From Methanoplanus endosymbiosus (GTDB lineage Archaea; Halobacteriota; Methanomicrobia; Methanomicrobiales; Methanomicrobiaceae), in the NCBI RefSeq assembly GCF_024662215.1, contig NZ_CP096115.1:868001-932000 (forward strand): 64,000 nt of DNA, given 5' to 3'. Of the stretch, positions 1 through 64,000 are shown in pieces; position 1 is the first letter of the stretch, and each line of letters begins with the position of its first letter. A model generated the notes under the pieces. The model had not been told where the DNA came from. It did no database searches and worked only from the letters and a program-made list of their open reading frames with translations. Position numbers and translations under genes: made by a program.

Positions 1-258
1 TGCCCGACAGTTGCAGCATACAACGCCGCTGTGACAGCAGTACTTGCCGATACCGCCCTTGCAACAGCCATCGGCGGTGACTGCATCCACAGCTCTGAGA
101 AGGACACCTTCTCATGCACTCTTAAGTGCCATGACCCGAATTCAGAGATCTACTACCTCACACTCACAAAGGAGAAGGCAAGGCTGACATCATACCAGGA
201 TGAGGCCATCAGGACAAAGGTTGAGACATGGGCAGACGGTGTGGCTGCTCTTGTATGA
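1..258 (+). CDS. C-terminal part of an unidentified protein
   Basis: The reading frame is open from the first base of the window and ends with TGA at 256-258, so this is the last 85 codons of a gene that starts outside. The visible part is Ala/Thr-rich at first (CPTVAAYNAAVT), then has two cysteines spaced as CTLKC and a charged helical tail ending in ADGVAALV. A GTG at 31 could be read as a start, but coding continues upstream without a break and no ribosome binding site is seen. I do not recognise the family. Confidence 0.55.
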   Translation, partial: CPTVAAYNAAVTAVLADTALATAIGGDCIHSSEKDTFSCTLKCHDPNSEIYYLTLTKEKARLTSYQDEAIRTKVETWADGVAALV

Positions 259-395
259 TTTCAGGAAAACAAAAGCAGCCGGATAAAAACCCGGACATAA
301 CCTCCTAAAAACACACCCCTCCATGAAAACCGGATTTTTCCGGTTTTATGACCTCATTTTTTTAAAAAAAACAAAAATCACCCATAAATCCGGTT

Positions 396-677
396 TTAAA
401 AATCCTTTATATAGCCGATTTCAAAGTTTAAAGGACTTTCAAGGGCAAGATTATCTTTTTCAAAAACATCCATATAAACCAGGCCGTCCTTTGATATGTA
501 AATATTATGGCTGTATGGCAGTGCAAAAGGCATTGAAAATAGTAAAAACTGCCTGAATTTGTTTATATCGCCCATTGTTGATAGATTGTTTAAGACCTCC
601 TCTAAATCTTCAATCTCATCCACATTATCTGATAGTTTCAGGATATAATCATTGATCTCAACTTCTTCATTATTCAT
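396..677 (-). CDS. small acidic hypothetical protein (93 aa)
   Basis: A 93-residue acidic protein. Its N-terminal half is rich in Glu, Asp and Asn and likely helical, with a leucine-spaced segment DEIEDLEEVLNNL; the C-terminal half looks like beta strands (NIYISKDGLVYMDVF). No known domain, signal peptide or membrane segment is recognised. It stands alone, with AT-rich spacers on both sides, downstream of a decayed type I methylase gene that lies on the same strand. Acceptable codon use and a sensible start support a real gene, but no neighbour suggests a role. Confidence 0.5.
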   Translation of the reverse strand: MNNEEVEINDYILKLSDNVDEIEDLEEVLNNLSTMGDINKFRQFLLFSMPFALPYSHNIYISKDGLVYMDVFEKDNLALESPLNFEIGYIKDF

Positions 678-805
678 ATATCCACATTGGAATGACAGGC
701 ATTTATTTGTTCATATGACCCTGCCCGGAAATATCTCATAATCCGGATTTTCAGGATAAAGATCACGGATCTAAGCACTATTTTAACAATTGATGCCGGG
801 TAATA

Positions 806-2263
806 TCATTCCGCTTTTAAATCCTCATAAATATCTGAAAACTGCACAAGTGCAGTCTGAAGGCTCTCAGTAATCTCTTTGGCTATGACATCAGGCTCAG
901 GCAGGTTTTCAGTGTCCTTTAAGCTGTCGTCTTTGAGCCAGAATATATCAAGGCTGACTTTGTCCCTTTTTATTATATCATCATAGGCAAACTGCCTGAA
1001 ACGTTCAGTTTCCCTTCTTTCGTGCCGGTTTTTCGGGTTATAACAGGCAATGAAGTCTTTTAAATCCTCTCTTGTGAGAGGATTTTCCTTCAGGGTAAAG
1101 TGTATATTTGTCCTTAAATCATAGATCCAGAGCATATCTGTCCATGGTTCTCCCCTACCGGGTTTACTATCAAAGAAGATGACATTCGCCTTAACACCCT
1201 GTGCATAGAAAATTTCGGTGGGGAGCCTTAACAGTGTATGGACATCACATTCTTCAAGTAGTTTTCTTCTGATGGTCTCTCCGGCACCGCCTTCAAACAA
1301 GACATTATCGGGGACAACGACTGCCGCACTGCCGTTTATTTTTAAGAGGCTTTTTACGTGCTGAAGGAAGTTTAGCTGTTTGTTGGATGTTGTCGCCCAG
1401 AAGTCATCCCTTTCGTATGTCTGCTTCTCTTTTTCCGCTTTTCCGTCACCGTTGATTATTGTGTAGCTGCTCTTTTTCCCAAACGGAGGATTGGTGAGGA
1501 CAAGGTCGAAGTGCTCTTTTGGCTCTGAGAGCAGGGAGTCGCCTACGCTTATCGGGCTTTCATCGCTTCCAATCCCGTGCAGATAGAGGTTCATGGCACA
1601 GAGGCGTGCTGCACTGTCTACGATTTCAACGCCCCTGAAGGTCTCTTCCTTTAAAAATCTGCTCTGGTCACGGTCGAGGTTGTAGTTTTTTACGAGATAG
1701 TCCCGTTCTGCGAGGAAGAATCCGCCTGTTCCGCATGCAGGATCGGTTATTGTCTGGAGGGGCTTTGGCCCTGTCACCTCAACTATTGCCTGTATTAAAG
1801 GTCTTGGAGTGAAGTACTGCCCGGCACCGCTCTTTGTGTCCTCCGCATTTTTCTGTAAAAGTCCTTCGTAGATCTCTCCCTTGACGTCCATGTCAAGTCC
1901 AATCCACGTCTCTTTTCCGATGAGGTCAACGAGGCGTTTTAGTTTTGCCGGGTCCTGTATTTTGTTCTGGGATTTTCTGAATATTATGCCGAGAAGACCT
2001 GACTCTTTGCCGAGGTTTTCGAGTGTGTGGCGGTACTGGAGTTCAAGTTCATCGCCGTCTTTTGATGTCAGTTTCTCCCAGTTGTATTCATCCGGAATTG
2101 TGGACGGTCTGTTGAATGGCGGGCGGCTTTATTCGTCTGCCATTTTTAGGAATAAAAGATATGTGAGCTGTTCAACGTAGTCCCCATAGCTTACGCCGTC
2201 ATCTCTTAGTACATTGCAGTAATTCCATAGTTTTTGCACAAGTGCTGCAGATTCGGATGCCAT
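806..2263 (-). pseudogene. hsdM: type I restriction-modification DNA methyltransferase subunit HsdM, interrupted by one stop codon
   Basis: Translation from the ATG at 2261-2263 begins MASESAALVQKLWNYCNVL and runs in one frame to the stop at 806, except for a TAA at 2129-2131 after codon 44 (LLFLKMADE-stop). The part after it contains the N6-adenine methylase motifs: GQYFTPRPLI, DPACGTGGFFLA (SAM-binding motif I) and LTNPPFG (catalytic NPPF). Read through, the product would be about 485 residues, normal for HsdM. An internal ATG at 1889-1891 could give a 361-residue protein lacking the N-terminal helical domain. No intact hsdR or hsdS is adjacent; only an hsdS scrap remains at 4443-4676. Most likely an inactivated remnant, though internal initiation cannot be excluded. 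Confidence 0.85.
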
Positions 2264-2349
2264 GATTTGCTATTTAGTTTTAATTCTCCGGGTGCTTTAT
2301 TCTGTTGGATTTACTGCCGGAATTCTAAAAAGGGTAGTTTGGGGGAGAA

Positions 2350-2574
2350 TTGGTAAATTACCGGGTAAATATGGACAATCATCTTATTCTGGATATAAAA
2401 ATCCTGATAACTCTTATGGAGTGCCGAAAACTTCTGGATGAACTTATACAAAACGCCATTGCGGCTGTAAAACTCCATTTTGAGGATAAAGAACCGGAAA
2501 TAAATAATGCTGAATGCAGATGGTCAAGGGACATTATCACTGTTAATATGATTTTCCATAACCATTCCGGATAA
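2350..2574 (+). pseudogene. degraded HicB-like (UPF0150) antitoxin remnant
   Basis: The segment KLLDELIQNAIAAVKLHFED resembles the conserved helix of the HicB fold seen intact in the gene at 4118 (SLDELMQNINEAVELHYED). The strands that should precede it are replaced by an unrelated sequence (ILDIKILITLMEC), as expected after frameshifts. No HicA partner is present. It lies among other toxin-antitoxin scraps. This is a similarity I judged by eye, so the family assignment is tentative. Confidence 0.45.
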
Positions 2575-2668
2575 ATTACCAGGAGAAATATAAATCCTGA
2601 TACCAGCATTTATAAATTCATAAGTCATTTATAATTTATCAATACATAATCTATTCAAAGAGGCAGAA

Positions 2669-2929
2669 ATGACAGATATAACCATAACAGTCCCCCAGAA
2701 TATTATCCAGGCATTACGCCTTCCTCCGGATAATATACAGGCTGAACTTAAACAGGAGCTTGCTCTTGCCTTATATCAGAGAGGTATTTTGTCATCCGGA
2801 AAGGCATGTGAACTCGCAGATATGAAAAGATTGGAATGGGAAGAACTTCTTGGCAGGAGAAAAATTCCAAGGCACTATACTGATGATGACTTAATGCAGG
2901 ATTTGGAATATGCCAATAGCAGTGAGTAA
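2669..2929 (+). CDS. UPF0175 family antitoxin-like protein
   Basis: An 86-residue protein with the typical UPF0175 layout: an N-terminal strand and helix (MTDITITVPQNI), a charged helix (AELKQELALALYQRG), the conserved LSSGKACELADM helix-turn-helix-like segment, then RLEWEELLGRRKIP and an acidic tail ending DDLMQDLEYANSSE. Such proteins are usually encoded just before a DUF3368 PIN-like protein, as here, where the two reading frames overlap by 20 bases. By family knowledge it is likely the antitoxin and DNA-binding partner of a VapBC-type pair. The ATG is preceded by AGAGGCAG, a reasonable ribosome binding site. Confidence 0.85.
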   Translation: MTDITITVPQNIIQALRLPPDNIQAELKQELALALYQRGILSSGKACELADMKRLEWEELLGRRKIPRHYTDDDLMQDLEYANSSE

Positions 2930-3413
2930 CTCCTCTCCATTAATCAATCTCTCTGCAATAGGCAGGATTAATCTGTTATACCAGTTTGATTCAGTAATCA
3001 TACCTCCCGCAGTATGGTACGAAGTTGTAATTCAGGGAAAGAACAGGCCAGGATCAGAGGAATTAATCTATTTATCAGAGTCTGGACATATTAAGGTAAA
3101 AAAACCTGAAAATACGCACTTATTAAAAGCACTGATGCAGGAACTTCATGCAGGAGAAGCAGAAAGTATAGTCTTGGCACTTGAAGAAAAACCGGATGTA
3201 GTTCTTCTGGACGAAACTGAGGCTCGCCGTGTTGCCTCAACATATGAACTCAGGGTTACAGGAATACTTGGATTACTTATTAAAGCAGGAAAAAATGATG
3301 AGGCGATTTCTATTAAAGAAGAGATGGATAAATTAAGGGAAACAGGAAATTTCTGGATAAATAAAAGACTGTACGACCAAATATTAAGCATTCAAAATAA
3401 AACTGAATCATAG
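2910..3413 (+). CDS. DUF3368 PIN-domain-like toxin
   Basis: A 167-residue protein that begins MPIAVSNSSPLINLSAIGRI, the usual DUF3368 N terminus in which the first PIN acidic residue is replaced within a SNSSPLI motif. Further family marks are VIIPPAVWYEVV, HAGEAESIVLALE (conserved acidic Glu pair) and VVLLDETEARRVA followed by VTGILGLLIKAG. The fold is a PIN-like ribonuclease as in VapC toxins. It overlaps the 3' end of the UPF0175 gene, so the two are translationally coupled and probably act as toxin and antitoxin. The pair looks intact in a region where most neighbours are decayed. Confidence 0.85.
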   Translation: MPIAVSNSSPLINLSAIGRINLLYQFDSVIIPPAVWYEVVIQGKNRPGSEELIYLSESGHIKVKKPENTHLLKALMQELHAGEAESIVLALEEKPDVVLLDETEARRVASTYELRVTGILGLLIKAGKNDEAISIKEEMDKLRETGNFWINKRLYDQILSIQNKTES

Positions 3414-3551
3414 TCAAATTGACAAATAGTTTTCATTAGCGATCTAAATATCCTTGATTATACAGATAAGGAAATCTACAGCACCATTGAGATCAAATAA
3501 GTGGGATTGCCAAACAATTATATTAAACATTTAAAATATACGTTGACCAAA

Positions 3552-3722
3552 ATGAAACCTGAAATTGTATTTGAAGAAGATGACGGCACATATTCTGTTC
3601 ACTGTCCTGCTCTGAAGGGATGTCATTCACAGGGAAATACAAAGGAAGAAGCCCTCCAAAATATCCATGAGGCTATCGAACTTTATCTTGAAGCAGCCAA
3701 TGGGAAAAGCCACAAATCCTGA
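3552..3722 (+). CDS. short HicB-like (UPF0150) protein
   Basis: A 56-residue HicB-fold protein, MKPEIVFEEDDGTYSVHCP followed by ALKGCHSQGNTKEEALQNI and a final helix. The GCHSQGNT turn is the family signature. I place the start at the ATG at 3552, because a near-identical copy at 42610-42774 starts at the same residue after an in-frame stop; a GTG at 3501 would add 17 unmatched residues. No HicA toxin is next to it. It is followed immediately by a nucleotidyltransferase remnant, suggesting a patchwork of toxin-antitoxin fragments. Confidence 0.7.
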   Translation: MKPEIVFEEDDGTYSVHCPALKGCHSQGNTKEEALQNIHEAIELYLEAANGKSHKS

Positions 3723-3997
3723 AGACCCTTGAAAATCCGGAGAACAAAGTCAGCCTGATAATTCTTTTTGGAAGTTGTGCAGGTGGTGAGGACTCTTTGG
3801 AGAGCGATATTGACCTTTTAATTGAGACTGATGAGAAGAAGAAAGTCTCATCTGTCCTTAATTCCTATGAATTTATCAAAGAGAGAAAGTTATCTGCTGT
3901 TATCGTAACGCCCGGTGAGCTGAGGAACATCATAAACAGGAACCTGCCGTTTTATGAGCAGGTAATACAGGTCAGGGAACTATACAATAGATCTTAA
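3692..3997 (+). pseudogene. N-terminally truncated MNT-type nucleotidyltransferase
   Basis: The frame is open from 3692 with no good start. It encodes VSLIILFGSCAGGEDSLESD and then IDLLIETDEKKK, which is the minimal nucleotidyltransferase signature (GS, then S-D-x-D). The intact gene at 23611-24162 has the same motif preceded by a winged helix of about 100 residues, which is missing here. The C-terminal parts also match (ERKLSAVIVT against ERKLSAIVIT). A TTG at 3797 would give only 66 residues and lose the catalytic GS, so a functional product is unlikely. It overlaps the end of the HicB-like gene. Confidence 0.7.
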
Positions 3998-4117
3998 GAT
4001 GAGAACAGGATTTGAGAATAATTACATAAATTTGATGAGGATTAAAGAGGAAAATACCCACAAAGAGACAGATTATATTCATGTGAATCAAACATAAAAA
4101 ATAGAGGAGAAAGAAGT

Positions 4118-4342
4118 ATGCTGATAAAATTTAATATATATCGTGATGGAGAATTCTGGTGTGCCCGTGGAATTGGGACTGATATATTTACACAGGGTAA
4201 ATCACTGGATGAACTTATGCAAAATATTAACGAGGCTGTAGAATTGCATTATGAAGATAATATTAATGACGGGGAAGACATTACTGTTGTTTCTCTGACT
4301 GAATTCCAGGTTGGTTCATTTGCCAAAGTTTCCGGTTGTTAG
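4118..4342 (+). CDS. HicB-like (UPF0150) antitoxin-type protein
   Basis: A 74-residue protein, MLIKFNIYRDGEFWCARGIG then TDIFTQGKSLDELMQNI and NEAVELHYED, with the beta-strand/turn/helix order of the HicB N-terminal domain. The usual GCxSQG turn is changed to GTDIFTQG. A purine-rich ribosome binding site (GGAGAAAG) lies 5 bases before the ATG. No HicA-like gene is adjacent, so it is an orphan. Its role could be regulation of its own promoter, as in other HicB orphans, but nothing in the sequence shows a target. Confidence 0.65.
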   Translation: MLIKFNIYRDGEFWCARGIGTDIFTQGKSLDELMQNINEAVELHYEDNINDGEDITVVSLTEFQVGSFAKVSGC

Positions 4343-4442
4343 TGGTTCTCAGCTAAGAAATACTTAAATTGCTGAAATAATTCAGGACCACAGAATATTA
4401 TATCTGTTCATTCTTTCTTCTTTTATTTCCTTCTTCATTTAG

Positions 4443-4676
4443 TTATTTTTTTACCTTCTTCTCCTGTTTCAGCCATTCTGCAAATTCTGCCCTCTCTTTC
4501 TTCTCCGCTAAAATCCTCTCCGGAAGAACGGATGCCGGTTCATCATCAGGGTCCTGCGGGATAAGTCTGCCCTCAAACGCTTTTTTAAGAATACTCTGCC
4601 AAAAGACTCTTTGCCCGGACAAGTGACTCATCAACTGCCTTTTCAATATTATCTATGACAGTCTCCTCTCAATCCC
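4443..4676 (-). pseudogene. hsdS: C-terminal fragment of a type I restriction specificity subunit (HsdS), frameshifted
   Basis: The last 50 residues read SILKKAFEGRLIPQDPDDEP and then ASVLPERILAEKK, the stereotyped end of HsdS. Upstream, in a neighbouring frame, the sequence reads VIDNIEKAVDESLVRAKSLL, the coiled-coil segment that should be continuous with it. A frameshift near 4585-4600 separates the two, and both target recognition domains are absent. It is the only trace of a specificity subunit for the hsdM gene at 806-2263. Confidence 0.8.
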
Positions 4677-4678
4677 GA

Positions 4679-5216
4679 TTACGATTTCATGTTGTTCTTC
4701 AGTTCCTTTCCTTTTCCAGTAAGCCGGTATTTCTGTAGTCTGCTCTTTGGCTTATCGGGAATTGTCATCTCAATTAACCCCTCATTCAGAGCCGGGAGGA
4801 TGTATGCCTTACGGAAATATTTGGCATCCTTTAAACCGAGCATTTCCTGAAGTTCATTTCTTGACATCTCACCATTTAAGGCATTTAGTATTCTCATTAC
4901 TTCAGGGGTGACTTGGGGGTTGACTTGGGGGGCAAAGAAAGTAAGTGTAACATTATGCCCGTCTTCTGACCATTCAGGAATAGGAAGCCCTGATTTTGTG
5001 CATGACTCTCTAATCATTACACTGCCACGTCCTAACCGTTTTCATAAATCCACGAAGATACATAACGTGAGCAATATCCGGATTCCGCAGGACTGAGATA
5101 TGGCCGGATGAGAGTTTTTCCGGAGTGACACCTTCGGGGAAAGAGCCGGAGTTTGTAATTTCGAGGTGGTCCGGGTAGATTTTTCCGGACAGTGACAACT
5201 CTGATTTAATAATCAA
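4679..5216 (-). pseudogene. truncated and frameshifted AlbA-domain putative transcriptional regulator
   Basis: The fragment matches the C-terminal third of the intact gene at 42831-44261. Residues PDHLEITNSGSFPEGVTPEK and the following block correspond to PDRLEITNSGTFPEGVTPEK there, and the end matches almost residue for residue. One extra base near 5020-5030 splits it into two frames (FMKTVRTWQCND-stop against LGRGSVMIRESC). Everything before the LSLSGKIYPDHLEITN segment, including the AlbA nucleic-acid-binding domain, is missing. The breakpoint is a few bases inside the left end of element E1. Confidence 0.8.
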
Positions 5217-5220
5217 AATC

Positions 5221-5230
5221 CTTAGCCGGA
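5221..5230. other. putative attL of element E1
   Basis: CTTAGCCGGA here is repeated at 16546-16555. It lies 75 bases before the integrase start, comparable to the 32-base distance in E2. Read on the reverse strand and continued to the left, the DNA after the core gives codons D-F-D-Y-stop, which would complete the ATPase gene at the other end in frame. The repeat is short, so this is inference from three agreeing clues (repeat, position, restored frame). Confidence 0.45.
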
Positions 5231-5305
5231 CTTCTTTTTTTATTTATATAAAATACGTTAATCCTGCACACCACCATTATATATATCTTCAGCCTATTTT
5301 TTACT

Positions 5306-6586
5306 ATGGTAGGAAAGAAGAACCATCGTTTTCATTCTAAAAACTCAAGTTTTGCAGATTACAGAAAAAACTGTATAGCCGCCGCTTTAGAAGAAAAACG
5401 GATAACTGAAAATGATGCTGACCTTATACAAAAATTTGTCCTGGAAGAGACATCTTCATGCACCCCTGCAAGGAAGTATAAGCTCACTTACGTCCTGGTG
5501 AACTGGAGGCAGTTTCTGCCGGAGTTCAATAAGGTCACACTGACCAGCCTGTTACAGGGGATTGAAAACTTAAAATTTGCAAAAAAACCGGATGGAGAAG
5601 AAGACCTGTATAAACGCAATTCGCAGATTGATTATATCAGAACGATAAAGCGTTTTGTTCTCTGGATGATTGATGAGGAAATTGTTGCAATATCTGAGAA
5701 GAAAGTTCGGTCAAATGTCAAAACCCCGTCATATCGGTCAACGAAAACGAATGAAATGATGCTCTCCTCGGAGGAGATCCGGGCACTCATTGAAGCGTGT
5801 AGATGCAACCGGGACCGGGCATTTATTGCAATGCTCTATGAAAGCGGTTGCCGGGTTGGTGAACTTGCGGATATGACTTGGGGGCAGCTATCCTTTGATG
5901 ACTGGTCGGTAAAGTTAATCATCACTGGAGAAAACAAGACCGGAAAAACGCGGTATATCCCTTTGGTAATGTCGAGGGCGTATTTGGCAGCCTGGAAGGA
6001 CGAGTATTATCACCTTTCAAAAACTGAAAAATTCCTGAATAAATGGCCGGAAGGAATGACACCCGACAGTTTTCTATTCTTAACAAATAATCGCTACCAG
6101 CCAATGCACTATTGCAGCACAGTTAAACATCTCCGGAAGCTGGCAGAGCGTGCAGGGATTGAGAAACATATAACTCTGCATCTATTCAGGCATTCAAGGA
6201 TTACCCACCTGTTACAGCAGGGAGTTTCAGAAAGTATCATAAAATCGTTGATGTGGGGCAATCAATGCACCGACATGCTGGGAACATACGGCCATCTCTC
6301 CAACGCAGACACAGATGACGCAATGGCCAAATTGGCAGGTATTAAGCTTTCATCCGGACGGTGCAGAAGGAAAACGCTTGAACCGTTACAGTGCAGCAGG
6401 TGCCAGACGATTAACCCGCCGACACAAAGATTTTGTGGAACATGCGGGCTTGAGCTGACAGTTGAGGCGGTTGATGAGGCAAAGATTGCCAAAGAGCAGG
6501 CGGAGATGTTGCCGGAGTATCAGGAGCTCATGAAAGAGTTTGAAGATAAACTTCGGCGGCTGAGTGCGGCGGGGAATTATGACTGA
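5306..6586 (+). CDS. int: tyrosine recombinase (integrase) of E1 with C-terminal zinc ribbon
   Basis: A 426-residue integrase. An N-terminal SAM-like core-binding domain (about 20-145) is followed by the catalytic domain: Arg in YESGCRVGELADMTW, Lys in GKTRYIPL, the HxxR box in LHLFRHSRITHLL, and the nucleophilic Tyr in MLGTYGHLS. A zinc ribbon with two CxxC pairs follows (LQCSRC near residue 365 and RFCGTCGLEL), then a charged helix. The E2 integrase has the same arrangement but is divergent in sequence. The gene lies just inside the left end of E1 and should catalyse its integration and excision. A TATA-like stretch (ATTATATATATC) precedes the ATG. Confidence 0.95.
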   Translation: MVGKKNHRFHSKNSSFADYRKNCIAAALEEKRITENDADLIQKFVLEETSSCTPARKYKLTYVLVNWRQFLPEFNKVTLTSLLQGIENLKFAKKPDGEEDLYKRNSQIDYIRTIKRFVLWMIDEEIVAISEKKVRSNVKTPSYRSTKTNEMMLSSEEIRALIEACRCNRDRAFIAMLYESGCRVGELADMTWGQLSFDDWSVKLIITGENKTGKTRYIPLVMSRAYLAAWKDEYYHLSKTEKFLNKWPEGMTPDSFLFLTNNRYQPMHYCSTVKHLRKLAERAGIEKHITLHLFRHSRITHLLQQGVSESIIKSLMWGNQCTDMLGTYGHLSNADTDDAMAKLAGIKLSSGRCRRKTLEPLQCSRCQTINPPTQRFCGTCGLELTVEAVDEAKIAKEQAEMLPEYQELMKEFEDKLRRLSAAGNYD

Positions 6587-6769
6587 TTGCAATCATTGTG
6601 CGCTTTATGATACAAAAGTGTCTATTAAACGGTGTTTTGCTGAATTATTAGACAGTTTATTTACTAATTTGATAATAAAAATGTTAATTACCACGAGTAA
6701 TTTTTTATACTATCGAGGAGTTATTAGCTTTAACCCTGTTCAAGTGGACGGCGGTAATCGGAGGAAAAA

Positions 6770-6991
6770 ATGATAATTACGTATGCGAATGGCAAGCGGT
6801 TCATGCACACAAATGTCTCTGTGGATGAGCATCTACACAAATTTGCAAGAGAAAATAAGATCTCCATATCTGGGATTTTGAGAAAAGCCCTGGAAGAAGA
6901 ATATGAAAAGGCGAATCAGCACCCAGGTCGCCAAACTCATGGTGCTGATTCATCTACTGACCACTTAAATTTAAAGGAAGGTTCAGTATGA
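6770..6991 (+). CDS. ribbon-helix-helix-like small protein
   Basis: A 73-residue protein whose middle (TNVSVDEHLHKFARENKIS, then ISGILRKALEEEYEK) fits a ribbon-helix-helix fold as in CcdA-type antitoxins: a strand, a helix with HKFARENKI, a turn and a second helix. The C-terminal 20 residues are polar and likely disordered. It is preceded by a strong ribosome binding site (GGAGGAAAAA), and its stop overlaps the start of the next gene (ATGA), so it leads the replication operon. It may act as its transcriptional regulator; the fold assignment is by eye. Confidence 0.6.
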   Translation: MIITYANGKRFMHTNVSVDEHLHKFARENKISISGILRKALEEEYEKANQHPGRQTHGADSSTDHLNLKEGSV

Positions 6992-7179
6992 ATACTGTTT
7001 TACACAGGTGTAATAATAAAGGTTTCCATTGCAGTAATCCTGCTGAGATTCCAAAACAGATGATTGAAAAATTCCGGATAAAAAGGGATGTTCTTGAAAA
7101 TCTGGATGGCCTTCACAGATTAGCAGCCGAACAGGCTATCAGGAATGGTACCTGGATTCTGGTTGATGGAGATGACTGA
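6988..7179 (+). CDS. small hypothetical protein (63 aa)
   Basis: A 63-residue protein with an N-terminal part containing two cysteines and a histidine pair (HRCNNKGFHCSNPAEIP) that could bind a metal, followed by a helical part (RDVLENLDGLHRLAAEQAI) and the ending TWILVDGDD. Its start overlaps the end of the preceding gene by four bases, so the two are probably co-translated. No E2 counterpart is seen. Function unknown. Confidence 0.6.
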   Translation: MNTVLHRCNNKGFHCSNPAEIPKQMIEKFRIKRDVLENLDGLHRLAAEQAIRNGTWILVDGDD

Positions 7180-7256
7180 ATGTCAATCTGTACAATCAGA
7201 ACAGAATACATTCTGTCCGGAAATATATATATATTTTTGTATTCCGGAGGTGTTTT

Positions 7257-7598
7257 TTGATGGCTACCAGAAAATACCCGGCACCACACATTACAACATC
7301 AGCAGATAAGGATGTTGTGATCTTCTGCGATGGGGATTTTTTCATAGTGAATAATGTGCAGTTGCAGCATTTTTTGCCGTATGGTGGAATCTGTTCGGCA
7401 TATTCAAACGTTGATGATTCGGTTGCTGTAATCCGGACACATGGACATGAGGGGTTTTACATCGATGTTTTCGACAGAACTTTTCATGTGACAATAAAAG
7501 ACTTTTTAGCTGTTCGAAGTGGAAAAAGAGATAAAAAAATCCTTCACGAAGTTTTTACCTTTTCACGGGGGCATGGAAAATGTTATCCGGAGAAATGA
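7257..7598 (+). CDS. hypothetical protein (113 aa) preceding the replication gene
   Basis: A mostly beta-strand protein of 113 residues (start at 7257 or at the ATG three bases later) with several aromatic and acidic strands: DVVIFCDGDFFIVNNVQLQH, YGGICSAYSN and GFYIDVFDRTFHVTI. It ends in a basic tail. A ribosome binding site (CCGGAGGTG) precedes it, and its last 19 bases overlap the start of the large primase gene. Position and overlap suggest an accessory replication or regulatory role, but I do not recognise the family. Confidence 0.65.
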   Translation: MMATRKYPAPHITTSADKDVVIFCDGDFFIVNNVQLQHFLPYGGICSAYSNVDDSVAVIRTHGHEGFYIDVFDRTFHVTIKDFLAVRSGKRDKKILHEVFTFSRGHGKCYPEK

Positions 7599-10261
7599 CC
7601 GCTGAACAGCGTGAGGAAATCATAAAAGCCCTGAAAATATTTAAAAATCCGGGTGAATTGTTCGAGATACGGGCAATTTTTCCAAATAACAAAATATATT
7701 CAGGAATTTATGATAATTTTGAAGAGGCTTCGGATGATGTTTTAAATCTGGTTGACCATGAGGCAAAAGGGACATACTTTATTTTTAATGAGATTAACAA
7801 ATCCGGAAAAAAAGCAGGACATGGTTTAGCACCAAGTAGCAAAACAACCAGGGATGCAGACATAATAACCCGCAGGTGGATCCTTCTGGATATCGACCCT
7901 GACCACGGTGCAGGAACAAATGCAACCGATGAAGAGAAGGCCGATGCCCTTAAGGTTCTGAATAAGAGTTTATTGTTCTTGAGAATGGCGGGATTCCCGG
8001 AACCTGTAAAGGTTGATTCAGGAAATGGCTATCATGCCTATTTCAAAGTAAATCTGCCAAATGATACGGAATCAAGGCAATTGGTCAAGGATTTTCTATA
8101 TGTTCTTGATGGTAAATTTTCGGGGAAAGCTAAAGTTGATACTGGGGTTTTTAACTCATCAAGAATCTCAAAACTACCTGGAACACATACGCGGAAAGGC
8201 CTGAATACAGCGGAAAGACCACAAAGAATAAGCCGGATTATATCAGTTCCGGAAAAAATCGAATTGGTAACCCCTGATGCAATAAAGGCAGTTGCTCAGC
8301 TTTCTTCTTCCGGAAAAAAAGATTACCAGAAGAAAAAGGGGCACAGGAAAGTTATAATTGAAGAATTTAACAAGAAATACCTTGCTTCTGAAGTTTTAAA
8401 CTGGTATTGTCAGAGGGAAGGAGAGCGGTTTATCAGCCCAAATTCCAAGTCTCAGACACCTGGAATTGTAATTCTTGACAACGGCAGATTTTACTCACAT
8501 CATGATTCTGATAATCTGGACCCTGACCATTCAAACTCTCCGTATGATGCAATGCTGGAATATGGTTATTCCGGCAATGATGAGAAAGCCCTGGAGAAAG
8601 CCGCTGAGCTGTTGAAAATGCAGCTGATAAAAAAATCAGCCGAAGAGAAACCACAGCTCACACCGGAAAAAAAAGAAGAAATTCTGAAAGATTTTTCAGA
8701 AAAAAATGAATCCGGTTTAACTCCGGTTACATTCCTTCAGGAGCAGGTCAGAGATACAGCAGCCACTGTCTTATCAGAACTACACCGGCACAACAATCCT
8801 CCATCAATTTTTACGCGGCATAATCAGTTGGTCAGGGTGATCCGTGGCAGAGAAGGCAGACCGACAGTAGAGCAGCTTACACGGACTCATATGAGGTATA
8901 AGATGGAGCGTTCTGTTGACTGGGTAGCAATCCGCAAAAACGGAAAAGAATTAACTGCTGTTCCTGATGTGTGCCCGTGGCCTGTTGTGGATGATCTTTT
9001 ATCCATGCCTCCGGATGAATGGCCGTTTCCTAACCTGAAGGGAATAAGTGAAGTTCCAATTTTTCATCCGGACGGTTCTATTCACACAGTGCAGGGTTAT
9101 GATCCTGAATCTGAATATTATTTTTGCCCAGAAGAAGGCTTTACTATGCCGGATATTCCGGAAAATCCAACAGAAGAAGATGTTAAAAAATCAGTTGGTT
9201 TTTATAAGGACCTCTTTACAGATTTCCCGTTTGTTGATGAATGCAGCCGGACAAACGTCATTGCTGCGGTGTTTACTGCTGTTCTCAGGAAATATGTTGG
9301 GGAAATATGCCCGGCTTTTGTAGTAGATAAACCACAGGCGGGCACGGGAGCGAGTTTGCTGCAAAAAATTGTCGGCATTATTGCAACAGGTGATATCCCA
9401 GCTTCAAGAAATTTTGGAGAAACTGAGGAATTGCGCAAGGAAATTTTTACAGCGTTAAGAGATGGTGATAATATCATATTTTTCGATAACCTAAGCAGAA
9501 CTATTTCAGCTGGAATTTTGGCAAAGGAATTAACTTCACCGGAAATTGGGGGGAGAATATTGGGTAAATCCGAAAACATGAAATTAAAAAATGATGCCTT
9601 CTGGATGTTGAATGGCAACAATGTTGCCATTGGTGGAGACCTGGCAAGGCGAATATGGATTTCAAAGATTGATGCAAAGGTTGCCATTCCCTGGCAGAGA
9701 ACCGGATTTAAACATGAAAATATTAATGAGTATATTTTACAGAATCGGGGAACAGCCCTTGCAGCCGTTTACACAATAGCCCGTGCATGGGTTAAAGCTG
9801 GTTGCCCCACACCAAAGAAAATACCAAAGGTGGGAAGCTTTGAAAAATGGCGTGATATTATTGGCGGAATTGTTGAATTTTCCGGATTAAAGGATTTCAT
9901 GAAAAATTCAGATGCTGTTTATTTTGAAGCTGATTCTGAACTTGAAGAGTGGGAGGATTTCTTAAGTTTCCTGCACAAACGCTTTGATGAGCCGTGGACT
10001 GTGGCAAAGATTATTGATGATTTAAAAGCTGACCATGCAGAAAAACAGAGTCTGGAGATTATTCACCATCTGCCAACAGAGATGGCTGATGCCTGGGCAA
10101 GTAAGAAATCAGCATCATCCCGGAGCATTGCAAAAGAATTGCGAAAGCAGAAGGATAGACGTTGGCCTGGAGGGTGGATTCTCCGGGAATCTGGTTTAAC
10201 CACTGACAACAAAAAACACTGGTTTGTTGAGCACAACGGACCACAGACAAAAATATTCTAA
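7580..10261 (+). CDS. primase-polymerase (AEP) fused to an AAA+/SF3-like helicase domain, E1 replication protein
   Basis: An 893-residue replication protein. The N-terminal third has archaeo-eukaryotic primase motifs: I, LLDIDPDHG (Asp104, Asp106); II, SGNGYH (147-152, catalytic His); III, VDTGVFNSSRISKLPGT (Asp187 onward). A linker leads to a C-terminal ATPase domain (about 550-720) with a P-loop-like PQAGTGASLL near residue 585, Walker B IIFFDN near 632, a sensor-like MLNGNN near 674 and an arginine-finger-like RRIW near 690. The P-loop has Ala where the catalytic Lys is expected. The last 150 residues are probably a winged helix. It overlaps the upstream gene and ends directly before the large inverted repeat, a likely origin. 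E2 has no homologue. Confidence 0.85.
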   Translation: MLSGEMTAEQREEIIKALKIFKNPGELFEIRAIFPNNKIYSGIYDNFEEASDDVLNLVDHEAKGTYFIFNEINKSGKKAGHGLAPSSKTTRDADIITRRWILLDIDPDHGAGTNATDEEKADALKVLNKSLLFLRMAGFPEPVKVDSGNGYHAYFKVNLPNDTESRQLVKDFLYVLDGKFSGKAKVDTGVFNSSRISKLPGTHTRKGLNTAERPQRISRIISVPEKIELVTPDAIKAVAQLSSSGKKDYQKKKGHRKVIIEEFNKKYLASEVLNWYCQREGERFISPNSKSQTPGIVILDNGRFYSHHDSDNLDPDHSNSPYDAMLEYGYSGNDEKALEKAAELLKMQLIKKSAEEKPQLTPEKKEEILKDFSEKNESGLTPVTFLQEQVRDTAATVLSELHRHNNPPSIFTRHNQLVRVIRGREGRPTVEQLTRTHMRYKMERSVDWVAIRKNGKELTAVPDVCPWPVVDDLLSMPPDEWPFPNLKGISEVPIFHPDGSIHTVQGYDPESEYYFCPEEGFTMPDIPENPTEEDVKKSVGFYKDLFTDFPFVDECSRTNVIAAVFTAVLRKYVGEICPAFVVDKPQAGTGASLLQKIVGIIATGDIPASRNFGETEELRKEIFTALRDGDNIIFFDNLSRTISAGILAKELTSPEIGGRILGKSENMKLKNDAFWMLNGNNVAIGGDLARRIWISKIDAKVAIPWQRTGFKHENINEYILQNRGTALAAVYTIARAWVKAGCPTPKKIPKVGSFEKWRDIIGGIVEFSGLKDFMKNSDAVYFEADSELEEWEDFLSFLHKRFDEPWTVAKIIDDLKADHAEKQSLEIIHHLPTEMADAWASKKSASSRSIAKELRKQKDRRWPGGWILRESGLTTDNKKHWFVEHNGPQTKIF

Positions 10262-10676
10262 CATTTTTTCCTTTTCTTAAAAAAATAACTTTTGTAAAAA
10301 AAATGTAAAATTTTAAAAAATTTTGTAAATTTTTTGTTTTTTTTCATATAGAATTGCTTAACTTTTTTAAAAAAATCATAACTTTGTGTTGACTTAAAAA
10401 TTAGATAATTAGGTAAATTAGGTAAAATCCCTCCTTACGCGGGGGCGGAAAAAAAGTTTTTTTTTTTATTATTACATAAGTGCAAAAAAAAAAAAAAAAA
10501 AATTAAAAATATACGTATGAGTTATGGTGGGAATCAACCTAATTTACCTAATTATCTAATTTTTAAGTCAACACAAAGTTATAGATTTTTAAAAAAAGTT
10601 AAGTAATTCTATATTTAAAAAGACAAAAATTTACAAAATTTTACAAAAATTTTAAAAAAAATTTTAAAAATTTAAA
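10262..10676. repeat. large AT-rich inverted repeat between convergent genes, candidate E1 replication origin
   Basis: Two arms of about 110-130 bases face each other. A perfect 45-bp core lies at 10378-10422 and, reversed, at 10538-10582; outside it the arms continue with imperfect matches (for example ATAGAATTGCTTAACTTT against its reversed partner with one difference). The centre (10423-10537) has a GC-rich patch (ACGCGGGGGCGG), T runs and an uninterrupted A run of about 19. The region lies at the 3' ends of the primase gene and the reverse-strand gene at 10672, so it may also end both transcripts. Its size and place beside the replication gene suggest an origin. Confidence 0.7.
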
Positions 10677-11103
10677 ACTGGGGTAAACATGATCCTTTTA
10701 CACAAAACGCATCTTCAGGAAGTGACTTTATTTCATCCGGAAATCTCACCCTTTTTTTAACTGTGTCAAAATTGAAATTTCTATCAATCGCAAAGATCAG
10801 ATGATTCCGTTCTGAAACTTCTAATCCCAACCGAGCAAAATCACCCCTCACCCCAGGCCATTCATCAGCAACCAGGAGAAATTCTTTCAGCAGTGCAAGA
10901 GCTGCAAACTCCCGCTGTTCAGCACAAAAAATCTTCATAGCCATTTTCTGATTTGGCACAATGTGCAGCTGATAATTTGTTGACTGGTTTTTAATCAGCA
11001 TTTCAAAATTTTTAAAAAAATCAATCTGCAGCCGAACGGGATAATTTTTCACTACCACATTCAGACCAGTCAAAATTCCAATTTTGTTGAATTTCATAAC
11101 CAT
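10672..11103 (-). CDS. conserved element protein (143 aa), homologue of E2 52392-52850
   Basis: A 143-residue protein shared by both elements at low identity but with a common pattern: an N-terminal MVMK start, beta-rich first half, a PNQKMAMK segment (PNEKMFAR in E2), a helix LALLKEFLLVADEWPGVRGD (LLLELLRTADTWSGVHCD in E2), LGLEVSERN (LGLGMAERT) and a C-terminal part ending near a cysteine. It is not recognised. On the reverse strand it lies downstream of the AbrB-like gene, separated by a conserved non-coding leader. A palindrome AACCAATGGTT sits over its start, possibly an operator. Being conserved where replication genes were swapped, it probably serves a maintenance or regulatory function. 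Confidence 0.75.
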   Translation of the reverse strand: MVMKFNKIGILTGLNVVVKNYPVRLQIDFFKNFEMLIKNQSTNYQLHIVPNQKMAMKIFCAEQREFAALALLKEFLLVADEWPGVRGDFARLGLEVSERNHLIFAIDRNFNFDTVKKRVRFPDEIKSLPEDAFCVKGSCLPQF

Positions 11104-11301
11104 TGGTTATTTTTTTAATATAAAATCATTACCAAAAGTGATATTTGATAATTTCGCATCAGAGCCACACCAGGCCACCTAAAATCTATTTTAGATATTT
11201 GATGGATAAAACACACAGTGCAACCTGAGAAAAGACAACACAGGCAAAGTGTGAAGGTCAAAACTTACCATTGGTGATTATGAATTACTCATATAGATAA
11301 T
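11104..11301 (-). promoter_or_regulatory. conserved non-coding leader between AbrB-like and 143-aa genes
   Basis: About 130 of these bases are conserved with 52851-53048 of E2, including CAGAGCCACACCA, AAACACACAG, GAGAAAAGA and TGAAGGTCAAAA-type blocks, yet no reading frame is conserved. Such conservation in a spacer points to a shared promoter, 5' leader or small RNA. The orientation is assumed from the reverse-strand gene that follows. No terminator or named riboswitch is recognised. Confidence 0.45.
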
Positions 11302-11475
11302 TCAGTCATCGGCCGGACATTTTTCAATAATAAGCCGTTGACCATCAACAGTAACCCGGATTTTTTCACCTGGTGTGAATGGATAGGCATCATCACTTGT
11401 AATCAATGCAGGTATCGAAACGTAGTGTGTCCGTGATGAGGACATTTTTATAACTTTACCAAAACCTTGCTTCAT
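11302..11475 (-). CDS. AbrB/SpoVT-like DNA-binding protein (57 aa)
   Basis: A short gene starting at 11475 that encodes MKQGFGKVIKMSSSRTHYVS, then IPALITSDDAYPFTPGEKIR and VTVDGQRLIIEKC: the swapped-hairpin AbrB layout of strand, IPxxI turn, PGExIRV strand and hairpin. It is 57 residues, close to the minimal length of the family. Its E2 twin (53049-53222) is nearly identical. It is transcribed away from the small acidic protein gene, with a palindromic spacer between the two starts, so it is likely a repressor of both divergent transcripts. Confidence 0.8.
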   Translation of the reverse strand: MKQGFGKVIKMSSSRTHYVSIPALITSDDAYPFTPGEKIRVTVDGQRLIIEKCPADD

Positions 11476-11551
11476 AATTCACTTAACAAATAGGTTAGTA
11501 AATTATATATACTAATTGCTCTAATAAGTGTATCACTTAATATAATGTTAA
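11476..11551. promoter_or_regulatory. divergent promoter/operator between the AbrB-like gene and the 162-aa gene
   Basis: The spacer starts with CACTTAAC and ends with its reverse GTTAAGTG; inside lies an imperfect palindrome around TTAGTA ... TACTAA with a TATATATA centre that can serve as TATA box. The same layout is at 53223-53310 in E2 with only a few differences. Nested palindromes next to an AbrB-like gene suggest its binding sites. Confidence 0.6.
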
Positions 11552-12040
11552 GTGGTGAAAAACATGGTTGATGAAAAACAAATTTCCAGTCTGGAAGCAC
11601 GACTGCAAAAAATTGAGAACCGCATATTTGGATTAGTTGAAAAGTTCCGACCGGCGCATTATGATGAATACCAAAATCTGCATGCGAAAGGTGAATTCTT
11701 CCCGGAGATGAATGATATTTTCCTGGCTTGTGAAGGTATGACGATTGAGAGCTTGCAGGTTATGGACCGGCAAAGCCAAACCTGTATGTTTAACGAACTT
11801 TCGCTTATAAGTGAGATTGAAGAGATTACGACTTGTGCAGTCACCGTAAAAAACCCGGACGGCACACAAACAATCTATCCAGGTCGCATTGAGTTTATCA
11901 GGCACGTGGATCCAGAGGATGGTGAATATGAGCATCGCTGGTTTACAGTTGATCTTGCAAACACATTGACCCCAAAACAGAAGGGGATGAACGCCAGTGA
12001 CATAACATCAAAGGCTGTTAAGACAATGTCCAGTGAATAA
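11552..12040 (+). CDS. conserved element protein with N-terminal coiled coil (162 aa)
   Basis: A 162-residue acidic protein. The first 30 residues form a likely coiled coil (ISSLEARLQKIENRIFGLVE); the middle has the sequence QTCMFNELSLIS, and a beta part follows (TTCAVTVKNPDGTQTIYPG). E2 has two adjacent genes of the same family (53311 and 53679), which share EQTCFFEE- and KYPDGT-type segments. It opens the rightward transcript, opposite the AbrB-like repressor. The start could be the GTG at 11552 or the ATG at 11564. No known domain is recognised. Confidence 0.75.
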   Translation: MVKNMVDEKQISSLEARLQKIENRIFGLVEKFRPAHYDEYQNLHAKGEFFPEMNDIFLACEGMTIESLQVMDRQSQTCMFNELSLISEIEEITTCAVTVKNPDGTQTIYPGRIEFIRHVDPEDGEYEHRWFTVDLANTLTPKQKGMNASDITSKAVKTMSSE

Positions 12041-12462
12041 ACTAAAATCTCCTAAAAAACATTCACTCTTTTCCAAATATCAAAACGTAACATCTCATTA
12101 CCCCTGAAAGAAATTCGGCTCAAAATTTTTACTGTACAAGTTATTTTAATAGTCGTCGCCCGCGTGCGAAAAAAAACCCGCTCTCTTCATTCAGGTAATC
12201 TGAAATTTGCTCTTGATATTTCCTCACACATCAAAAACATCTGGATATCAACATATTACCCCTGAAAGAAATTCGGCTCAAAAATTTTCTGTACAAGTTA
12301 TTTTAACAGTCGCCGCCCACGTGCGAAAAAAAAATGCATAAATGCCTTTAAGTATATTGCAATTTTAATAAAAATATAATAATTATTTAATAGATAACAA
12401 TTTTATATGTTGTTGACCTTAATATTATTTAAACATAACAAAATTTTTTATGGAGGATTGAG
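12041..12462. repeat. non-coding region with two 80-bp direct repeats, upstream of the membrane-protein operon
   Basis: Copies at 12097-12176 and 12255-12334 both run from ATTACCCCTGAAAGAAATTC through CTGTACAAGTTATTTTAA to GTGCGAAAAAAAA and differ at few positions. A partial third copy is in E2 (about 54253-54321). After the second copy, about 120 bases (12326-12444) are essentially identical to 54311-54430 of E2, with TATA-like stretches, and lead to the start of the 92-aa gene. I see no gene here. The last part probably holds the operon promoter; the repeats could be protein-binding or processing sites. Confidence 0.65.
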
Positions 12463-12741
12463 ATGAGGAATCGTTTTCAAAATATAATCGTGCTGCTGCT
12501 TTTGTCAGCTGCAATTGTGCCAGCTGCAAGTGCTGCATTTCAGGTTGTGCCCTGGGTTGAGCCGACACCAGAACCAACACCTGTTGAGGAAGAACCACTG
12601 CCAATTATTCCGGCGCTGATGCTTATTGGCGGAATTAGTCTAATAGGATATTTTTTTATCCTGCCAAAATATGAAGCTAATCAAAGAAAGAAGGCTTTTG
12701 AAAAGATACGGGCGGAATCTGCACGTTTAAGGGATATTTGA
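12463..12741 (+). CDS. small signal-peptide/transmembrane protein (92 aa)
   Basis: The N terminus is a signal peptide (NIIVLLLLSAAIVPAASAA, cut probably after ASA), followed by a proline-rich outside segment (EPTPEPTPVEEEP), one membrane helix (IIPALMLIGGISLIGYFFIL) and a basic cytoplasmic tail starting LPKYEANQRKK. The E2 homologue at 54449 has the same arrangement and the shared motif FFLPKYEA or FILPKYEA. A GGAGG ribosome binding site precedes the ATG. It heads a three-gene operon conserved in both elements and is probably a structural or assembly membrane protein. Confidence 0.75.
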   Translation: MRNRFQNIIVLLLLSAAIVPAASAAFQVVPWVEPTPEPTPVEEEPLPIIPALMLIGGISLIGYFFILPKYEANQRKKAFEKIRAESARLRDI

Positions 12742-12752
12742 TGGGGATTTAA

Positions 12753-13580
12753 TTGATTCGCGAATTAATAGCCCTATTTTTTATTTTTTCGTTAACCGGG
12801 ATTTCGTGCGCTGCAACTGACGAAAGAATTTTGGATGGTGACTTTTCAGATGGTTTTGATTTTTGGCAGCGTGCCCGCCTGGACGGCGGTGCATTCCCTG
12901 TTATGTCAGACGGACAGGTTTATTTTGAAACGGAAAGCTCAGGCTTCAGCAGTATTTCACAGACAGATGTCGATTTAACAGGTGTTGGAATTGTAACTTT
13001 CACATGGTCCGGTTCTGGTTCTGGCAATTTTAAAATTCTTCTGGATCTCACAGAAATTTACTCAGAAGATGTGAATTTCTGTTCTGGAAACTCACAGGTA
13101 GATGTAAGTGATTTTTCAGGGACATACACTCTATATTTCAGGCTAGTCTCTGATTCAACATCAGAAGTTTATTTGGATGATGTTTCGGCGAAAACATCCT
13201 CACTTTACAGACCGACCGCCTCGGCTACCATCGCCATGATGAATGAAGACTCATCCGATATAATTATGTCTTATCTGGGAATTGACCAGCCTTATATAAG
13301 CGAAGATTCTACCGGCATGAATCTGTCTGCACTTGCAGGTGAGGTTTTCGGGGTGTATTCTGATTCTGGCTTAGGGCCGTTTGCGTTGTTGATTGTGTTT
13401 TGTATGCCGTTTGTTGGTCTGTGGATTATGCAGCGTGATATGATTATTCCGGGCGGAATTGGTATTTTGTTCTCCGGTTTCGTGCTTGTACGGCTTCCGG
13501 CTGATTTCCAGGGAGTGGCGGTTATGATGATCGCTGTCTGTGTTACAGCTGTGATTTATTCGATTTATGTAAGGAGGTAA
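12753..13580 (+). CDS. secreted beta-domain protein with C-terminal membrane helices (275 aa)
   Basis: A signal peptide (LIALFFIFSLTGISCAATDE) precedes a beta-sandwich-like domain of about 125 residues (ILDGDFSDGFDFWQRARLDG to VYLDDVSAKT) that resembles jelly-roll carbohydrate-binding modules. A linker and two or three membrane helices follow (GPFALLIVFCMPFVGLWIM, MIIPGGIGILFSGFVLVRL, VAVMMIAVCVTAVIYSIYV), ending in RR. The start is a TTG at 12753. The E2 homologue (54748) is about 90 percent identical by eye. The outside domain plus membrane anchor suggests a surface or spike-like protein, but no virion function can be proved from sequence. Confidence 0.75.
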   Translation: MIRELIALFFIFSLTGISCAATDERILDGDFSDGFDFWQRARLDGGAFPVMSDGQVYFETESSGFSSISQTDVDLTGVGIVTFTWSGSGSGNFKILLDLTEIYSEDVNFCSGNSQVDVSDFSGTYTLYFRLVSDSTSEVYLDDVSAKTSSLYRPTASATIAMMNEDSSDIIMSYLGIDQPYISEDSTGMNLSALAGEVFGVYSDSGLGPFALLIVFCMPFVGLWIMQRDMIIPGGIGILFSGFVLVRLPADFQGVAVMMIAVCVTAVIYSIYVRR

Positions 13581-13583
13581 AAA

Positions 13584-15647
13584 ATGGCATTTGACAATTT
13601 TAACTACAAACACAACAACAGGGGAGCCTCAGACCCGGCACTTAAAGTACCCTCTGCAACCGGAGGTCAGCCATCACAGGCCGACATAAACCGGCAGAAG
13701 AAGAAGGAGTCAATCTTTGCCGCACGTAAAGAGCGTGAGGAACGAAAAAAGCGGGAAAAAGCACAGGAGACATTCATCAACCGCGCTTACAACCCAAGAA
13801 CCGGTGAGCATTACGAGCTTAAGAAGCCCGAAGATAAAGACTCAGATTTCTCCGGGTTCTCTCAGTTTGCCGCACGGTCCGGAATTAAAATATCATCACA
13901 GTTTGGTCAGGCAAACCAGAAAATCAACCAGACGTCTGACATAGATCCTATTTTAAAAAAATTGATGACAACGACCAGTGATGTTCTCGGCGGAACCGCC
14001 CAGGTGGCCGGCTATGCCCCGGCAACAGTTGAAAAGGTATTCCAGGTTGCCGGGAAGAAAGGTGTCACCGGTGCGGCAGGAACTGTTGTGGGCGCTACAC
14101 AAACCGGACTGCAACACCAGGCAAAAACAGCTGCTGAAAATCCGGTTGACACTCTCTTACAGCTTGCCGTTGGCGGTGTGATCCTCGGTGGTGCACGTGC
14201 AGCTGCAAGACCCATAACAGCACCCTTCAGATCATACGGCACTGAAGCGGGAATCATCATCAGAGCACCCAAAACAGATGCAGCTGCAATTCACGCAACA
14301 TCAAACATTGGTCGCCTTACAAAAGGCGTAAACAGTAAATTCCTGAAAGACCCCGACCTGACAAAAATAAGAAATTTAGGTCCGCAATCCGGGAAAACCC
14401 TTGAAAGCATTCTTTCAAATGAGCCACATTCATTGTATGGGACCGTAACAACGTACGGCCAGATGCCTAAACCGCCCCGTGTAACATCTGATTTAGACGT
14501 TTTTGTGAAAAATCCGGCTGCTTTTAATGAAAACGTGCTTTCAAAACTTGGCAAAAATTATGAAATTAAGGGTTCCGGTATCGTGAATAAGGTAGGGTCT
14601 GAAAAAACTGCTCATGCTGTGGATACCCACCCAATCCCGGATGGTTATCCGGGATTTAAACAACCCAAAACAGTAAAAACAAATATTTACGCCGGAGACA
14701 AAGCGCCCAAATTGCCTTTTGACTGGATGCCTGATAAACTGCTTAAGGCTGACAAACTTACACAGGAACCCTTATACAGTCAGGCCGGCCGGAAGGCTGC
14801 CGGAGTTATGGGTGGTCCAGAAGGGAAACTTAAATGGAAATATGGTCCTGCCCCACACAGGGGAAAAGACCTTGTGGACCTCGTGGATGTAAGCCAGTAC
14901 CTTGCAGAACAGAAGAGGCAGACAATAAACCCCTTTAAGAAGGTTCAGGCGGTCAGGCTACAGAAATCAATTGATACCCTGAAGGGCACCGGAATGTATA
15001 AAGATGCCCTTAAAGCATCGCAGAAGGAAATTACAGGGAAACCCGGAGAACTTACAATAAATATCAATAAAAGTCCGAGTCCTGGTAAAATCAATGTGAT
15101 AAAACCTGTATTCTCACCATCACCAACAATACCCGGAAACAGGCGGCCATCGCCCACACCGTCAAAAACGAAAGGAAAAAGAGAGGAACCTTCTTCCCCT
15201 CCAACCGGTGGAGGTGGTGGAGGAAGAGATTATGATTTTGTTGGTAAAGGATCCCCAAAGGTTCGTGACCCGCTTGTAGGTTGGCGCCCAATAATAACGA
15301 GTCCAAGACCTGTGAAGGACCCGGACGGTTCAAAAGTCCCTGACCCGCTTATAGGTGGAAACCCGGTAATACCTATCCCTGTGGTTCCTATCCCTGTTAT
15401 TCCATCCCCGACCGGGGATGATAGTGCTGGAAGACGCGCAAGTAATGCAAAATATCCAAGGTACCATTCCGGAAAGAAGAAAAGTACGAAATCTAAAAAA
15501 TCTAAACGGAGCGTTGATGATTGGTTTAGGACGAATCCTATGCCTGGTGTTATATCCGGGAAAACACCCAAAATGCCAACGTTTAAATTAAAAACCCCTG
15601 CTTTTAAATCACCATTTGTAAAAAAAACCGGGAGAAAAAAGAAGTGA
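13584..15647 (+). CDS. large conserved element protein (687 aa) with nucleotidyltransferase-like core and basic Pro-rich tail
   Basis: It starts three bases after the preceding gene, with ribosome binding site AAGGAGG. Regions: a polar, lysine-rich N terminus (1-75); an Ala/Gly-rich stretch with hydrophobic parts (about 120-215, for example LLQLAVGGVILGGARAAA); a core (about 229-530) with GTVTTYGQMPKPPRVTSDLD then VFV, reminiscent of the GS...SDxDV site of nucleotidyltransferases; a proline- and glycine-rich linker; and a Lys-rich end (KKTGRKKK). The core is almost identical at DNA level to E2 (55590-57695), while the ends are diverged. No known family is recognised; the nucleotidyltransferase resemblance is only a motif. 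Confidence 0.7.
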   Translation: MAFDNFNYKHNNRGASDPALKVPSATGGQPSQADINRQKKKESIFAARKEREERKKREKAQETFINRAYNPRTGEHYELKKPEDKDSDFSGFSQFAARSGIKISSQFGQANQKINQTSDIDPILKKLMTTTSDVLGGTAQVAGYAPATVEKVFQVAGKKGVTGAAGTVVGATQTGLQHQAKTAAENPVDTLLQLAVGGVILGGARAAARPITAPFRSYGTEAGIIIRAPKTDAAAIHATSNIGRLTKGVNSKFLKDPDLTKIRNLGPQSGKTLESILSNEPHSLYGTVTTYGQMPKPPRVTSDLDVFVKNPAAFNENVLSKLGKNYEIKGSGIVNKVGSEKTAHAVDTHPIPDGYPGFKQPKTVKTNIYAGDKAPKLPFDWMPDKLLKADKLTQEPLYSQAGRKAAGVMGGPEGKLKWKYGPAPHRGKDLVDLVDVSQYLAEQKRQTINPFKKVQAVRLQKSIDTLKGTGMYKDALKASQKEITGKPGELTININKSPSPGKINVIKPVFSPSPTIPGNRRPSPTPSKTKGKREEPSSPPTGGGGGGRDYDFVGKGSPKVRDPLVGWRPIITSPRPVKDPDGSKVPDPLIGGNPVIPIPVVPIPVIPSPTGDDSAGRRASNAKYPRYHSGKKKSTKSKKSKRSVDDWFRTNPMPGVISGKTPKMPTFKLKTPAFKSPFVKKTGRKKK

Positions 15648-15729
15648 ACCGGATATGTATAAAATAATATTTTTTTCCACCATAATAATCAACAGTAATA
15701 TTAATATGATCATGGGTGAATGTTCTATC

Positions 15730-15820
15730 GCGGAACGGCATTTCTCCGGGTGATGTTTAACCACAGCCTTTCATCATCGGACCCGCCGGATTCAGGCCGT
15801 TGTTGCCTGAACGTCTCCGC
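15730..15820. ncRNA. candidate structured RNA with covarying hairpin (E1 copy)
   Basis: The segment folds as a three-way shape: an outer stem GCGGA (15730-15734) with TCCGC (15816-15820), a stem TGATG (15751-15755) with CATCA (15772-15776), and a hairpin TTCAGGC (15791-15797), loop CGTTGTT, GCCTGAA (15805-15811). In E2 (57770-57870) the same stems occur; in the last hairpin the T-A pair 15792/15810 has become G-C, and the outer stem is longer (8 bp). The loop is unchanged. There is no conserved reading frame. Which strand is transcribed cannot be decided. Confidence 0.55.
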
Positions 15821-15943
15821 ACAGATATGATTTCTCCTGAGGTTTTCATATATAATATCTCGAAAAAATCAAAAATTCTCAAACATCCTTCTTGCAGAGG
15901 AAATTCAAACCAATCTTATAGTCATGTTTCAAAATAAAATGCG

Positions 15944-16075
15944 ATACAGGGCCGTACAGAACGGCCTGTGTAAGGTTCTTAACGGCGTTTAGGGTTTTAT
16001 TACCATAACCAAAACAAAACCCTTCTCATCCTTTCTTCATGATTTTTTTGTTAGTGGTAAACTATTGCCACCAAC
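15944..16075. other. three further conserved hairpins downstream of the structured RNA (E1)
   Basis: ATACAGG-GCCGT (15944-15955) pairs with ACGG-CCTGTGT (15961-15971); AGGGTTTT (15991-15998) pairs with AAAACCCT (16016-16023) and is followed by a pyrimidine-rich stretch with seven Ts; GTTAGTGG (16050-16057) pairs with CCACCAAC (16068-16075) with one mismatch. All three are also at 57985-58114 in E2, with changed bases on both sides of the first stem. The second could act as a terminator. No gene is seen between 15648 and 16261. Confidence 0.5.
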
Positions 16076-16083
16076 CAGGTATG

Positions 16084-16257
16084 AACTGTTTCCAAAATGG
16101 AAAGAGGTCACAATGACCTTTTGCCAATAACTCAAAATGGCAAGATGCAACAATTGCCCCTTGCCAAAAAAAGCAGATCCGCCACAATGACGACTCTGCA
16201 AAAGGACAAAATGTCCCTTTGATAACTGCACCATATTGTTAACGTTAACAAAATGGT
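16084..16257. repeat. cluster of short palindromes near the right end of E1
   Basis: At least six adjacent inverted repeats of 15-30 bases follow each other: TTTCC/GGAAA at 16089-16103, AGGTCA/TGACCT at 16105-16119, TTGCCA/TGGCAA at 16121-16143, GGCAAG with CTTGCC at about 16139-16165, GCAGA/TCTGC at 16173-16199, AAAGGACA/TGTCC at about 16200-16217, and GTTAACGTTAAC at 16238-16249. Their loops repeatedly contain AAAATG, ACAATG or CAATTG. A rearranged set is in E2 (58120-58392). No coding is likely here. Confidence 0.6.
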
Positions 16258-16261
16258 TATT

Positions 16262-16429
16262 CTATTCTTCCGGCAGGTCATTCACAAACCACCCACAAAA
16301 GGGACACCACCAGCCTACCGGAAGAAATGTTTGTTTCCCGTTAACCTTTGGTCTGATGTAAGTTCGATTCATACATGCCGCACCTTCACACATTGGGTTA
16401 TCGCATCTTCTTAATTTTGTGCGTGCCAT
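16262..16429 (-). CDS. small zinc-binding protein (55 aa)
   Basis: The product reads MARTKLRRCDNPMCEGAACM, then NRTYIRPKVNGKQTFLPVGW and WCPFCGWFVNDLPEE. Two CxxC-type pairs (CDNPMC and CPFC) make a zinc ribbon. I choose the ATG at 16427-16429 because the E2 homologue (58394-58558) starts at the equivalent residue; an upstream ATG at 16453 would add eight residues. It is the last gene before the right attachment site in both elements and is transcribed toward the element interior. It may bind DNA or assist the integrase, but there is no direct evidence. Confidence 0.75.
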   Translation of the reverse strand: MARTKLRRCDNPMCEGAACMNRTYIRPKVNGKQTFLPVGWWCPFCGWFVNDLPEE

Positions 16430-16527
16430 AGTAACTTTTAATATGAAAGACACAAATATAAATTTATCTCAGAAATATGATAATTTTTAAAAATAATCTA
16501 ATATTAAATATAAGCAGGATTACGACA

Positions 16528-17742
16528 TTAAAACGCTAAATAGTTCTTAGCCGGAATTATGCTTATCTTTCTGCCATCAACAGTAATTTCATCCTTCTGG
16601 TTAAATGTCAGGATATAACCCTCATCCAGACCAAACTTCTCCATCGCCTCCAAAAGTCCGTTTATTTCCCGGCCCTTATTCCGGTTGTTAAGATCATAGC
16701 ATACCTGAACCGCTTTTGTTATCTTTGTATTTTCCTTTACCAGAAAATCGCATTCACCCTTCTCCCTGAAATAGAAGACCTCACGGTACCTCTTCCGCAG
16801 TTCCAGAAATACATAATTTTCAAGGAGTCTGCCATAATCATCTGAAAATCCGGTAGAATTCGCCCGGATAAAACCATTGTCAACCGCATACACTTTCTTT
16901 GGATTAATCTGACGGCTTTTTATCGAATAACTGAATCTTGGCAGTGTAAATATAATGTAACTGTCCTCAAGATAGTCCACATATGAGGCAATGGTTGTAA
17001 CAGAGCCAATGGACGAAAATGTCTTCCGGAGTTTTGACAGGGTAAACTCACGTGAGATATTGGCAAGCATATACACTGCAATCTCAGTAATTACTCCCGG
17101 ATTTTTGATATTGTACCTGAACAGAATATCCCTTGCAATAATATCCAGAAGAAGGTTTTGCAGGACCTCATCCATGCCGGTTCTCAGGTATTCGGGAAAT
17201 CCTCCGGTGAAGAGATAACTATGGAAATTTTCCTCAGAGTCATCTTTTTTCATGAATTTCAGATATTCCCGGTACGAAAAAGGAAACAGTTCAAGCCTGA
17301 GGTTTCTTCCGGTTAGTTTTGTACCAGGCTCACGGCTTAACAGAGATGCATTGGAACCTGTAATTATCACTTTTCTGTTGTTGTCCAGAAGGTATCTGAC
17401 ATAGGATTCCCAGCCGGAGAGGTTCTGGATTTCATCAAAATAATAGAGTTCATTCTCTCCGTAGTTCTCTTCAAAGACCTCTTCAAGAATTTCAAAATCA
17501 TTCAGCTCAAATTCGCTCAGGCGTGGGTCCTCAAAATTCAGATAAAAATATCCATCTTCACCTTTCATGGACTGGAGAAGAAGAGTGCTTTTGCCGCATC
17601 TCCTGATCCCGGATATTACTATGGCAAAGTTCTCCAGAGGTCTGATCTTTTTAAGGCTCTCTCTTGATGTTCCCGGACTGCGGTGTTCAATGCCGCTTCT
17701 CTGTGAAGCGGCAATCCTTCCAAGTTCATCCTTAAGGATCAT
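16528..17742 (-). CDS. archaeal AAA ATPase with DUF4143 nuclease-like domain; target gene of E1 integration
   Basis: A 404-residue ATPase with Walker A GIRRCGKSTLLLQ (about 44-56), Walker B YYFDEIQN, the sensor VIITGSNASLLSRE, the middle winged part, and a C-terminal DUF4143 restriction-like domain (FLELRKRYREVFYFREKGEC followed by DFLV and AVQVCYD). Such proteins are frequent and scattered in archaea; their cellular role is not established. The last codons (NYLAF) after the shared core CCGGCTAAG come from the right end of E1; at the left end of E1 the same core is followed in frame by D-F-D-Y-stop, so the element appears to have inserted into the 3' end and supplied a new terminus. Confidence 0.85.
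   Translation of the reverse strand: MILKDELGRIAASQRSGIEHRSPGTSRESLKKIRPLENFAIVISGIRRCGKSTLLLQSMKGEDGYFYLNFEDPRLSEFELNDFEILEEVFEENYGENELYYFDEIQNLSGWESYVRYLLDNNRKVIITGSNASLLSREPGTKLTGRNLRLELFPFSYREYLKFMKKDDSEENFHSYLFTGGFPEYLRTGMDEVLQNLLLDIIARDILFRYNIKNPGVITEIAVYMLANISREFTLSKLRKTFSSIGSVTTIASYVDYLEDSYIIFTLPRFSYSIKSRQINPKKVYAVDNGFIRANSTGFSDDYGRLLENYVFLELRKRYREVFYFREKGECDFLVKENTKITKAVQVCYDLNNRNKGREINGLLEAMEKFGLDEGYILTFNQKDEITVDGRKISIIPAKNYLAF
16546..16555. other. putative attR of element E1 within the ATPase gene
   Basis: This is the second copy of CTTAGCCGGA (first at 5221-5230), lying inside the last ten codons of the ATPase gene on the reverse strand. The distance from the small zinc protein gene start (117 bases) resembles that in E2 (96 bases to the tRNA repeat). 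The repeat is only 10 bp, so confidence is moderate. Confidence 0.45.
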
Positions 17743-17884
17743 ATATGATAATTAATCTGAATAATCATTAATTTATCCATTACAAATGGACAATATTGAT
17801 CATTCAGGATGAAAACTTTTTAAAAAAAAGAATTGGGCATCATCTGCCCTTTGTATTTGAGATCTGACCTGAACATCAGGCAGA

Positions 17885-20800
17885 TTAATGCTTCTTCCTA
17901 TACTGTAATACTCCGGCAGCCGCGAATATTCCGGATACGACCATCAACACAGAAAGAGGCGTTGTGGTGGGCACAGGCGTACCACCCTTCATATCTCCGG
18001 CTGGCTCTGCTGTTGCAGTGGGAGATGCCGGAGTTACGGATTCTGCCGGTTCTTCAGACGGAATTTCCGGCCCTGGTCCAAGAGGCAGGGTTTCATTGCC
18101 TAAAATCAGTTCCACCGGAATTCCTCCGACTGCGAACCACCCGAATCCGGGCATCTCAGGTTCAGAGACTGCAAATATATATCCGTCCTCTGCTTTTGTA
18201 CTCAGGATTTCCGCCTTATTCCACAGACCGGCTGATTCATTGTAGTACCAGACTGCCGGAAGTGAACTGTTGTTATTATCCAGCCATTCTACAGGGATTT
18301 TTGCTGTATATGACACTCTCTCAAGCGATGAAGCAGCGGTATAATAAAGAGTGGTCTTTATGTATTCCAGAATCTCTGCGTCCTTTGGCACACCCATGCC
18401 TGCACCCGGATAATTCATCTCCTGTGTGGTAATCCTTAAATCAGAGATATCCTTTGCAGGAGTAATGGAAATCTCTGTAAAGGCTGTGCCGGTCAGTTCA
18501 GTCACAGACAAAGAACCTGCCTTCAGGTTATGCAGATCCTTTACGCAGACGGGATTATCGTCACTGCTGCTGTCAGAAGGTGCCTCAGCCGGAGTGAATC
18601 CTGCCACACCATATACAGAGAATCCGTCAGTTACTGCCCGGAATAGTGATTGCATTCCGGAAATACCAAGATACTGTGGTTTAATCTGTTCGGACGTTCC
18701 GTCATCCTTCCACCTGACAATGGTAATTTTATCCGGCCCGCCCATTGAATTTACCCATGTGGTATTGACAGAGAAGTCCAGTACTGCTCCTGTAACAGAG
18801 GAATCTGTATCAAAGCCGGATTTCGTGAAATAAACCGTATAGGCGACCTCATTTAAACCCGGACAGGCAACCGAGAAGGCATTTTTCGCATCATCTGCAC
18901 AGCCCTCACTGATCTCAGTGGTAAGGCTGGCATCCTCGTTATAGGAGTTCATCGTCATAGAAACCCCGACAGATGCGTTTCCAGGACTGCCGTTGAATGC
19001 CGCATTAAGGTCTGGCTGCTGCATTGTTACGGATGAAATCTGACCGGTAACATTCCCGCCGCTCACTGTCGGACTTCCGGTTGTGTTAATATTGATCCTC
19101 GTTCCGTCAGGTCTTTCAATGATTATGCTGCCCGGAGTTGTGGTTACATTGCCCGCCAGTGTTTCATTAATGATTAACCTCTGTGACCCGTCCGGAAGTG
19201 TTTCAGTCACAGTTCCGTTAATCTTCACAGATGCTTTTTCTGAGGCTTTAGGGTTCGGTGGCGGGGCCGTTACAAGTATTGTCTTTGTGAGTGATGTTGT
19301 GGTATTGCCATTATTCCAGATGGCATCAAGAGTGACATTGTAAATGCCGGTTTCAGCAAATACAGTCCGTACACTATCTCCGTCATATGAAGAGATTACT
19401 CCGTCCGGAGATGCTATATGCCATTCCCATGATTTAACGTCTGCTGATGTCTTTGTACCATTTGCCACAAAGTCAAGAGGTGACGATCCTGAACCTGTTG
19501 AGCGGAACTCAGGGATGTCTGTAAATACATGCCTGACATATACCGGAGAAGTGGGATTAATCTCTGCATTATAGGTTGGTGAATTGAAATAATTCTCAAG
19601 GAACATCTCAACTGTGGATTCCTCCGCCAGCATATAATATCCGGATGGTGATATTCTGCCATATGAATTACCATTTACGAGGACATCAGCACCTTCAGGA
19701 GATGATAATGCGATGATAGTGCCATATTCCGGATTATAATACAGCGGCCTTTCATCTGTTCCGACTAAGGTCTTGTCTGTGTCGTATATTATACATTTAT
19801 CAGAGTCACAGATGCCATCAAGGTCCGCATCTGTGCAGGTCTGTGAGATGCCTTTTTTGTCCGGAGATCCCCATACATTACCTCCGCCATATGGACTCGT
19901 GGTGACTGTGAATGTCTTAATATCAGTTACGTTGAACTGGACATTCCAGTCAAAAGGAGCCGGATATGTGGATTCTGCCCGGATGTTCTCTCTATTTATC
20001 AGGATGTTGTCATAATTCATGAGATTTTCTGTATCCTGAATATAAATTCCGGATCCGGCAGGCGCTATGTTATCTGTGATAAATGAAGATGTCAATAATG
20101 TGTTACTGGTGGAGATCAGTGATACACCACCGCCCGATTTAATGGCAGTGTTTTTCGAGATATTGCATTCCAATATCAAGGTCTGCTCTGAATCAATTAC
20201 ATTAACGCCTCCGCCGGATTTAACAGCTCTGTTCTCTGTTATATCTGAATTTATGAGAAGGATGATAAATTCCGGATTCAGGACGGTCGCCTCTTCTGCA
20301 AATAATCTCTCATCTGCATCAGCCTGTGACTGTATGAACTGAATTGAATTTTCGCTCTGCTTTATCTCGGAGATCTCTGCCGGAAATACTAATTTATCCC
20401 AGGTTTCCGGAAGTACATCTGTGATATTCTTAATCTCAATGATATTGATTGCACCTCCGCCGGAGTAATTGCCGCTGCCAAGGGCAGAATTGCCGGTAAA
20501 TTCACTATTATAGACCACTAATCTATCAGATGCTGAGTTTAGTCCGCCTCCGCCAAGGCCTGCGATATTATCTGAGACATAACAAAATTCAAGCACCGTT
20601 TCTCCGGCTATTGAACTGATACCTCCGCCGAAGAGCAGTCCTGTATTATTCATGAAATCAGTCAGTAAAACCTCAGAGACAGAGGCGACAGAACTCATAC
20701 CGCCGCCTATTGCTGCTTTATTGCCGTAAATATCATTAAGGAACATTCCGGTACTGGATAACATTATTCCAACTCCGCCACCGGCTGTGGCAGTGTTGTT

Positions 20801-23155
20801 TATAATGCTATTGGCATAAATTCTGGCATCAGAGGCCAGAACCCTCACTCCTCCACCAGAAATCCCGGCAGAGTTTTCGACTATGACATTGTTAAATATT
20901 AGTGTATTTTCTATTGAGTCATCTGTACTTACTGCCCCGGAGAGTATCTCCTCTTTGACTGAATCAGACATCTCCCCTGTGAAATAACCCTCATATACCA
21001 ATAGATCTGCTGTCAGCTTATCTTCGTCAACTGATATGCCGGCATCAGGCACTGATATGCCCTCCGGAATTCCGGCTGTAAGGAATAACGATTCAATAAG
21101 ATCTATGCCTGCCGGAAGATTTTCTTCATCAGTTATCTCCTCTGCAATAAGGGAATCTCCTAATATATTATGTCCTATGAGAAGAATTCCTCCTCCACCG
21201 GATATTTCAGATGAGGCATCCCCTGCGGTGTTTGATCTGATGGTATTAAAGGCAATATTTGAAATGCCGGCTATCTGACAGACTCCGGCACCGCCGTATC
21301 CTGCATTGTTCTCAGGGATAGTGTTCTTATAAATAAGATGTTCTCCTCCGATTATCTGTATTCCGCCTCCGGCAATCGTTGCATTATTCTGTGATATTGT
21401 ATTTCCCCCAATATTTGCATTTCCTGAGAGGAGGCAGATTCCCGCTCCGGCAACTGTTGCATTATTATTTTCAACTGTATTCCCAAATATTTCAGTGCTG
21501 GAATTCTGGCAGAATATTCCTGCACCGAGATCGGCGTAGTTTTCACTTATTGTGCTGCCTGATAAGGCCCCTGTGGACCGGACTAATGCAACTCCGCTTC
21601 CAAGCAGGTATGAGGTCTGGTTTACACCAGGTCCGTTGAATGCGATCTCGCTGTATGAAATAATGAAATTATCCGAATCTTCGACCAGAATTCCGGCACC
21701 GTAACTCAGGGATATATCATCGGGGAGGTTAAGGTCATCAGTTTTGAAATTAAAGTACTCCGCGGGAATCAGATCTGATACGCAGTCTGATATGACTGCC
21801 CCGTCAGTAATTCCTGTATTTTCCCGGATCTGAAAGGCTGCCTGGCTGACTTCGGAATTATCTGTTAAGATGGAGTTATACAGGATTTTTGTTCTGGTGA
21901 TTGAGGCATCCCCGTCTCTTATGTCAATGCCTGCACCTGAAATTGCATAGTTTCCTGATATATCGCAGTTGGTTATGCTGTCAGCGCTGTCTCTGCCTGA
22001 GAATCCACCACCTTCATATGCAGAATTGTTTATCAGTTCTGAGTCCTCAAGTTCTGTAGCGGAGAACTGACTGAGTATTCCACCTCCCCTTACCGCATAA
22101 TTTTCATCAAATGAGGATTTATAAATTAAGGAGTCACCGGCCAGAGTTAAGAGTCCTCCGCCAAATATTCCATAATTTTCTGAAAAACTGCTGTTGCTGA
22201 TCTCAAGTTCAGATTCACTTGACATGAATCCGCCACCGATATACCCGGTATTCTCAGAGAATTCAGAACCACCTATGTAACATTCACTGTCGGAGAAATA
22301 TCCCCCTCCACCCGCAGCGGCTTCGCTGTTATGTATTTTTGATTTATATATCATAACAGAGCTGTTTGCTGATAAGAGAGAACCTCCCATTTCAGCGGTG
22401 TTATTGAATAACTCACTCTCCCTTACTGCCCCGCTTCCATCTACAAAAGATACTCCTGCACCGCCGATTGCGTTATTTTCGGAGATGATACATCTGTAAA
22501 TATCAGTGCTTTTGCATCCATATACAGATATTGCACCTCCCATTGTTTCCAGTGAATCGGTAGGGTTGTAGCATCCGGAAATATTTAACATTGACAGCGT
22601 GACGTTGTCTGCCAGGATCTCTGCCCCTGTGCCGTTTGGATTTGAGATGAGAGGGTATTCGTTAGGATTATCAGATTCCGAGCTGATCTTCACATCCGGA
22701 ACTGTGACTGTAAAATTGCTGTATTGTGCTCCACCGGCATATGCAATGAGTATGGTATTGTCATCTGAGGTATTGCAGGCATCAAGGGCTGTCTGGATCT
22801 GCTGGTAGGGCCTTTCCTTAGATCCGTCTCCTCCGGCAGGTGCACCGGCATTCACGTACCAGGTCTTTATCTCAGCTTCATTTTGCGAGTTTTCGTATGA
22901 ATCGTCCGGATAAGAGAGATCTTCCCGATAATCAGTATTCCGGCTGATAATTTCCGTTTCCGCGGCCGGATTTGCTGTCGTCTCTTCTGAATTAGCAGGA
23001 ATCAAATCAGCTTCACTGCCTGATATATTTCCTGAACCTAAGGCATAGCTGATATTGCCCGATGATTCTTCTGCTAAAACCGGCTGAATACCAGCCATAA
23101 GAGTAAGTGTTAATATTAAAAACACTGCCAGAGATGAAAAGAAATGATCTGTCAT
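17885..23155 (-). CDS. giant surface protein: parallel beta-helix with PKD domain and C-terminal membrane anchor (1756 aa)
   Basis: A signal peptide (FFSSLAVFLILTLTLMAGIQ) leads into an S/T/N/E-rich segment and then about 950 residues of right-handed beta-helix repeats marked by GGG turns and short N-rich coils (ENYGIFGGGLL, DENYAVRGGGIL), similar in style to Pmp and NosD-type proteins. Near 1108-1127 there is a calcium-binding thrombospondin-3-like motif (DADLDGICDSD), at about 1210-1298 a PKD domain (FAETGIYNVTLDA), then two further beta domains, a Pro/Thr/Ala linker and a final hydrophobic helix with basic tail (SVLMVVSGIFAAAGVLQYRK). It is exported and anchored at the cell surface, probably for adhesion or cell-wall interaction. 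Confidence 0.85.
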   Translation of the reverse strand: MTDHFFSSLAVFLILTLTLMAGIQPVLAEESSGNISYALGSGNISGSEADLIPANSEETTANPAAETEIISRNTDYREDLSYPDDSYENSQNEAEIKTWYVNAGAPAGGDGSKERPYQQIQTALDACNTSDDNTILIAYAGGAQYSNFTVTVPDVKISSESDNPNEYPLISNPNGTGAEILADNVTLSMLNISGCYNPTDSLETMGGAISVYGCKSTDIYRCIISENNAIGGAGVSFVDGSGAVRESELFNNTAEMGGSLLSANSSVMIYKSKIHNSEAAAGGGGYFSDSECYIGGSEFSENTGYIGGGFMSSESELEISNSSFSENYGIFGGGLLTLAGDSLIYKSSFDENYAVRGGGILSQFSATELEDSELINNSAYEGGGFSGRDSADSITNCDISGNYAISGAGIDIRDGDASITRTKILYNSILTDNSEVSQAAFQIRENTGITDGAVISDCVSDLIPAEYFNFKTDDLNLPDDISLSYGAGILVEDSDNFIISYSEIAFNGPGVNQTSYLLGSGVALVRSTGALSGSTISENYADLGAGIFCQNSSTEIFGNTVENNNATVAGAGICLLSGNANIGGNTISQNNATIAGGGIQIIGGEHLIYKNTIPENNAGYGGAGVCQIAGISNIAFNTIRSNTAGDASSEISGGGGILLIGHNILGDSLIAEEITDEENLPAGIDLIESLFLTAGIPEGISVPDAGISVDEDKLTADLLVYEGYFTGEMSDSVKEEILSGAVSTDDSIENTLIFNNVIVENSAGISGGGVRVLASDARIYANSIINNTATAGGGVGIMLSSTGMFLNDIYGNKAAIGGGMSSVASVSEVLLTDFMNNTGLLFGGGISSIAGETVLEFCYVSDNIAGLGGGGLNSASDRLVVYNSEFTGNSALGSGNYSGGGAINIIEIKNITDVLPETWDKLVFPAEISEIKQSENSIQFIQSQADADERLFAEEATVLNPEFIILLINSDITENRAVKSGGGVNVIDSEQTLILECNISKNTAIKSGGGVSLISTSNTLLTSSFITDNIAPAGSGIYIQDTENLMNYDNILINRENIRAESTYPAPFDWNVQFNVTDIKTFTVTTSPYGGGNVWGSPDKKGISQTCTDADLDGICDSDKCIIYDTDKTLVGTDERPLYYNPEYGTIIALSSPEGADVLVNGNSYGRISPSGYYMLAEESTVEMFLENYFNSPTYNAEINPTSPVYVRHVFTDIPEFRSTGSGSSPLDFVANGTKTSADVKSWEWHIASPDGVISSYDGDSVRTVFAETGIYNVTLDAIWNNGNTTTSLTKTILVTAPPPNPKASEKASVKINGTVTETLPDGSQRLIINETLAGNVTTTPGSIIIERPDGTRININTTGSPTVSGGNVTGQISSVTMQQPDLNAAFNGSPGNASVGVSMTMNSYNEDASLTTEISEGCADDAKNAFSVACPGLNEVAYTVYFTKSGFDTDSSVTGAVLDFSVNTTWVNSMGGPDKITIVRWKDDGTSEQIKPQYLGISGMQSLFRAVTDGFSVYGVAGFTPAEAPSDSSSDDNPVCVKDLHNLKAGSLSVTELTGTAFTEISITPAKDISDLRITTQEMNYPGAGMGVPKDAEILEYIKTTLYYTAASSLERVSYTAKIPVEWLDNNNSSLPAVWYYNESAGLWNKAEILSTKAEDGYIFAVSEPEMPGFGWFAVGGIPVELILGNETLPLGPGPEIPSEEPAESVTPASPTATAEPAGDMKGGTPVPTTTPLSVLMVVSGIFAAAGVLQYRKKH

Positions 23156-23192
23156 AATATTTCCTGAATGGACTAACCTTAGGGCTTGCCAG

Positions 23193-23441
23193 TTAAATAA
23201 TATTCTGTAATGCTACACTGTCCTGAAAAACTATGGGATTTTTAAACTCAGGCATAACCGCTTGTACTGTCCCATACCACAGTGCCGTTATCAGCTGTAA
23301 CATTAATGTGTATATCCACCCGTTCGCCCGGACTTTTGGTGATGTTGAGTTCAGTTCAGTCGTGTTTTCGGGCGTTATTCCGCTGAGACTGTCAGATCCT
23401 GTGAAGTAGTTTCCCGCACAGCAGGGGTTTTTGTCATCCAT
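23193..23441 (-). pseudogene. frameshifted partial copy of the C-terminal domain of the protein at 24677-25351
   Basis: The reverse strand reads FTGSDSLSGITPENTTELNS and, after a frameshift, HINVTADNGTVVWDSTSGYA (in a shifted frame) before a stop. The intact gene at 24677 ends FTGSNTLTGISAKNPIELN, then ITKSPGEWVNIHINVTAENG and TVVWDSTSGYA. The DNA of the last 60 bases is almost identical in the two places. The fragment lacks the membrane helix and start. It is a decayed duplicate, just upstream of the surface protein gene. Confidence 0.75.
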
Positions 23442-23606
23442 AAGATTTTATGCCGGCGGCAGGCCGGATTCAGGGTTTAAATATACGCGAAGATGTTAAT
23501 CTCTAACCTGAACCCGCATCTGATGAGATGACTTCAGGAGATAAAGAGGAACAGATTGAAATTACAGTATAGAATATCTTTAAATCTATTAAATTCAAAT
23601 ACTGAA

Positions 23607-23634
23607 ACATATGTTTCATAAATTAAACATATGT
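23607..23634. promoter_or_regulatory. perfect palindrome over the start of the MNT gene
   Basis: ACATATGTTT (23607-23616) and its exact reverse AAACATATGT (23625-23634) are separated by eight bases, and the first arm contains the start codon at 23611. A 10-bp perfect inverted repeat at a translation start, next to a gene with its own DNA-binding domain, suggests self-repression or an RNA hairpin that hides the start. Confidence 0.55.
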
Positions 23635-24162
23635 TCCAAAAATTCATTCATCATTCTTAAATTCCTTGGCAGAAATGAAGGAAAATCATTCTATGTCAGG
23701 GAGATTGCTGGAAAAGTTGATTTAAGCCCCGGAACTGTGAGCAGAACACTTTCAGGTCTCAAAGAGTCAGCAATTGTATCAAGGGAAGACCGAGGCCGCC
23801 TTGCCATGTACATGGCCGATAACAAAAATCCACTGTTAAGGGAGATCAAAATAGTCATTACATTAACTGAGATAAATGAACTTTTGATCGATCTAAAACC
23901 TCTGACCTCAAAAATTATCCTGTTTGGAAGCTGTGCCAGAGGTGAAGACAGATATGACTCAGATATAGATATGCTTATACTCTCTGAAGATAGAAAATCA
24001 GTGCTTAGAAAGACCAGCAATTTTTTGTCAGAAAGAAAATTGTCAGCAATTGTCATAACAAAAGATGAATACTTCCGCTTAAGGACTCAGGACAAACCCT
24101 TCTATAATCAGATAAAATCCGGTAAATTGCTCTGGGAGTCTGAGCGGGAATATGACGATTAA
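23611..24162 (+). CDS. winged-helix/minimal nucleotidyltransferase (MNT) protein
   Basis: The N-terminal part (about 10-70) is a winged helix (GKSFYVREIAGKVDLSPGTV then SRTLSGLKES), and the C-terminal part is an MNT domain with GSCARGEDRYDSDIDMLIL, the GS...DxD active site. The length (183 residues) is normal for the fused type. In established MNT/HEPN systems the nucleotidyltransferase adds AMP groups to the HEPN ribonuclease toxin and so neutralises it. The following gene is a HEPN protein but is broken by a frameshift. A truncated relative lies at 3692-3997. Confidence 0.85.
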   Translation: MFHKLNICSKNSFIILKFLGRNEGKSFYVREIAGKVDLSPGTVSRTLSGLKESAIVSREDRGRLAMYMADNKNPLLREIKIVITLTEINELLIDLKPLTSKIILFGSCARGEDRYDSDIDMLILSEDRKSVLRKTSNFLSERKLSAIVITKDEYFRLRTQDKPFYNQIKSGKLLWESEREYDD

Positions 24163-24215
24163 GTAAAAAACATGACTATTATCCAGAAAATCTGAATTTA
24201 ACGACAGACAGGGGT

Positions 24216-24637
24216 GTGAATAACATCAGGTATAAATTTGATGAATGTCTCAGAAAGAAAAGAATAGTTAAAACTGATATTAAGGCTGAAATAATTCAGA
24301 AAGAGAGAGATGAAGCGAAAATGGATCTTGAAACTGCAAAAATCTCTCTAAAAGCAGGTAATGAAAAATGGTCGATTATTCAGGGTATTATTCTCAGTTT
24401 CATTCCTTAAAAGCACTGGTTTTTTCAGAGGGATATCGGGAAAAAAGCCATTCATGTCTTCTTTATGCTGTTGAAGCCCTTTTTGTTGATACCGGCAGGA
24501 TTGATTATTCTGTTGTTGAAAATTTTTCAGATGCTATGAGAATGAGAGAAGATGCCGACTATGGATGTTTTTATAATGCTGAATCGGCTGAATCTGTGGT
24601 AAACACTGCCGGGGAGTGCACTTTGGGCAGTAAATAA
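24216..24637 (+). pseudogene. HEPN-domain protein, partner of the MNT gene, split by a frameshift
   Basis: The first frame (GTG at 24216) reads to AGNEKWSIIQGIILSFIP-stop; the neighbouring frame continues the expected HEPN sequence as GYYSQFHSLKALVFSEGYRE then KSHSCLLYAVEALFVDTG and ends at 24637. One base is missing at about 24384-24388, where CAGGG should be followed by a whole codon before TATTAT. HEPN proteins of this type are RNases that form toxin-antitoxin pairs with MNT. Without the shift the product would be about 140 residues. The shift inactivates the toxin and leaves the antitoxin-type gene intact. Confidence 0.75.
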
Positions 24638-24676
24638 TATTCTAAAATAAGATGAAATAAAATCAATTATGATCAT

Positions 24677-25351
24677 TCAGGCATAACCGCTTGTACTGTC
24701 CCATACCACAGTGCCGTTTTCAGCTGTAACATTAATGTGTATATTCACCCATTCGCCCGGACTTTTGGTGATGTTGAGTTCAATCGGATTTTTTGCAGAA
24801 ATTCCGGTGAGAGTATTAGATCCTGTGAAGTCGTTGCCATATTCACGATCAACCTGGTATTCTATAGAATAATTGGCAGTCTCCTCTCCGGTTGGAACTA
24901 CCCTGAAGATGACACCCTCCGGATTGACATATGCCTCTTCATGAAAGATTGATTCATTCCCCGTTCCAATCATCTCCTGCACAGCAGAGCTTTTTGTGTC
25001 ACCCGGAATATCTGCATTCTGATCCGGGCCGAAACTGAAAATTGATGACGTTGAGCCGGTATTTCCGGGGAAGAGGAAAAGAGCTGCCAGAACAATTACC
25101 ACAATTGCAACTGAAGCGATAATTAATATGGCTGCGGAGGCTTTTGTGTATTTATTCACGGGATTTCCGGTATTTGCAGAACCCACAGATTTCCCGGTAT
25201 TTGCAGATTTCCCGGTATTTGCAGAACTGCCGGAAATCTTTGATTTTACTCCGGAATCCGTTTTTTTCCCTGGTGTTTTGCCTGGTGTTTTCCCTGATAT
25301 TTTGTCCGGTTTTTTGCCTGATATTTTACCCGGTTTTTTGCCTGATGTCAT
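24677..25351 (-). CDS. membrane protein with Gly/Lys/Pro repeat tail and extracellular domain (224 aa)
   Basis: Residues 1-65 are a low-complexity basic segment of repeats such as GKKPDKISGKTPGKTPGKK and ANTGKS; one membrane helix follows (ASAAILIIASVAIVVIVLAA, about 71-93), then an outside domain rich in beta strands (IEYQVDREYGNDFTGSNTL to VVWDSTSGYA). The C-terminal part resembles archaeal DUF1628/type IV pilin-like outer domains (FTGSNTLTGI, INVTAENGTVVWDS). The orientation puts the basic repeat in the cytoplasm. A decayed copy of the outer domain is at 23193-23441. Confidence 0.65.
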   Translation of the reverse strand: MTSGKKPGKISGKKPDKISGKTPGKTPGKKTDSGVKSKISGSSANTGKSANTGKSVGSANTGNPVNKYTKASAAILIIASVAIVVIVLAALFLFPGNTGSTSSIFSFGPDQNADIPGDTKSSAVQEMIGTGNESIFHEEAYVNPEGVIFRVVPTGEETANYSIEYQVDREYGNDFTGSNTLTGISAKNPIELNITKSPGEWVNIHINVTAENGTVVWDSTSGYA

Positions 25352-25466
25352 GATATATTATAACTATTTCATCCGGACAAACTTATTATTTCTTATGAGG
25401 TTTTTCAGCCCTCATTCCGGTAAAATGCCCTCTGCAACAACCTAAAATAGAAACATGATTAATGTA

Positions 25467-27181
25467 CAGTACTTTAAATTAAGTGCTCGATTAATATTTA
25501 AAATTGATGAATATTGTTTTAAAAATGTCTTACTGTATGCCCCTAAATTGAATATTATATCCAAATGTCCTGCATTTCAAATTTGAGGGATAAAAATGTA
25601 TTTTGTAAACCGATTTTGGTTAACACCATTTTATCCCACTTGAACCACAACACACTGCTTCATATTTCATGAATAAATGTCTGAATAAATGAGTTTGAAT
25701 CGAAATTATACCGTTTCCAGTAAAGATATTGTAAAATTTAAAATAGCTACCGCTAAACCTGGCCATCTGCATACTCAATTCATGAAGATGTCTGAATATC
25801 AGCTTATGGCAATTTCATTAAGGCTCAATAAATGGAAATGCTCCCAAGCCTCTTTAATTAAGATAGTGATAAAATGGTGCAAGGGAAATCGATCTCTATA
25901 AATTACCTTTGGTCCCCTCTGAAGTTTTGCAAATCTCTTCCATTTGATTGAAACCCAATGGTTCTGTATTATAAAAGAAATTAAAAAATAATAAAACCTA
26001 ACTACCGGATCCTTAGTGGATGTCCTTGCACCACTTTTATTAGCAAGGACATATGTGGACTCAATGGCAAATCTGTGTTTATACAATCTTCTAATCGATT
26101 TTGGAGATTTACATACCTTATAAACTACAAATGCTCGATGAAGTACACCATTTTTGCCTTTCTTTCCCATTTGATAGACAATACAGTCAACTATTTCTAT
26201 CTCCAATGGGAACTTTGATTTTGAATTTAGGGTGTGTTTAAAGGATTTTGATTTTTTACCTTTTAGATTCTTTTTGAGTTCCTCACCATGTTGCTTCACC
26301 GGCATGAGGTGTGGGACATCTGATTCTTTTAGGTAGCTAAAGATTTTACCTGTGTAGAACTCCCTGTCTAACATTAAACATTTTATTTTCAGACCTAAAC
26401 TCCGAATTAACTCAACACATGTTTTTATTCCATCTAAATTATTATCATTATCTTTCCAGGGAATAACAAGAAGGGTGAGGTGCTTATCCTGGTCCACAAT
26501 CGATAAAGTCATGTAAGCAAAGAACTTGGTTGTCGATGCTTTCTTCTTGTTGCGTATAATATTAGGATCTTCTTCTTCGTCTTTAACCCCATAATATGGC
26601 TTGAGGGTTTTATCAATAGCAAAATTGTAAGCCCTGCCTTCTATAATTATGCCTTCCCCTGCCAATAAAAGTATTTTAGAGGAATCTGATTCTAATTTCT
26701 CCATGTCAATATTATGTAAATATTTCAGACAGGTTGTATGGGATGGCAAACCATCTGTCATTTTTACAAGTCCTGAAATCGAATTTTTAGAACATGCCGC
26801 TGCTATTGTTCCTCTTACAATTGTTTTTGAATCATAATATCTGCCATCTGGAAAGGAGATATGATCCTCAATAATATCACAGATCAATTCAAGTTTTCCA
26901 AGCTTCAGTCCTGTATCTGACTGGATTTTGCTGTTTTTTTGACCAAATATTGCCACAAGGATGATGTTTTGGAGGCAATATATATCTATTGATTGGCAAT
27001 TGGTACATCAAAAAAACAAGATCATATTGAACATTTGTCTGATTCAGATTGTGCAAACATTCCACGGCACGCAGCAGAGGTTTTGACACAATATAATATT
27101 GAGAAGTACTTAACTATTTGAGTTTAGGCAGAAAACTCCGGGGTCTTATGTGATGAAATTTGCGGAATCTTTAAAGTACTG
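25467..27181. mobile_element. complete insertion sequence, 1715 bp, IS4/ISH3-like
   Basis: The ends are perfect 12-bp inverted repeats, CAGTACTTTAAA at 25467-25478 and TTTAAAGTACTG at 27170-27181. They are flanked directly by the 5-bp repeat ATGTA at 25462-25466 and 27182-27186, a target duplication. Inside is one transposase gene on the reverse strand (25799-26956), with about 330 bases of non-coding DNA on its 3' side and 210 on its 5' side. The intact ends and gene suggest a recent insertion. Confidence 0.75.
25799..26956 (-). CDS. DDE transposase (ISH3/IS4-like)
   Basis: A 385-residue transposase. The acidic triad is visible as FAIDKTLKPYYG (first Asp), CLMLDREFYTGKI (second Asp, followed by the typical REFY) and HRFAIESTYVLANKSGAR (Glu in the Y-x2-R-x3-E-like box). 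This pattern and the length are those of the ISH3 group found in haloarchaea and methanogens; I am sure of DDE chemistry but less of the exact family. It is the only gene of the insertion sequence and looks full-length. Confidence 0.85.
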   Translation of the reverse strand: MAIFGQKNSKIQSDTGLKLGKLELICDIIEDHISFPDGRYYDSKTIVRGTIAAACSKNSISGLVKMTDGLPSHTTCLKYLHNIDMEKLESDSSKILLLAGEGIIIEGRAYNFAIDKTLKPYYGVKDEEEDPNIIRNKKKASTTKFFAYMTLSIVDQDKHLTLLVIPWKDNDNNLDGIKTCVELIRSLGLKIKCLMLDREFYTGKIFSYLKESDVPHLMPVKQHGEELKKNLKGKKSKSFKHTLNSKSKFPLEIEIVDCIVYQMGKKGKNGVLHRAFVVYKVCKSPKSIRRLYKHRFAIESTYVLANKSGARTSTKDPVVRFYYFLISFIIQNHWVSIKWKRFAKLQRGPKVIYRDRFPLHHFITILIKEAWEHFHLLSLNEIAIS

Positions 27182-27190
27182 ATGTAACAG

Positions 27191-27373
27191 ATGGAGACCA
27201 CACAGCATATGTTAGTGAAAGTTAAAAAACCGGACGGAACAGCTGCAACAATAGAGATGAAGGATACAATGTGGCTGGAGATAGGTGATCACCTTCCGGA
27301 CGGATCAGTTGTCATTGAACTAAAGTATCCGGATGACATCGACGATGACATGGAAGCCCTTGATCTCTATTAA
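27191..27373 (+). CDS. small hypothetical protein (60 aa)
   Basis: A 60-residue acidic protein, METTQHMLVKVKKPDGTAAT then IEMKDTMWLEIGDHLPDGSV and VIELKYPDDID, likely a small beta barrel or ubiquitin-like strand-rich fold. It starts five bases after the target duplication of the insertion sequence, so its own promoter may have been separated by the insertion. Function unknown. Confidence 0.5.
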   Translation: METTQHMLVKVKKPDGTAATIEMKDTMWLEIGDHLPDGSVVIELKYPDDIDDDMEALDLY

Positions 27374-27476
27374 CATAGTCAGGATTAACATAGCCAAGAT
27401 TAACACAGTTAAGACAGTCCGGTTCTTTGATCAGATCAGCTATCAGGTCATTTATCAGATCATCTATCAGGTCATC
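27371..27476. repeat. two sets of short tandem repeats
   Basis: Three 15-bp units of the type TAACATAGTCAGGAT lie at 27371-27415, starting at the stop codon of the preceding gene, and three 12-bp units of the type TATCAGGTCATC at 27441-27476 with a degenerate fourth before them. The rest of the spacer to 27703 is AT-rich and shows promoter-like DNA only. Confidence 0.5.
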
Positions 27477-27659
27477 TACTCCGACCCTCTGGTTTGATAC
27501 TTCAATCCGGACATTTAAATCCGGGAATCATATAATTAGTCAATTCTTATTTACCCGCAACAAAATAATACGTACAATAAAAAATTTATGAGAAATTATA
27601 ACCAAAATATTCAAAATCTTATTTTTTGTTATCAACTGCACAAAATATTTGATCAGAAA

Positions 27660-27682
27660 AGTTAAATCAAATGGTTTTAACT
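27660..27682. promoter_or_regulatory. inverted repeat upstream of the ABC binding protein, possible metal-regulator site
   Basis: AGTTAAA (27660-27666) and its exact reverse TTTAACT (27676-27682) lie about 22 bases before the start codon of the substrate-binding protein. For an uptake operon this place and symmetry fit a repressor site (for example of the DtxR or NikR type), but the factor cannot be named from the sequence. Confidence 0.4.
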
Positions 27683-27703
27683 AAAAACACATTAAATTGA
27701 TAT

Positions 27704-28882
27704 ATGACAATTATGGACAGATATTTGAGACATTTAACAACAATATCAATATTATTTGCATTAACCATATTAATTATGGTTTGTGGATGTACAGGAACAT
27801 CCGCACAGACAGATGCAGATATAAACAGCAATGATCAGACAGAAATGGTGACCATCACCGACTCCAACGGAAGAGAAGTCACCATACCTTCAAACCCGCA
27901 GAGAGTCGTATGTTCCGGCTCAGGATGCCTTCGTCTCCTCTCATACCTTGGAGGAAACGAACTTGCTGTCGGCGTTGACAACATAGACAAAAAAGACAAT
28001 TCCTATGACAAAGAGACATACAATGCAAGAGCATACTACCTTGCATATCCGGAATACGCAGATCTCCCATTAATAGGAAACCATCACAGTGATGACGACC
28101 CTGAATCCATCATAGCATGCGAACCGGAAATCATATTCAGAACAGACGGCTACAGGGCTGCAATAAATGACGATGAACTTCAGGAAAAAACAGGAATCCC
28201 GGTAGTCGGCCTTAACTACGGAGACCCCACAGATAACCGCCAGGCGATGTATGACTCCCTCAGACTGATGGGTCAGATAATCGGCAGAGAAGATCGTGCT
28301 GATGAAGTCGCAGAATTCTTTGAATCACAGATCGGCGACCTTGGGGAAAGAACCACAGACGCTGACCCTGCAATAACACCAAAAGTTTACATTGCCGGAA
28401 TTTCAAACAAAGGCCCGCAGGGACTTCTCTCAACATCACTCACATATGCACCATTTACATACATAAACGCAGACCGCTTCAATGTTGCAGACAGTGACGA
28501 AAACACAATGACACAGGCATTCATAGCAAAAGAGAAGCTGATTGACTTAAACCCGGATACAATATTCATCGAACTCGGCACAGTTCAGCTTAACCCCTCA
28601 GCCATTGATGAACTAAAAGATGATAGCTGCTACAGATCACTGGATGCAGTTAAAACAGGAGATGTGTATGGAATGCTCCCATACAACTGGTACTCATACA
28701 ACTATGGAACAGCAATAATATCTGCATACTATGCAGGAAAGATGATCTATCCGGATCAGTTTGAAGATATAGAGATAAAAGAGAAAGCAGATGAGATCTA
28801 TGAATTCTTATTTGAAATGCCGGAATATGACATACTGAATGAAAGATTTGACGGAATTGGCTATACAAAAATTTCCCTCTAA
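27704..28882 (+). CDS. iron-complex/cobalamin-type ABC transporter substrate-binding lipoprotein
   Basis: A 392-residue binding protein. The N terminus has a lipoprotein signal (LFALTILIMVCGCTGTSAQ, lipid-modified Cys in CGC-T). Two Rossmann-like lobes of the FecB/BtuF class follow: TITDSNGREVTIPSNPQRVV then CSGSG, CEPEIIFRTDGYRAAI, a long connecting helix (RQAMYDSLRLMGQIIGREDR) and a second lobe ending near residue 390. It binds a ferric chelate, corrinoid or similar metal complex outside the membrane and delivers it to the permease encoded 23 bases downstream. The exact ligand cannot be told. Confidence 0.9.
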   Translation: MTIMDRYLRHLTTISILFALTILIMVCGCTGTSAQTDADINSNDQTEMVTITDSNGREVTIPSNPQRVVCSGSGCLRLLSYLGGNELAVGVDNIDKKDNSYDKETYNARAYYLAYPEYADLPLIGNHHSDDDPESIIACEPEIIFRTDGYRAAINDDELQEKTGIPVVGLNYGDPTDNRQAMYDSLRLMGQIIGREDRADEVAEFFESQIGDLGERTTDADPAITPKVYIAGISNKGPQGLLSTSLTYAPFTYINADRFNVADSDENTMTQAFIAKEKLIDLNPDTIFIELGTVQLNPSAIDELKDDSCYRSLDAVKTGDVYGMLPYNWYSYNYGTAIISAYYAGKMIYPDQFEDIEIKEKADEIYEFLFEMPEYDILNERFDGIGYTKISL

Positions 28883-28905
28883 TCAGCATTTTTTGGAGAA
28901 ACTCA

Positions 28906-29973
28906 TTGAATACCACAGAAAAAGACTTTAATCTGAAATATAAGGATTATATTCTGAATAAAAAGTACTTTCTCCTGTCCTCGTTAATCCTGACATTAAT
29001 AATATTTATAATTTCAATATCACTGGGTGCGGTCAGAATACCAATCCATGAAGTCATATCGGCATTTACAGGAAACAGCATCTCTGAAGAGACATATATA
29101 ATTATCCGGGATGTCCGGCTGCCACAGGCATGTGCTGCCCTCATTGCCGGAATCGCACTCTCATTATCAGGGGTTGCCATGCAGGCAGTGCTGAAAAATC
29201 CCCTTGGTTCCCCTTTTACATTAGGACTCTCTCACGCAGCAGCATTTGGTGCTGCAATGGCAGTGATAATTTTTGGCACCGGAATGATGACAAGCGGAAT
29301 TTCCGGTTCAATAGTCATAAACAATCCATATATCACCTCTGCTTTTGCCTTTCTTTTCTGTATGACCGCAACCGGACTGATACTTGGGATATCAAACCTG
29401 AAATCAGGTCAGCCGGAGACAATTGTGCTTGCCGGAATTGCAATAGGGTCACTATTTACCGCTGCAACAATGGCACTTCAGTACTTTGCTGACGACACCC
29501 AGCTTGCATCAATAATCTTCTGGACATTCGGCGATACCGGCAGGGCAGGATGGAATGAGATTATAATTATGCTTATACCTACTATAACTGCATTAGTGTA
29601 CTTCCAGAAAAATTCCATGGATTACAATGCAATCAGCCTGGGAGACGAAGTTGCACACGGACTTGGTATCAATGTAAAGAGAAAAAGGCTTACAGGAATG
29701 GTGATTTCCTCCCTTGTAACGGCAGTAGTTGTCTCATTTCTTGGAGTAATAGGATTTATCGGGCTTATCAGCCCGCATATTGCACGGATGTTAATAGGAG
29801 GAGATCACAGATACCTGATTCCCGCATCATGTATAACAGGTGCTGCCATCCTGCTCTGTGCTGACACTGCTGCACGTATGATTATGGCACCCTTTGTCAT
29901 TCCGGTGGCAGTGCTTACATCCTTTATTGGAGCGCCTCTGTTTTTATTCATACTCTTTAGGAATAAACTATAA
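28906..29973 (+). CDS. FecCD-family ABC transporter permease
   Basis: A 355-residue permease with about ten membrane helices and family marks RDVRLPQACAALIAGIALSL, SGVAMQAVLKNPLGSPFTLG, AAAFGAAMAVI and GFIGLISPHIARMLIGGDHR. It starts with TTG at 28906 after a GGAG ribosome binding site and forms an operon with the binding protein. The usual third gene, the ATP-binding protein, does not follow; 616 bases without a clear gene come next. The transporter must borrow an ATPase from elsewhere or be incomplete. Confidence 0.9.
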   Translation: MNTTEKDFNLKYKDYILNKKYFLLSSLILTLIIFIISISLGAVRIPIHEVISAFTGNSISEETYIIIRDVRLPQACAALIAGIALSLSGVAMQAVLKNPLGSPFTLGLSHAAAFGAAMAVIIFGTGMMTSGISGSIVINNPYITSAFAFLFCMTATGLILGISNLKSGQPETIVLAGIAIGSLFTAATMALQYFADDTQLASIIFWTFGDTGRAGWNEIIIMLIPTITALVYFQKNSMDYNAISLGDEVAHGLGINVKRKRLTGMVISSLVTAVVVSFLGVIGFIGLISPHIARMLIGGDHRYLIPASCITGAAILLCADTAARMIMAPFVIPVAVLTSFIGAPLFLFILFRNKL

Positions 29974-30589
29974 CTCAGATAAAGGAATTTACAGAAACAT
30001 CAGGGATAATTTTTTGCCAGAAAAACAGCATTTCACCGGAATTATCATACCGATGAACAATTTCAATACATTCATTCCGGTCTCAGACACTGAATATATC
30101 ACTAAAAATTACAGAATTCACCCGGCCTGAGAATAATTATAACAAAATGATTCTGAGATAGATAAGAAAACATATATATGATCAGGATCAATACCAGTAT
30201 CGGGCGGTGTTTAATCCAAATCACTTCAATCGTCCCACAGATAAAACCCCGTGCCGTTCCGCCCCATCGCTTTCATTGCGGCATTTCCGGGATTTTGGAT
30301 GAATGGAACCGGGCAATAGCAGATAATCCACAATAACTCCCGGCCCATATAACCATATTATCAGGACTGTACCGAAACAGTATCTGACGCAGAGATCTGT
30401 AATAATCAGATAATAAAAAGCTCAGAACTCTCTTCTCCTATACTGAACAGATATTGTGTCAAAGCCTGTATTACTCTTCATATTGCTGCCCCTTAATCAG
30501 CAGAAGATCATTGCAGTCAGATCTGTCTGTTAATTCAGAATAGTTTTAAATACTTCCGGAGATACTAATGACTCTAAACGGAGGGAAAA
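29974..30589. other. 616-base spacer without a supported gene
   Basis: A TATA-like ACATATATATG is at about 30171-30182. GC-rich segments (GTATCGGGCGGTG, CGTGCCGTTCCGCCCC) follow at 30195-30280 and could form an RNA. The reverse strand has a short frame ending NAAMKAMGRNGTGFYLWDD (about 36 residues from a possible ATG near 30350) that reads like protein, but I cannot support it as a gene. The spacer contains no ABC ATPase remnant that I can see. Confidence 0.35.
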
Positions 30590-31426
30590 ATGTCAATAAT
30601 AGTAGATCCTGAAAGATGTAATAACTGCGGAATCTGCGGCCACGTATGCCCTGTAAACTGTATTATTGTAGATAAAAAAACACTGCCATACATCCCGGAG
30701 GAACTGACAGAGACCTGCACATCCTGTGGACAATGTGAAGCATTCTGCCCGAAAGCCGCCATAATATGTGATTCCGGCGGGGAATATTCAGAATTCACCG
30801 ACCTCAATGCTCCGGATATAACAGTTGAACAGCTCCACCGGTTCCTGCTCAACCGAAGACCATTCCGGAATTTCAGATCAAAGCATGTTGACCCTGAGAC
30901 GATCCAGAGGATACTTGACACGGCCAGATATGCCCCCTCTGCCGGAAATGAACAGCCGATAAAATGGATAATAATTACAGGAAAAAAAGCGATCAGTCTT
31001 GTTGTCCGCCGGGCCGTCATAGCGATGGAAGAGGAGATTAAAAAAGACCCAAAGAGCAGATATATCCACATTATTGATAAAGTAAAGGATGCCTGGCTCA
31101 ATGGAGAGGACCTGATCTGCCGGTCTGCACCACATATTGTAATAGCTTCAGTTCCGGAAGAAAGCCCGTATTATGATGTCGATTCAGTAATTGCACTATC
31201 CTGGTTTGAGCTTGCAACATATTCACATGGAATAGGCACAAGCTGGTGCGGACTGTTGCAGGTTTTGAGCAATGAGAACGAACACCTGAGAAAACAACTC
31301 AGAATTCCGATAGGCTACAAATCCGGATGCGTCATGATATTTGGCTACGGAAAATTCAGGGTAAGGCAGATCCCGCCAAGAAACCCGCCTGATGTATCCT
31401 GGTTCGGAGAATTAAGGCCCGAATAA
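30590..31426 (+). CDS. ferredoxin-nitroreductase fusion protein
   Basis: The first 60 residues carry two 4Fe-4S cluster motifs (CNNCGICGHVCPVNC and CTSCGQCEAFCPKA); the rest is a nitroreductase-like flavin domain with NRRPFRNFRSKHVDPETIQR, then ARYAPSAGNEQPIKWIII (FMN-binding), and a C-terminal GTSWCG segment. Length 278 is normal for this class, common in methanogens and clostridia. It likely passes electrons from reduced ferredoxin or another donor to an unknown substrate through FMN. The ATG follows a GGAGG ribosome binding site. It stands as a single transcription unit. Confidence 0.9.
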   Translation: MSIIVDPERCNNCGICGHVCPVNCIIVDKKTLPYIPEELTETCTSCGQCEAFCPKAAIICDSGGEYSEFTDLNAPDITVEQLHRFLLNRRPFRNFRSKHVDPETIQRILDTARYAPSAGNEQPIKWIIITGKKAISLVVRRAVIAMEEEIKKDPKSRYIHIIDKVKDAWLNGEDLICRSAPHIVIASVPEESPYYDVDSVIALSWFELATYSHGIGTSWCGLLQVLSNENEHLRKQLRIPIGYKSGCVMIFGYGKFRVRQIPPRNPPDVSWFGELRPE

Positions 31427-31692
31427 TATTTTTAAAAAAATCCGGCAGCAGAGATCAGACCAGAAAATATCACAGCCACATAAAAGGCTTAAAAAAATAA
31501 TTATAATTACCACAGATAAAAAACAGATCAAAGATCTGACAGACCCTATTTTATAACAGATAATCAAATACCGGATCACCTGAAGTAGTAGCTTTATAAT
31601 TGAATAAAAACAAAATGAATTATTCAGTATTCCTGCCAATACCCTTTCTGACAGTCGATCAGACTGAAATGGAATACCTTCAGGGGCATACA

Positions 31693-34600
31693 ATGATATC
31701 AGTTCTTTATACCGACGATGAACCTGCCCTTCTTGAGTTAGGAAAAATCTTTCTTGAGAGAACAGGGGATTTTACAGTCACAACAGCAACAGGTGCAGAT
31801 GAAGCCCTTCATATGCTTGAAAAAGAGAAATTTGACGTAATTGTTTCTGACTACCAGATGCCGGGAATGGATGGCATAGAGTTTCTTGCAGAAGTCCGTA
31901 ACAATTATGGAAACCTCCCGTTTATCCTCTTCACAGGAAAAGGCCGGGAAGAAGTGGTTATTCAGGCCATAAATTCCGGAGCAGACTTCTATATCCAGAA
32001 AGGCGGCGAACCAAGAGCACAGTTTGCTGAACTATCCCATAAAATAAAAACAGCAGTATCCGGAAGACGGGCAGAAGAGGCACTCTGCAGAAGTGAAGAG
32101 CAGTCCAGAGATATTCTCTCGGCAATGCCTGATATCGTAATGGTTTACAGGGAAGGGATAATTGTTTATGCAAACCAGATGACACTGGAGGTATCCGGAT
32201 ATTCATCTGAGGAACTTATTGGATCATATATTATTAAATTCATAGACCCCGGATACCACAAATCCATCCGTAAAAAGATGGATATGAGAAATTCCGGCGA
32301 AAATACAGATGACTATGAGATAGAACTTGCAGATAAATCCGGCTCACTTCATCATGTTATTGTCCGCACTGCCCCTATGATCTTTAACGGCCTGCCTTCA
32401 ACCGTGGTAATTCTGACAGACATAACCGAACGGAAAAGAATGGAGACCGCCCTTAGGGAATCTGAAACTCTTTACAGAACAATTTTTGAAAATACCGGTG
32501 CCGGAACGATAATAATAAGAGAAGATAACATAATTGAGAAAGCAAGTGCAGTCTTTTCTGAACTGTCAGGATATTTGCTCAGTGAAATTGAAGGTAAGAA
32601 GAGCTGGACTGAGTTTGTTGCTCCTGAAGATCTCGAAATAATGAAGATTTATCACATTTCAAGGCGCAAAAATCCGGATACAGAAAAAAAGACATATGAA
32701 TTCAGATTTTTAGACCGTTATGGTAAGATAAAGGACTGCATAAACAATGTTGCTATAATTCCCGGCACAGGCATGAGTGTAGCCTCCGTTGTTGACATAT
32801 CATACAAAAAAGAAGCAGAAACAGAACTGAAAAATAATAATGAAGAGCTTAACGCCTCATACGAACAGATAAAAGCTGCCGAAGAAGAGCTTAAAGCGCA
32901 GTATGCCACACTTGCTGAAAGTGAAGGCATTATCCGGCTGAGTGAAGAGAGACTTCTTATGGCACAGGAGATAGGCCATACCGGGTGCTGGGAATATAAT
33001 ATAAACTCAGGTAAAATCTGGGCATCCGATGAGGCACTCCGCATTTTTGGAATTTCGGACAGAGGGGAGGAACTGCCCACCGAAGAGATTGAGTCCTGCA
33101 TTCCGGAATGGGGAAAAAACCATAAGGCACTCTTTGATCTAATCTCAGAAGGAAAAAAATATGACACTGAATTTTATATACACCCGGCAGACGGCTCAGC
33201 TCCAAGATATATCCATTCAGTTGCAAAAAAAATTGAAGGTCATAATAACAGCCCCACAAGAATTTTGGGAATTATCCAGGATATAACAGAACATAAAAAT
33301 GCAAAAGAGGCACTGAGACTTAAGAATTATGCAGTTGAATCATCAATGGACGGCATAGGAATAGCTGACCTTTCAGGTATTATGACTTATGCCAACCCTG
33401 CATTTATATCCATCATGGGTTATGATGATCTGAGCGAAGTAATCGGCCTGCATTATCAGAATTTCCCGTTCAATACTGAAGAAGGTCAGGAGATATTTAA
33501 TGAATTAAAGGAGCATGGGAGATGGTCGGGCGAGGTCATGGGCCGGAAAAAGAACAAAACTCCGGTTGTTCTCGATTTCAGCATAAATATGATTAACAAT
33601 TCAGAAGGGATTCCGGTTGCGATGATGTGCACATTTTCAGACATCACCAAAAGCAAACTTGCAGAAGAGGCACTGAAAAAGAGTGAAAACAGATACCGGA
33701 GCATATTTGATAATGCAAATGACGAGATAATTATCCATCAGATGGCTCCTGATCACCACCCGGGAAGGATTACTGAGGTAAACAGGCGTGCAATCAAAAC
33801 ACTTGGCTACAGCCGTGATGAACTGTTAAATATGACAATTGAGGAGATCTCACATCCCCACACCACCGAAGAGTGCAATCAGATTAATAACATAATCCTC
33901 AGAGATAACAGGGCAATATTTCCGGCAACCCAGTTTACAAAAGACGGGAGAAAAATTCCGGTTGAGGTGAGCACAAATTATTATGAATATGAAAGCAGTC
34001 CTGAGTGTGTGGCAGTCATCCGTGACTTATCTGAGCGCATAACTGCTCAGGAAACGCTTTCACGTGCACATAATCAGCTAAAACTCATTTCAGGAATAAC
34101 ACGCCACGACCTTTATAACCAGGTGACGGCCATGATGGGTTACCTTGAAATTATGAAATTGGGTGAAAACGACATCTCAAATGGAGAATATATTGAAAAA
34201 CTTGACGCTTCATTACGGAGAATATATTCCATTGTCGAGAAAACAAAATATTACGGGGAGATTGGCATCAATGAACCTCTATGGCAGAACTGCCATATAT
34301 CAGCAGACAGAGCAGTGAAAGAACTCTCTCCTGAAAACGCAGTTATCAGAAATGATATCTCCACCAATACTGAAATCCTGGCAGATACTTTACTCTTCAG
34401 AGTCTTTTACAATCTGATAGAAAATTCACAACGGCATGGGGGAGACATTACTACCATCAGATTCTCCACAGAAGAATCAGGGGATGATTGCCTTATAATA
34501 TATTCAGATAATGGAAACGGCATCCCGACAGCAGAGAAAGAGAAGATATTTGAGAAGAGTTATGGAAAAAATACCGGCCTTGGCCTGTTTTTCTCAAAAG

Positions 34601-34716
34601 AGATTCTGGCTACAACCGGAATTACTATCCGGGAAAATGGTATCTGTGGTGAGGGTGCACGCTTTGAGATTAGAGTTCCAAAGGGTTCATGGAGAACTGC
34701 CGGCCCTGACAACTGA
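31693..34716 (+). CDS. response-receiver/multi-PAS sensor histidine kinase
   Basis: I start at the ATG at 31693 (MISVLYTDDEPALLELGKIF), the common beginning of methanogen proteins of this type; a TTG at 31600 would add 31 unrelated residues. Order: receiver domain (about 1-120, phosphorylatable Asp in VIVSDYQMPGMDG), several PAS/PAC domains (from about 140 to 800), a short coiled coil (near 390-430), a phosphoacceptor region with ITRHDLYNQVTAMMGYLEI, and a HATPase domain with NLIENSQRHG, IYSDNGNGIP and GLGLFFSKEIL. There is no membrane segment, so it is a cytoplasmic sensor, probably of redox state or small molecules. No separate response regulator gene is adjacent. Confidence 0.9.
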   Translation: MISVLYTDDEPALLELGKIFLERTGDFTVTTATGADEALHMLEKEKFDVIVSDYQMPGMDGIEFLAEVRNNYGNLPFILFTGKGREEVVIQAINSGADFYIQKGGEPRAQFAELSHKIKTAVSGRRAEEALCRSEEQSRDILSAMPDIVMVYREGIIVYANQMTLEVSGYSSEELIGSYIIKFIDPGYHKSIRKKMDMRNSGENTDDYEIELADKSGSLHHVIVRTAPMIFNGLPSTVVILTDITERKRMETALRESETLYRTIFENTGAGTIIIREDNIIEKASAVFSELSGYLLSEIEGKKSWTEFVAPEDLEIMKIYHISRRKNPDTEKKTYEFRFLDRYGKIKDCINNVAIIPGTGMSVASVVDISYKKEAETELKNNNEELNASYEQIKAAEEELKAQYATLAESEGIIRLSEERLLMAQEIGHTGCWEYNINSGKIWASDEALRIFGISDRGEELPTEEIESCIPEWGKNHKALFDLISEGKKYDTEFYIHPADGSAPRYIHSVAKKIEGHNNSPTRILGIIQDITEHKNAKEALRLKNYAVESSMDGIGIADLSGIMTYANPAFISIMGYDDLSEVIGLHYQNFPFNTEEGQEIFNELKEHGRWSGEVMGRKKNKTPVVLDFSINMINNSEGIPVAMMCTFSDITKSKLAEEALKKSENRYRSIFDNANDEIIIHQMAPDHHPGRITEVNRRAIKTLGYSRDELLNMTIEEISHPHTTEECNQINNIILRDNRAIFPATQFTKDGRKIPVEVSTNYYEYESSPECVAVIRDLSERITAQETLSRAHNQLKLISGITRHDLYNQVTAMMGYLEIMKLGENDISNGEYIEKLDASLRRIYSIVEKTKYYGEIGINEPLWQNCHISADRAVKELSPENAVIRNDISTNTEILADTLLFRVFYNLIENSQRHGGDITTIRFSTEESGDDCLIIYSDNGNGIPTAEKEKIFEKSYGKNTGLGLFFSKEILATTGITIRENGICGEGARFEIRVPKGSWRTAGPDN

Positions 34717-34763
34717 CAGTTCCGGACGAATACAGATAAAACCCGGACATAAACCCCGGATTG

Positions 34764-35777
34764 TCACTGCCAGTGGATTTTTGTCTTTGAATCACCACAC
34801 CTGAGCAGTGAATCAGATATTTCCGGAAGATTATTTTTTGCCCACTGCTCCAGAGACCGAAACAGTTCAGTACTGAAAAAATCATTCCTGTCATAGAGAT
34901 TTCTAAAAAGCCTCTCTAAGTCTCTTAACAGAACCTTTTTGCCGTCCATCTGCGGATAATTTACGTTTATGTCAGCAAGCAGGGCACACATAAGGTCATG
35001 GCCACGGCACAGCTGCATCGGATGATTAAAGTAATCCGGATTTTTATCCTTCTCCTCACTGAGTGCCTCCCTGAAAACCTCAGACTTTTCCACGTTCCTG
35101 CCGGAGATGAGAGCCAGAAGCTTATCCTCATCACATATGAGTGTGACAGGGTCTGTAAACTCCATAAAGAGGTTCTTCTTCTTGCAGTTGATATGCTTGA
35201 ATGTCATATTAAGACTGTATTTCTGGTTGACATAAAGCGAAAGCCCTATGAGCACCGAGCAACGGACAAGGGATGACAGAATGCTCTCCTTTCTGAGGCT
35301 GTCTATCATACTTCTCTGAAATTCACCGCCGGCTGAACGCTTCTTATAATATTCAAGGACTTTTCCGATGAGTTCATCAGATATAATCATCGTCTCGATG
35401 TCATGCGTATCTGTCATAAAGAGATTCTCCCTACCCTCTGTTCCGTCAGGGATGAAGAATGAAAAATCCCGGTCAACAATTCCTATAACTGAACTGCCTG
35501 TCCCTTCCTTAAGTGTGGCAGAGAGATCATCAAGGATTTTAATGACATTATCCTTTGAATTTGCAAACCTGATCTCAGATATTTCTCCGTTAAAGAACCG
35601 GGAATAGAACTCATAGTCGCCCGGCCCTTCGGTGAGGATGAAAACCCTGGATTTAAGGCCGGGATAATTCTTCTCCATCTTCATGATGGTCCCGCCAATC
35701 TCTTCAGGGTCTGCCCATATATCCTCAAGCCTGTAACTGTCTCCGTATCTGCCAGGCCGTCTTCTGCCTTTAATCAT
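34764..35777 (-). CDS. DUF4435 TOPRIM-like protein, AriB-like subunit of a PARIS-like system
   Basis: A 337-residue protein with the TOPRIM-like core of DUF4435: FILTEGPGDYEFYSRFF (conserved Glu), GIVDRDFSFF (Asp pair), then DTHDIETMIISDEL. The C-terminal half is helical and contains a CKKKNLFMEF segment. Its start lies inside the end of the ATPase gene (overlap of 8 bases), so the two are translationally coupled. In PARIS anti-phage systems the AAA ATPase AriA holds the DUF4435 effector AriB until a viral trigger frees it to cut tRNA. The gene pair here has the same two families and order. Confidence 0.8.
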   Translation of the reverse strand: MIKGRRRPGRYGDSYRLEDIWADPEEIGGTIMKMEKNYPGLKSRVFILTEGPGDYEFYSRFFNGEISEIRFANSKDNVIKILDDLSATLKEGTGSSVIGIVDRDFSFFIPDGTEGRENLFMTDTHDIETMIISDELIGKVLEYYKKRSAGGEFQRSMIDSLRKESILSSLVRCSVLIGLSLYVNQKYSLNMTFKHINCKKKNLFMEFTDPVTLICDEDKLLALISGRNVEKSEVFREALSEEKDKNPDYFNHPMQLCRGHDLMCALLADINVNYPQMDGKKVLLRDLERLFRNLYDRNDFFSTELFRSLEQWAKNNLPEISDSLLRCGDSKTKIHWQ

Positions 35778-37515
35778 TCACTATTTGCCCCTCTGAGAGA
35801 TCGACTGTATAGTCCCAGTTGGTATGAATAAGCTGGGGAGAATGGGTTGCAATGATGAACTCGGAACCTGTGATGTCTGTGATCTTTTTTATGTAATCGA
35901 GGTACTGCCTCTGCCAGACGATGTGAAGTGAGATCTCCGGTTCGTCAATTAAGACGAGTGTACCGGGGTCTGTGAAAAATATCAGGTCATAGTACATCAC
36001 AAGCTGGTTCTGCTCTCCGGAAGAGAGCTTCTCAGGCTTTATCTGCTCACTGTCGCCGAACATGAAGTAAAAGCCCTTGTCTGCCCTGATTTCAAACGAG
36101 AGGTTTAGGAATAGGGCGTTTATTATTTTTATCAGCAGGTCGATCTTCTTTTCAAGGTCGCTGAATATGAGGTACTTCTTCTCAGTGTCTTCGATGTACA
36201 GTGTCAGTGCGGCCAGAATTCCGGTCTCGTCCTTTATCTCATCTTCATCTATCTCAAATATCTCTCCTTTTGCCGGTTCGTGAGAAAGAAATCCGAGTTT
36301 TTTCAGCTTCTTCTGCTCCGCCCGGATCTTTGATAAGCTCTGAATGATACCCTCTGCCGGTGGCGGGAATCCTTCTGCCAGTTTATAACAGAGTTTCAGG
36401 TACCTTGTGGGGTATGTGGCATCGAGCTGCTGTGTGCTGGCGGCGTAATCGTTTAGCATCGCCTGAATGCGTTTTTTTATGTCATCCGAATGGTTGAGTA
36501 TTGTCAGTTCATATGTTCTCTTTGCTCCGGGAATGTGGCTGGTTAAGAGATCGTCCTCGCTTCTGTCCCCTAATTCCATGTTCTGCCAGAGTCTCTGGGC
36601 TGATATGAATTTTACAGGAATCGGCGGTATTATCCGGGAGAGTTCCCATGAGGTCTCATCTTTGCTGTAGTTGTCCGGATTTACGGTGTATTCAAGTCTT
36701 TTTTTGTTATATTCTGTGCTGAAATGTAAGGACCACAATTCTCCGGAGGGGAGTTTTCTCCCCTTTGGCCTCTCCTGACTTTTCTCTATTGTCAGGGTTC
36801 TTCGCTCTGTTGAATTCTCTTCTTCTGTGTAAAAGCCAATCTCCGCTGATTTGAATGGAATATCCCTCATCTCTTTTATGTTTCCGACAAATACGGCCCG
36901 AAGGAGCCTGAGGATTGTCGTCTTTCCGTACCCGTTTGGTGCTGTGACTATGGAGATGTGTTCGCCGTTCTCAAGCGGAATTTTATGGTTGAATGTTGAG
37001 AAGAGGCCTTTGATATCTATGTATTCCAGTTTTATCCGGTTAAACCGTAAGGGGGAGTCCCTTGTTATGGCATCTATGAGCCGGCCGAGCATGGCTTCGG
37101 TATTCTCTGCATCCAGAAGCGGGTATTCCACCCATTTGTCCGAGAAGAGTTCTGATACGACTGCTATGTATTCGGAATGGAGCTTTCTGCTTCCGAGAAA
37201 CACGACTCTTTCGTAGTTTAAGAGTCCGTCTGATTCTGCGTTTATCTCTATTGTGTCATATTCAAGGCCGGATTCTGCAAAGGTTTTTACACTGTAGTCC
37301 GGAATCTCTTCGTGCGGGAGGAGAAATCCAAAGCGTGGCGAGAGTATGACATAGTCTTCCTCATAGAAGTTTTCACAGTATTCCCGGCATCTTTCGGCAA
37401 GTCTGCCGGTATATGCATCTTTTGCCCTGACGTGCCGGTTTTTGTCGAGGTTTGTATCCCAGTCCCAGATCTTTTCCTCCCCTGCCGGGATAATTACCAG
37501 GGTCTTTAGTGCCAT
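35770..37515 (-). CDS. ABC-type AAA ATPase with N-terminal DUF6884-like domain, AriA-like
   Basis: A 581-residue protein. Residues 1-150 form a domain with LVIIPAGEEKIWD, AKDAYTGRLAERCREYCENF, DYVILSPRFGFLLPHEEIPD and VVFLGSRKLHSEYI, which resembles DUF6884. Residues 160-575 are an ABC-type ATPase: Walker A TAPNGYGKTT (191-200), signature LSSGEQNQ, Walker B LVLIDEPEISLH and the switch His in ATHSPQLI. It belongs to the AAA_15/AAA_21 group used by PARIS, Gabija and OLD proteins. The gene overlaps the DUF4435 gene that follows. The added N-terminal domain is not part of the standard AriA as I know it and may sense or modify something different. Confidence 0.8.
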   Translation of the reverse strand: MALKTLVIIPAGEEKIWDWDTNLDKNRHVRAKDAYTGRLAERCREYCENFYEEDYVILSPRFGFLLPHEEIPDYSVKTFAESGLEYDTIEINAESDGLLNYERVVFLGSRKLHSEYIAVVSELFSDKWVEYPLLDAENTEAMLGRLIDAITRDSPLRFNRIKLEYIDIKGLFSTFNHKIPLENGEHISIVTAPNGYGKTTILRLLRAVFVGNIKEMRDIPFKSAEIGFYTEEENSTERRTLTIEKSQERPKGRKLPSGELWSLHFSTEYNKKRLEYTVNPDNYSKDETSWELSRIIPPIPVKFISAQRLWQNMELGDRSEDDLLTSHIPGAKRTYELTILNHSDDIKKRIQAMLNDYAASTQQLDATYPTRYLKLCYKLAEGFPPPAEGIIQSLSKIRAEQKKLKKLGFLSHEPAKGEIFEIDEDEIKDETGILAALTLYIEDTEKKYLIFSDLEKKIDLLIKIINALFLNLSFEIRADKGFYFMFGDSEQIKPEKLSSGEQNQLVMYYDLIFFTDPGTLVLIDEPEISLHIVWQRQYLDYIKKITDITGSEFIIATHSPQLIHTNWDYTVDLSEGQIVND

Positions 37516-37768
37516 TCTGTTTAATTATGAGCCGGACTGCAAATTAATGTAGCGAATGAGTGTTATGACAGGGATTTTTGACTCCCGGAAATCCAAATAA
37601 CGGTCATAATTAACAGGCACAGTCAGGCCGTTTCAGTCACTGTGTATTTTTCATAGTAAAGGACGGAAAGGAAGCAACTGCTGTTACATATCCGGATCTC
37701 ACCGGGAGATGGATTGTTACCCGGACAGAAGTTGAATCTCAGGATTTAAAAATTTAGCGTAAATCCCC

Positions 37769-38353
37769 TTGGTCTTTAGCCCGGAGGTAGTTCACTTGTT
37801 GCAAAGATGGATGGGCCGGTATTTTATGGCAGTTATCAGTGTAACAACTGACAATGCCACAACTGAACATGATTTTGTCGGTGCTGTGTATGCTGCTGAT
37901 GAAAACGTGGTATATGCAATTGGTTATGACGGAGAAGGATGTTTCGGAAAGATAGAGATCTCCGGCGGGGAATTTATCCGGAACTGGATTGATAAGGATA
38001 GTGCCTCTTATGATGTTCATATGAGAGAAGGTGCTGACGATCTGAAATATTCTTTACCACAATTAACTGATATTTCCGGAGATTATCAGGACCGGTATTG
38101 TACTATGGTTTCCGCAGATGGGTTTGAAAAAGACGATTCCGATTATTTCTGGTCGCTTTCTCAGAAAATTTCCGGCAGTTACATAATTTCATCCAATGAT
38201 ACAGAGACAGGTTTTCTTCAGCAGTACCCGGACGGTTCAGTCTTTTTCATGGACGAGGGCTTTTATTACAATGGCTGGATAAAAAACGGAGTGATCTGCT
38301 CTTTTGTGGCAGATGAGGAAAGTGCTGAGATGTATATCTCACCCCGGATTTAG
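37769..38353 (+). CDS. hypothetical protein (about 175-194 aa)
   Basis: A protein of mostly beta strands with acidic loops, for example DFVGAVYAADENVVYAIGYD and GSYIISSNDTETGFLQQYPD. The first candidate start is TTG at 37769; ATGs at 37811 and 37826 give shorter products (the latter MAVISVTTDNATTEHDF). No signal peptide or membrane helix is clear. It sits between the PARIS-like pair and the YgjP-type gene and is transcribed opposite to both. Function not recognised. Confidence 0.55.
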   Translation: MVFSPEVVHLLQRWMGRYFMAVISVTTDNATTEHDFVGAVYAADENVVYAIGYDGEGCFGKIEISGGEFIRNWIDKDSASYDVHMREGADDLKYSLPQLTDISGDYQDRYCTMVSADGFEKDDSDYFWSLSQKISGSYIISSNDTETGFLQQYPDGSVFFMDEGFYYNGWIKNGVICSFVADEESAEMYISPRI

Positions 38354-38389
38354 GCCAGGCATCTGAAAATACCCCTGTTTTCCTGATTT

Positions 38390-40906
38390 TCAGTGCTCTT
38401 TTAACAGCTCAATTCTGTAATTTTTCATCTCTTCTTTTCTCATATCCGATTCAGGCATTGCTTCCCTTAAAGTACTGTAAAAGCGCTTACTATGGTTTGG
38501 ATGGTGGTAGTGGCAGAGTTCATGGGCAACGATATATTCAGTCAGATGACCTGAGACCATAGCAAGCCTTTCATTGAATTTAACGAGATTAATTCCCGGT
38601 TTGCACTGTCCCCAGAAACTTTTGGAGTAGCAGATCTCTATATCCGGAACTGATATTCCAAAGATTTTTGAATATTTTGGCAGGTATTTTCTCACCTCCT
38701 GTCTCGTTAAATCCTGCATATATTCTGTAACTTCCTGTTCTATGCAGTAATTCTCATCAATGGCATCCTTTGGGATGGTGACAGTCAGATAACCTTTTTT
38801 CAGTTCCGGTTTTCTCATCTTATGTGATTTTACCGCCCGGATCTTTACTTTCTTCCCTTTAATATAGAACGGTGCTCCGTTATAGAACCCGATTCTCTTT
38901 GCAGTCTTTCTCTCTTCATTACTGATTGTTTTGTGAATGAAGGCAGCATTGTCCGTCACCATCTTTTCAACATCTTCCGGTGCTGCACTGAAGGGCACTA
39001 TCACCTCGACTGTATCATCCTCAAGTATTTTTATGCTGAATTTTTTGGCTCTCTTTGAGTATTTTACTGTGTAACTGTAGGTTTCGCCATTGTATGTTAT
39101 GGTGTGGTCAGTTCTGCTGTCAACTCCGGCCTTCTCAACAAGGGGGTAATTTTCTGCAATCCACTGCCGGTTGTATTTTAAAACGGAATATATCTCTTTT
39201 TCTTCTGCACCAAAGGGGGCGGTGACAATGAGCTTTGGCCCGTTTCTAATCTTAATTCTTACCTTCCTGAAACGGCTGCCATACTCTACTGTGAAGGGAA
39301 TGTCTCTGCCGGAAACTCTGAAAGTCCCTTCACAGGTTCCAGGCTCATAAGATGGCATTTCCACCTTTGGTTCCGGAATATTACCCAGATTTCCGGCTGT
39401 AAATGCCTTCAGTCTCCCGATTTTTTCGTGGATTTCAGGAGCACTCTCACTTACAATTCTCTCAACTTCCTGCACATCTGCATGAAGGGGGGCTGAAACT
39501 TCAATTATTCCGCCCTCTTTTATATTGATTCTTATGTTTTTTGACCTCTTTAGGTACCTGACTGTATAACTGTATATCTCACCGTTATATGTCAGGGTGT
39601 GCTCACTCCGGCCATTTACTCCGGCCTTCTCCACAAGCTGGTAGTTGTCATAGATCCACTCAGCGTTCATCTCCAGTGTACCGCTGATGAAATCCCTGCC
39701 CACACCCGAAGGGACGTTGACAACAAGTTTTGGACCTTCTTTTATCTCAACGCCGGCGCTTCTCAGCCGGCTGTTATATTTAACTATGTAAGGTATTTCC
39801 CTGCCGGAAACTTTGAAAAGTCCTTCGTGAAGTTTCCGGAAATCAATGTCCTCATCCGGATTTTTCCCTGAGCCTCTAAGGTGTTCATGAATATTGGAGA
39901 TATGGTCCAGAACCGCAGCCTCAATATCATCGGTTTTTGTATACCTTGGGGAGGTAACTTCGATTATGCCGCCTTTTAGTGTTTTGAACTCAAATCCTTT
40001 AACCTTCCTGCTGTATCTGACTGTATAACTGTAGGTGACACCATCATACTCAATGCAGCCATCTGTTCTGCTCTCAATTCCGGCATATTTTAAAAGGATA
40101 AATTTTTCACTGATCCAGTCTTTGTTTGCTTTCAAAAAACCGGTTATATCCTCCTCTATCACTCCGGCCGGTGCAGTAATGAGAATTTCCGGTCCTTTTT
40201 TAATCTCTATTCCAATATTTTTGTGCCCGGTCCCGCATCTGACAGTGACCTGGATCTCAGCGTCTGCTATATGGATTGTTCCGCTGCTAAAGAGAGAGCT
40301 GTCTGCTCCATCATAATTATCCGGCATCATTTTAGCATTTTCCTTTCTCTTCTCTTCTTTTGCATCGTTAAGCCTTTCATCTATGGTCTTTAGTGTGTAT
40401 CTCTCAAATATTTCGTTCAGTCTCATTTCGGCAGGATTTGGATCAGAACTATCATTATGAGATCTTTGGGAGTTATTCTCTTTATCTCCCTTTTCCGGTT
40501 CTGCCACGTTTCCAAATGAGAATAAGCCCTTCTGCTCGCTCTTAACGAAGGCCGGGTTTTTAATCTTCTCACCCGCAATTATGAGTTCTGCATCCTCTGC
40601 ACTGACCGGCACTTTATGCCATGAATCAGATAAACTCATCCCCGGCACCGGATTTTTGCCAAATACACGGCTTAATCTGGTAAATCCCCTTTGCAGACTT
40701 TTAAGAGAATTAATTGTGAGGAGATTTGATTTTATCATGGGCGTTAAAGCCATAAGCAGTATGCGTATCTCCTCTTCGTTAAATTTTGGCGGAGAGAATA
40801 CCAGTACTTTGTTTTCACCTCTGAATTCAATCCCTATTTCATCTCTTCCTTCGATATACTCTGTTTTATACATGAAGGAAAGACCGTTGTACCGGCATCT
40901 GCCCAT
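38390..40906 (-). CDS. YgjP-type metallopeptidase with expanded N-terminal beta repeats (838 aa)
   Basis: The C-terminal 230 residues are a YgjP/DUF45 zinc metallopeptidase: KYLPKYSKIFGISVPDIEIC, SFWGQCKPGINLVKFNERL and HELCHYHHPNHSKRFYSTL with the HExxH zinc site. YgjP proteins are normally about 230-250 residues. Here about 470 residues of repeats precede it: three alternating pairs, type A (VEIKEGPKLVVNVPSG) and type B (YSYTVRYLKRSKNIRINIKE), starting near residues 215, 285, 360, 435, 525 and 600, then a seventh copy near 690 that belongs to the peptidase itself. The first 200 residues are unrecognised and partly charged. YgjP genes often sit near type I restriction loci, which fits this defence-like neighbourhood. 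Confidence 0.8.
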   Translation of the reverse strand: MGRCRYNGLSFMYKTEYIEGRDEIGIEFRGENKVLVFSPPKFNEEEIRILLMALTPMIKSNLLTINSLKSLQRGFTRLSRVFGKNPVPGMSLSDSWHKVPVSAEDAELIIAGEKIKNPAFVKSEQKGLFSFGNVAEPEKGDKENNSQRSHNDSSDPNPAEMRLNEIFERYTLKTIDERLNDAKEEKRKENAKMMPDNYDGADSSLFSSGTIHIADAEIQVTVRCGTGHKNIGIEIKKGPEILITAPAGVIEEDITGFLKANKDWISEKFILLKYAGIESRTDGCIEYDGVTYSYTVRYSRKVKGFEFKTLKGGIIEVTSPRYTKTDDIEAAVLDHISNIHEHLRGSGKNPDEDIDFRKLHEGLFKVSGREIPYIVKYNSRLRSAGVEIKEGPKLVVNVPSGVGRDFISGTLEMNAEWIYDNYQLVEKAGVNGRSEHTLTYNGEIYSYTVRYLKRSKNIRINIKEGGIIEVSAPLHADVQEVERIVSESAPEIHEKIGRLKAFTAGNLGNIPEPKVEMPSYEPGTCEGTFRVSGRDIPFTVEYGSRFRKVRIKIRNGPKLIVTAPFGAEEKEIYSVLKYNRQWIAENYPLVEKAGVDSRTDHTITYNGETYSYTVKYSKRAKKFSIKILEDDTVEVIVPFSAAPEDVEKMVTDNAAFIHKTISNEERKTAKRIGFYNGAPFYIKGKKVKIRAVKSHKMRKPELKKGYLTVTIPKDAIDENYCIEQEVTEYMQDLTRQEVRKYLPKYSKIFGISVPDIEICYSKSFWGQCKPGINLVKFNERLAMVSGHLTEYIVAHELCHYHHPNHSKRFYSTLREAMPESDMRKEEMKNYRIELLKEH

Positions 40907-41016
40907 TATTATTTATTTTATTTCTAAAGAGAAAAGAGGTTTTTGTTTTTGCAGTTTATCTATTATGTCCCTGCCGGATAAGTGGTACAGATGTTTTAAC
41001 CCGGAATATTTAGTGA

Positions 41017-42390
41017 TTACATATCATCAAGGTCAAAGACTAAGTAGCCATCCTTACGCAAAGACTCTTTATCGTGGACTTTTTTCGCAAAGAGTGCAAA
41101 ATGCTCCTTTCTGGTTTCATTGTTCCATTTCACATATTCTGACTTTCTTTCAAGGTCTTTTATCACTTTAACGGCATCTTTTTTATCAAGTGTTTTCCAC
41201 TTACATTCACCAAATAAGACCTCTTTTGTCTCCTGACTGACCACAACGATGTCTATTTCCTCTTCTTTATACCACCAGCGGTTAACATCCGAAAAGTAAA
41301 AAGGCATGAGGATCTCCTTTGTTTTGATCTGCTCTATTACAAAGTTTTCAAATTCTTTTCCATAATATGAATTAATCTGAAAAGAAATCCGGGAGTAAAC
41401 CTCATCCACAAGTCCGATTTCAAGGTCAGAAAGATTTGGATAAACAAATCTGAACCAGAACCTGAAATACTGGTCGTTGATTTCATAGATTCCGCCCTTT
41501 CTTTTTCCAAGTGGCAATATATGCTCAATGAAATGAAGATTCTGAAGCACTGAAAGATATTTTGAGAGATTTCCCTTCTCTATTCCGGTGACTGAAGATA
41601 TTTCGCCCTGCTTATTATAGCCCAGTGAGAGATATTTAAGAATCAGGGTATAGACCTTTGGTTCCCTAAACTCCTCCCTTAGTAAAAACAGGGGTTCATT
41701 ATAAAGAACCTCACCCTTCTTCAGTATTTTTTCCCTGATGTTTTCTTCAACGGTTAAGGAATTGTCCAGTTTCCGGAGATAAAAAGGAACTCCGCCACAT
41801 ATGGCACGGAACCTGAACAGGTCTGCCTTATCATGGGCACTGAAAAAATGTTTCATATGCTTAAACTGCATTGGAGATACTTTCCACTCGCCTGTACGCC
41901 TGCCATAAAGGGGACTTTTGTAGCCCAGAACTTCAGTCTCCATCATTCCCATTGAAGAACCGCATATTATCAGGGATATGTTACTGCCTGCAAGAATTTC
42001 ATCGCAGAGCTTCTGGAATACTGATACAATCCCACGGTTTAACTCTATCAGGTATGGAAATTCATCAACTGCTATTATTGCCTTTCTGTTTCCCATTTCA
42101 TCTCTGAGATATCTGAAGAGATCATAAAAGTTTGAGGGGTCTAAATTCCGGAAGTAATCTTTTCCGGTTAAAAGAGCAAATTTCTCCTTCATCTCCTTTA
42201 TGTTCTCTGCAATGCTGTCATTGGTACAGAGAATGTATACGCCTTCTTTGTCTTCAATGAACTTTTTTATAAGCTCAGTCTTTCCAATCCTCCTTTTACC
42301 ATAGATGACGATGACCTGGGATGAATCTTCTGCATATTTCCCGTTTAAAAAATCAAGTTCCCTCTCTCTGTTGATGAATGATTGTATCAC
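41017..42390 (-). CDS. archaeal AAA ATPase with DUF234 nuclease-like domain
   Basis: A 457-residue protein: start FINRERELDFLNGKYAEDSS, Walker A YGKRRIGKTELIKKF (about 30-44), Walker B AIIAVDEFPYLIE, the sensor LIICGSSMGMMETEVLG, a winged helix (QGEISSVTGIEKGNLSKYLS) and a C-terminal DUF234 domain with the restriction-fold residues EEEIDIVVVSQETKEVLFGE then CKWK. Proteins of this type abound in archaea and are suspected of defence or mobile-element functions. It is intact and stands alone. Confidence 0.85.
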   Translation of the reverse strand: MIQSFINRERELDFLNGKYAEDSSQVIVIYGKRRIGKTELIKKFIEDKEGVYILCTNDSIAENIKEMKEKFALLTGKDYFRNLDPSNFYDLFRYLRDEMGNRKAIIAVDEFPYLIELNRGIVSVFQKLCDEILAGSNISLIICGSSMGMMETEVLGYKSPLYGRRTGEWKVSPMQFKHMKHFFSAHDKADLFRFRAICGGVPFYLRKLDNSLTVEENIREKILKKGEVLYNEPLFLLREEFREPKVYTLILKYLSLGYNKQGEISSVTGIEKGNLSKYLSVLQNLHFIEHILPLGKRKGGIYEINDQYFRFWFRFVYPNLSDLEIGLVDEVYSRISFQINSYYGKEFENFVIEQIKTKEILMPFYFSDVNRWWYKEEEIDIVVVSQETKEVLFGECKWKTLDKKDAVKVIKDLERKSEYVKWNNETRKEHFALFAKKVHDKESLRKDGYLVFDLDDM

Positions 42391-42609
42391 AAGTATAATA
42401 CTTTACCTACAACTATTTAATGTTTTTAGACGGATTAAGGCACTATTCTTTACTGCCCCTCTTTAATTAATGTATCGTAGATGTACAAATTTTCTTCTTT
42501 CAAAGTCCTTTATACAGAAATAAAGACAAGATCGTAGAAATGAATCAGTATGGATCAAAAACCAATGACCACACAGGATCACTTTTGGTGACCTTTTACA
42601 AGAATCAAA

Positions 42610-42774
42610 ATGAAACCTGAAATTGTTCCGGAAGAAGAAGAGGACGGCACATATTCTGTTCACTGTCCTGCCCTGAAGGGATGCCATTCACAGGGAAACA
42701 CAAAAAAAGAGGCCATCCGGAATATCCGTGAGGCTATTGAACTTTACCTTAAAGCAGTGAATAAAAGAACCTGA
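42610..42774 (+). CDS. short HicB-like protein (54 aa), near copy of 3552-3722
   Basis: The product reads MKPEIVPEEEEDGTYSVHCP, ALKGCHSQGNTKKEAIRNIR and EAIELYLKAVNKRT. DNA identity with 3552-3722 is high over the whole frame. An in-frame TGA just before the ATG fixes the start. There is no HicA partner. Copies of the same orphan gene lie near both AlbA-domain genes (here and at 4679-5216), so the two loci share a common ancestor segment. Confidence 0.65.
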   Translation: MKPEIVPEEEEDGTYSVHCPALKGCHSQGNTKKEAIRNIREAIELYLKAVNKRT

Positions 42775-42830
42775 AAAAACTGAAGAGAGTCAAACTACTA
42801 ATAAACCGGCATTAACACACTCAATATTCC

Positions 42831-44261
42831 TCATATTTCCATGCTGCTCTTCAGTTCCCTGCCTCTTTCAGTCAGCCGGTATTTCTGTAGTCTGCTCTTT
42901 GGCCTATCAGGTATTGTCATCTCAATTAACCCCTCATTCAGAGCAGGGAGGATGTATGCCTTCCGGAAATTTTTAGAGTCTTTTAAACTGAGCTTGTCCT
43001 GAAGTTCATTTCTTGACATCTCACCATTTAAGGCATTTATCATTCTCATCACTTCAGGAGTGACTTGGGGGGTGACATAGGGGGTGACATAGGGGGTGAC
43101 ATAGGGGGTAAAGAAAGTCAGTGTAACATTATGGCCGTCTTCTGACCATTTCGGAAGAGGAAGGCCCGATTCTGTGCATGACTCTCTAATCATTACACTG
43201 CCACGTCCTAACTTTTCCATAAATCCACGGATATACAGAACATGGGCAATATCAGGATTTCTCAGAACTGAGATATGGCCGGTTGAGAGTTTTTCCGGAG
43301 TGACACCTTCAGGAAAAGTGCCGGAGTTTGTAATTTCAAGACGGTCTGGATAAACGTTGACAAAAATCCCTCCTGAAAAACTGCTGTAATCCCGGTGAAC
43401 AAAAGCATTCACAAGTCCTTCACGGATAGCAAAAGGAGGATATAAAGACTCATCCCGGCGTTTCAGATTTCCGGAACTGAAATGTGAAATTGTCTGCGTA
43501 TTCCTTTGAATAAAGCGATATAGATCATCTAAAACAGGCAAAAGAGGCCCTTCAAAAGATTTCATATCATTATATTTATCTCCACCTTTATCTGTGGAAT
43601 AACATGCAGCACGGACACGAATCTGTGGAAATCTCATTGCAGGATTTTTCCCAAAGAGGACATCTCCCCCGTTTGTCAGCCGCCCATATCTGCAAACAGA
43701 AAAATCCTCAAGAATCATGTTCAGATCATTAACAGAACGAAAATTAAAACCGGAACCTGCATCCATTACAGCATTATGGACCTCTGTCAGGTCCAGATCA
43801 TCACCCGGATCTGCTGTTGAAAAACGGCGTTCCCATCTTTCAGGCTCAATCTGTTTTCTGAGGATCATATCCCTGATAATGTCAATATCAGCTTTATCTG
43901 TGGAATTATTTTTCCGGAGATAAAATATATCCCGGAATGAATAGGGGAGATCCTTTCCCGCCGGAACTTCAATTGAGATCACTTTTTTCCCTTCAATATC
44001 GACCGTATCAACTGAAATTAGTGCCTTAGGAGATATTTTTTCCTGAAGTACCTGTACAATATTTCCTGCTCCGGAATCTGAATCATCAACACCAACAATA
44101 TTTCCTGTCTCATCAACACCGCATACAATATAACCACCGGAAGTATTCAGAAAACCGCAGACAGTTTTACCAATAGCGTTGATGTCCTGGCAATCCTTTT
44201 TAAATTCGATATTTTGCCCTTCTCCAAGCATGAGGTAATCTCTGATATTATCCTGAATCAT
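42831..44261 (-). CDS. AlbA-domain ATP-binding transcriptional-regulator-like protein (476 aa)
   Basis: The N-terminal AlbA_2 (Schlafen-type) domain has GEGQNIEFKKDCQDINAIGK, then GGYIVCGVDETGNIVGV; the middle HATPase_c_4 region has IREGLVNAFVHRDYSSF and PDRLEITNSGTFPEGVTPEK; the end is a winged helix (NGEMSRNELQDKLSLKDSKN). Between them is a tandem VTPY repeat (43070-43105; four near-identical 12-base units). Its start overlaps the end of the DUF4062 gene by four bases. AlbA_2 domains bind nucleic acid and occur in antiviral Schlafen-like proteins. The truncated relative is at 4679-5216. Confidence 0.85.
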   Translation of the reverse strand: MIQDNIRDYLMLGEGQNIEFKKDCQDINAIGKTVCGFLNTSGGYIVCGVDETGNIVGVDDSDSGAGNIVQVLQEKISPKALISVDTVDIEGKKVISIEVPAGKDLPYSFRDIFYLRKNNSTDKADIDIIRDMILRKQIEPERWERRFSTADPGDDLDLTEVHNAVMDAGSGFNFRSVNDLNMILEDFSVCRYGRLTNGGDVLFGKNPAMRFPQIRVRAACYSTDKGGDKYNDMKSFEGPLLPVLDDLYRFIQRNTQTISHFSSGNLKRRDESLYPPFAIREGLVNAFVHRDYSSFSGGIFVNVYPDRLEITNSGTFPEGVTPEKLSTGHISVLRNPDIAHVLYIRGFMEKLGRGSVMIRESCTESGLPLPKWSEDGHNVTLTFFTPYVTPYVTPYVTPQVTPEVMRMINALNGEMSRNELQDKLSLKDSKNFRKAYILPALNEGLIEMTIPDRPKSRLQKYRLTERGRELKSSMEI

Positions 44262-44902
44262 GAACTTCCACCACCATTGTGAATAATCCCGGAAACCTCA
44301 TCCGGATCATTAAAATTCTCATTTACAAACGCTTCAACTTCCTGATAACGAAAAAACTGAGCTGTAGCAAAAAGTGCGGCATCATTATCAGAGGTGAACT
44401 TCTGAACCCAGTTGCCCTGCCGGTCAGAAAGGGCGTTTTGGGACAGAATAGCATCTTCATACATATCAATGACACGGAGATCATCTAAAATAATATTTTT
44501 CTTTAAAGAGAGCTTATTCCTGCCATTTTTGCCATCATAACCAAGATTATGAAGCAGTGATCTTGAAAAAACCACATAATCATGAGCAAGCAGCCATCGT
44601 GGTTTATTCAGCTCTATGGCTTTTTTTAGTTCCTGATGTGTAATAGATATTTCATCGCCTTCTTTTCCGGAACCATAATGCGGAGTAATAAGGCCGAGGA
44701 AGAGATCACATTTTGTTACTCCGGCTATACAGTTATCAAAGGCCGAGTGGCTCGAAAATACAGGGAGAGTTCCTTTATGTGACATCCAGACTTCATAACC
44801 AAAACTGGTCAACAATGTATAAATACGGTCAAGAAGTTCTTCAATACCATAAACAGTAGATGAAACCATGATAGTAAGTTTCTTATTATCTTTCATTGCC
44901 AT
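44258..44902 (-). CDS. DUF4062 (TIR-like) protein (214 aa)
   Basis: It starts KKLTIMVSSTVYGIEELLDR and contains TLPVFSSHSAFDNCIAGVTK then CDLFLGLITPHYGSG and ISITHQELKKAIELNKPRW, the DUF4062 pattern, a TIR/Rossmann-like fold. A Glu in ITHQEL lies where nucleotide-binding relatives have their active residue. It is the first gene of a two-gene unit with the AlbA-domain gene (ATGA overlap). DUF4062 proteins are commonly found with NTPases and in defence settings; an NAD-cleaving or signalling role is possible but unproven. Confidence 0.8.
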   Translation of the reverse strand: MAMKDNKKLTIMVSSTVYGIEELLDRIYTLLTSFGYEVWMSHKGTLPVFSSHSAFDNCIAGVTKCDLFLGLITPHYGSGKEGDEISITHQELKKAIELNKPRWLLAHDYVVFSRSLLHNLGYDGKNGRNKLSLKKNIILDDLRVIDMYEDAILSQNALSDRQGNWVQKFTSDNDAALFATAQFFRYQEVEAFVNENFNDPDEVSGIIHNGGGSS

Positions 44903-45246
44903 TTATCAACCTCCGTTTATTACTGCAAAATATCCTTATGAATCTCCGTCACTGTACCCTGTTAAATTCAGAACTTATCTTATCCACCGAACCAGACAGC
45001 CAGATATTGTAGATTAAGATTTTAATTTATATATTAACTGTCATCAGTTATAACTCTCAATGAATATTATCTGTCCGGTAGTTTTACGGTTGAAGTTGTT
45101 TTCACATTCTGAAGCAGAAATATTTACACTCATTCATTGTAATAAATTATATTTTCAGATTTTGATCAGGTTTATCTTTATTCCACAGATAAACTGTAAC
45201 GTAGCGAACAGAGAACTATAACAATGAAGACCGGAACAAAAACAGG
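44903..45246. other. intergenic region left of E2
   Basis: No gene is seen here. It should contain the promoter of the DUF4062/AlbA pair on the reverse strand. A perfect palindrome, TAACTG TCAT CAGTTA, lies at 45035-45050 and could be a regulator site. Confidence 0.4.
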
Positions 45247-45266
45247 AGAGCCGCTGGGGGGACTTG
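45247..45266. other. attL of element E2
   Basis: These 20 bases equal 58654-58673 and correspond to the last part of the tRNA-Thr gene (acceptor and half of the T arm) plus two bases beyond. The match ends on both sides (G/A before, C/A after). Confidence 0.9.
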
Positions 45267-45298
45267 CTCAAAATGTTCATATCCCCTGAAGTAGATTA

Positions 45299-46519
45299 AT
45301 GATTATGGCAAACCAAACCTTCCACCATCAAGAAAAGCCAAATTATCATGAAGAATTACTAAACAAGGCTTTAGAATCAGGCAAGCTTCTTCAGGAAGAT
45401 TACATTATCATTAAAAAATTCATAAATTCCAAATCGGTTTCCCGGTTAAGAAGGGTAAAACTTGTTCAAACTCTCATATCATGGAGAAAGTTCTTCCAGG
45501 TATCTTTCCTTGATGCAGATATTGACGATCTTCATATAGCAAAAAACAACATGGAATCTTATACTAAAGAAGATGGAAATCCATTCTCTAAAAATACAAA
45601 AAATGATTATATCAAGATTCTTAAGACTTTTTACAGATGGCTTATAGGGCGTAATCTTACTGAAATAACCCTTCAGAACATGCAGGAAATTAAAGCGCCG
45701 GGCATGGATTATAACACAACGCAGCCGGAAGAACTCTTAACATTTGATGAAATATCAAAGATTGTCAGTGTATGCAAGTCACACAGGGATAAGGCAATTA
45801 TTTTCATTTTGTATGAAACAGGCGCAAGGATAAAGGAATTGTGTTTCCTAAAATGGAAAGATGTTCATTTTGAAGAGAACGGAACTATCAGCCTTAAAAT
45901 ACTGAATTCCAAGAATGAGAAGGAAGCATATAGACATGGCCGGGTAATTATGGGAACTGAATATCTGGCAGCATGGAGAAATAATTATTTTGGCTTTGAT
46001 GCAACTGGGGAAAATTATGTTTTTATCACTTCCGGAGGCAAACCACTTGAATACAGAGCAGCATCTCAGATAATTACCAGAGCAGGAAAAAGAGCGGGTA
46101 TAAGAAAGAGGGTTCATCCTCATTTGTTCAGGAAGAGCAGAATAACACAGCTTGTTAGAGAAAATTACCAAGAGTCTGTGATAAAACAGATGATGTGGGG
46201 AAATTTAAACACTGATATGTTTCAGGTTTATGTGAAACTTAGTAGTGATGATATCGACAAAGAGATTTACAGAAAATCCGGAATGGAACTTCCGGAAGAA
46301 GACGAAAAAAAATCACACCTCCCGAAACAGTGTAAATTCTGTTTTGCCATGAATTCCCCAGCAAGCAAATTTTGTCATATGTGCGCTAAACCATTGACAC
46401 AGGAAGCTGCACAACAACAGGCAAAAATAACTGATGAACTTCACCGGATGCAGAAGGAAGACCCGGCAAAGTTACAGGAACTTATGATTCAGATGATTTC
46501 ACGGGTTGGGATGTCTTAA
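45299..46519 (+). CDS. int: tyrosine recombinase (integrase) of E2 with C-terminal zinc ribbon
   Basis: A 406-residue integrase with the catalytic Arg in YETGARIKELCFLKW, the HxxR box in HPHLFRKSRITQLV and the Tyr in MFQVYVKLSS. Two CxxC pairs (PKQCKFCFAM and KFCHMCAK) form the C-terminal zinc ribbon, as in the E1 integrase. The N-terminal core-binding domain (about 20-140) is helical. It starts 32 bases inside attL. Its 3' end overlaps the convergent gene at 46482 by 38 bases. It catalyses recombination at the tRNA-Thr site. Confidence 0.95.
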   Translation: MIMANQTFHHQEKPNYHEELLNKALESGKLLQEDYIIIKKFINSKSVSRLRRVKLVQTLISWRKFFQVSFLDADIDDLHIAKNNMESYTKEDGNPFSKNTKNDYIKILKTFYRWLIGRNLTEITLQNMQEIKAPGMDYNTTQPEELLTFDEISKIVSVCKSHRDKAIIFILYETGARIKELCFLKWKDVHFEENGTISLKILNSKNEKEAYRHGRVIMGTEYLAAWRNNYFGFDATGENYVFITSGGKPLEYRAASQIITRAGKRAGIRKRVHPHLFRKSRITQLVRENYQESVIKQMMWGNLNTDMFQVYVKLSSDDIDKEIYRKSGMELPEEDEKKSHLPKQCKFCFAMNSPASKFCHMCAKPLTQEAAQQQAKITDELHRMQKEDPAKLQELMIQMISRVGMS

Positions 46520-47417
46520 AATCCACACTGACATTTATATCATATTTTTTATCAATATCCGACATCCAAACGAAAAAAGCCTTATATTCTTCTGATTTTT
46601 TAATTAACCATTCTGAAAACATTTTTTCCCAGACAGGGGTTTCAAGGACAATTTTATAAATCTCTCCCATGCAGTCAACACCAGGCACAGCTGCACAATC
46701 CATCATACTTTTAGATTCAAAAATCACGCCAAAGAATTCATCAATTAAGCAGGGATTGAAATTATTTACCATTCTAATGTCTGATAATTCACCGACAATA
46801 GCAAGACGTTTGTTCCTCACATCAATCCTCTGAATTAACCGCTCAATAGCTATTTTCAGAGCCAGGAAACAGTAACCATGCCAGATATTCGCCGCCCATT
46901 TTTCTTTGTTCTGTGACACGCCGGCTTTTTTAAATAAGCCTGATAATTTATCCCAATCATCAGGCGATAAAGCATCGACCATACTTTGAAGTTGTTTGTC
47001 ATTGTTTAGCAGAAGAGCGAAGTTTTCAAAAACCTCTGGTGACAATTCCGACCAGATAGCCATTATCTTAAGATAAAAGTCAGAATCAATTGGGCTGAAT
47101 ATATTGCCGGCTTTTACTGAGAGAGATTTATCTAAAGCACGATTAAAATATGTTAGAACTCCAAGGAATGTAGGACCATAATAATATTTTTCCTTCCCGT
47201 TTTCACCAATTTCAGTTCTTTTGTGTTCAACCAAATTATCTTTTAAAAGAATTTTTATGTAATTGTGATGTGCTGTGTAAGTTCTGTTATATGGGTCATT
47301 TTTTTGCAAATCATAAACAGTATTCTGACCATTTTCTACAAGAAAATTTAATTCGTTCTCTAAAGCGTCAGCACGCAATTTTTTCAGAGGTTTTTTTTCC
47401 TTAACCATATCACACAC
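46482..47417 (-). CDS. winged-helix-like regulator candidate (311 aa)
   Basis: The first 110 residues look like a winged helix (ALENELNFLVENGQNTVYDL, HHNYIKILLKDNLVEHKRTE, YYYGPTFLGVLTYFNRAL). The rest is helical and unrecognised (DALSPDDWDKLSGLFKKAGV), ending in a polar tail. It is divergent from the AbrB-like gene at 47569 across a spacer with repeated ATCACCCAT. The arrangement fits a regulator of E2's left part. E1 has no homologue. Confidence 0.65.
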   Translation of the reverse strand: MCDMVKEKKPLKKLRADALENELNFLVENGQNTVYDLQKNDPYNRTYTAHHNYIKILLKDNLVEHKRTEIGENGKEKYYYGPTFLGVLTYFNRALDKSLSVKAGNIFSPIDSDFYLKIMAIWSELSPEVFENFALLLNNDKQLQSMVDALSPDDWDKLSGLFKKAGVSQNKEKWAANIWHGYCFLALKIAIERLIQRIDVRNKRLAIVGELSDIRMVNNFNPCLIDEFFGVIFESKSMMDCAAVPGVDCMGEIYKIVLETPVWEKMFSEWLIKKSEEYKAFFVWMSDIDKKYDINVSVDFKTSQPVKSSES

Positions 47418-47568
47418 CGGATATGTAAAATGTACATGATATATTATAAAATCATATGCTTTTTGTTATATACCACACAGAGAAGATGTTTTTGTTACAG
47501 TATAAATCACCCATGATATAGTATATCACCCATTTTAGATAGGATTATATAGTTTACTTGCGTATTTT
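47418..47568. promoter_or_regulatory. divergent promoter region with repeated ATCACCCAT
   Basis: ATCACCCAT occurs at about 47507-47515 and 47526-47534 (19 bases apart), between the starts of the winged-helix gene and the AbrB-like gene. AT-rich TATA-like DNA (TTATATA) is on both sides. The spaced direct repeat suggests an operator for one of the two neighbours. Confidence 0.5.
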
Positions 47569-47826
47569 ATGATCATGGAACGATTTGTGAATGTGCTTAA
47601 ATGTTATAAAAATGGTGGTTCTGTTGTTGTGCGGATACCAAAAGAGATTTGCACAACAGTGAAAATAAACGCAGGAGATAGATGGATTATGAAAATAGAC
47701 GAATCTAACAGATTAATTTTGGAAAAACTTGAATTTCAGGAGATGGCAACCAAACCTTCCACAGTGACGGGAGCCATCCCCCAGCGCCAACAGGTTACTA
47801 ATTCAGTAATCCAGGAGGCATTATAA
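47569..47826 (+). CDS. AbrB/MazE-like DNA-binding protein (85 aa)
   Basis: The first 50 residues form a swapped-hairpin AbrB domain (CYKNGGSVVVRIPKEICTTV then KINAGDRWIMKIDES); the C-terminal part is polar with QRQQVTNSV. It is different in sequence from the other AbrB-like protein of E2 at 53049. Its stop is directly followed by the next start (TAAATG), so it leads an operon. Likely a regulator of the left operon. Confidence 0.75.
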   Translation: MIMERFVNVLKCYKNGGSVVVRIPKEICTTVKINAGDRWIMKIDESNRLILEKLEFQEMATKPSTVTGAIPQRQQVTNSVIQEAL

Positions 47827-47997
47827 ATGATGCTTCACCAGCCAAAATACTTATCGAAGTTCCTATACACTGACCGGGAGACAATTAACAGCTTGCCATT
47901 TATGGAAAAGATGATGGCTGAATTCTTAATCGAGGTCGGGGATATCATTTTAAACGAAGAAGAGCAGAAACAGAATTTTGGGAGGGTTGCCAATTGA
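47827..47997 (+). CDS. small hypothetical protein (56 aa)
   Basis: A 56-residue protein, MMLHQPKYLSKFLYTDRETI, NSLPFMEKMMAEFLIEVGDI and ILNEEEQKQNFGRVAN, helical and acidic. It starts right after the stop of the AbrB-like gene, and its stop overlaps the TTG start of the next gene. The tight packing supports it as a real gene despite its size. Function unknown. Confidence 0.55.
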   Translation: MMLHQPKYLSKFLYTDRETINSLPFMEKMMAEFLIEVGDIILNEEEQKQNFGRVAN

Positions 47998-48260
47998 ATC
48001 AGCAACACACAACACCAAACTTTAGGCAGGATTTTATTTATCTTAAAAATATAAATAAGCTTTGTCGTAATTCCGGATTTATTAAACCGGATGGTGATAA
48101 AAATATTTTATTTTGCAGCTTGATGCAGCATCTTGCTATAAGAATCCGGAACAAAAACGCCTTATTTGAAATTGCTGTTAATTTTAACCGGATTTGTCTG
48201 AAAAACGAATTTAAGAAACAATTTGTTTTTGATGTTGTTTATGCGGGGTACAGTAGATGA
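47994..48260 (+). CDS. small hypothetical protein (88 aa)
   Basis: An 88-residue protein starting at TTG (47994) with several cysteines (NKLCRNSGFIKPDGDKNILF then CSLMQHLAIRIRNK). It overlaps the gene before and the gene after by four bases each (ATGA type at 48257). Translation coupling places it in the operon leading to the helicase. No known family. Confidence 0.6.
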   Translation: MNQQHTTPNFRQDFIYLKNINKLCRNSGFIKPDGDKNILFCSLMQHLAIRIRNKNALFEIAVNFNRICLKNEFKKQFVFDVVYAGYSR

Positions 48261-49156
48261 CCTCCGGGCAAACATCAACCGGAATTGTTCCACTCCTTTC
48301 TGACTTGGAGATAGAAATTTGTGCCAAAGATTGTGGAGGCTGGTCAACGGTAATTACCCAAAAGGGGATTACCGTTGCAAAGGAAGACACGAAAACGGAA
48401 CCCTGGGTTCAGACTGAGATTGTAAAAAAACTTTCGAAGCAGGTTGGCAATAAAACAGCATACAAGTCTGGAGCAATCCAAGACGCAATATCACAGTATT
48501 TTGAAGAGTTCAAAGCATCAGACGATGGGAAAGCCCTGTTGTCGGAACCTGCAAGAAAAGTAATTGAGGAAACTGAGGCGGTTATCTGGGAAACAAGCGA
48601 CCCACCCATCATTAGGATAATTTTAAAATCGGGCGATGAGTGGATATTTAAAATTTCGGAGTTGGCATCACCACAACCAAAAAACCTTAACAGTAAGTGG
48701 CTGGAGACATACGAGGGGGTTTTATATGCTACAACAAAAGATTTTAGTCGTTGTATCGAGTTCTGGTTAGAAATTAAGCAGAAAATCGAGGTATTTGAGG
48801 ATATACCCGAATTTGAAAATGTTTTGCGTGATTTACGACTTGAAATTTCACAATGCACAATATCAGATGACAGAAAAAAAATTCAGCAGGAAGGATGGGT
48901 AAGAATTGGTGAAAATATTGTTGTCGCCCCGTTCAAGATTCTTGAATTTCTTGAAAAACACGGGAAGGGCAGCAATGATAGAGCGAGGTTTTCAAAGTTT
49001 ATGAGAAAGTCGGGATTTATGATAAAAAATACCTCTCCTTTACGCATAGATAACGAAATAATTAGAGCATGGTTTTTAAACGATAAAATCCTTCTAAAAA
49101 ATACATCTTCCATGGATAGTGTGGAAGATATTTCATCAGTTGATGGGGTGGTGTAA
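48257..49156 (+). CDS. unidentified protein (299 aa) upstream of the iteron array
   Basis: A 299-residue protein with no recognised domain. Readable parts: WSTVITQKGITVAKEDTKTE, YKSGAIQDAISQYFEEFKAS, a beta segment IIRIILKSGDEWIFKISELA, and a possible winged helix at the end (KILEFLEKHGKGSNDRARFS then KFMRKSGFMIKN). It lies directly before the iteron array and the helicase, where plasmids usually encode an initiator or accessory DNA-binding protein. That role is inference from position only. Confidence 0.65.
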   Translation: MTSGQTSTGIVPLLSDLEIEICAKDCGGWSTVITQKGITVAKEDTKTEPWVQTEIVKKLSKQVGNKTAYKSGAIQDAISQYFEEFKASDDGKALLSEPARKVIEETEAVIWETSDPPIIRIILKSGDEWIFKISELASPQPKNLNSKWLETYEGVLYATTKDFSRCIEFWLEIKQKIEVFEDIPEFENVLRDLRLEISQCTISDDRKKIQQEGWVRIGENIVVAPFKILEFLEKHGKGSNDRARFSKFMRKSGFMIKNTSPLRIDNEIIRAWFLNDKILLKNTSSMDSVEDISSVDGVV

Positions 49157-49480
49157 ATGTATCGGGTACATCTATGTATCGCGTGCGAGGGATATGTAGT
49201 CGCGAAAAAAAAGACAACACAAAACTACCCGTTACACCCGTTACACCAGTTACATAAAAGTAGAATATGCCAAAATACCTGTGAATGGACGGAAAAAGCA
49301 CAGAATAAAGATTTTTTTGTAACGGGGGTAAGGGGTGCAGTCCGTTACATCCGTTACAAAGGCTCTGTGCCCTGTTTAGGGGAAATAAGAAAACTTCTGT
49401 CTGAAAAAAAGTGTTTGATATTCACACGCACGCGATATAAAGGCAAAATAATATCAGGTGGTTTCTGTTATGGGTGCTGA
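49157..49480 (+). CDS. uncertain reading frame across the iteron array (107 aa)
   Basis: The frame starts immediately after the stop of the 299-residue gene (TAAATG) and ends just inside the helicase gene. The product has several cysteines (LCIACEG, ICQNTCEW), but its low-complexity part (YPLHPLHQLH) is simply the translation of the 9-bp iterons. Coupling on both sides supports translation; the repeat content argues that the DNA function came first. It may not encode a useful protein. Confidence 0.35.
   Translation: MYRVHLCIACEGYVVAKKKTTQNYPLHPLHQLHKSRICQNTCEWTEKAQNKDFFVTGVRGAVRYIRYKGSVPCLGEIRKLLSEKKCLIFTRTRYKGKIISGGFCYGC
49228..49358. repeat. array of six 9-bp iterons, candidate E2 replication origin
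   Basis: The consensus YCCGTTACA occurs in tandem at 49228-49236, 49237-49245 and 49246-49254 (the third reads CCAGTTACA), reversed at 49318-49326, and again at 49341-49349 and 49350-49358. Outside, an 11-bp inverted pair TATCGCGTGCG is near 49176 and 49430. Spaced iterons just before helicase and primase genes are typical of plasmid-type origins. Confidence 0.65.
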
Positions 49481-51197
49481 TGTAATCCGTTGGTTAGGTG
49501 GTCCAGGGTCTGGAAAAACTTATCAGTTGCTAAATTTCATTCGTGATGAACTGGATTCAGACTTTCGTGTAGCAGACATTCAGGCAATGACCTTTTCAAA
49601 ATCCCAGGCTGTTGATATGGGTCTTCGGATGCTCTCTGAAGGAATTGTTCGGGATAAAAAAACGGCAAAGCGACAATGCAGCACTATTCACAGTGTAGCA
49701 TTCCGGGCATGCCGGGAAGCCGGGATTATAGAATCCTCTGAACAGATAATTCAGCTGAATAATTCAGATGCAGATGAAAACCATCATTACAAGGATTTTG
49801 CTGAAAAAAACAACCTTAATTTCAGTTTCAAGAATCAACCCCTGACTGAAGAGGACGATGTCGAAAAAAATCAGCAACCAGGGAATGAACTATTTCAGAT
49901 ATCGGGGTTTTTGACAGCAAGCCTGTTACCCCCCGGTGAATGGCGAACTGCTGCACACCACATGACACTAAAAAACCCTGAATGTATGATTTTTTCCGGT
50001 GAAGAAAATATCCGGGCATGGCTGGAATTTAAAACAGAGAGAGAACTTTTTGAGCATGACGATTATGTAAAAGCAGCCCTTGACCGAGAACTTCCACCAC
50101 CGGGACCGGTTCTTGTGGTCGATGAATATCAGGATGTATCACCCCTTCAGCATGCGTTAATCCGGTCCTGGATAGAGCACCCTGACACAGAACGGGTATA
50201 TCTGGCAGGAGACCCCGACCAGTCGATATATGGTTTCCGTGGATGTTCTCCGGAACTCTTCCGGAATATACCTGCAACTGACAAGGGTGCAGGCGGGGTT
50301 TATGGAACTCCGGTTTCCAGAAGATGCCCTATATCCATAGTTCAGCAGGCAGAAAGGATCCTTCAGCATGAACCAAACATTCAGCCAACCCCTGAACGTC
50401 AGGGTCAGGTAATCCGGGTTAACGCATATTCTTCAGAAAAATTAGCTCAATATGTGGAAGCTGCGGTTCTTCTGGCACGGAAGTGTAAACCGGAAAATCC
50501 ACAAATCTATATTTTAAGCCGTTTCAGGCAGCAGGCTGATAAAATTGCATTTCGTTTATCTGAACAGGGGGTTCCATGCAGCAGCATAAAACCAGACCGG
50601 ATAAAGTATTGGTTAAAATTAGAAGTTGGGGCCAAAAAACCCTATTCATCCGACACAATCGAACCTTATTCCCTTCTAAAAGGGATGATGAAATATCAGT
50701 CCGGTTCAGCCATAGATACGATATCTGAATCAGAGGCTGTAAACCTCGTTAAGGCCACAATGGCAAATCCAGCAAGAAAACACATTGTAACCCGGTTTAA
50801 GAAGATAACATCAATCAGACCTCTTAGGGTAGGGGATGTTATTGATAATGCCAAAAAACTCCCCCAGGACAACAGTTTATATGAAAAATTAAACCTCCGC
50901 CCGTGGTTGGTTAATCAAATCAGAAAAGGGGTTGAAGCAGAAAGGCAGCGTGGTTTTTCAATCAACCCCAATCAGGTAAAGGTTGATACAATCCACCAGT
51001 CAAAAGGTCTTGAAGCCCCCGTCGTATTTCTTCACACCGGACACAGCCGGGAACGGATACAGCAGCTGATAAACCCTGAACGCATGGGAGAAGAGAGGCG
51101 GGTTTACTTTGTCGGAGCCACACGGGCATCCCATAAACTGATTTATCTGGATTACGGGCAAAAACCCGCCGTTCCAATCCTGGGAGGTGTATTATGA
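49470..51197 (+). CDS. UvrD/PcrA-like superfamily 1 helicase
   Basis: I prefer the ATG at 49470 because AGGTGG lies at the right distance before it; a GTG at 49458 is possible. The product of about 575 residues has motif I WLGGPGSGKTYQLL, the DExx-type motif II VVDEYQDVSPLQ, motif III-like LAGDPDQSIYGFRG, motif V-like DTIHQSKGLEAPVVFLH and motif VI YFVGATRASHKL. These are the marks of 3'-5' DNA helicases that unwind replication intermediates. It overlaps the primase gene by four bases, so both form the replication module of E2 in place of the E1 primase-polymerase. Confidence 0.9.
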   Translation: MGADVIRWLGGPGSGKTYQLLNFIRDELDSDFRVADIQAMTFSKSQAVDMGLRMLSEGIVRDKKTAKRQCSTIHSVAFRACREAGIIESSEQIIQLNNSDADENHHYKDFAEKNNLNFSFKNQPLTEEDDVEKNQQPGNELFQISGFLTASLLPPGEWRTAAHHMTLKNPECMIFSGEENIRAWLEFKTERELFEHDDYVKAALDRELPPPGPVLVVDEYQDVSPLQHALIRSWIEHPDTERVYLAGDPDQSIYGFRGCSPELFRNIPATDKGAGGVYGTPVSRRCPISIVQQAERILQHEPNIQPTPERQGQVIRVNAYSSEKLAQYVEAAVLLARKCKPENPQIYILSRFRQQADKIAFRLSEQGVPCSSIKPDRIKYWLKLEVGAKKPYSSDTIEPYSLLKGMMKYQSGSAIDTISESEAVNLVKATMANPARKHIVTRFKKITSIRPLRVGDVIDNAKKLPQDNSLYEKLNLRPWLVNQIRKGVEAERQRGFSINPNQVKVDTIHQSKGLEAPVVFLHTGHSRERIQQLINPERMGEERRVYFVGATRASHKLIYLDYGQKPAVPILGGVL

Positions 51198-52390
51198 ATT
51201 CTGAAATCCGGAATATTCTTGAAGACGTATGTAATTTCTATGAACAGAACCTTAACACTGACCAACTGAAATTTTTAAACTCAAGATATGGTCTGAATTC
51301 AGATTTCGTTCACAAAATGCGGATAGGTTACGCACCGGAATTTAGCAACAGCACATTAAGCCACCTAATGGCTCAGGGGCATGACATTTCAGACATATTT
51401 GAATCCGGGCTTGTATCCCGATACGATAATAAAGTTGTTGAGGCATTCAAAGGCCGCCTGATGTTCCCTTACCTGGATTGCGGGCAAAAACCCCTTTACT
51501 TCATTGGCAGGGCAACCGAACAGACCCCCCACATGCCCGATAAGCTCCCCCCGAAATATAAAAAACTGAAGGTAACTGAAACCGGACCCACCGAACTGAT
51601 ATTTGGAAGCTGGTCTATCATAAACGGTAAACCGCTTGTTATCACAGAGGGCGTAACGGATTGTCTGATTGTCCTTCAGGAAGGTTACCCTTCAATCAGC
51701 CCCGTAACAACCCGGTTCAAAAAGCAAAAAATTGAAGATGTGGCTTTGGAATGCGGCCGTGCGGGACCTGTCTATCTGATAAACGACAACGAAGAGAGCG
51801 AAGCAGGTCTGCAAGGTGCAGCCAAAACGGCAACAACTCTTCTTCAGAGCGGCATAACAGAAGTTTTCATCTGTGAGATCCCCCGCCCTGAAGGGATTGA
51901 AAAGGTTGACCTGAACGATTATCTCCGGAGTGGTGGAGATATTCAACCTTTGATTGATGGAGCAACCCCCGGAGCTGAACACCCCAGAGTAAAACAGGAA
52001 TATGTAAACCAGCGGATGGCAGGAATAACCCGTCTTCGTTCAAGTCTATCAAAAACCCGGTGGCAAAAGTCGGGACGGGAAAAAAATAGCAGCGTAATTG
52101 ATGCGAAAAAGCTGAAGATGTGCATGCCCAATGTATCACAGTATGCAGGAATCCCGCCGGGATGTCGTGGAGTCCATCCGGTGTATGGTTCAAGTACCGG
52201 ACAAAACTTCGCGGTATCAGATGATGGTGAGACATACACATCATTTCATGGAGGGGCACAAAAGGGGCGTGGTGGAGATATTTTTAAACTGGTCGCCCTT
52301 GAACAGGGTTATCTAAACGATGAAGATATGCCACTGCGGGGAGAGGCATTCTTAAAAACCATCCGTTACTGTAAGGATAATTGGGGTTGA
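51194..52390 (+). CDS. DnaG/TOPRIM-type primase-like protein
   Basis: A 398-residue protein. Residues 20-120 resemble the DnaG core (YEQNLNTDQLKFLNSRYGLN, MRIGYAPEFS, AFKGRLMFPYLDCGQKPLYF then IGRA); residues 145-245 are a TOPRIM domain with VITEGVTDCLIVLQ (Glu), YLINDNEES (the DxD site reads NDN) and KVDLNDYLRSG. The N-terminal zinc finger of bacterial DnaG is absent. The C-terminal part (about 300-398) reads like a separate small domain (GVHPVYGSSTGQNFAVSDDG). It overlaps the helicase gene (ATGA). It likely makes primers for E2 replication. Confidence 0.8.
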   Translation: MNSEIRNILEDVCNFYEQNLNTDQLKFLNSRYGLNSDFVHKMRIGYAPEFSNSTLSHLMAQGHDISDIFESGLVSRYDNKVVEAFKGRLMFPYLDCGQKPLYFIGRATEQTPHMPDKLPPKYKKLKVTETGPTELIFGSWSIINGKPLVITEGVTDCLIVLQEGYPSISPVTTRFKKQKIEDVALECGRAGPVYLINDNEESEAGLQGAAKTATTLLQSGITEVFICEIPRPEGIEKVDLNDYLRSGGDIQPLIDGATPGAEHPRVKQEYVNQRMAGITRLRSSLSKTRWQKSGREKNSSVIDAKKLKMCMPNVSQYAGIPPGCRGVHPVYGSSTGQNFAVSDDGETYTSFHGGAQKGRGGDIFKLVALEQGYLNDEDMPLRGEAFLKTIRYCKDNWG

Positions 52391-52391
52391 T

Positions 52392-52850
52392 TCAATACCC
52401 GAATCTTTTCAGCAGGTAACACCTTTTTTCAAACCGCAAAAAAAAACCATCATCCGGCAACTCAGAATATTGATAATCCGGCAACTCACATTCAAAATTC
52501 TTCCCTGTCGATGCAGCTTCCCCCAGGTGAAATTTTCTCACAAGCATGAAATCAACCCAGGTTCGTTCAGCCATACCGAGACCGAGTAACGATAAGTCAC
52601 AGTGGACCCCGGACCAAGTGTCAGCTGTTCTGAGAAGTTCCAGCAACAGTCCGAGAACCAAATATTCTTTTGCAGCAACAGCCCGGGCAAACATTTTTTC
52701 ATTCGGAATGAAAACAATCTGATTTTTTCGCTTTAAATTCGTAATAACTAAATTATTTGAATTTAATTTAAGAGTCAGTCTCAAATCATAGCGCTCTACG
52801 AATATTTTACACTCAACCAGCCGGCTAAGTTTACTCATTTTCATAACCAA
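52392..52850 (-). CDS. conserved element protein (152 aa), homologue of E1 10672-11103
   Basis: A 152-residue protein sharing with its E1 relative the MVMK start, the PNEKM segment, the helix LLLELLRTADTWSGVHCD and LGLGMAERT, but not much more. Its stop lies one base from the stop of the primase gene, so the large inverted repeat found at this place in E1 is missing here. The conserved leader 52851-53048 precedes it on the reverse strand. Function unknown. Confidence 0.75.
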   Translation of the reverse strand: MVMKMSKLSRLVECKIFVERYDLRLTLKLNSNNLVITNLKRKNQIVFIPNEKMFARAVAAKEYLVLGLLLELLRTADTWSGVHCDLSLLGLGMAERTWVDFMLVRKFHLGEAASTGKNFECELPDYQYSELPDDGFFLRFEKRCYLLKRFGY

Positions 52851-53048
52851 CAGTAATTTTTAATACATATAATAATTACTAAAAGTCATGTTTTGGCAAT
52901 TTCGTATCAGAGCCACACCAAGCCCATTAAAATTATCTTTTGTAATTTTAGGATGAAACACACAGGGTTGGATGAGAAAAGATAACAGCACGAATCTGTG
53001 TAGGTCAAAAATTACCACTGGGGTATTATGAATATCCATGTGATTATT
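52851..53048 (-). promoter_or_regulatory. conserved non-coding leader (E2 copy)
   Basis: Matches 11104-11301 of E1 in several blocks (ATCAGAGCCACACCA, GAAACACACAGG, GAGAAAAGATAACA, GTAGGTCAAAA) without a shared reading frame. It separates the AbrB-like gene from the 152-residue gene on the reverse strand. Confidence 0.45.
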
Positions 53049-53222
53049 TCATTCATCGGCCGGACATTTTTCAATAATAAGCCGTCGATCATCGACGGTA
53101 ACCCGAACCTTTTCACCTGGTAAGAATGGGTAGCTATCATCACTTGTAATCAATGCAGGTACCGAAACGTAGTGTGTCCGTGCTGAGGACATTTTTATAA
53201 TTTTACCAAAACCTTGCTTCAT
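53049..53222 (-). CDS. AbrB/SpoVT-like DNA-binding protein (57 aa), twin of E1 11302-11475
   Basis: Starts at 53222 and reads MKQGFGKIIKMSSARTHYVS, VPALITSDDSYPFLPGEKVR and VTVDDRRLIIEKC. It has the same length as, and is nearly identical to, the E1 protein. Both copies sit beside a divergent palindromic spacer. Such close identity means the two repressors could bind each other's operators, so the two elements may regulate one another. Confidence 0.8.
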   Translation of the reverse strand: MKQGFGKIIKMSSARTHYVSVPALITSDDSYPFLPGEKVRVTVDDRRLIIEKCPADE

Positions 53223-53310
53223 AATTCACTTAACAAATTGGTTAGTAAATTATATATACTAATTGTTCCAATAAGTGTATTACTTAATATAATGTTAAGT
53301 GGAGTGACAA
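53223..53310. promoter_or_regulatory. divergent promoter/operator (E2 copy)
   Basis: CACTTAAC at the left and GTTAAGTG at the right border frame a TTAGTA ... TACTAA palindrome with a TATATATA centre, as at 11476-11551. The spacer between the AbrB-like gene and the 121-aa gene differs from E1 in only a handful of bases. Confidence 0.6.
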
Positions 53311-53676
53311 ATGTCAGAAAAAATACAGAAAAACAACCTTCATCGCCTTGAACAACAGATTTCAGACATTAAAAACATCCTCACCCATGATAGGTGTGGG
53401 ATGAATTCACAAATTCTGAAAGCAGCGGAGTGTTTGAAGGGGTGCAAACTTGGAGATATGTCTTTTGTCGAATTGCAGGAACAGCAGGTTAATTTCATAC
53501 CGGAAACCAAACGCACCGAGATAAAAGAAAAATGTCTTTTCGTCGTAGAGCTGCAAAAGCCCAACGGCGATACTGTGAGATGTCCTGCAAAGGTTTCATA
53601 CAGTCATGAATCCGGACCGCATGACCTGGAAAGCGAAAACCTACAAATTGAATTTGATTTATCGAGGGAGTTATAA
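53311..53676 (+). CDS. conserved element protein, short form (121 aa)
   Basis: Belongs to the family of the E1 162-residue protein: an N-terminal coiled coil (NNLHRLEQQISDIKNIL), a central SFVELQEQQVNFIPE and a beta part with VELQKPNGDTVRCPAKV. It is shorter because the segment after the coiled coil is reduced. The next gene, two bases on, is a second member of the family. Function unknown. Confidence 0.7.
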   Translation: MSEKIQKNNLHRLEQQISDIKNILTHDRCGMNSQILKAAECLKGCKLGDMSFVELQEQQVNFIPETKRTEIKEKCLFVVELQKPNGDTVRCPAKVSYSHESGPHDLESENLQIEFDLSREL

Positions 53677-53678
53677 AA

Positions 53679-54107
53679 ATGACAAATATTCTGGAAATAA
53701 AAAAGGAGCTCAACGAGCTTCAAAATAAAATGAAAGTGCTCTGTAAGCCATTACACGCCCCGTGGTTTGAGGAATATGTATCATTGAAAGAAGAAGGAAG
53801 AAATTTTTCTGAGGTTGATAAAGCCGCGGAACTTTTAAAATCCGGTATATCAATAACAGGCATTGAGTTTGTGAAAATCGACGAACAGACTTGTTTTTTT
53901 GAAGAAAGGATGTTTGAAACAGTGGCATCCCAAACCAATTGTTACGCAGCAACGGTGAAATATCCTGATGGAACCTGCAAGAACCACCCGGCCAACGTCT
54001 GGTTTGAGAAACGATACGACCCCCAAGACAGAAGCGATGATTCAGAGATACTTCTAACTATACGGTTATCAAGAACGGTCGAATCAAAACAACAGCCCAC
54101 CCCATAA
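53679..54107 (+). CDS. conserved element protein, long form (142 aa)
   Basis: Second member of the family in E2: a coiled coil (NILEIKKELNELQNKMKVLC), then HAPWFEEYVSLKEEGRNFSE, which matches HYDEYQNLHAKGEFFPEMND of E1, FVKIDEQTCFFEERMFE and AATVKYPDGTCKNHPANVWF. It is closer to the E1 protein than the short form is. The two E2 genes are therefore a duplication followed by divergence, or E1 has lost one. Confidence 0.7.
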   Translation: MTNILEIKKELNELQNKMKVLCKPLHAPWFEEYVSLKEEGRNFSEVDKAAELLKSGISITGIEFVKIDEQTCFFEERMFETVASQTNCYAATVKYPDGTCKNHPANVWFEKRYDPQDRSDDSEILLTIRLSRTVESKQQPTP

Positions 54108-54448
54108 AAAACCTTTTTTCTATTAGGGGAGAAGCTGAAAATCTTTTAAAATTCTCCAAGATTATATTAAAACCACTACAGGCGCGAAATAAAAACCCGC
54201 TCTTTTCCATCAGGTAATCCGAATGATGCAGAACAACATCTTACTCTACAAGGAGAAAGTCGGCTTTCATATTTATTGTACAAGTTATTTTAATAGTCGT
54301 CGCCCGCGTGTGAAAAAAAAATGCATAAATGCCTTTAAGTATATTGCAATTTTAATAAAAATATAATAATTATTTAATAGATAACAATTTTATATGTTGT
54401 TGACCTTAATATTATTTAAACATAACAAAATGATGAGAGTTTATTGAG
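54108..54448. repeat. non-coding region upstream of the E2 membrane-protein operon
   Basis: A partial third copy of the E1 80-bp repeat lies at about 54253-54321 (TGTACAAGTTATTTTAATAG and CGTCGCCCGCGTGTG). From 54311 to about 54430 the DNA is essentially identical to 12326-12444. An AAACCCGCTCT ... CAGGTAATC block is also shared. No gene is seen. The identical part probably contains the promoter of the operon that follows. Confidence 0.6.
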
Positions 54449-54751
54449 ATGAGAAGGGATATTTTGATTTTATGTGTCTGTCTGGCAATGTGTCTGTCTG
54501 GCAGCGCTTCAGCAGTGAAGGTCATTCCGTGGGATGAAATGCAGCAGCTTCAAAACACCGAACCCGAAACCTGTGAAAGCTGTGTGCTGCCAGTCCTACC
54601 CTGGTTGTGCCTGGTGGGTGGTGCAGGAATTTTTGGGTACCTGTTTTTCCTGCCAAAATATGAGGCGATGCGGAAAAGGAAAGAATTTGAAAAACTGATG
54701 TTAGAATATGGAATCCCGGAACACAAAATAAAACGGGGCAGGAGAACGTGA
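54449..54751 (+). CDS. small signal-peptide/transmembrane protein (100 aa)
   Basis: Signal peptide (DILILCVCLAMCLSGSASAV), a short outside segment with a CESCVLP cysteine pair, one membrane helix (LPWLCLVGGAGIFGYLFFL) and a basic tail (KYEAMRKRKEFEK). The architecture and the FLPKYEA motif match the E1 protein at 12463, but the outside part differs. Its stop overlaps the next start by four bases. Confidence 0.75.
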   Translation: MRRDILILCVCLAMCLSGSASAVKVIPWDEMQQLQNTEPETCESCVLPVLPWLCLVGGAGIFGYLFFLPKYEAMRKRKEFEKLMLEYGIPEHKIKRGRRT

Positions 54752-55584
54752 ACTATTTACAGATACTTGCCGGGGTATTTTTTATTATTTTTTCGTTAAC
54801 CGGGATCTCATGCGCTGCAACTGACGAAAGAATTTTGGATGGTGACTTTTCAGATGGTTTTGATTTTTGGCAGCGTGCCCGCATGGACGGCGGTGCATTC
54901 CCTGTTATGTCAGAAGGACAGGTTTATTTTGAAACGGAAAGCTCAGGCATAAGTGGTATTTCACAGGCAGATGTCGATTTAACAGGTGTTGGAATTTTAA
55001 AATTCACATGGTCCGGTTCTGGTTCTGGCAGTTTTAAAATTCTTCTGGACCTCACAGAAATCTACTCAGAAGATGTAAATTTCTGTTCTGGTATTTCACA
55101 GGCAGATGTTAGTGATTTTTCAGGGATATATAATCTGTATTTCAGGCTTGTTTCTGATTCAACGTCAGAAGCTTATTTGGATGATGTTTCAGCAAAAACA
55201 TCATCACTTTACAGACCGACTGCATCAGCGACCATTGCCCCGTTGGATGAGGGGTCTTCTGATTTGGTTATGTCGTATCTGGGTCTGGAGCAGCCATATG
55301 TTGATGAGGAGAGTACCGGCATGAATCTCTCTGCTTTGGCAGGTGAGGTCTTCGGAGTTTATTCTTCTTCGGGTTTAGGTCCGTTTGCGTTATTGATTGT
55401 ATTTTGTATGCCGTTTTTAGGTCTATGGATTATGCATCGTGATATGATTATTCCGGGCGGGATTGGTATTTTGTTCTCCGGTTTCGTGCTTGTAAGGCTT
55501 CCGGCTGATTTCCAGGGAGTGGCGGTTATGATGATCGCTGTCTGTGTTACGGCTGTGATTTATTCGATTTATGTAAGGAGGTAA
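54748..55584 (+). CDS. secreted beta-domain protein with C-terminal membrane helices (278 aa)
   Basis: Signal peptide (GVFFIIFSLTGISCAATDE), a beta-sandwich-like domain (DGDFSDGFDFWQRARMDGGA to YLDDVSAKT) and two or three C-terminal membrane helices ending SIYVRR. It is close to the E1 protein at 12753: long blocks are nearly identical in DNA, but the middle (residues around 165-195) is diverged. This is the second gene of the conserved operon and the best candidate for an outside-facing structural protein. Confidence 0.75.
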   Translation: MNYLQILAGVFFIIFSLTGISCAATDERILDGDFSDGFDFWQRARMDGGAFPVMSEGQVYFETESSGISGISQADVDLTGVGILKFTWSGSGSGSFKILLDLTEIYSEDVNFCSGISQADVSDFSGIYNLYFRLVSDSTSEAYLDDVSAKTSSLYRPTASATIAPLDEGSSDLVMSYLGLEQPYVDEESTGMNLSALAGEVFGVYSSSGLGPFALLIVFCMPFLGLWIMHRDMIIPGGIGILFSGFVLVRLPADFQGVAVMMIAVCVTAVIYSIYVRR

Positions 55585-55589
55585 AAATT

Positions 55590-57695
55590 ATGGTATTTGA
55601 TAACTTTAATTGGAAACACAATAACAGGGGAACATCTGACCCTGCACTAAAAAAACCTTCTGCAACAGGAGGACAGGCATCACAGGCAGACATAAACCGG
55701 CAGAAGAAAAAAGAATCAATCTTTGCTGCAAGAAAAGAGCGTGAAGAAAGAGAAAGGCAAAAAAAAGCACAGAAACAAAAACCGGAAACCTACCGGGCAT
55801 ATGACCCGGCAACAGGGGAACATTACGAAATTGAGAAAAAGGAAAAGCCTAAAGATAAATATTCTGATTTCTCAGGATTCTCACGTTTTGCAGCAGAAAC
55901 GGGAATAAATGTCGGCGGTGAGTTCCAGAAGGCTAACCAGAAAATCAACCAGATGGAAGGGGTTGACCCGATTGTGAAAAAACTCATGACCACAACTTCT
56001 GATGTTCTCGGCGGAACTGCACAGGTAGCAGGTTTTGCACCTGCAACCATTGAAAAAATATTCCATGAAGGGCAGGAGAAGGGAGCTGTAGGAGCTGCCG
56101 GCACCGTTGCAGCAGCCACAAAAACCGGTCTTGCTTATCAGGCCAAATCAGCCGTTGAAAATCCGGTTGATACTGCCCTTCAGCTTGCCGTTGGTGGTGT
56201 GATCCTTGGTGGTGCAAAAGGGGTAACAAAACCAATTACCAAACCATTTGGTTCATATGCTACCGAGGCGGGAATAATCATCCGGGCACCCAAAACAGAT
56301 GCAGCTGCAATTCACGCAACATCAAATATTGGCCGCCTGACAAAAAACGTAAACAGTAAATTCCTGAAGGACCCCGACCTGACAAAAATAAGAAATTTAG
56401 GTCCGCAATCCGGGAAAACCCTTGAAAGCATTCTTTCAAATGAGCCACATTCATTGTATGGGACCGTAACAACGTACGGCCAGATGCCTAAACCGCCCCG
56501 TGTAACATCTGATTTAGACGTTTTTGTGAAAAATCCGGCTGCTTTTAATGAAAACGTGCTTTCAAAACTTGGCAAAAATTATGAAATTAAGGGTTCCGGC
56601 ATCGTGAATAAGGTAGGGGCTGAAAAAACTGCTCATGCTGTAGATACCCACCCAATACCTGATGGTTATCCGGGATTTAAACAACCAAAACCAGTTAAAA
56701 CAAATATTTACACCGGAGACAAAGCGCCCAAATTGCCTTTTGACTGGATGCCTGATAAACTGCTTAAGGCTGACAAACTTACACAGGAACCCTTATACAG
56801 TCAGGCCGGCCGGAAGGCTGCCGGAGTTATGGGTGGTCCAGAAGGGAAACTTAAATGGAAATATGGTCCTGCCCCACACAGGGGGAAAGACCTTGTGGAC
56901 CTCGTGGATGTAAGCCAGTACCTTGCAGAACAGAAGAGGCAGACAATAAACCCTTTTAAGAAGGTTCAGGCAGTCAGGCTACAGAAATCAATTGATACCC
57001 TGAAGGGCACCGGAATGTATAAAGATGCCCTGAAAGCATCACAGAAGGAAATTACAGGGAAACCCGGAGAACTTACAATAAATATCAATAAAAGTCCGAG
57101 TCCTGGTAAAATCAATGTGATAAAACCTGTATTCTCACCATCACCAACAATACCCGGAAACAGGCGGCCATCGCCCACACCGTCAAAACCGAAAGGAAAC
57201 AAAGAGAAAACTTCTTCTTCTCCTCCACCTGGTGAAGGTTCAAAAATAGATTATGATTTTGTTGGTAGAGGCTCTCCAAAGGTTCGTGACCCACCTATAG
57301 GTGGGGTACCTGTTGTGGTTGTACCAAGTCCCAGACCAGTGAAGGACCCGGACGGTTCAAAGGTCCCTGACCCGATTGTAGGCGGGGTTCCAGTAATACC
57401 GAGCCCCATAATTCCACCTCCACCCGGCGGAGGAGGAAGACGGCCAAACAGTATGAAATATCCAAGATATTCCACAGAAAAAAAATCAAAAAGCAAAACC
57501 GGGAAAAAAATACAGAAAAGCGGTTCAGAGTGGTTCATAACAAACTGGGGGGCTGGTTTTAGACCCGGTTCCGGCTTATTGCCATTGAAAATCAAAACTC
57601 CAAAGAAACTAAAATCAAATGCCTCCGCTTTAAACAAATCGTTTAAACCGCTAAAATTAAAAACACCAAAGTTCAAGGCACCAAAATTCAAATGA
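55590..57695 (+). CDS. large conserved element protein (701 aa)
   Basis: Homologue of E1 13584-15647 with the same order: lysine-rich N terminus, Ala/Gly-rich segment (LQLAVGGVILGGAKGVTKP), the nucleotidyltransferase-like core with TSDLDVFVKNP, a Pro/Gly-rich linker (PPPGEGSK, IIPPPPGGGG) and a Lys-rich end. From about 56291 to 57190 the DNA is almost identical to E1, with sharp borders, while the N-terminal 220 codons differ at many silent positions and the last 150 residues are rebuilt. AAGGAGG precedes the start. Confidence 0.7.
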   Translation: MVFDNFNWKHNNRGTSDPALKKPSATGGQASQADINRQKKKESIFAARKEREERERQKKAQKQKPETYRAYDPATGEHYEIEKKEKPKDKYSDFSGFSRFAAETGINVGGEFQKANQKINQMEGVDPIVKKLMTTTSDVLGGTAQVAGFAPATIEKIFHEGQEKGAVGAAGTVAAATKTGLAYQAKSAVENPVDTALQLAVGGVILGGAKGVTKPITKPFGSYATEAGIIIRAPKTDAAAIHATSNIGRLTKNVNSKFLKDPDLTKIRNLGPQSGKTLESILSNEPHSLYGTVTTYGQMPKPPRVTSDLDVFVKNPAAFNENVLSKLGKNYEIKGSGIVNKVGAEKTAHAVDTHPIPDGYPGFKQPKPVKTNIYTGDKAPKLPFDWMPDKLLKADKLTQEPLYSQAGRKAAGVMGGPEGKLKWKYGPAPHRGKDLVDLVDVSQYLAEQKRQTINPFKKVQAVRLQKSIDTLKGTGMYKDALKASQKEITGKPGELTININKSPSPGKINVIKPVFSPSPTIPGNRRPSPTPSKPKGNKEKTSSSPPPGEGSKIDYDFVGRGSPKVRDPPIGGVPVVVVPSPRPVKDPDGSKVPDPIVGGVPVIPSPIIPPPPGGGGRRPNSMKYPRYSTEKKSKSKTGKKIQKSGSEWFITNWGAGFRPGSGLLPLKIKTPKKLKSNASALNKSFKPLKLKTPKFKAPKFK

Positions 57696-57769
57696 TATTA
57701 ATCACAATAATATTTTACCACACAATAATTACCGTAGGGAATGTTTATTTTGTTGTGGGTATATCAATA

Positions 57770-57870
57770 TGTGCGGACGGCATTTCAACGATTGATGAAA
57801 AATAAACACCAGCCTGTCATCACCCAGACCCGCCGGATGCAGGCCGTTGTTGCCTGCACGTTTCCGCACA
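57770..57870. ncRNA. candidate structured RNA with covarying hairpin (E2 copy)
   Basis: Outer stem TGTGCGGA (57770-57777) with TCCGCACA (57863-57870); stem TGATG (57793-57797) with CATCA (57818-57822); hairpin TGCAGGC (57838-57844), loop CGTTGTT, GCCTGCA (57852-57858). Compared with E1, the second pair of the hairpin is G-C instead of T-A, and the loop is identical. The gene upstream ends at 57695. No reading frame is shared between the copies here. Confidence 0.55.
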
Positions 57871-57984
57871 CAAAAAATACTCCTTATAATTATATTATAT
57901 CCTCGAAAATAAAAATATAAAAAACTGTATTTGTGCAAAGCATGTTGAAATCATAGTTTATTACTCGTATCGGAATAAAATCAA

Positions 57985-58114
57985 ATACAGAGGCTTACAG
58001 AACGCCCTGTATTGTCTTCTTAACGGTTCTAAGGGGTTTTGCCATACCTAAAATAAAACCCCATCTCGTCCTTTCTTCAGATTTTTTGGTTAGTGCCAAC
58101 TATTACCACCAACC
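57985..58114. other. three further conserved hairpins (E2)
   Basis: ATACAG (57985-57990) and GGC with GCC and CTGTAT (58007-58012); GGGGTTTT (58033-58040) with AAAACCCC (58055-58062), followed by a pyrimidine-rich tail; GGTTAGTG (58088-58095) with CACCAACC (58107-58114). Each has its counterpart in E1 at 15944-16075, with sequence changes that largely keep the pairing. Confidence 0.5.
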
Positions 58115-58119
58115 AGATT

Positions 58120-58392
58120 ATACAGAGTCCTCACAATGTCAAGGGGTCAAAATGTCCCTTTGATAACTGCTGAAAAAATAGCAGAGGGGTCATTGTTGCC
58201 TCTCTGCACCATGTCGAGGATCTCCACGAAATGGTCTTGGCATATTTTTAATGAGCTGTTTCCAAAATGGAAAGAACTCAAAGTGGCAAGGGGTCAAAAT
58301 GACCTCTTGAAAATAAAATGGCAAGAGGCAACAATTGCCCCTTGCCAAAAACTGCAGAGTCGTCATTGTGAGGACTCTGCATCATATTGTTA
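58120..58392. repeat. cluster of short palindromes near the right end of E2
   Basis: Inverted repeats include GGGTCAAAATGTCCC-like units at about 58141-58160, TTTCC/GGAAA near 58261-58275, GGTCA/TGACC near 58293-58306, GGCAAG with CTTGCC near 58320-58347, and GCAGAGTC with GACTCTGC at 58354-58380. The loops again contain AAAATG, CAATTG or CATTG. The set is longer than in E1 and arranged differently. A reading frame across it is not believable. Confidence 0.6.
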
Positions 58393-58393
58393 A

Positions 58394-58558
58394 CTATTCA
58401 TCCGGGAGGTCGTTTACAAACCAGCCACAAAGGGGACACCACCAGCCTACCGGAAGATAACTTTGTTTCCCGTCATGGCGTGGTCTGATATAAACCCTGT
58501 TCATCAGTGCATTATCACATTTGGGATTTGTGCATGTGGGAGCCTTGAGTTTAGACAT
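58394..58558 (-). CDS. small zinc-binding protein (54 aa), E2 copy
   Basis: The product reads MSKLKAPTCTNPKCDNALMN, RVYIRPRHDGKQSYLPVGWW and CPLCGWFVNDLPDE, with two zinc-binding CxxC-type pairs. It corresponds to E1 16262-16429; the second half is almost unchanged. It lies between the palindromes and the attachment site, transcribed inward. Conservation at this fixed place suggests a role linked to the element end, for example DNA binding, but that is inference. Confidence 0.75.
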   Translation of the reverse strand: MSKLKAPTCTNPKCDNALMNRVYIRPRHDGKQSYLPVGWWCPLCGWFVNDLPDE

Positions 58559-58653
58559 GAGCATGCTTAGTATATATACAACCCATAAAAAGATTGTGGA
58601 TATAAAAATACAATGACCTTAAATTTACAAAAAGAGCTTAGAACATTTCTAAA

Positions 58654-58673
58654 AGAGCCGCTGGGGGGACTTG
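58654..58673. other. attR of element E2 (3' end of tRNA-Thr)
   Basis: Identical to 45247-45266. It covers the T-arm part and acceptor 3' strand of the tRNA on the reverse strand, so integration keeps the tRNA whole. Confidence 0.9.
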
Positions 58674-58727
58674 AACCCCCGGTCTGCTGATTACGAATCA
58701 GCCGCTATACCACTAAGCCACAGCGGC
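58656..58727 (-). tRNA. tRNA-Thr (anticodon CGT)
   Basis: The acceptor stem GCCGCTG/CAGCGGC, a D arm (GCTTAGTGGTATAGC), the anticodon arm GCTGA-TTCGTAA-TCAGC with anticodon CGT, and the T arm GGGGG-TTCAAGT-CCCCC are all complete. The discriminator base is T and CCA is not encoded. It reads ACG codons. Its 3' part is the attachment site used by E2. Confidence 0.95.
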
Positions 58728-58914
58728 ACTGCAACTGTGCCTGTATATATTGTACCCGCGAATTAATAAAACTGTCATTTCACATACGAAAGAATGCCGG
58801 ATAAATAACAGAATTATAATAAGAAAACTGCCGGAATTTAAAAAACATATGATAGATTATTCCGGTAAGAAAAATAAAATATAATAAAATATAATAAAGT
58901 AAAACCCTGATAAA

Positions 58915-59223
58915 TCAGGAATATCCCTTTATTGTAACGTTCTTATCGTCAAACTCTCTCTTCTCACTGCCGGACTTAGGCGCTTTAATCTCACCGAACT
59001 TCTCCTCATAGCCCTTTACGGTATTGGCTAACACCTCAGAGAAGTTCTTTGCATGCTTGGGGCTTATCGAGACAATCGACTTTGCACGGGCCTGGTTCGT
59101 TCCCGGAATTTCATGCATAAATACAAAAGTGAACTCGTCATCCTTAAAGGCGACCTGAATGCGGTTAGAATATACAGGATCAAGATCCTGAGGGATATTT
59201 ACTGCTATCTCTCTCTTCTCCAT
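58915..59223 (-). CDS. DUF3467 family protein
   Basis: A 102-residue protein with the family pattern: QDLDPVYSNRIQVAFKDDEF, TFVFMHEIPGTNQARAKSIV and SISPKHAKNFSEVLANTVKG. DUF3467 proteins are small, soluble and of unknown function; they are found in many archaea and bacteria. A charged C-terminal tail follows. The gene is divergent from the Cas4-like gene, with 44 bases between the two starts. Confidence 0.8.
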   Translation of the reverse strand: MEKREIAVNIPQDLDPVYSNRIQVAFKDDEFTFVFMHEIPGTNQARAKSIVSISPKHAKNFSEVLANTVKGYEEKFGEIKAPKSGSEKREFDDKNVTIKGYS

Positions 59224-59267
59224 GCCATTATATTTTATGCTCTAAGAGGTTAAGGTTTATTAAAGGC

Positions 59268-60044
59268 ATGACGGAAGAAAGACTGACAGATATTTATACA
59301 GTAAAGAGCAGCAGACCGGAATCAGGGGATGAACTTAAATTCGGGAGATATAACGGAGAAGAACAAGAGGATGAAAAGCCGCAGTTAACCCCGATAAGCG
59401 GAGTGGTTGCCTGCCACGCCTGCCCGTTCCGCTACTACCTCGAAAAAAACCGGGAGAGAGGCGAAGAACCGGCTGAATACACCATAGCCAAGCAGATATC
59501 CTACCACACAGGCGATGAGATCATAGAGGCTGAGATCTTGGAAGAACTTGAGACAGTAAACCCTGACCTGACAGACGAGGACAGGCAGAACCTTAAAGAG
59601 TGGATCACTGCATGCAGGAGAGAGAAATGGCAGAGACCGGCAGAATATGACGTAAAGCTGAAATCAGAAAAGTTCGGGATATACGGACGGGCCGACCATA
59701 TCTTTGACAGACCACCATATGTCGGCATAGTCAGAACCGCACCGGCCCCTGAAGCCGGAGTGTACGGAGCAGAGAGAATCCGGGCAGCAGCATTTGCATT
59801 CTGTGCTGAAGAGACCCTTGATGTACAATGCCGGGAAGTTTTAATTGAATATATCCCATCCGGAATATCAAGGATATGTAAAATCCAGCCAAAAGACCGG
59901 CGTGAAACGCTTAGGGCAATAAAGAAGGCAAAGGAGATTGACGGTGGAAAAATCCCAAAAAAACCAAAGGACGCACCCTGTGAGAGATGCTATCTCAGGG
60001 ACGAATGCCCCGACATGCCAAAGAGCATACTTGACATATTATAA
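59268..60044 (+). CDS. Cas4-like (DUF83) PD-(D/E)XK nuclease-family protein
   Basis: A 258-residue protein with cysteines placed as in Cas4 iron-sulfur exonucleases: GVVACHACPFRYYLEKN at the N-terminal side and CERCYLRDECPDMP at the end. The middle has KFGIYGRADHIFD, the Asp-bearing strand, and YVGIVRTAPAPEAGVYGAER, where Cas4 usually has an ExK strand; the acidic residue and Lys are not seen here, so activity is uncertain. No CRISPR array or other cas genes are in the window, so it is a solo Cas4-type gene, common in methanogens. Confidence 0.75.
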   Translation: MTEERLTDIYTVKSSRPESGDELKFGRYNGEEQEDEKPQLTPISGVVACHACPFRYYLEKNRERGEEPAEYTIAKQISYHTGDEIIEAEILEELETVNPDLTDEDRQNLKEWITACRREKWQRPAEYDVKLKSEKFGIYGRADHIFDRPPYVGIVRTAPAPEAGVYGAERIRAAAFAFCAEETLDVQCREVLIEYIPSGISRICKIQPKDRRETLRAIKKAKEIDGGKIPKKPKDAPCERCYLRDECPDMPKSILDIL

Positions 60045-60103
60045 AGAACAAGGCCAAAAAATAGAATATATCCAGAAACAGGCAGAGTTCCGGGTGTTAA
60101 GAA

Positions 60104-60619
60104 TCAGTACTCAATCCCTTCCCTGCCTTTAACGCCCTTATCGTAGTAATGCTTCACCTTCCTCATCTCAGTTACAAGATCTGCCCTCTCAATCAGTTCT
60201 TCCGGTGCATTCCGGCCCGTCATAATAACCTCAACATGCCCGGCCTTACTGTCAAGTGCAGAGAGAACATCTTCCACTTTAATAAGCCCCTTTGATATCG
60301 CAACATTAACCTCATCCATGACAACGAGGTCATACTCTCCACCCTTTAAAATTCCGGCAACCTTCTTCAGCCCCTCCTCAGCAGAACGGATGTCGTTATC
60401 ATCCGGAACCCTGCCCAGTAAAAAGCCCTCGCCAAACTGCTCAATGGTGAAATTCTCAAAATAGTCCGGAACAGATAGTTCAGCAGTATTTCCCTTCTTG
60501 ATAAACTGCCCGAAGAAGACTTTTCCTCCGGAAATCAAAGTTCTTATAGACAGTCCAAGAGCCGCTGTCGTCTTTCCCTTGCCATCCCCTGTATTAATGT
60601 GTATATATCCTTTCCTCAT
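60104..60619 (-). CDS. cobO: cob(I)yrinic acid a,c-diamide adenosyltransferase
   Basis: Starting at the ATG at 60617-60619, with ribosome binding site GGAGGT seven bases before it, the product is 171 residues: MRKGYIHINTGDGKGKTTAA (P-loop GDGKGKTT), LSIRTLISGGKVFFGQFIKK, YDLVVMDEVNVAISKGLI and EVIMTGRNAPEELIERADLV then TEMR. These are the marks of the CobA/CobO/BtuR family, which transfers the adenosyl group from ATP to the corrinoid cobalt. Methanogens need corrinoids for methyl transfer. An upstream extension of 32 residues would be foreign to the family. Confidence 0.92.
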   Translation of the reverse strand: MRKGYIHINTGDGKGKTTAALGLSIRTLISGGKVFFGQFIKKGNTAELSVPDYFENFTIEQFGEGFLLGRVPDDNDIRSAEEGLKKVAGILKGGEYDLVVMDEVNVAISKGLIKVEDVLSALDSKAGHVEVIMTGRNAPEELIERADLVTEMRKVKHYYDKGVKGREGIEY

Positions 60620-60782
60620 AATTTTACCTCCGGGATTACAGAATAATCCAAAAAAGAGTTCAATAATGAATAATTGGAGATAAGACCATTTTAATTTGAT
60701 CATTTGACCGGACATTTCAGCAGGGATTTTCCGGAATTTTCAGCGGGAAAGAATATATCAGATTGAGACCATCCTTAAAAAC

Positions 60783-62099
60783 ATGGAGAATGATCATGAT
60801 ATATTCAGTGCCGAGGAGAACCTCTATGATTCGGTCAGGAAAAACATCTGTACCTGTGCCACCGATATGGAGATCACCCCCGACATTGAGGGATTTTTAA
60901 AGAAACCCATGAGGGAGCTCCATGTCTCACTTCCGGTGAGGATGGATGACGGCACAATAAAGACCTTTCAGGGTTTTCGGGTTCAGTATAACAATGCAAG
61001 AGGGCCGACAAAGGGCGGAATCAGGTACCACCCGGACGAGAACGCCGACACCATCCGTGGCCTTGCGGCGATAATGGCGATGAAATGTGCCCTGAATGAG
61101 CTGCCGCTCGGAGGGGCGAAGGGTGGCATCATATGCAACCCAAAGGAGATGTCAGACGGCGAGGTTGAGCGGATGTCAAGGGCATATATTCAGGCTCTCG
61201 GCCCGTTCATCGGGCCTGACATCGACATTCCTGCACCGGATGTGTACACAGACAGCAGAATTATGGGCTGGATGGCCGATGAATACTGCAAATACAGGGG
61301 CAGCAGCCACTTTGAGGTCATCACCGGAAAGCCGCTCTCAATTGGCGGTTCGGAAGGCAGAAGCACCGCAACGGCCAGAGGCGGATGGTTTACAGTCCGG
61401 GAGGCTGCAAAGGAGATGGGGCTTGAGCTTAAGGAGTTTTCTGCCGGACATCTGCCCGATCAAAATTCCGGTACGAAAAAACCTCTCGCTGCCGTGCAGG
61501 GTTTTGGCAATGTCGGCTATAATGCGGCACTGATTGGAAAGGAAAGTTATGACTGCCGGATCGTTGCCTTAAGTGACAGCAGGGGGGCTATATATAATGA
61601 GGAGGGCTTTGATCCACGTCCGGTCATGAAATTTAAGAAAGAGAATAAGACCCTTACCGGTTATCCCGGCTCTGAGAGTATCTCCAATAAAGAACTGCTT
61701 GAGCTGGAGGTTGACATTCTTATTCCGGCCGCACTTGAGCATGTGATAACGAATGAGAACGCCGGAAATGTCAGGGCAAAGATTGTGGCAGAGTTTGCCA
61801 ACGGCCCTGTAACAACCGATGGTGAGGAGATATTACTTGAGAAAAATATTCATATTATCCCGGACATCCTCTGCAATGGCGGCGGTGTCATAGTCTCATA
61901 TTATGAGATGGTTCAGAACCTGAATATGGATCACTGGGATGAGAATTTTGTCAATAAGAGACTTGATGGTAAGATGACAAAGACCTATCATAAAGTCCTG
62001 GCATCCTCAAAACTGCATTCGATATCTATGAGAAAAGCAGCCTATACTATGGCACTCAATAAGCTTGTTGAGTCTATGGCTGCAAGGGGCTGGATCTGA
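60783..62099 (+). CDS. gdhA: glutamate dehydrogenase (Glu/Leu/Phe/Val family)
   Basis: A 438-residue enzyme of normal length. Substrate and catalytic parts: GFRVQYNNARGPTKGGIRYH, MKCALNELPLGGAKGGIICN (catalytic Lys in PLGGAKGG) and DIDIPAPDVYTDSRIMGWM; the NAD(P)-binding part has VQGFGNVGYNAALIG; the end has CNGGGVIVSYYEMVQNLN. It interconverts glutamate and 2-oxoglutarate plus ammonia in the cytoplasm. The length of the coenzyme loop does not let me decide between NAD and NADP. Single transcription unit. Confidence 0.92.
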   Translation: MENDHDIFSAEENLYDSVRKNICTCATDMEITPDIEGFLKKPMRELHVSLPVRMDDGTIKTFQGFRVQYNNARGPTKGGIRYHPDENADTIRGLAAIMAMKCALNELPLGGAKGGIICNPKEMSDGEVERMSRAYIQALGPFIGPDIDIPAPDVYTDSRIMGWMADEYCKYRGSSHFEVITGKPLSIGGSEGRSTATARGGWFTVREAAKEMGLELKEFSAGHLPDQNSGTKKPLAAVQGFGNVGYNAALIGKESYDCRIVALSDSRGAIYNEEGFDPRPVMKFKKENKTLTGYPGSESISNKELLELEVDILIPAALEHVITNENAGNVRAKIVAEFANGPVTTDGEEILLEKNIHIIPDILCNGGGVIVSYYEMVQNLNMDHWDENFVNKRLDGKMTKTYHKVLASSKLHSISMRKAAYTMALNKLVESMAARGWI

Positions 62100-62128
62100 A
62101 AATAAGGCTTTTTTAGGAGGAAAAATCT

Positions 62129-63367
62129 TTATTTTCCATACATATTTATCAGCCGGATTAAGTCAGCAAAGCCTTCCATCTCCATCTCAAGAACCTCATT
62201 TTTTGTCATACCCATGCTGGTCTCGGCATCGGCTGTGAGCATATCAGGCCCTCTGACAACAGTTCTTTCTATGCCGTCTTCTGAGAGAATCTCCACTGCC
62301 TCTGCTTCAAAGATAAATGACCTGCCGGGGATTATTACGGTTTTTTCAAGGCGGGATTTATCCAGTTTCCTGAGGTCGTCTGATGTTAAGAGACAGGCTA
62401 TCTCCTTTTTTGCCGGAACAACCCATGTGTCATTTCCGCATGCGTCAAGGATCTTCTGTATCGGGTGTGCGGCTATGCTTCCGCTGATGACACTTGCCTT
62501 TCCGGTTACACGGGGGAGTTTATCAAGGAGATCAGGTTCGTTGATAATTACGAAAGGTGAGCCGATTGACGGGTCATACATCGGCGTGCCGCTTATCTTC
62601 ATATTGTAGCGGCTGTTTAAGCCCTCGACTATCTCTGCAAATTCCCTCACTGTATGCAGGAGGAAGACATCGTCCATTACAGGGGCATTGCCAAGGATTA
62701 AACCCTGATCTGTCCGGTTCGCAAAGCGCATTATAATAAATCCCTTTGCGCCGGCTTCGTCAAGCCACCGGCAGGTCTCTTCGAGAACTTCGCCGTCGTT
62801 TATGCCCGGAATTATGACTGCTGCGGCATAGACATCTATCTTTTCACAGAGGCGTTTTAGGACTGCGAGTGAGGCTTCAGGGTTTTTGTCGCCCATGTAT
62901 TCGGCCCGGAGTTTTGGGTCGGATGCAAATATGGTAAATGATATCTCTGACAGGCCGCATTCTATCATGAAGTCGGCGAGGTCAGGATCGTCAAAGCCTT
63001 TTCCGCTGGTATAGCCTATATGAAGGGGAGCCTCCATTGAGCCGAGGATCTCCATTAGGTCTTTGAATTCCGGATAGCAGGACGGGTCTCCGCCGCCGCT
63101 TATTGTTATCTTGTCAAGAGAACCGCCTATCATCTGGAGGTTTGCAAGGACATCGTCTGCAACTTCTTTTAAGGGTTTGAAGTCCTCGTATCTCTCCCTC
63201 ACTCCGTCTGTGCAGTATTCACAGCCTTTTGAGAAAGGAAGACAGTATTTGCACCCGAATGGTTCGGGATTCTCTTCCTTTTTTAATTTTTTAAAGTAAC
63301 AGTAACTGCAAAAGCCCTGGCAGTCTATGCCAGGTCTTCCTCCTATATCCACGGTCAGGTGCGCCAT
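62129..63367 (-). CDS. mmp10: methanogenesis marker 10 radical SAM protein (Mmp10-like)
   Basis: A 412-residue protein starting MAHLTVDIGGRPGIDCQGFC with the radical SAM cluster CQGFCSYCYF (Cys-x3-Cys-x2-Cys) and additional cysteines GCKYC and GCEYC for further metal sites, then KITISGGGDPSCYPEF. The rest is the TIM-barrel core and a C-terminal accessory domain. Mmp10 methylates an arginine in the active site of methyl-coenzyme M reductase and is found only in methanogens and relatives, so it is the best lineage marker in the window. Confidence 0.9.
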   Translation of the reverse strand: MAHLTVDIGGRPGIDCQGFCSYCYFKKLKKEENPEPFGCKYCLPFSKGCEYCTDGVRERYEDFKPLKEVADDVLANLQMIGGSLDKITISGGGDPSCYPEFKDLMEILGSMEAPLHIGYTSGKGFDDPDLADFMIECGLSEISFTIFASDPKLRAEYMGDKNPEASLAVLKRLCEKIDVYAAAVIIPGINDGEVLEETCRWLDEAGAKGFIIMRFANRTDQGLILGNAPVMDDVFLLHTVREFAEIVEGLNSRYNMKISGTPMYDPSIGSPFVIINEPDLLDKLPRVTGKASVISGSIAAHPIQKILDACGNDTWVVPAKKEIACLLTSDDLRKLDKSRLEKTVIIPGRSFIFEAEAVEILSEDGIERTVVRGPDMLTADAETSMGMTKNEVLEMEMEGFADLIRLINMYGK

Positions 63368-63526
63368 TATCTTTCCTTCTTTAACATTGTAGGTATTCTC
63401 AGATTAATTGATTGGGTTTATGGCAGGTTCTGATTATATTTCAGGTCTTTTTCCACCACCGGCAACCCATGATGTCAGAACCAAATGACAGCTTATATAT
63501 CGGAATAAATGCAACGTATATAGTGC

Positions 63527-63598
63527 GCCTCAGTGGCTTAGCGGTATAGCGGCTGATTTGTAATCAGCAGGTCACGAGTTCGATTCTCGTCTGAGGCT
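63527..63598 (+). tRNA. tRNA-Thr (anticodon TGT), first copy
   Basis: The acceptor stem GCCTCAG/CTGAGGC, anticodon arm GCTGA-TTTGTAA-TCAGC (anticodon TGT) and T arm ACGAG-TTCGATT-CTCGT are complete; the discriminator is T and no CCA is encoded. A TATA-like TTATATATC lies about 35 bases upstream. It reads ACA codons. An identical copy follows at 63874. Confidence 0.95.
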
Positions 63599-63748
63599 TA
63601 TTCTTTTTTTATGGTTTTGTTAAATCCTGTAATGTGAATCAGAATTGTAGTTAAATTATGTCATAAATTTTTAAAGAGAGACTGCCATATTTCTGTAAAT
63701 GGTCAGGATATACCAAATAATTATTTTACGATCATGGCAGCAGAAAGC

Positions 63749-63768
63749 CCACGACTTTAGCCGTGGGA
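63749..63768. other. hairpin typical of an IS200/IS605-type element end
   Basis: CCCACG (63749-63754) and CGTGGG (63763-63768) with loop ACTTTAGC, followed by AG. This sequence type is familiar from the right ends of IS200/IS605 elements. No tnpA or tnpB gene is near, so it would be a remnant or a non-autonomous end. It lies between the two identical tRNA-Thr genes. Confidence 0.4.
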
Positions 63769-63873
63769 GTATGTCAGCGGAGAAAAGTGAACAGTCCGGA
63801 CAACTGTAATATTTCCGGATGCCGGCACCAAATAACAGCTTATATATAGGAATAAATTCAACCTAAGTAGTGC

Positions 63874-63945
63874 GCCTCAGTGGCTTAGCGGTATAGCGGC
63901 TGATTTGTAATCAGCAGGTCACGAGTTCGATTCTCGTCTGAGGCT
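63874..63945 (+). tRNA. tRNA-Thr (anticodon TGT), second copy
   Basis: Base for base the same 72-nt gene as at 63527. The upstream DNA is also similar (ACAGCTTATATATxGGAATAAAT), so the duplication covered the promoter. The anticodon arm again has TGT. Confidence 0.95.
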
Positions 63946-64000
63946 TCAGGAATTTATATCCGGTTTTTCGCAAACTTATTTATCTTCGTCCTGTTTTTTT

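Follow-up and report, generated by a model that had tools for sequence, protein, structure and literature searches.

A conserved, non-coding and hairpin-rich module in three related integrated elements of a methanogen

The genome of Methanoplanus endosymbiosus (GCF_024662215.1, contig NZ_CP096115.1) raises the question of whether a short segment, present twice in the 64,000-nt window analysed here (positions 868,001-932,000 of the forward strand; window positions are used below unless another locus is named), is a structured RNA and, if so, to what it belongs. An earlier note had described this segment as a three-stem fold that keeps all its stems while the sequence varies, and had concluded that selection is on the fold. 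Reading and aligning the sequences directly, we found the two copies exactly where they had been placed, at 15730-15820 and 57770-57870, both on the + strand, and a whole-genome search recovered a third one (G000:C1:1469610-1469701). The three copies lie in three related integrated elements, E1, E2 and E3.

In E1, the fold consists of three stems, P1, P2 and P3: an outer stem (P1, 15730-15734/15816-15820), a middle arm (P2a, 15736-15739/15785-15788, and P2c, 15751-15755/15772-15776) and a last hairpin (P3, 15791-15797/15805-15811, loop 15798-15804). P1 (57770-57777/57863-57870) and P3 (57838-57844/57852-57858) are found again in E2, where the middle arm is weak. The last hairpin fully bears out the initial description: its CGTTGTT loop is identical in E1 and E2 (57845-57851 in the latter), and the pair T15792-A15810 of E1 is G57839-C57857 in E2. 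The outer stem indeed measures 5 bp in E1 (GCGGA/TCCGC) and 8 bp in E2 (TGTGCGGA/TCCGCACA), to which E3 adds a version of 7 bp (CGCGGAA/TTCCGCG). The statement that all stems are kept was too strong, because the middle arm of E2 has lost two pairs in its lower part and has a third unpaired, with pair probabilities of 0.03-0.28 in E2's own ensemble vs 0.74-0.99 in E1 and E3 (the same calculation underrates P1 of E2, as an alignment gap falls inside that stem). Over the three copies, 95.9% of the cells are paired, 20 of the 25 pairs are invariant and one pair carries a double change; the three-way fold also conserves unpaired letters, e.g. CATTTC, GACCCGCCGGAT and CGTTGTT. The earlier note had taken further homologues lacking additional compensatory pairs as evidence against it; the third copy supplies such a pair only in part, since the outer-stem pair that is U-A in E2 and C-G in E3 is a mismatched C.A (unpaired) in E1. 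The segment does not appear to be a tRNA or tRNA-like: neither ARAGORN nor tRNA models matched at the fold, and the last hairpin, with its 7 bp and 7-nt loop, is devoid of the T-loop consensus.

The compensatory change proves little alone: at least one double change arose in 34% of column-shuffled alignments, so that the single one in the fold is not significant by itself. Compared with column shuffles, the conserved folding energy of the exact segment gave p 0.023 and z -2.45, and 110-column windows over the fold gave z -3.55 (+ strand) and -3.84 (- strand), to be read against a coding background with a mean of -0.6 and a standard deviation of 1.05 (n=48 windows), in which one window went as low as -3.66. 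Single copies also folded better than their shuffles (z -2.13 for E1, -2.33 for E2). These modest scores, together with the frequency of double changes in shuffles, make the fold likely but unproven, in agreement with published cautions on covariation drawn from few, related sequences (PMC11234323). Conservation of the segment is clearer. Between E1 and E2, identity over the fold reaches 0.80, compared with 0.60 for the gap that precedes it, 0.54 for the AT-rich sequence that follows and 0.67 for the four-fold sites of the upstream gene; the excess has Fisher p values of 1e-4 against the flanks and 0.012 against the four-fold sites. No conserved reading frame runs through the copies: their stops fall in different frames, and insertions or deletions of 1, 2 and 4 nt separate them. 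Of the proposal that selection is on the fold, the sequences thus support the conservation of a segment that is non-coding and prone to structure; the step from there to an RNA fold under selection went too far, given one double change, a middle arm that fails in E2 and three copies that all come from one genome.

The structure signal becomes stronger downstream. On the + strand of E1, the fold is followed by hairpin 5 (15944-15971, ATACAGGGCCGT-ACAGA-ACGGCCTGTGT), in which a C-G pair of E1 is G-C in E2 and E3, hairpin 6 (15991-16023, AGGGTTTT/AAAACCCT), in which one pair is G-C in E2 and T-A in E3, and hairpin 7 (16049-16076, GTTAGTGGT...GCCACCAAC). Then begins a series of triloop palindromes, assigned to neither strand, the first of which are TGGAAAGAGGTCA-CAA-TGACCTTTTGCCA at 16098-16126, with two double changes relative to E2, and TGGCAAGATGCAA-CAA-TTGCCCCTTGCCA at 16138-16166, with three. 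E2 has an array of such triloop palindromes at 58123-58379 (again strandless), enclosed by a 16-bp perfect inverted repeat, CAGAGTCCTCACAATG (58123-58138)/CATTGTGAGGACTCTG (58364-58379). In all, palindromes of ~29 nt with CAA, AAA or TTG centres and variable, compensating arms are clustered at 16098-16260 in E1, 58123-58379 in E2 and 14969-15090 of the E3 locus (L051), and these clusters are the strongest structure signal of the region. RNAalifold finds the downstream hairpins and palindromes with their double changes; against column shuffles, the middle hairpins reach z -5.6 and the palindromes z -12, although the middle hairpins have no more double changes than the shuffles do. Counted on three sequences that all come from one genome, the 86 pairs of the module include 11 with a double change vs an average of 5.6 when partners are shuffled (one shuffle in 500 was as high), most of them in the downstream hairpins, where they are clearer than within the reported fold. 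Folded as single sequences (490-620 nt), the whole modules reach z -5.2 (E1), -8.5 (E2) and -6.4 (E3). Because the stronger signal lies downstream, the reported 90 nt are best read as one end, and the least certain part, of a structured module of 0.33-0.55 kb located between an ORF of ~690 amino acids and a small convergent gene.

The elements that carry this module are plausible proviruses. E1 extends on the + strand from about 5221 to 16555, limits that are tentative because the putative flanking repeats (CTTAGCCGGA at 5221 and 16546) are only 10 nt long. E2 (45247-58673, +) is bounded by two direct copies of a 20-nt sequence (AGAGCCGCTGGGGGGACTTG, starting at 45247 and 58654), the second of which is the 3' end of a tRNA-Thr, and E3, found elsewhere in the same genome (L051), by an 11-nt repeat (CCCCCTCAGCG) shared with a tRNA-Ser. 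The gene order is common to the three: a tyrosine integrase at the left end (Pfam PF00589 at 5306-6586, +, in E1 and at 45299-46519, +, in E2), replication genes, small membrane proteins, the ~690-aa protein, the fold, more hairpins and a small convergent ORF with CxxC motifs. The replication genes are of two kinds, a primase-helicase-like protein in E1 and a UvrD-like helicase with a DnaG-like primase in E2 and E3. A candidate for an origin or a control region in E1 is a 152-nt imperfect inverted repeat (80%) at 10286-10674, which adjoins the primase-like gene where the element is richest in AT (GC as low as 14%). A very AT-rich stretch just 5' of the membrane-protein genes, partly repeated in E1, is 94% identical between E1 (12109-12444) and E2 (54254-54431). 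Outside the elements, a full Schlafen/AlbA_2-type protein beside E2 (42831-44261) and a C-terminal fragment of one beside E1 (4679-5017) are 89% identical, which suggests that the flanks were duplicated too.

E3 is a mosaic. Its left half, with the integration and replication genes, matches E2 (94%), whereas the right half matches E1 (96%) and includes the fold as well as the ~690-aa gene; the junction falls within a ~460-nt stretch common to the three elements. The fold is thus inherited together with the ~690-aa gene block and not with the replication or integrase genes. Within the E1-like half, a patch corresponding to E1 15821-16080 is only 77-81% identical to E1 whereas both of its sides are 94-100% identical; by its sequence, this patch was probably derived from a third lineage.

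The upstream partner of the module is a conserved gene. The earlier note had considered the neighbouring reading frames as not conserved, which is wrong on this side: the 687-aa ORF that immediately precedes the fold in E1 (13584-15647, +) is 82% identical to its 701-aa homologue in E2 (55590-57695, +) and 98% identical to that of E3 (L051 12465-14528), divergence being limited to the C-terminal end, and its stop lies about 80 nt before the fold. None of the three proteins matched a known family. Five homologues share invariant G286, D303, D305 and D347 residues in a G-T...DxD...D arrangement. The five best Foldseek matches of a 687-aa AlphaFold model, itself of low confidence like the others obtained for this protein, were nucleotidyltransferase-fold proteins at non-significant scores (E 0.17-0.94). 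A nucleotidyltransferase-like core, as modelled, is thus possible. More distant relatives occur in genomes G053 and G062 (37-38% identity) and, weakly, in G104, a draft genome where the gene (L128, G104:C29) is broken by many inserted GGGGGG or CCCCCC runs that look like assembly artefacts. On the other side of the module, the small convergent ORF of E1 (16262-16429, -), with its E2 counterpart at 58394-58558, encodes two CxxC-type motifs and is zinc-ribbon-like.

Homologues of the module were sought well beyond these elements. The covariance-model search advocated in the earlier note returned, over 232 genomes of the order, only the three known copies, all other matches to the model of the fold (R1) having E values of at least 0.088; a search set at class level gave that same set. 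BLAST of the 102-nt fold against the same 232 genomes gave short chance matches only, the best inside an htpX-like coding sequence. A model of the downstream hairpins (R2) had a weak match in G102 (E 4e-5), which we rejected because it depends on a single, unrelated palindrome and lacks a helix. Neither model matched in the genomes with relatives of the elements (G053, G062, G104, G183 and G073), the neighbourhoods of the ~690-aa relatives included. Pattern scans of IMG/VR gave 0 matches, and no homologue was found in phage and plasmid collections or by protein-guided scans of viral and genome contigs. Two further candidates were set aside as chance: 61 scattered bacterial matches to a 17-mer hairpin core in GTDB contigs, and transposase starts in G186 and G202 that match hairpin 7 over 19 nt. 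Finally, the 4227 Rfam models at gathering thresholds detected three tRNAs only in the window, and nothing near threshold over the fold of E1 or E2.

Could the module be transcribed as an RNA of its own? Between the 687-aa ORF and the fold, a T7 tract on the + strand (15670-15676), also present in E3 and reduced to T4 in E2, is a candidate 3' end for the mRNA of the ORF. A TATA-like box follows (TTAATATG, 15701-15708, +; TTTATTTT at 57744 in E2), about 25 nt before the fold; it is weak and is not the best-scoring box of the region, and no TATA motif converged when a promoter matrix was built from the regions upstream of tRNAs. Farther on, another T7 tract (16043-16049, +; T6 in E2, at 58082, and in E3) is a candidate + strand 3' end that would give a transcript of ~320 nt. 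The + strand T-tracts flank this ~320-nt unit in E1 and E3, the distal one being present in all three elements, and archaeal termination uses U-tracts of four to seven without the need for a hairpin (PMC8716108). The positions of the tracts and of the box may thus favour the + strand. Folding energies and z-scores are alike on both strands, and when G-U pairs were disallowed in folding, neither strand was preferred (G.U:A.C cells 5:3 for + and 4:4 for -), which leaves room for a DNA-level function or a minus-strand RNA.

From these elements of sequence, we tentatively favour, at somewhat less than an even chance, a structured RNA encoded by the element, read from the + strand and linked to the ~690-aa gene block. 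The fold forms the 5' part of a non-coding, hairpin-rich module, from 15730 to about 16050 or 16260 in E1, which stands at the end of the ~690-aa gene block in each of the three elements. The sequences show that the module is non-coding, exists in three copies, is conserved in structure throughout and is co-inherited with that block, whereas its transcription, strand, limits and any function are inferred. The RNA would start near 15730, past the TATA-like box, and would end at the conserved T6-7 tract near 16049 or continue through the palindromes. It may act with the ~690-aa gene block, either by binding a protein or by lending stability as a 3' end. Against such an RNA stand the instability of the E2 middle arm, the insignificance of the fold's one double change taken alone, the mediocre TATA-like box, the lack of a strand signal and the fact that all copies are in one genome, with none elsewhere in the searches.

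Three other readings have to be weighed. The fold may be what any GC-rich stretch of 90 nt would form, the copies being alike through recent common descent or recombination and the compensatory pair being a coincidence. The shuffled alignments, the z of about -2.5 for the exact segment, the one coding window of 48 that reached -3.66 and the failure of the middle arm in E2 are all consistent with this; but the fold is more conserved than both its flanks and the four-fold sites, the chance that two substitutions placed at random in the 21-nt last hairpin hit the same pair and restore it is about 0.011, and strong structure carries on downstream, so that we consider coincidence very unlikely. An ordinary 3' UTR that yields no RNA of its own, and in which hairpins and T-tracts end or stabilise two mRNAs, one from the ~690-aa ORF (+) and the other from the small zinc-ribbon-like ORF (-), would explain why the region lies exactly between convergent ORFs, why a T7 follows the ORF in E1 and E3 with T6-7 tracts further on, and why the hairpins fold on both strands. 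We nevertheless regard it as unlikely: about 615 nt is long for such a role, a three-way fold with conserved unpaired letters exceeds the needs of a terminator, and archaeal terminators can dispense with hairpins.

The third alternative, rather doubtful in our opinion yet the most serious, is a DNA-level site, with the palindromes, and perhaps the fold too, being recognised in the form of DNA, by a bound protein or as hairpin-forming single-stranded DNA, for example for the packaging, recombination or maintenance of the element. It is favoured by the very nature of the strongest signal, short and (near-)perfect palindromes with 3-nt centres, by the absence of strand asymmetry between G.U and A.C, and by a pattern search that found the pattern of the 29-nt palindromes, in this genome, only in E1, E2 and E3. 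The arms, on the other hand, differ from palindrome to palindrome, unlike the iterons of a single protein, and the extremes of cumulative GC skew and the most AT-rich stretches are elsewhere in the elements. As E3 combines E2-like replication genes with an E1-like fold, the module is not inherited with the former and is not a simple origin; a replication origin is thus supported neither by the skew and AT extremes nor by inheritance.

If the preferred reading, an element-encoded RNA, is pushed further, it is tempting to speculate that the module specifies an abundant RNA of ~320-550 nt, an archaeal counterpart of the large phage RNAs. It would be linked to the ~690-aa gene block of a methanogen provirus of a new kind, and might be a partner of the adjacent protein with its possible nucleotidyltransferase-like core, a possibility that its sequence evokes but that we hold quite improbable. 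Bacterial phages carry large structured RNAs that are still a puzzle, and a comparable candidate in archaeal elements would extend the question to archaea. The module exists as three natural variants in one strain, and the E3 mosaic already separates it from replication and integration.

Known systems resemble the module in part. Like archaeal 3' UTR hairpins and U-tract terminators (aCPSF1-type ends), it follows a gene and has + strand T6-7 tracts; unlike hairpin-independent archaeal termination, it conserves several hairpins and a three-way fold. The palindrome arrays of plasmids and viruses (iteron- or operator-like DNA) recall its cluster of short palindromes adjoining the end of the element, but the arms of the module vary with compensating changes and it is not linked to replication genes. 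With regard to GOLLD and ROOL, the module does not match their Rfam covariance models, occurs in an archaeon in only three known copies and shows no pseudoknotted core; it is also shorter, at about 0.3-0.55 kb, than the many GOLLD members that exceed 800 nt. Like them, it is non-coding, rich in predicted structure and carried by integrated mobile elements, and the E2 module is near the tRNA att site of its element, just as GOLLD and ROOL are often found near tRNA islands (PMC12286853).
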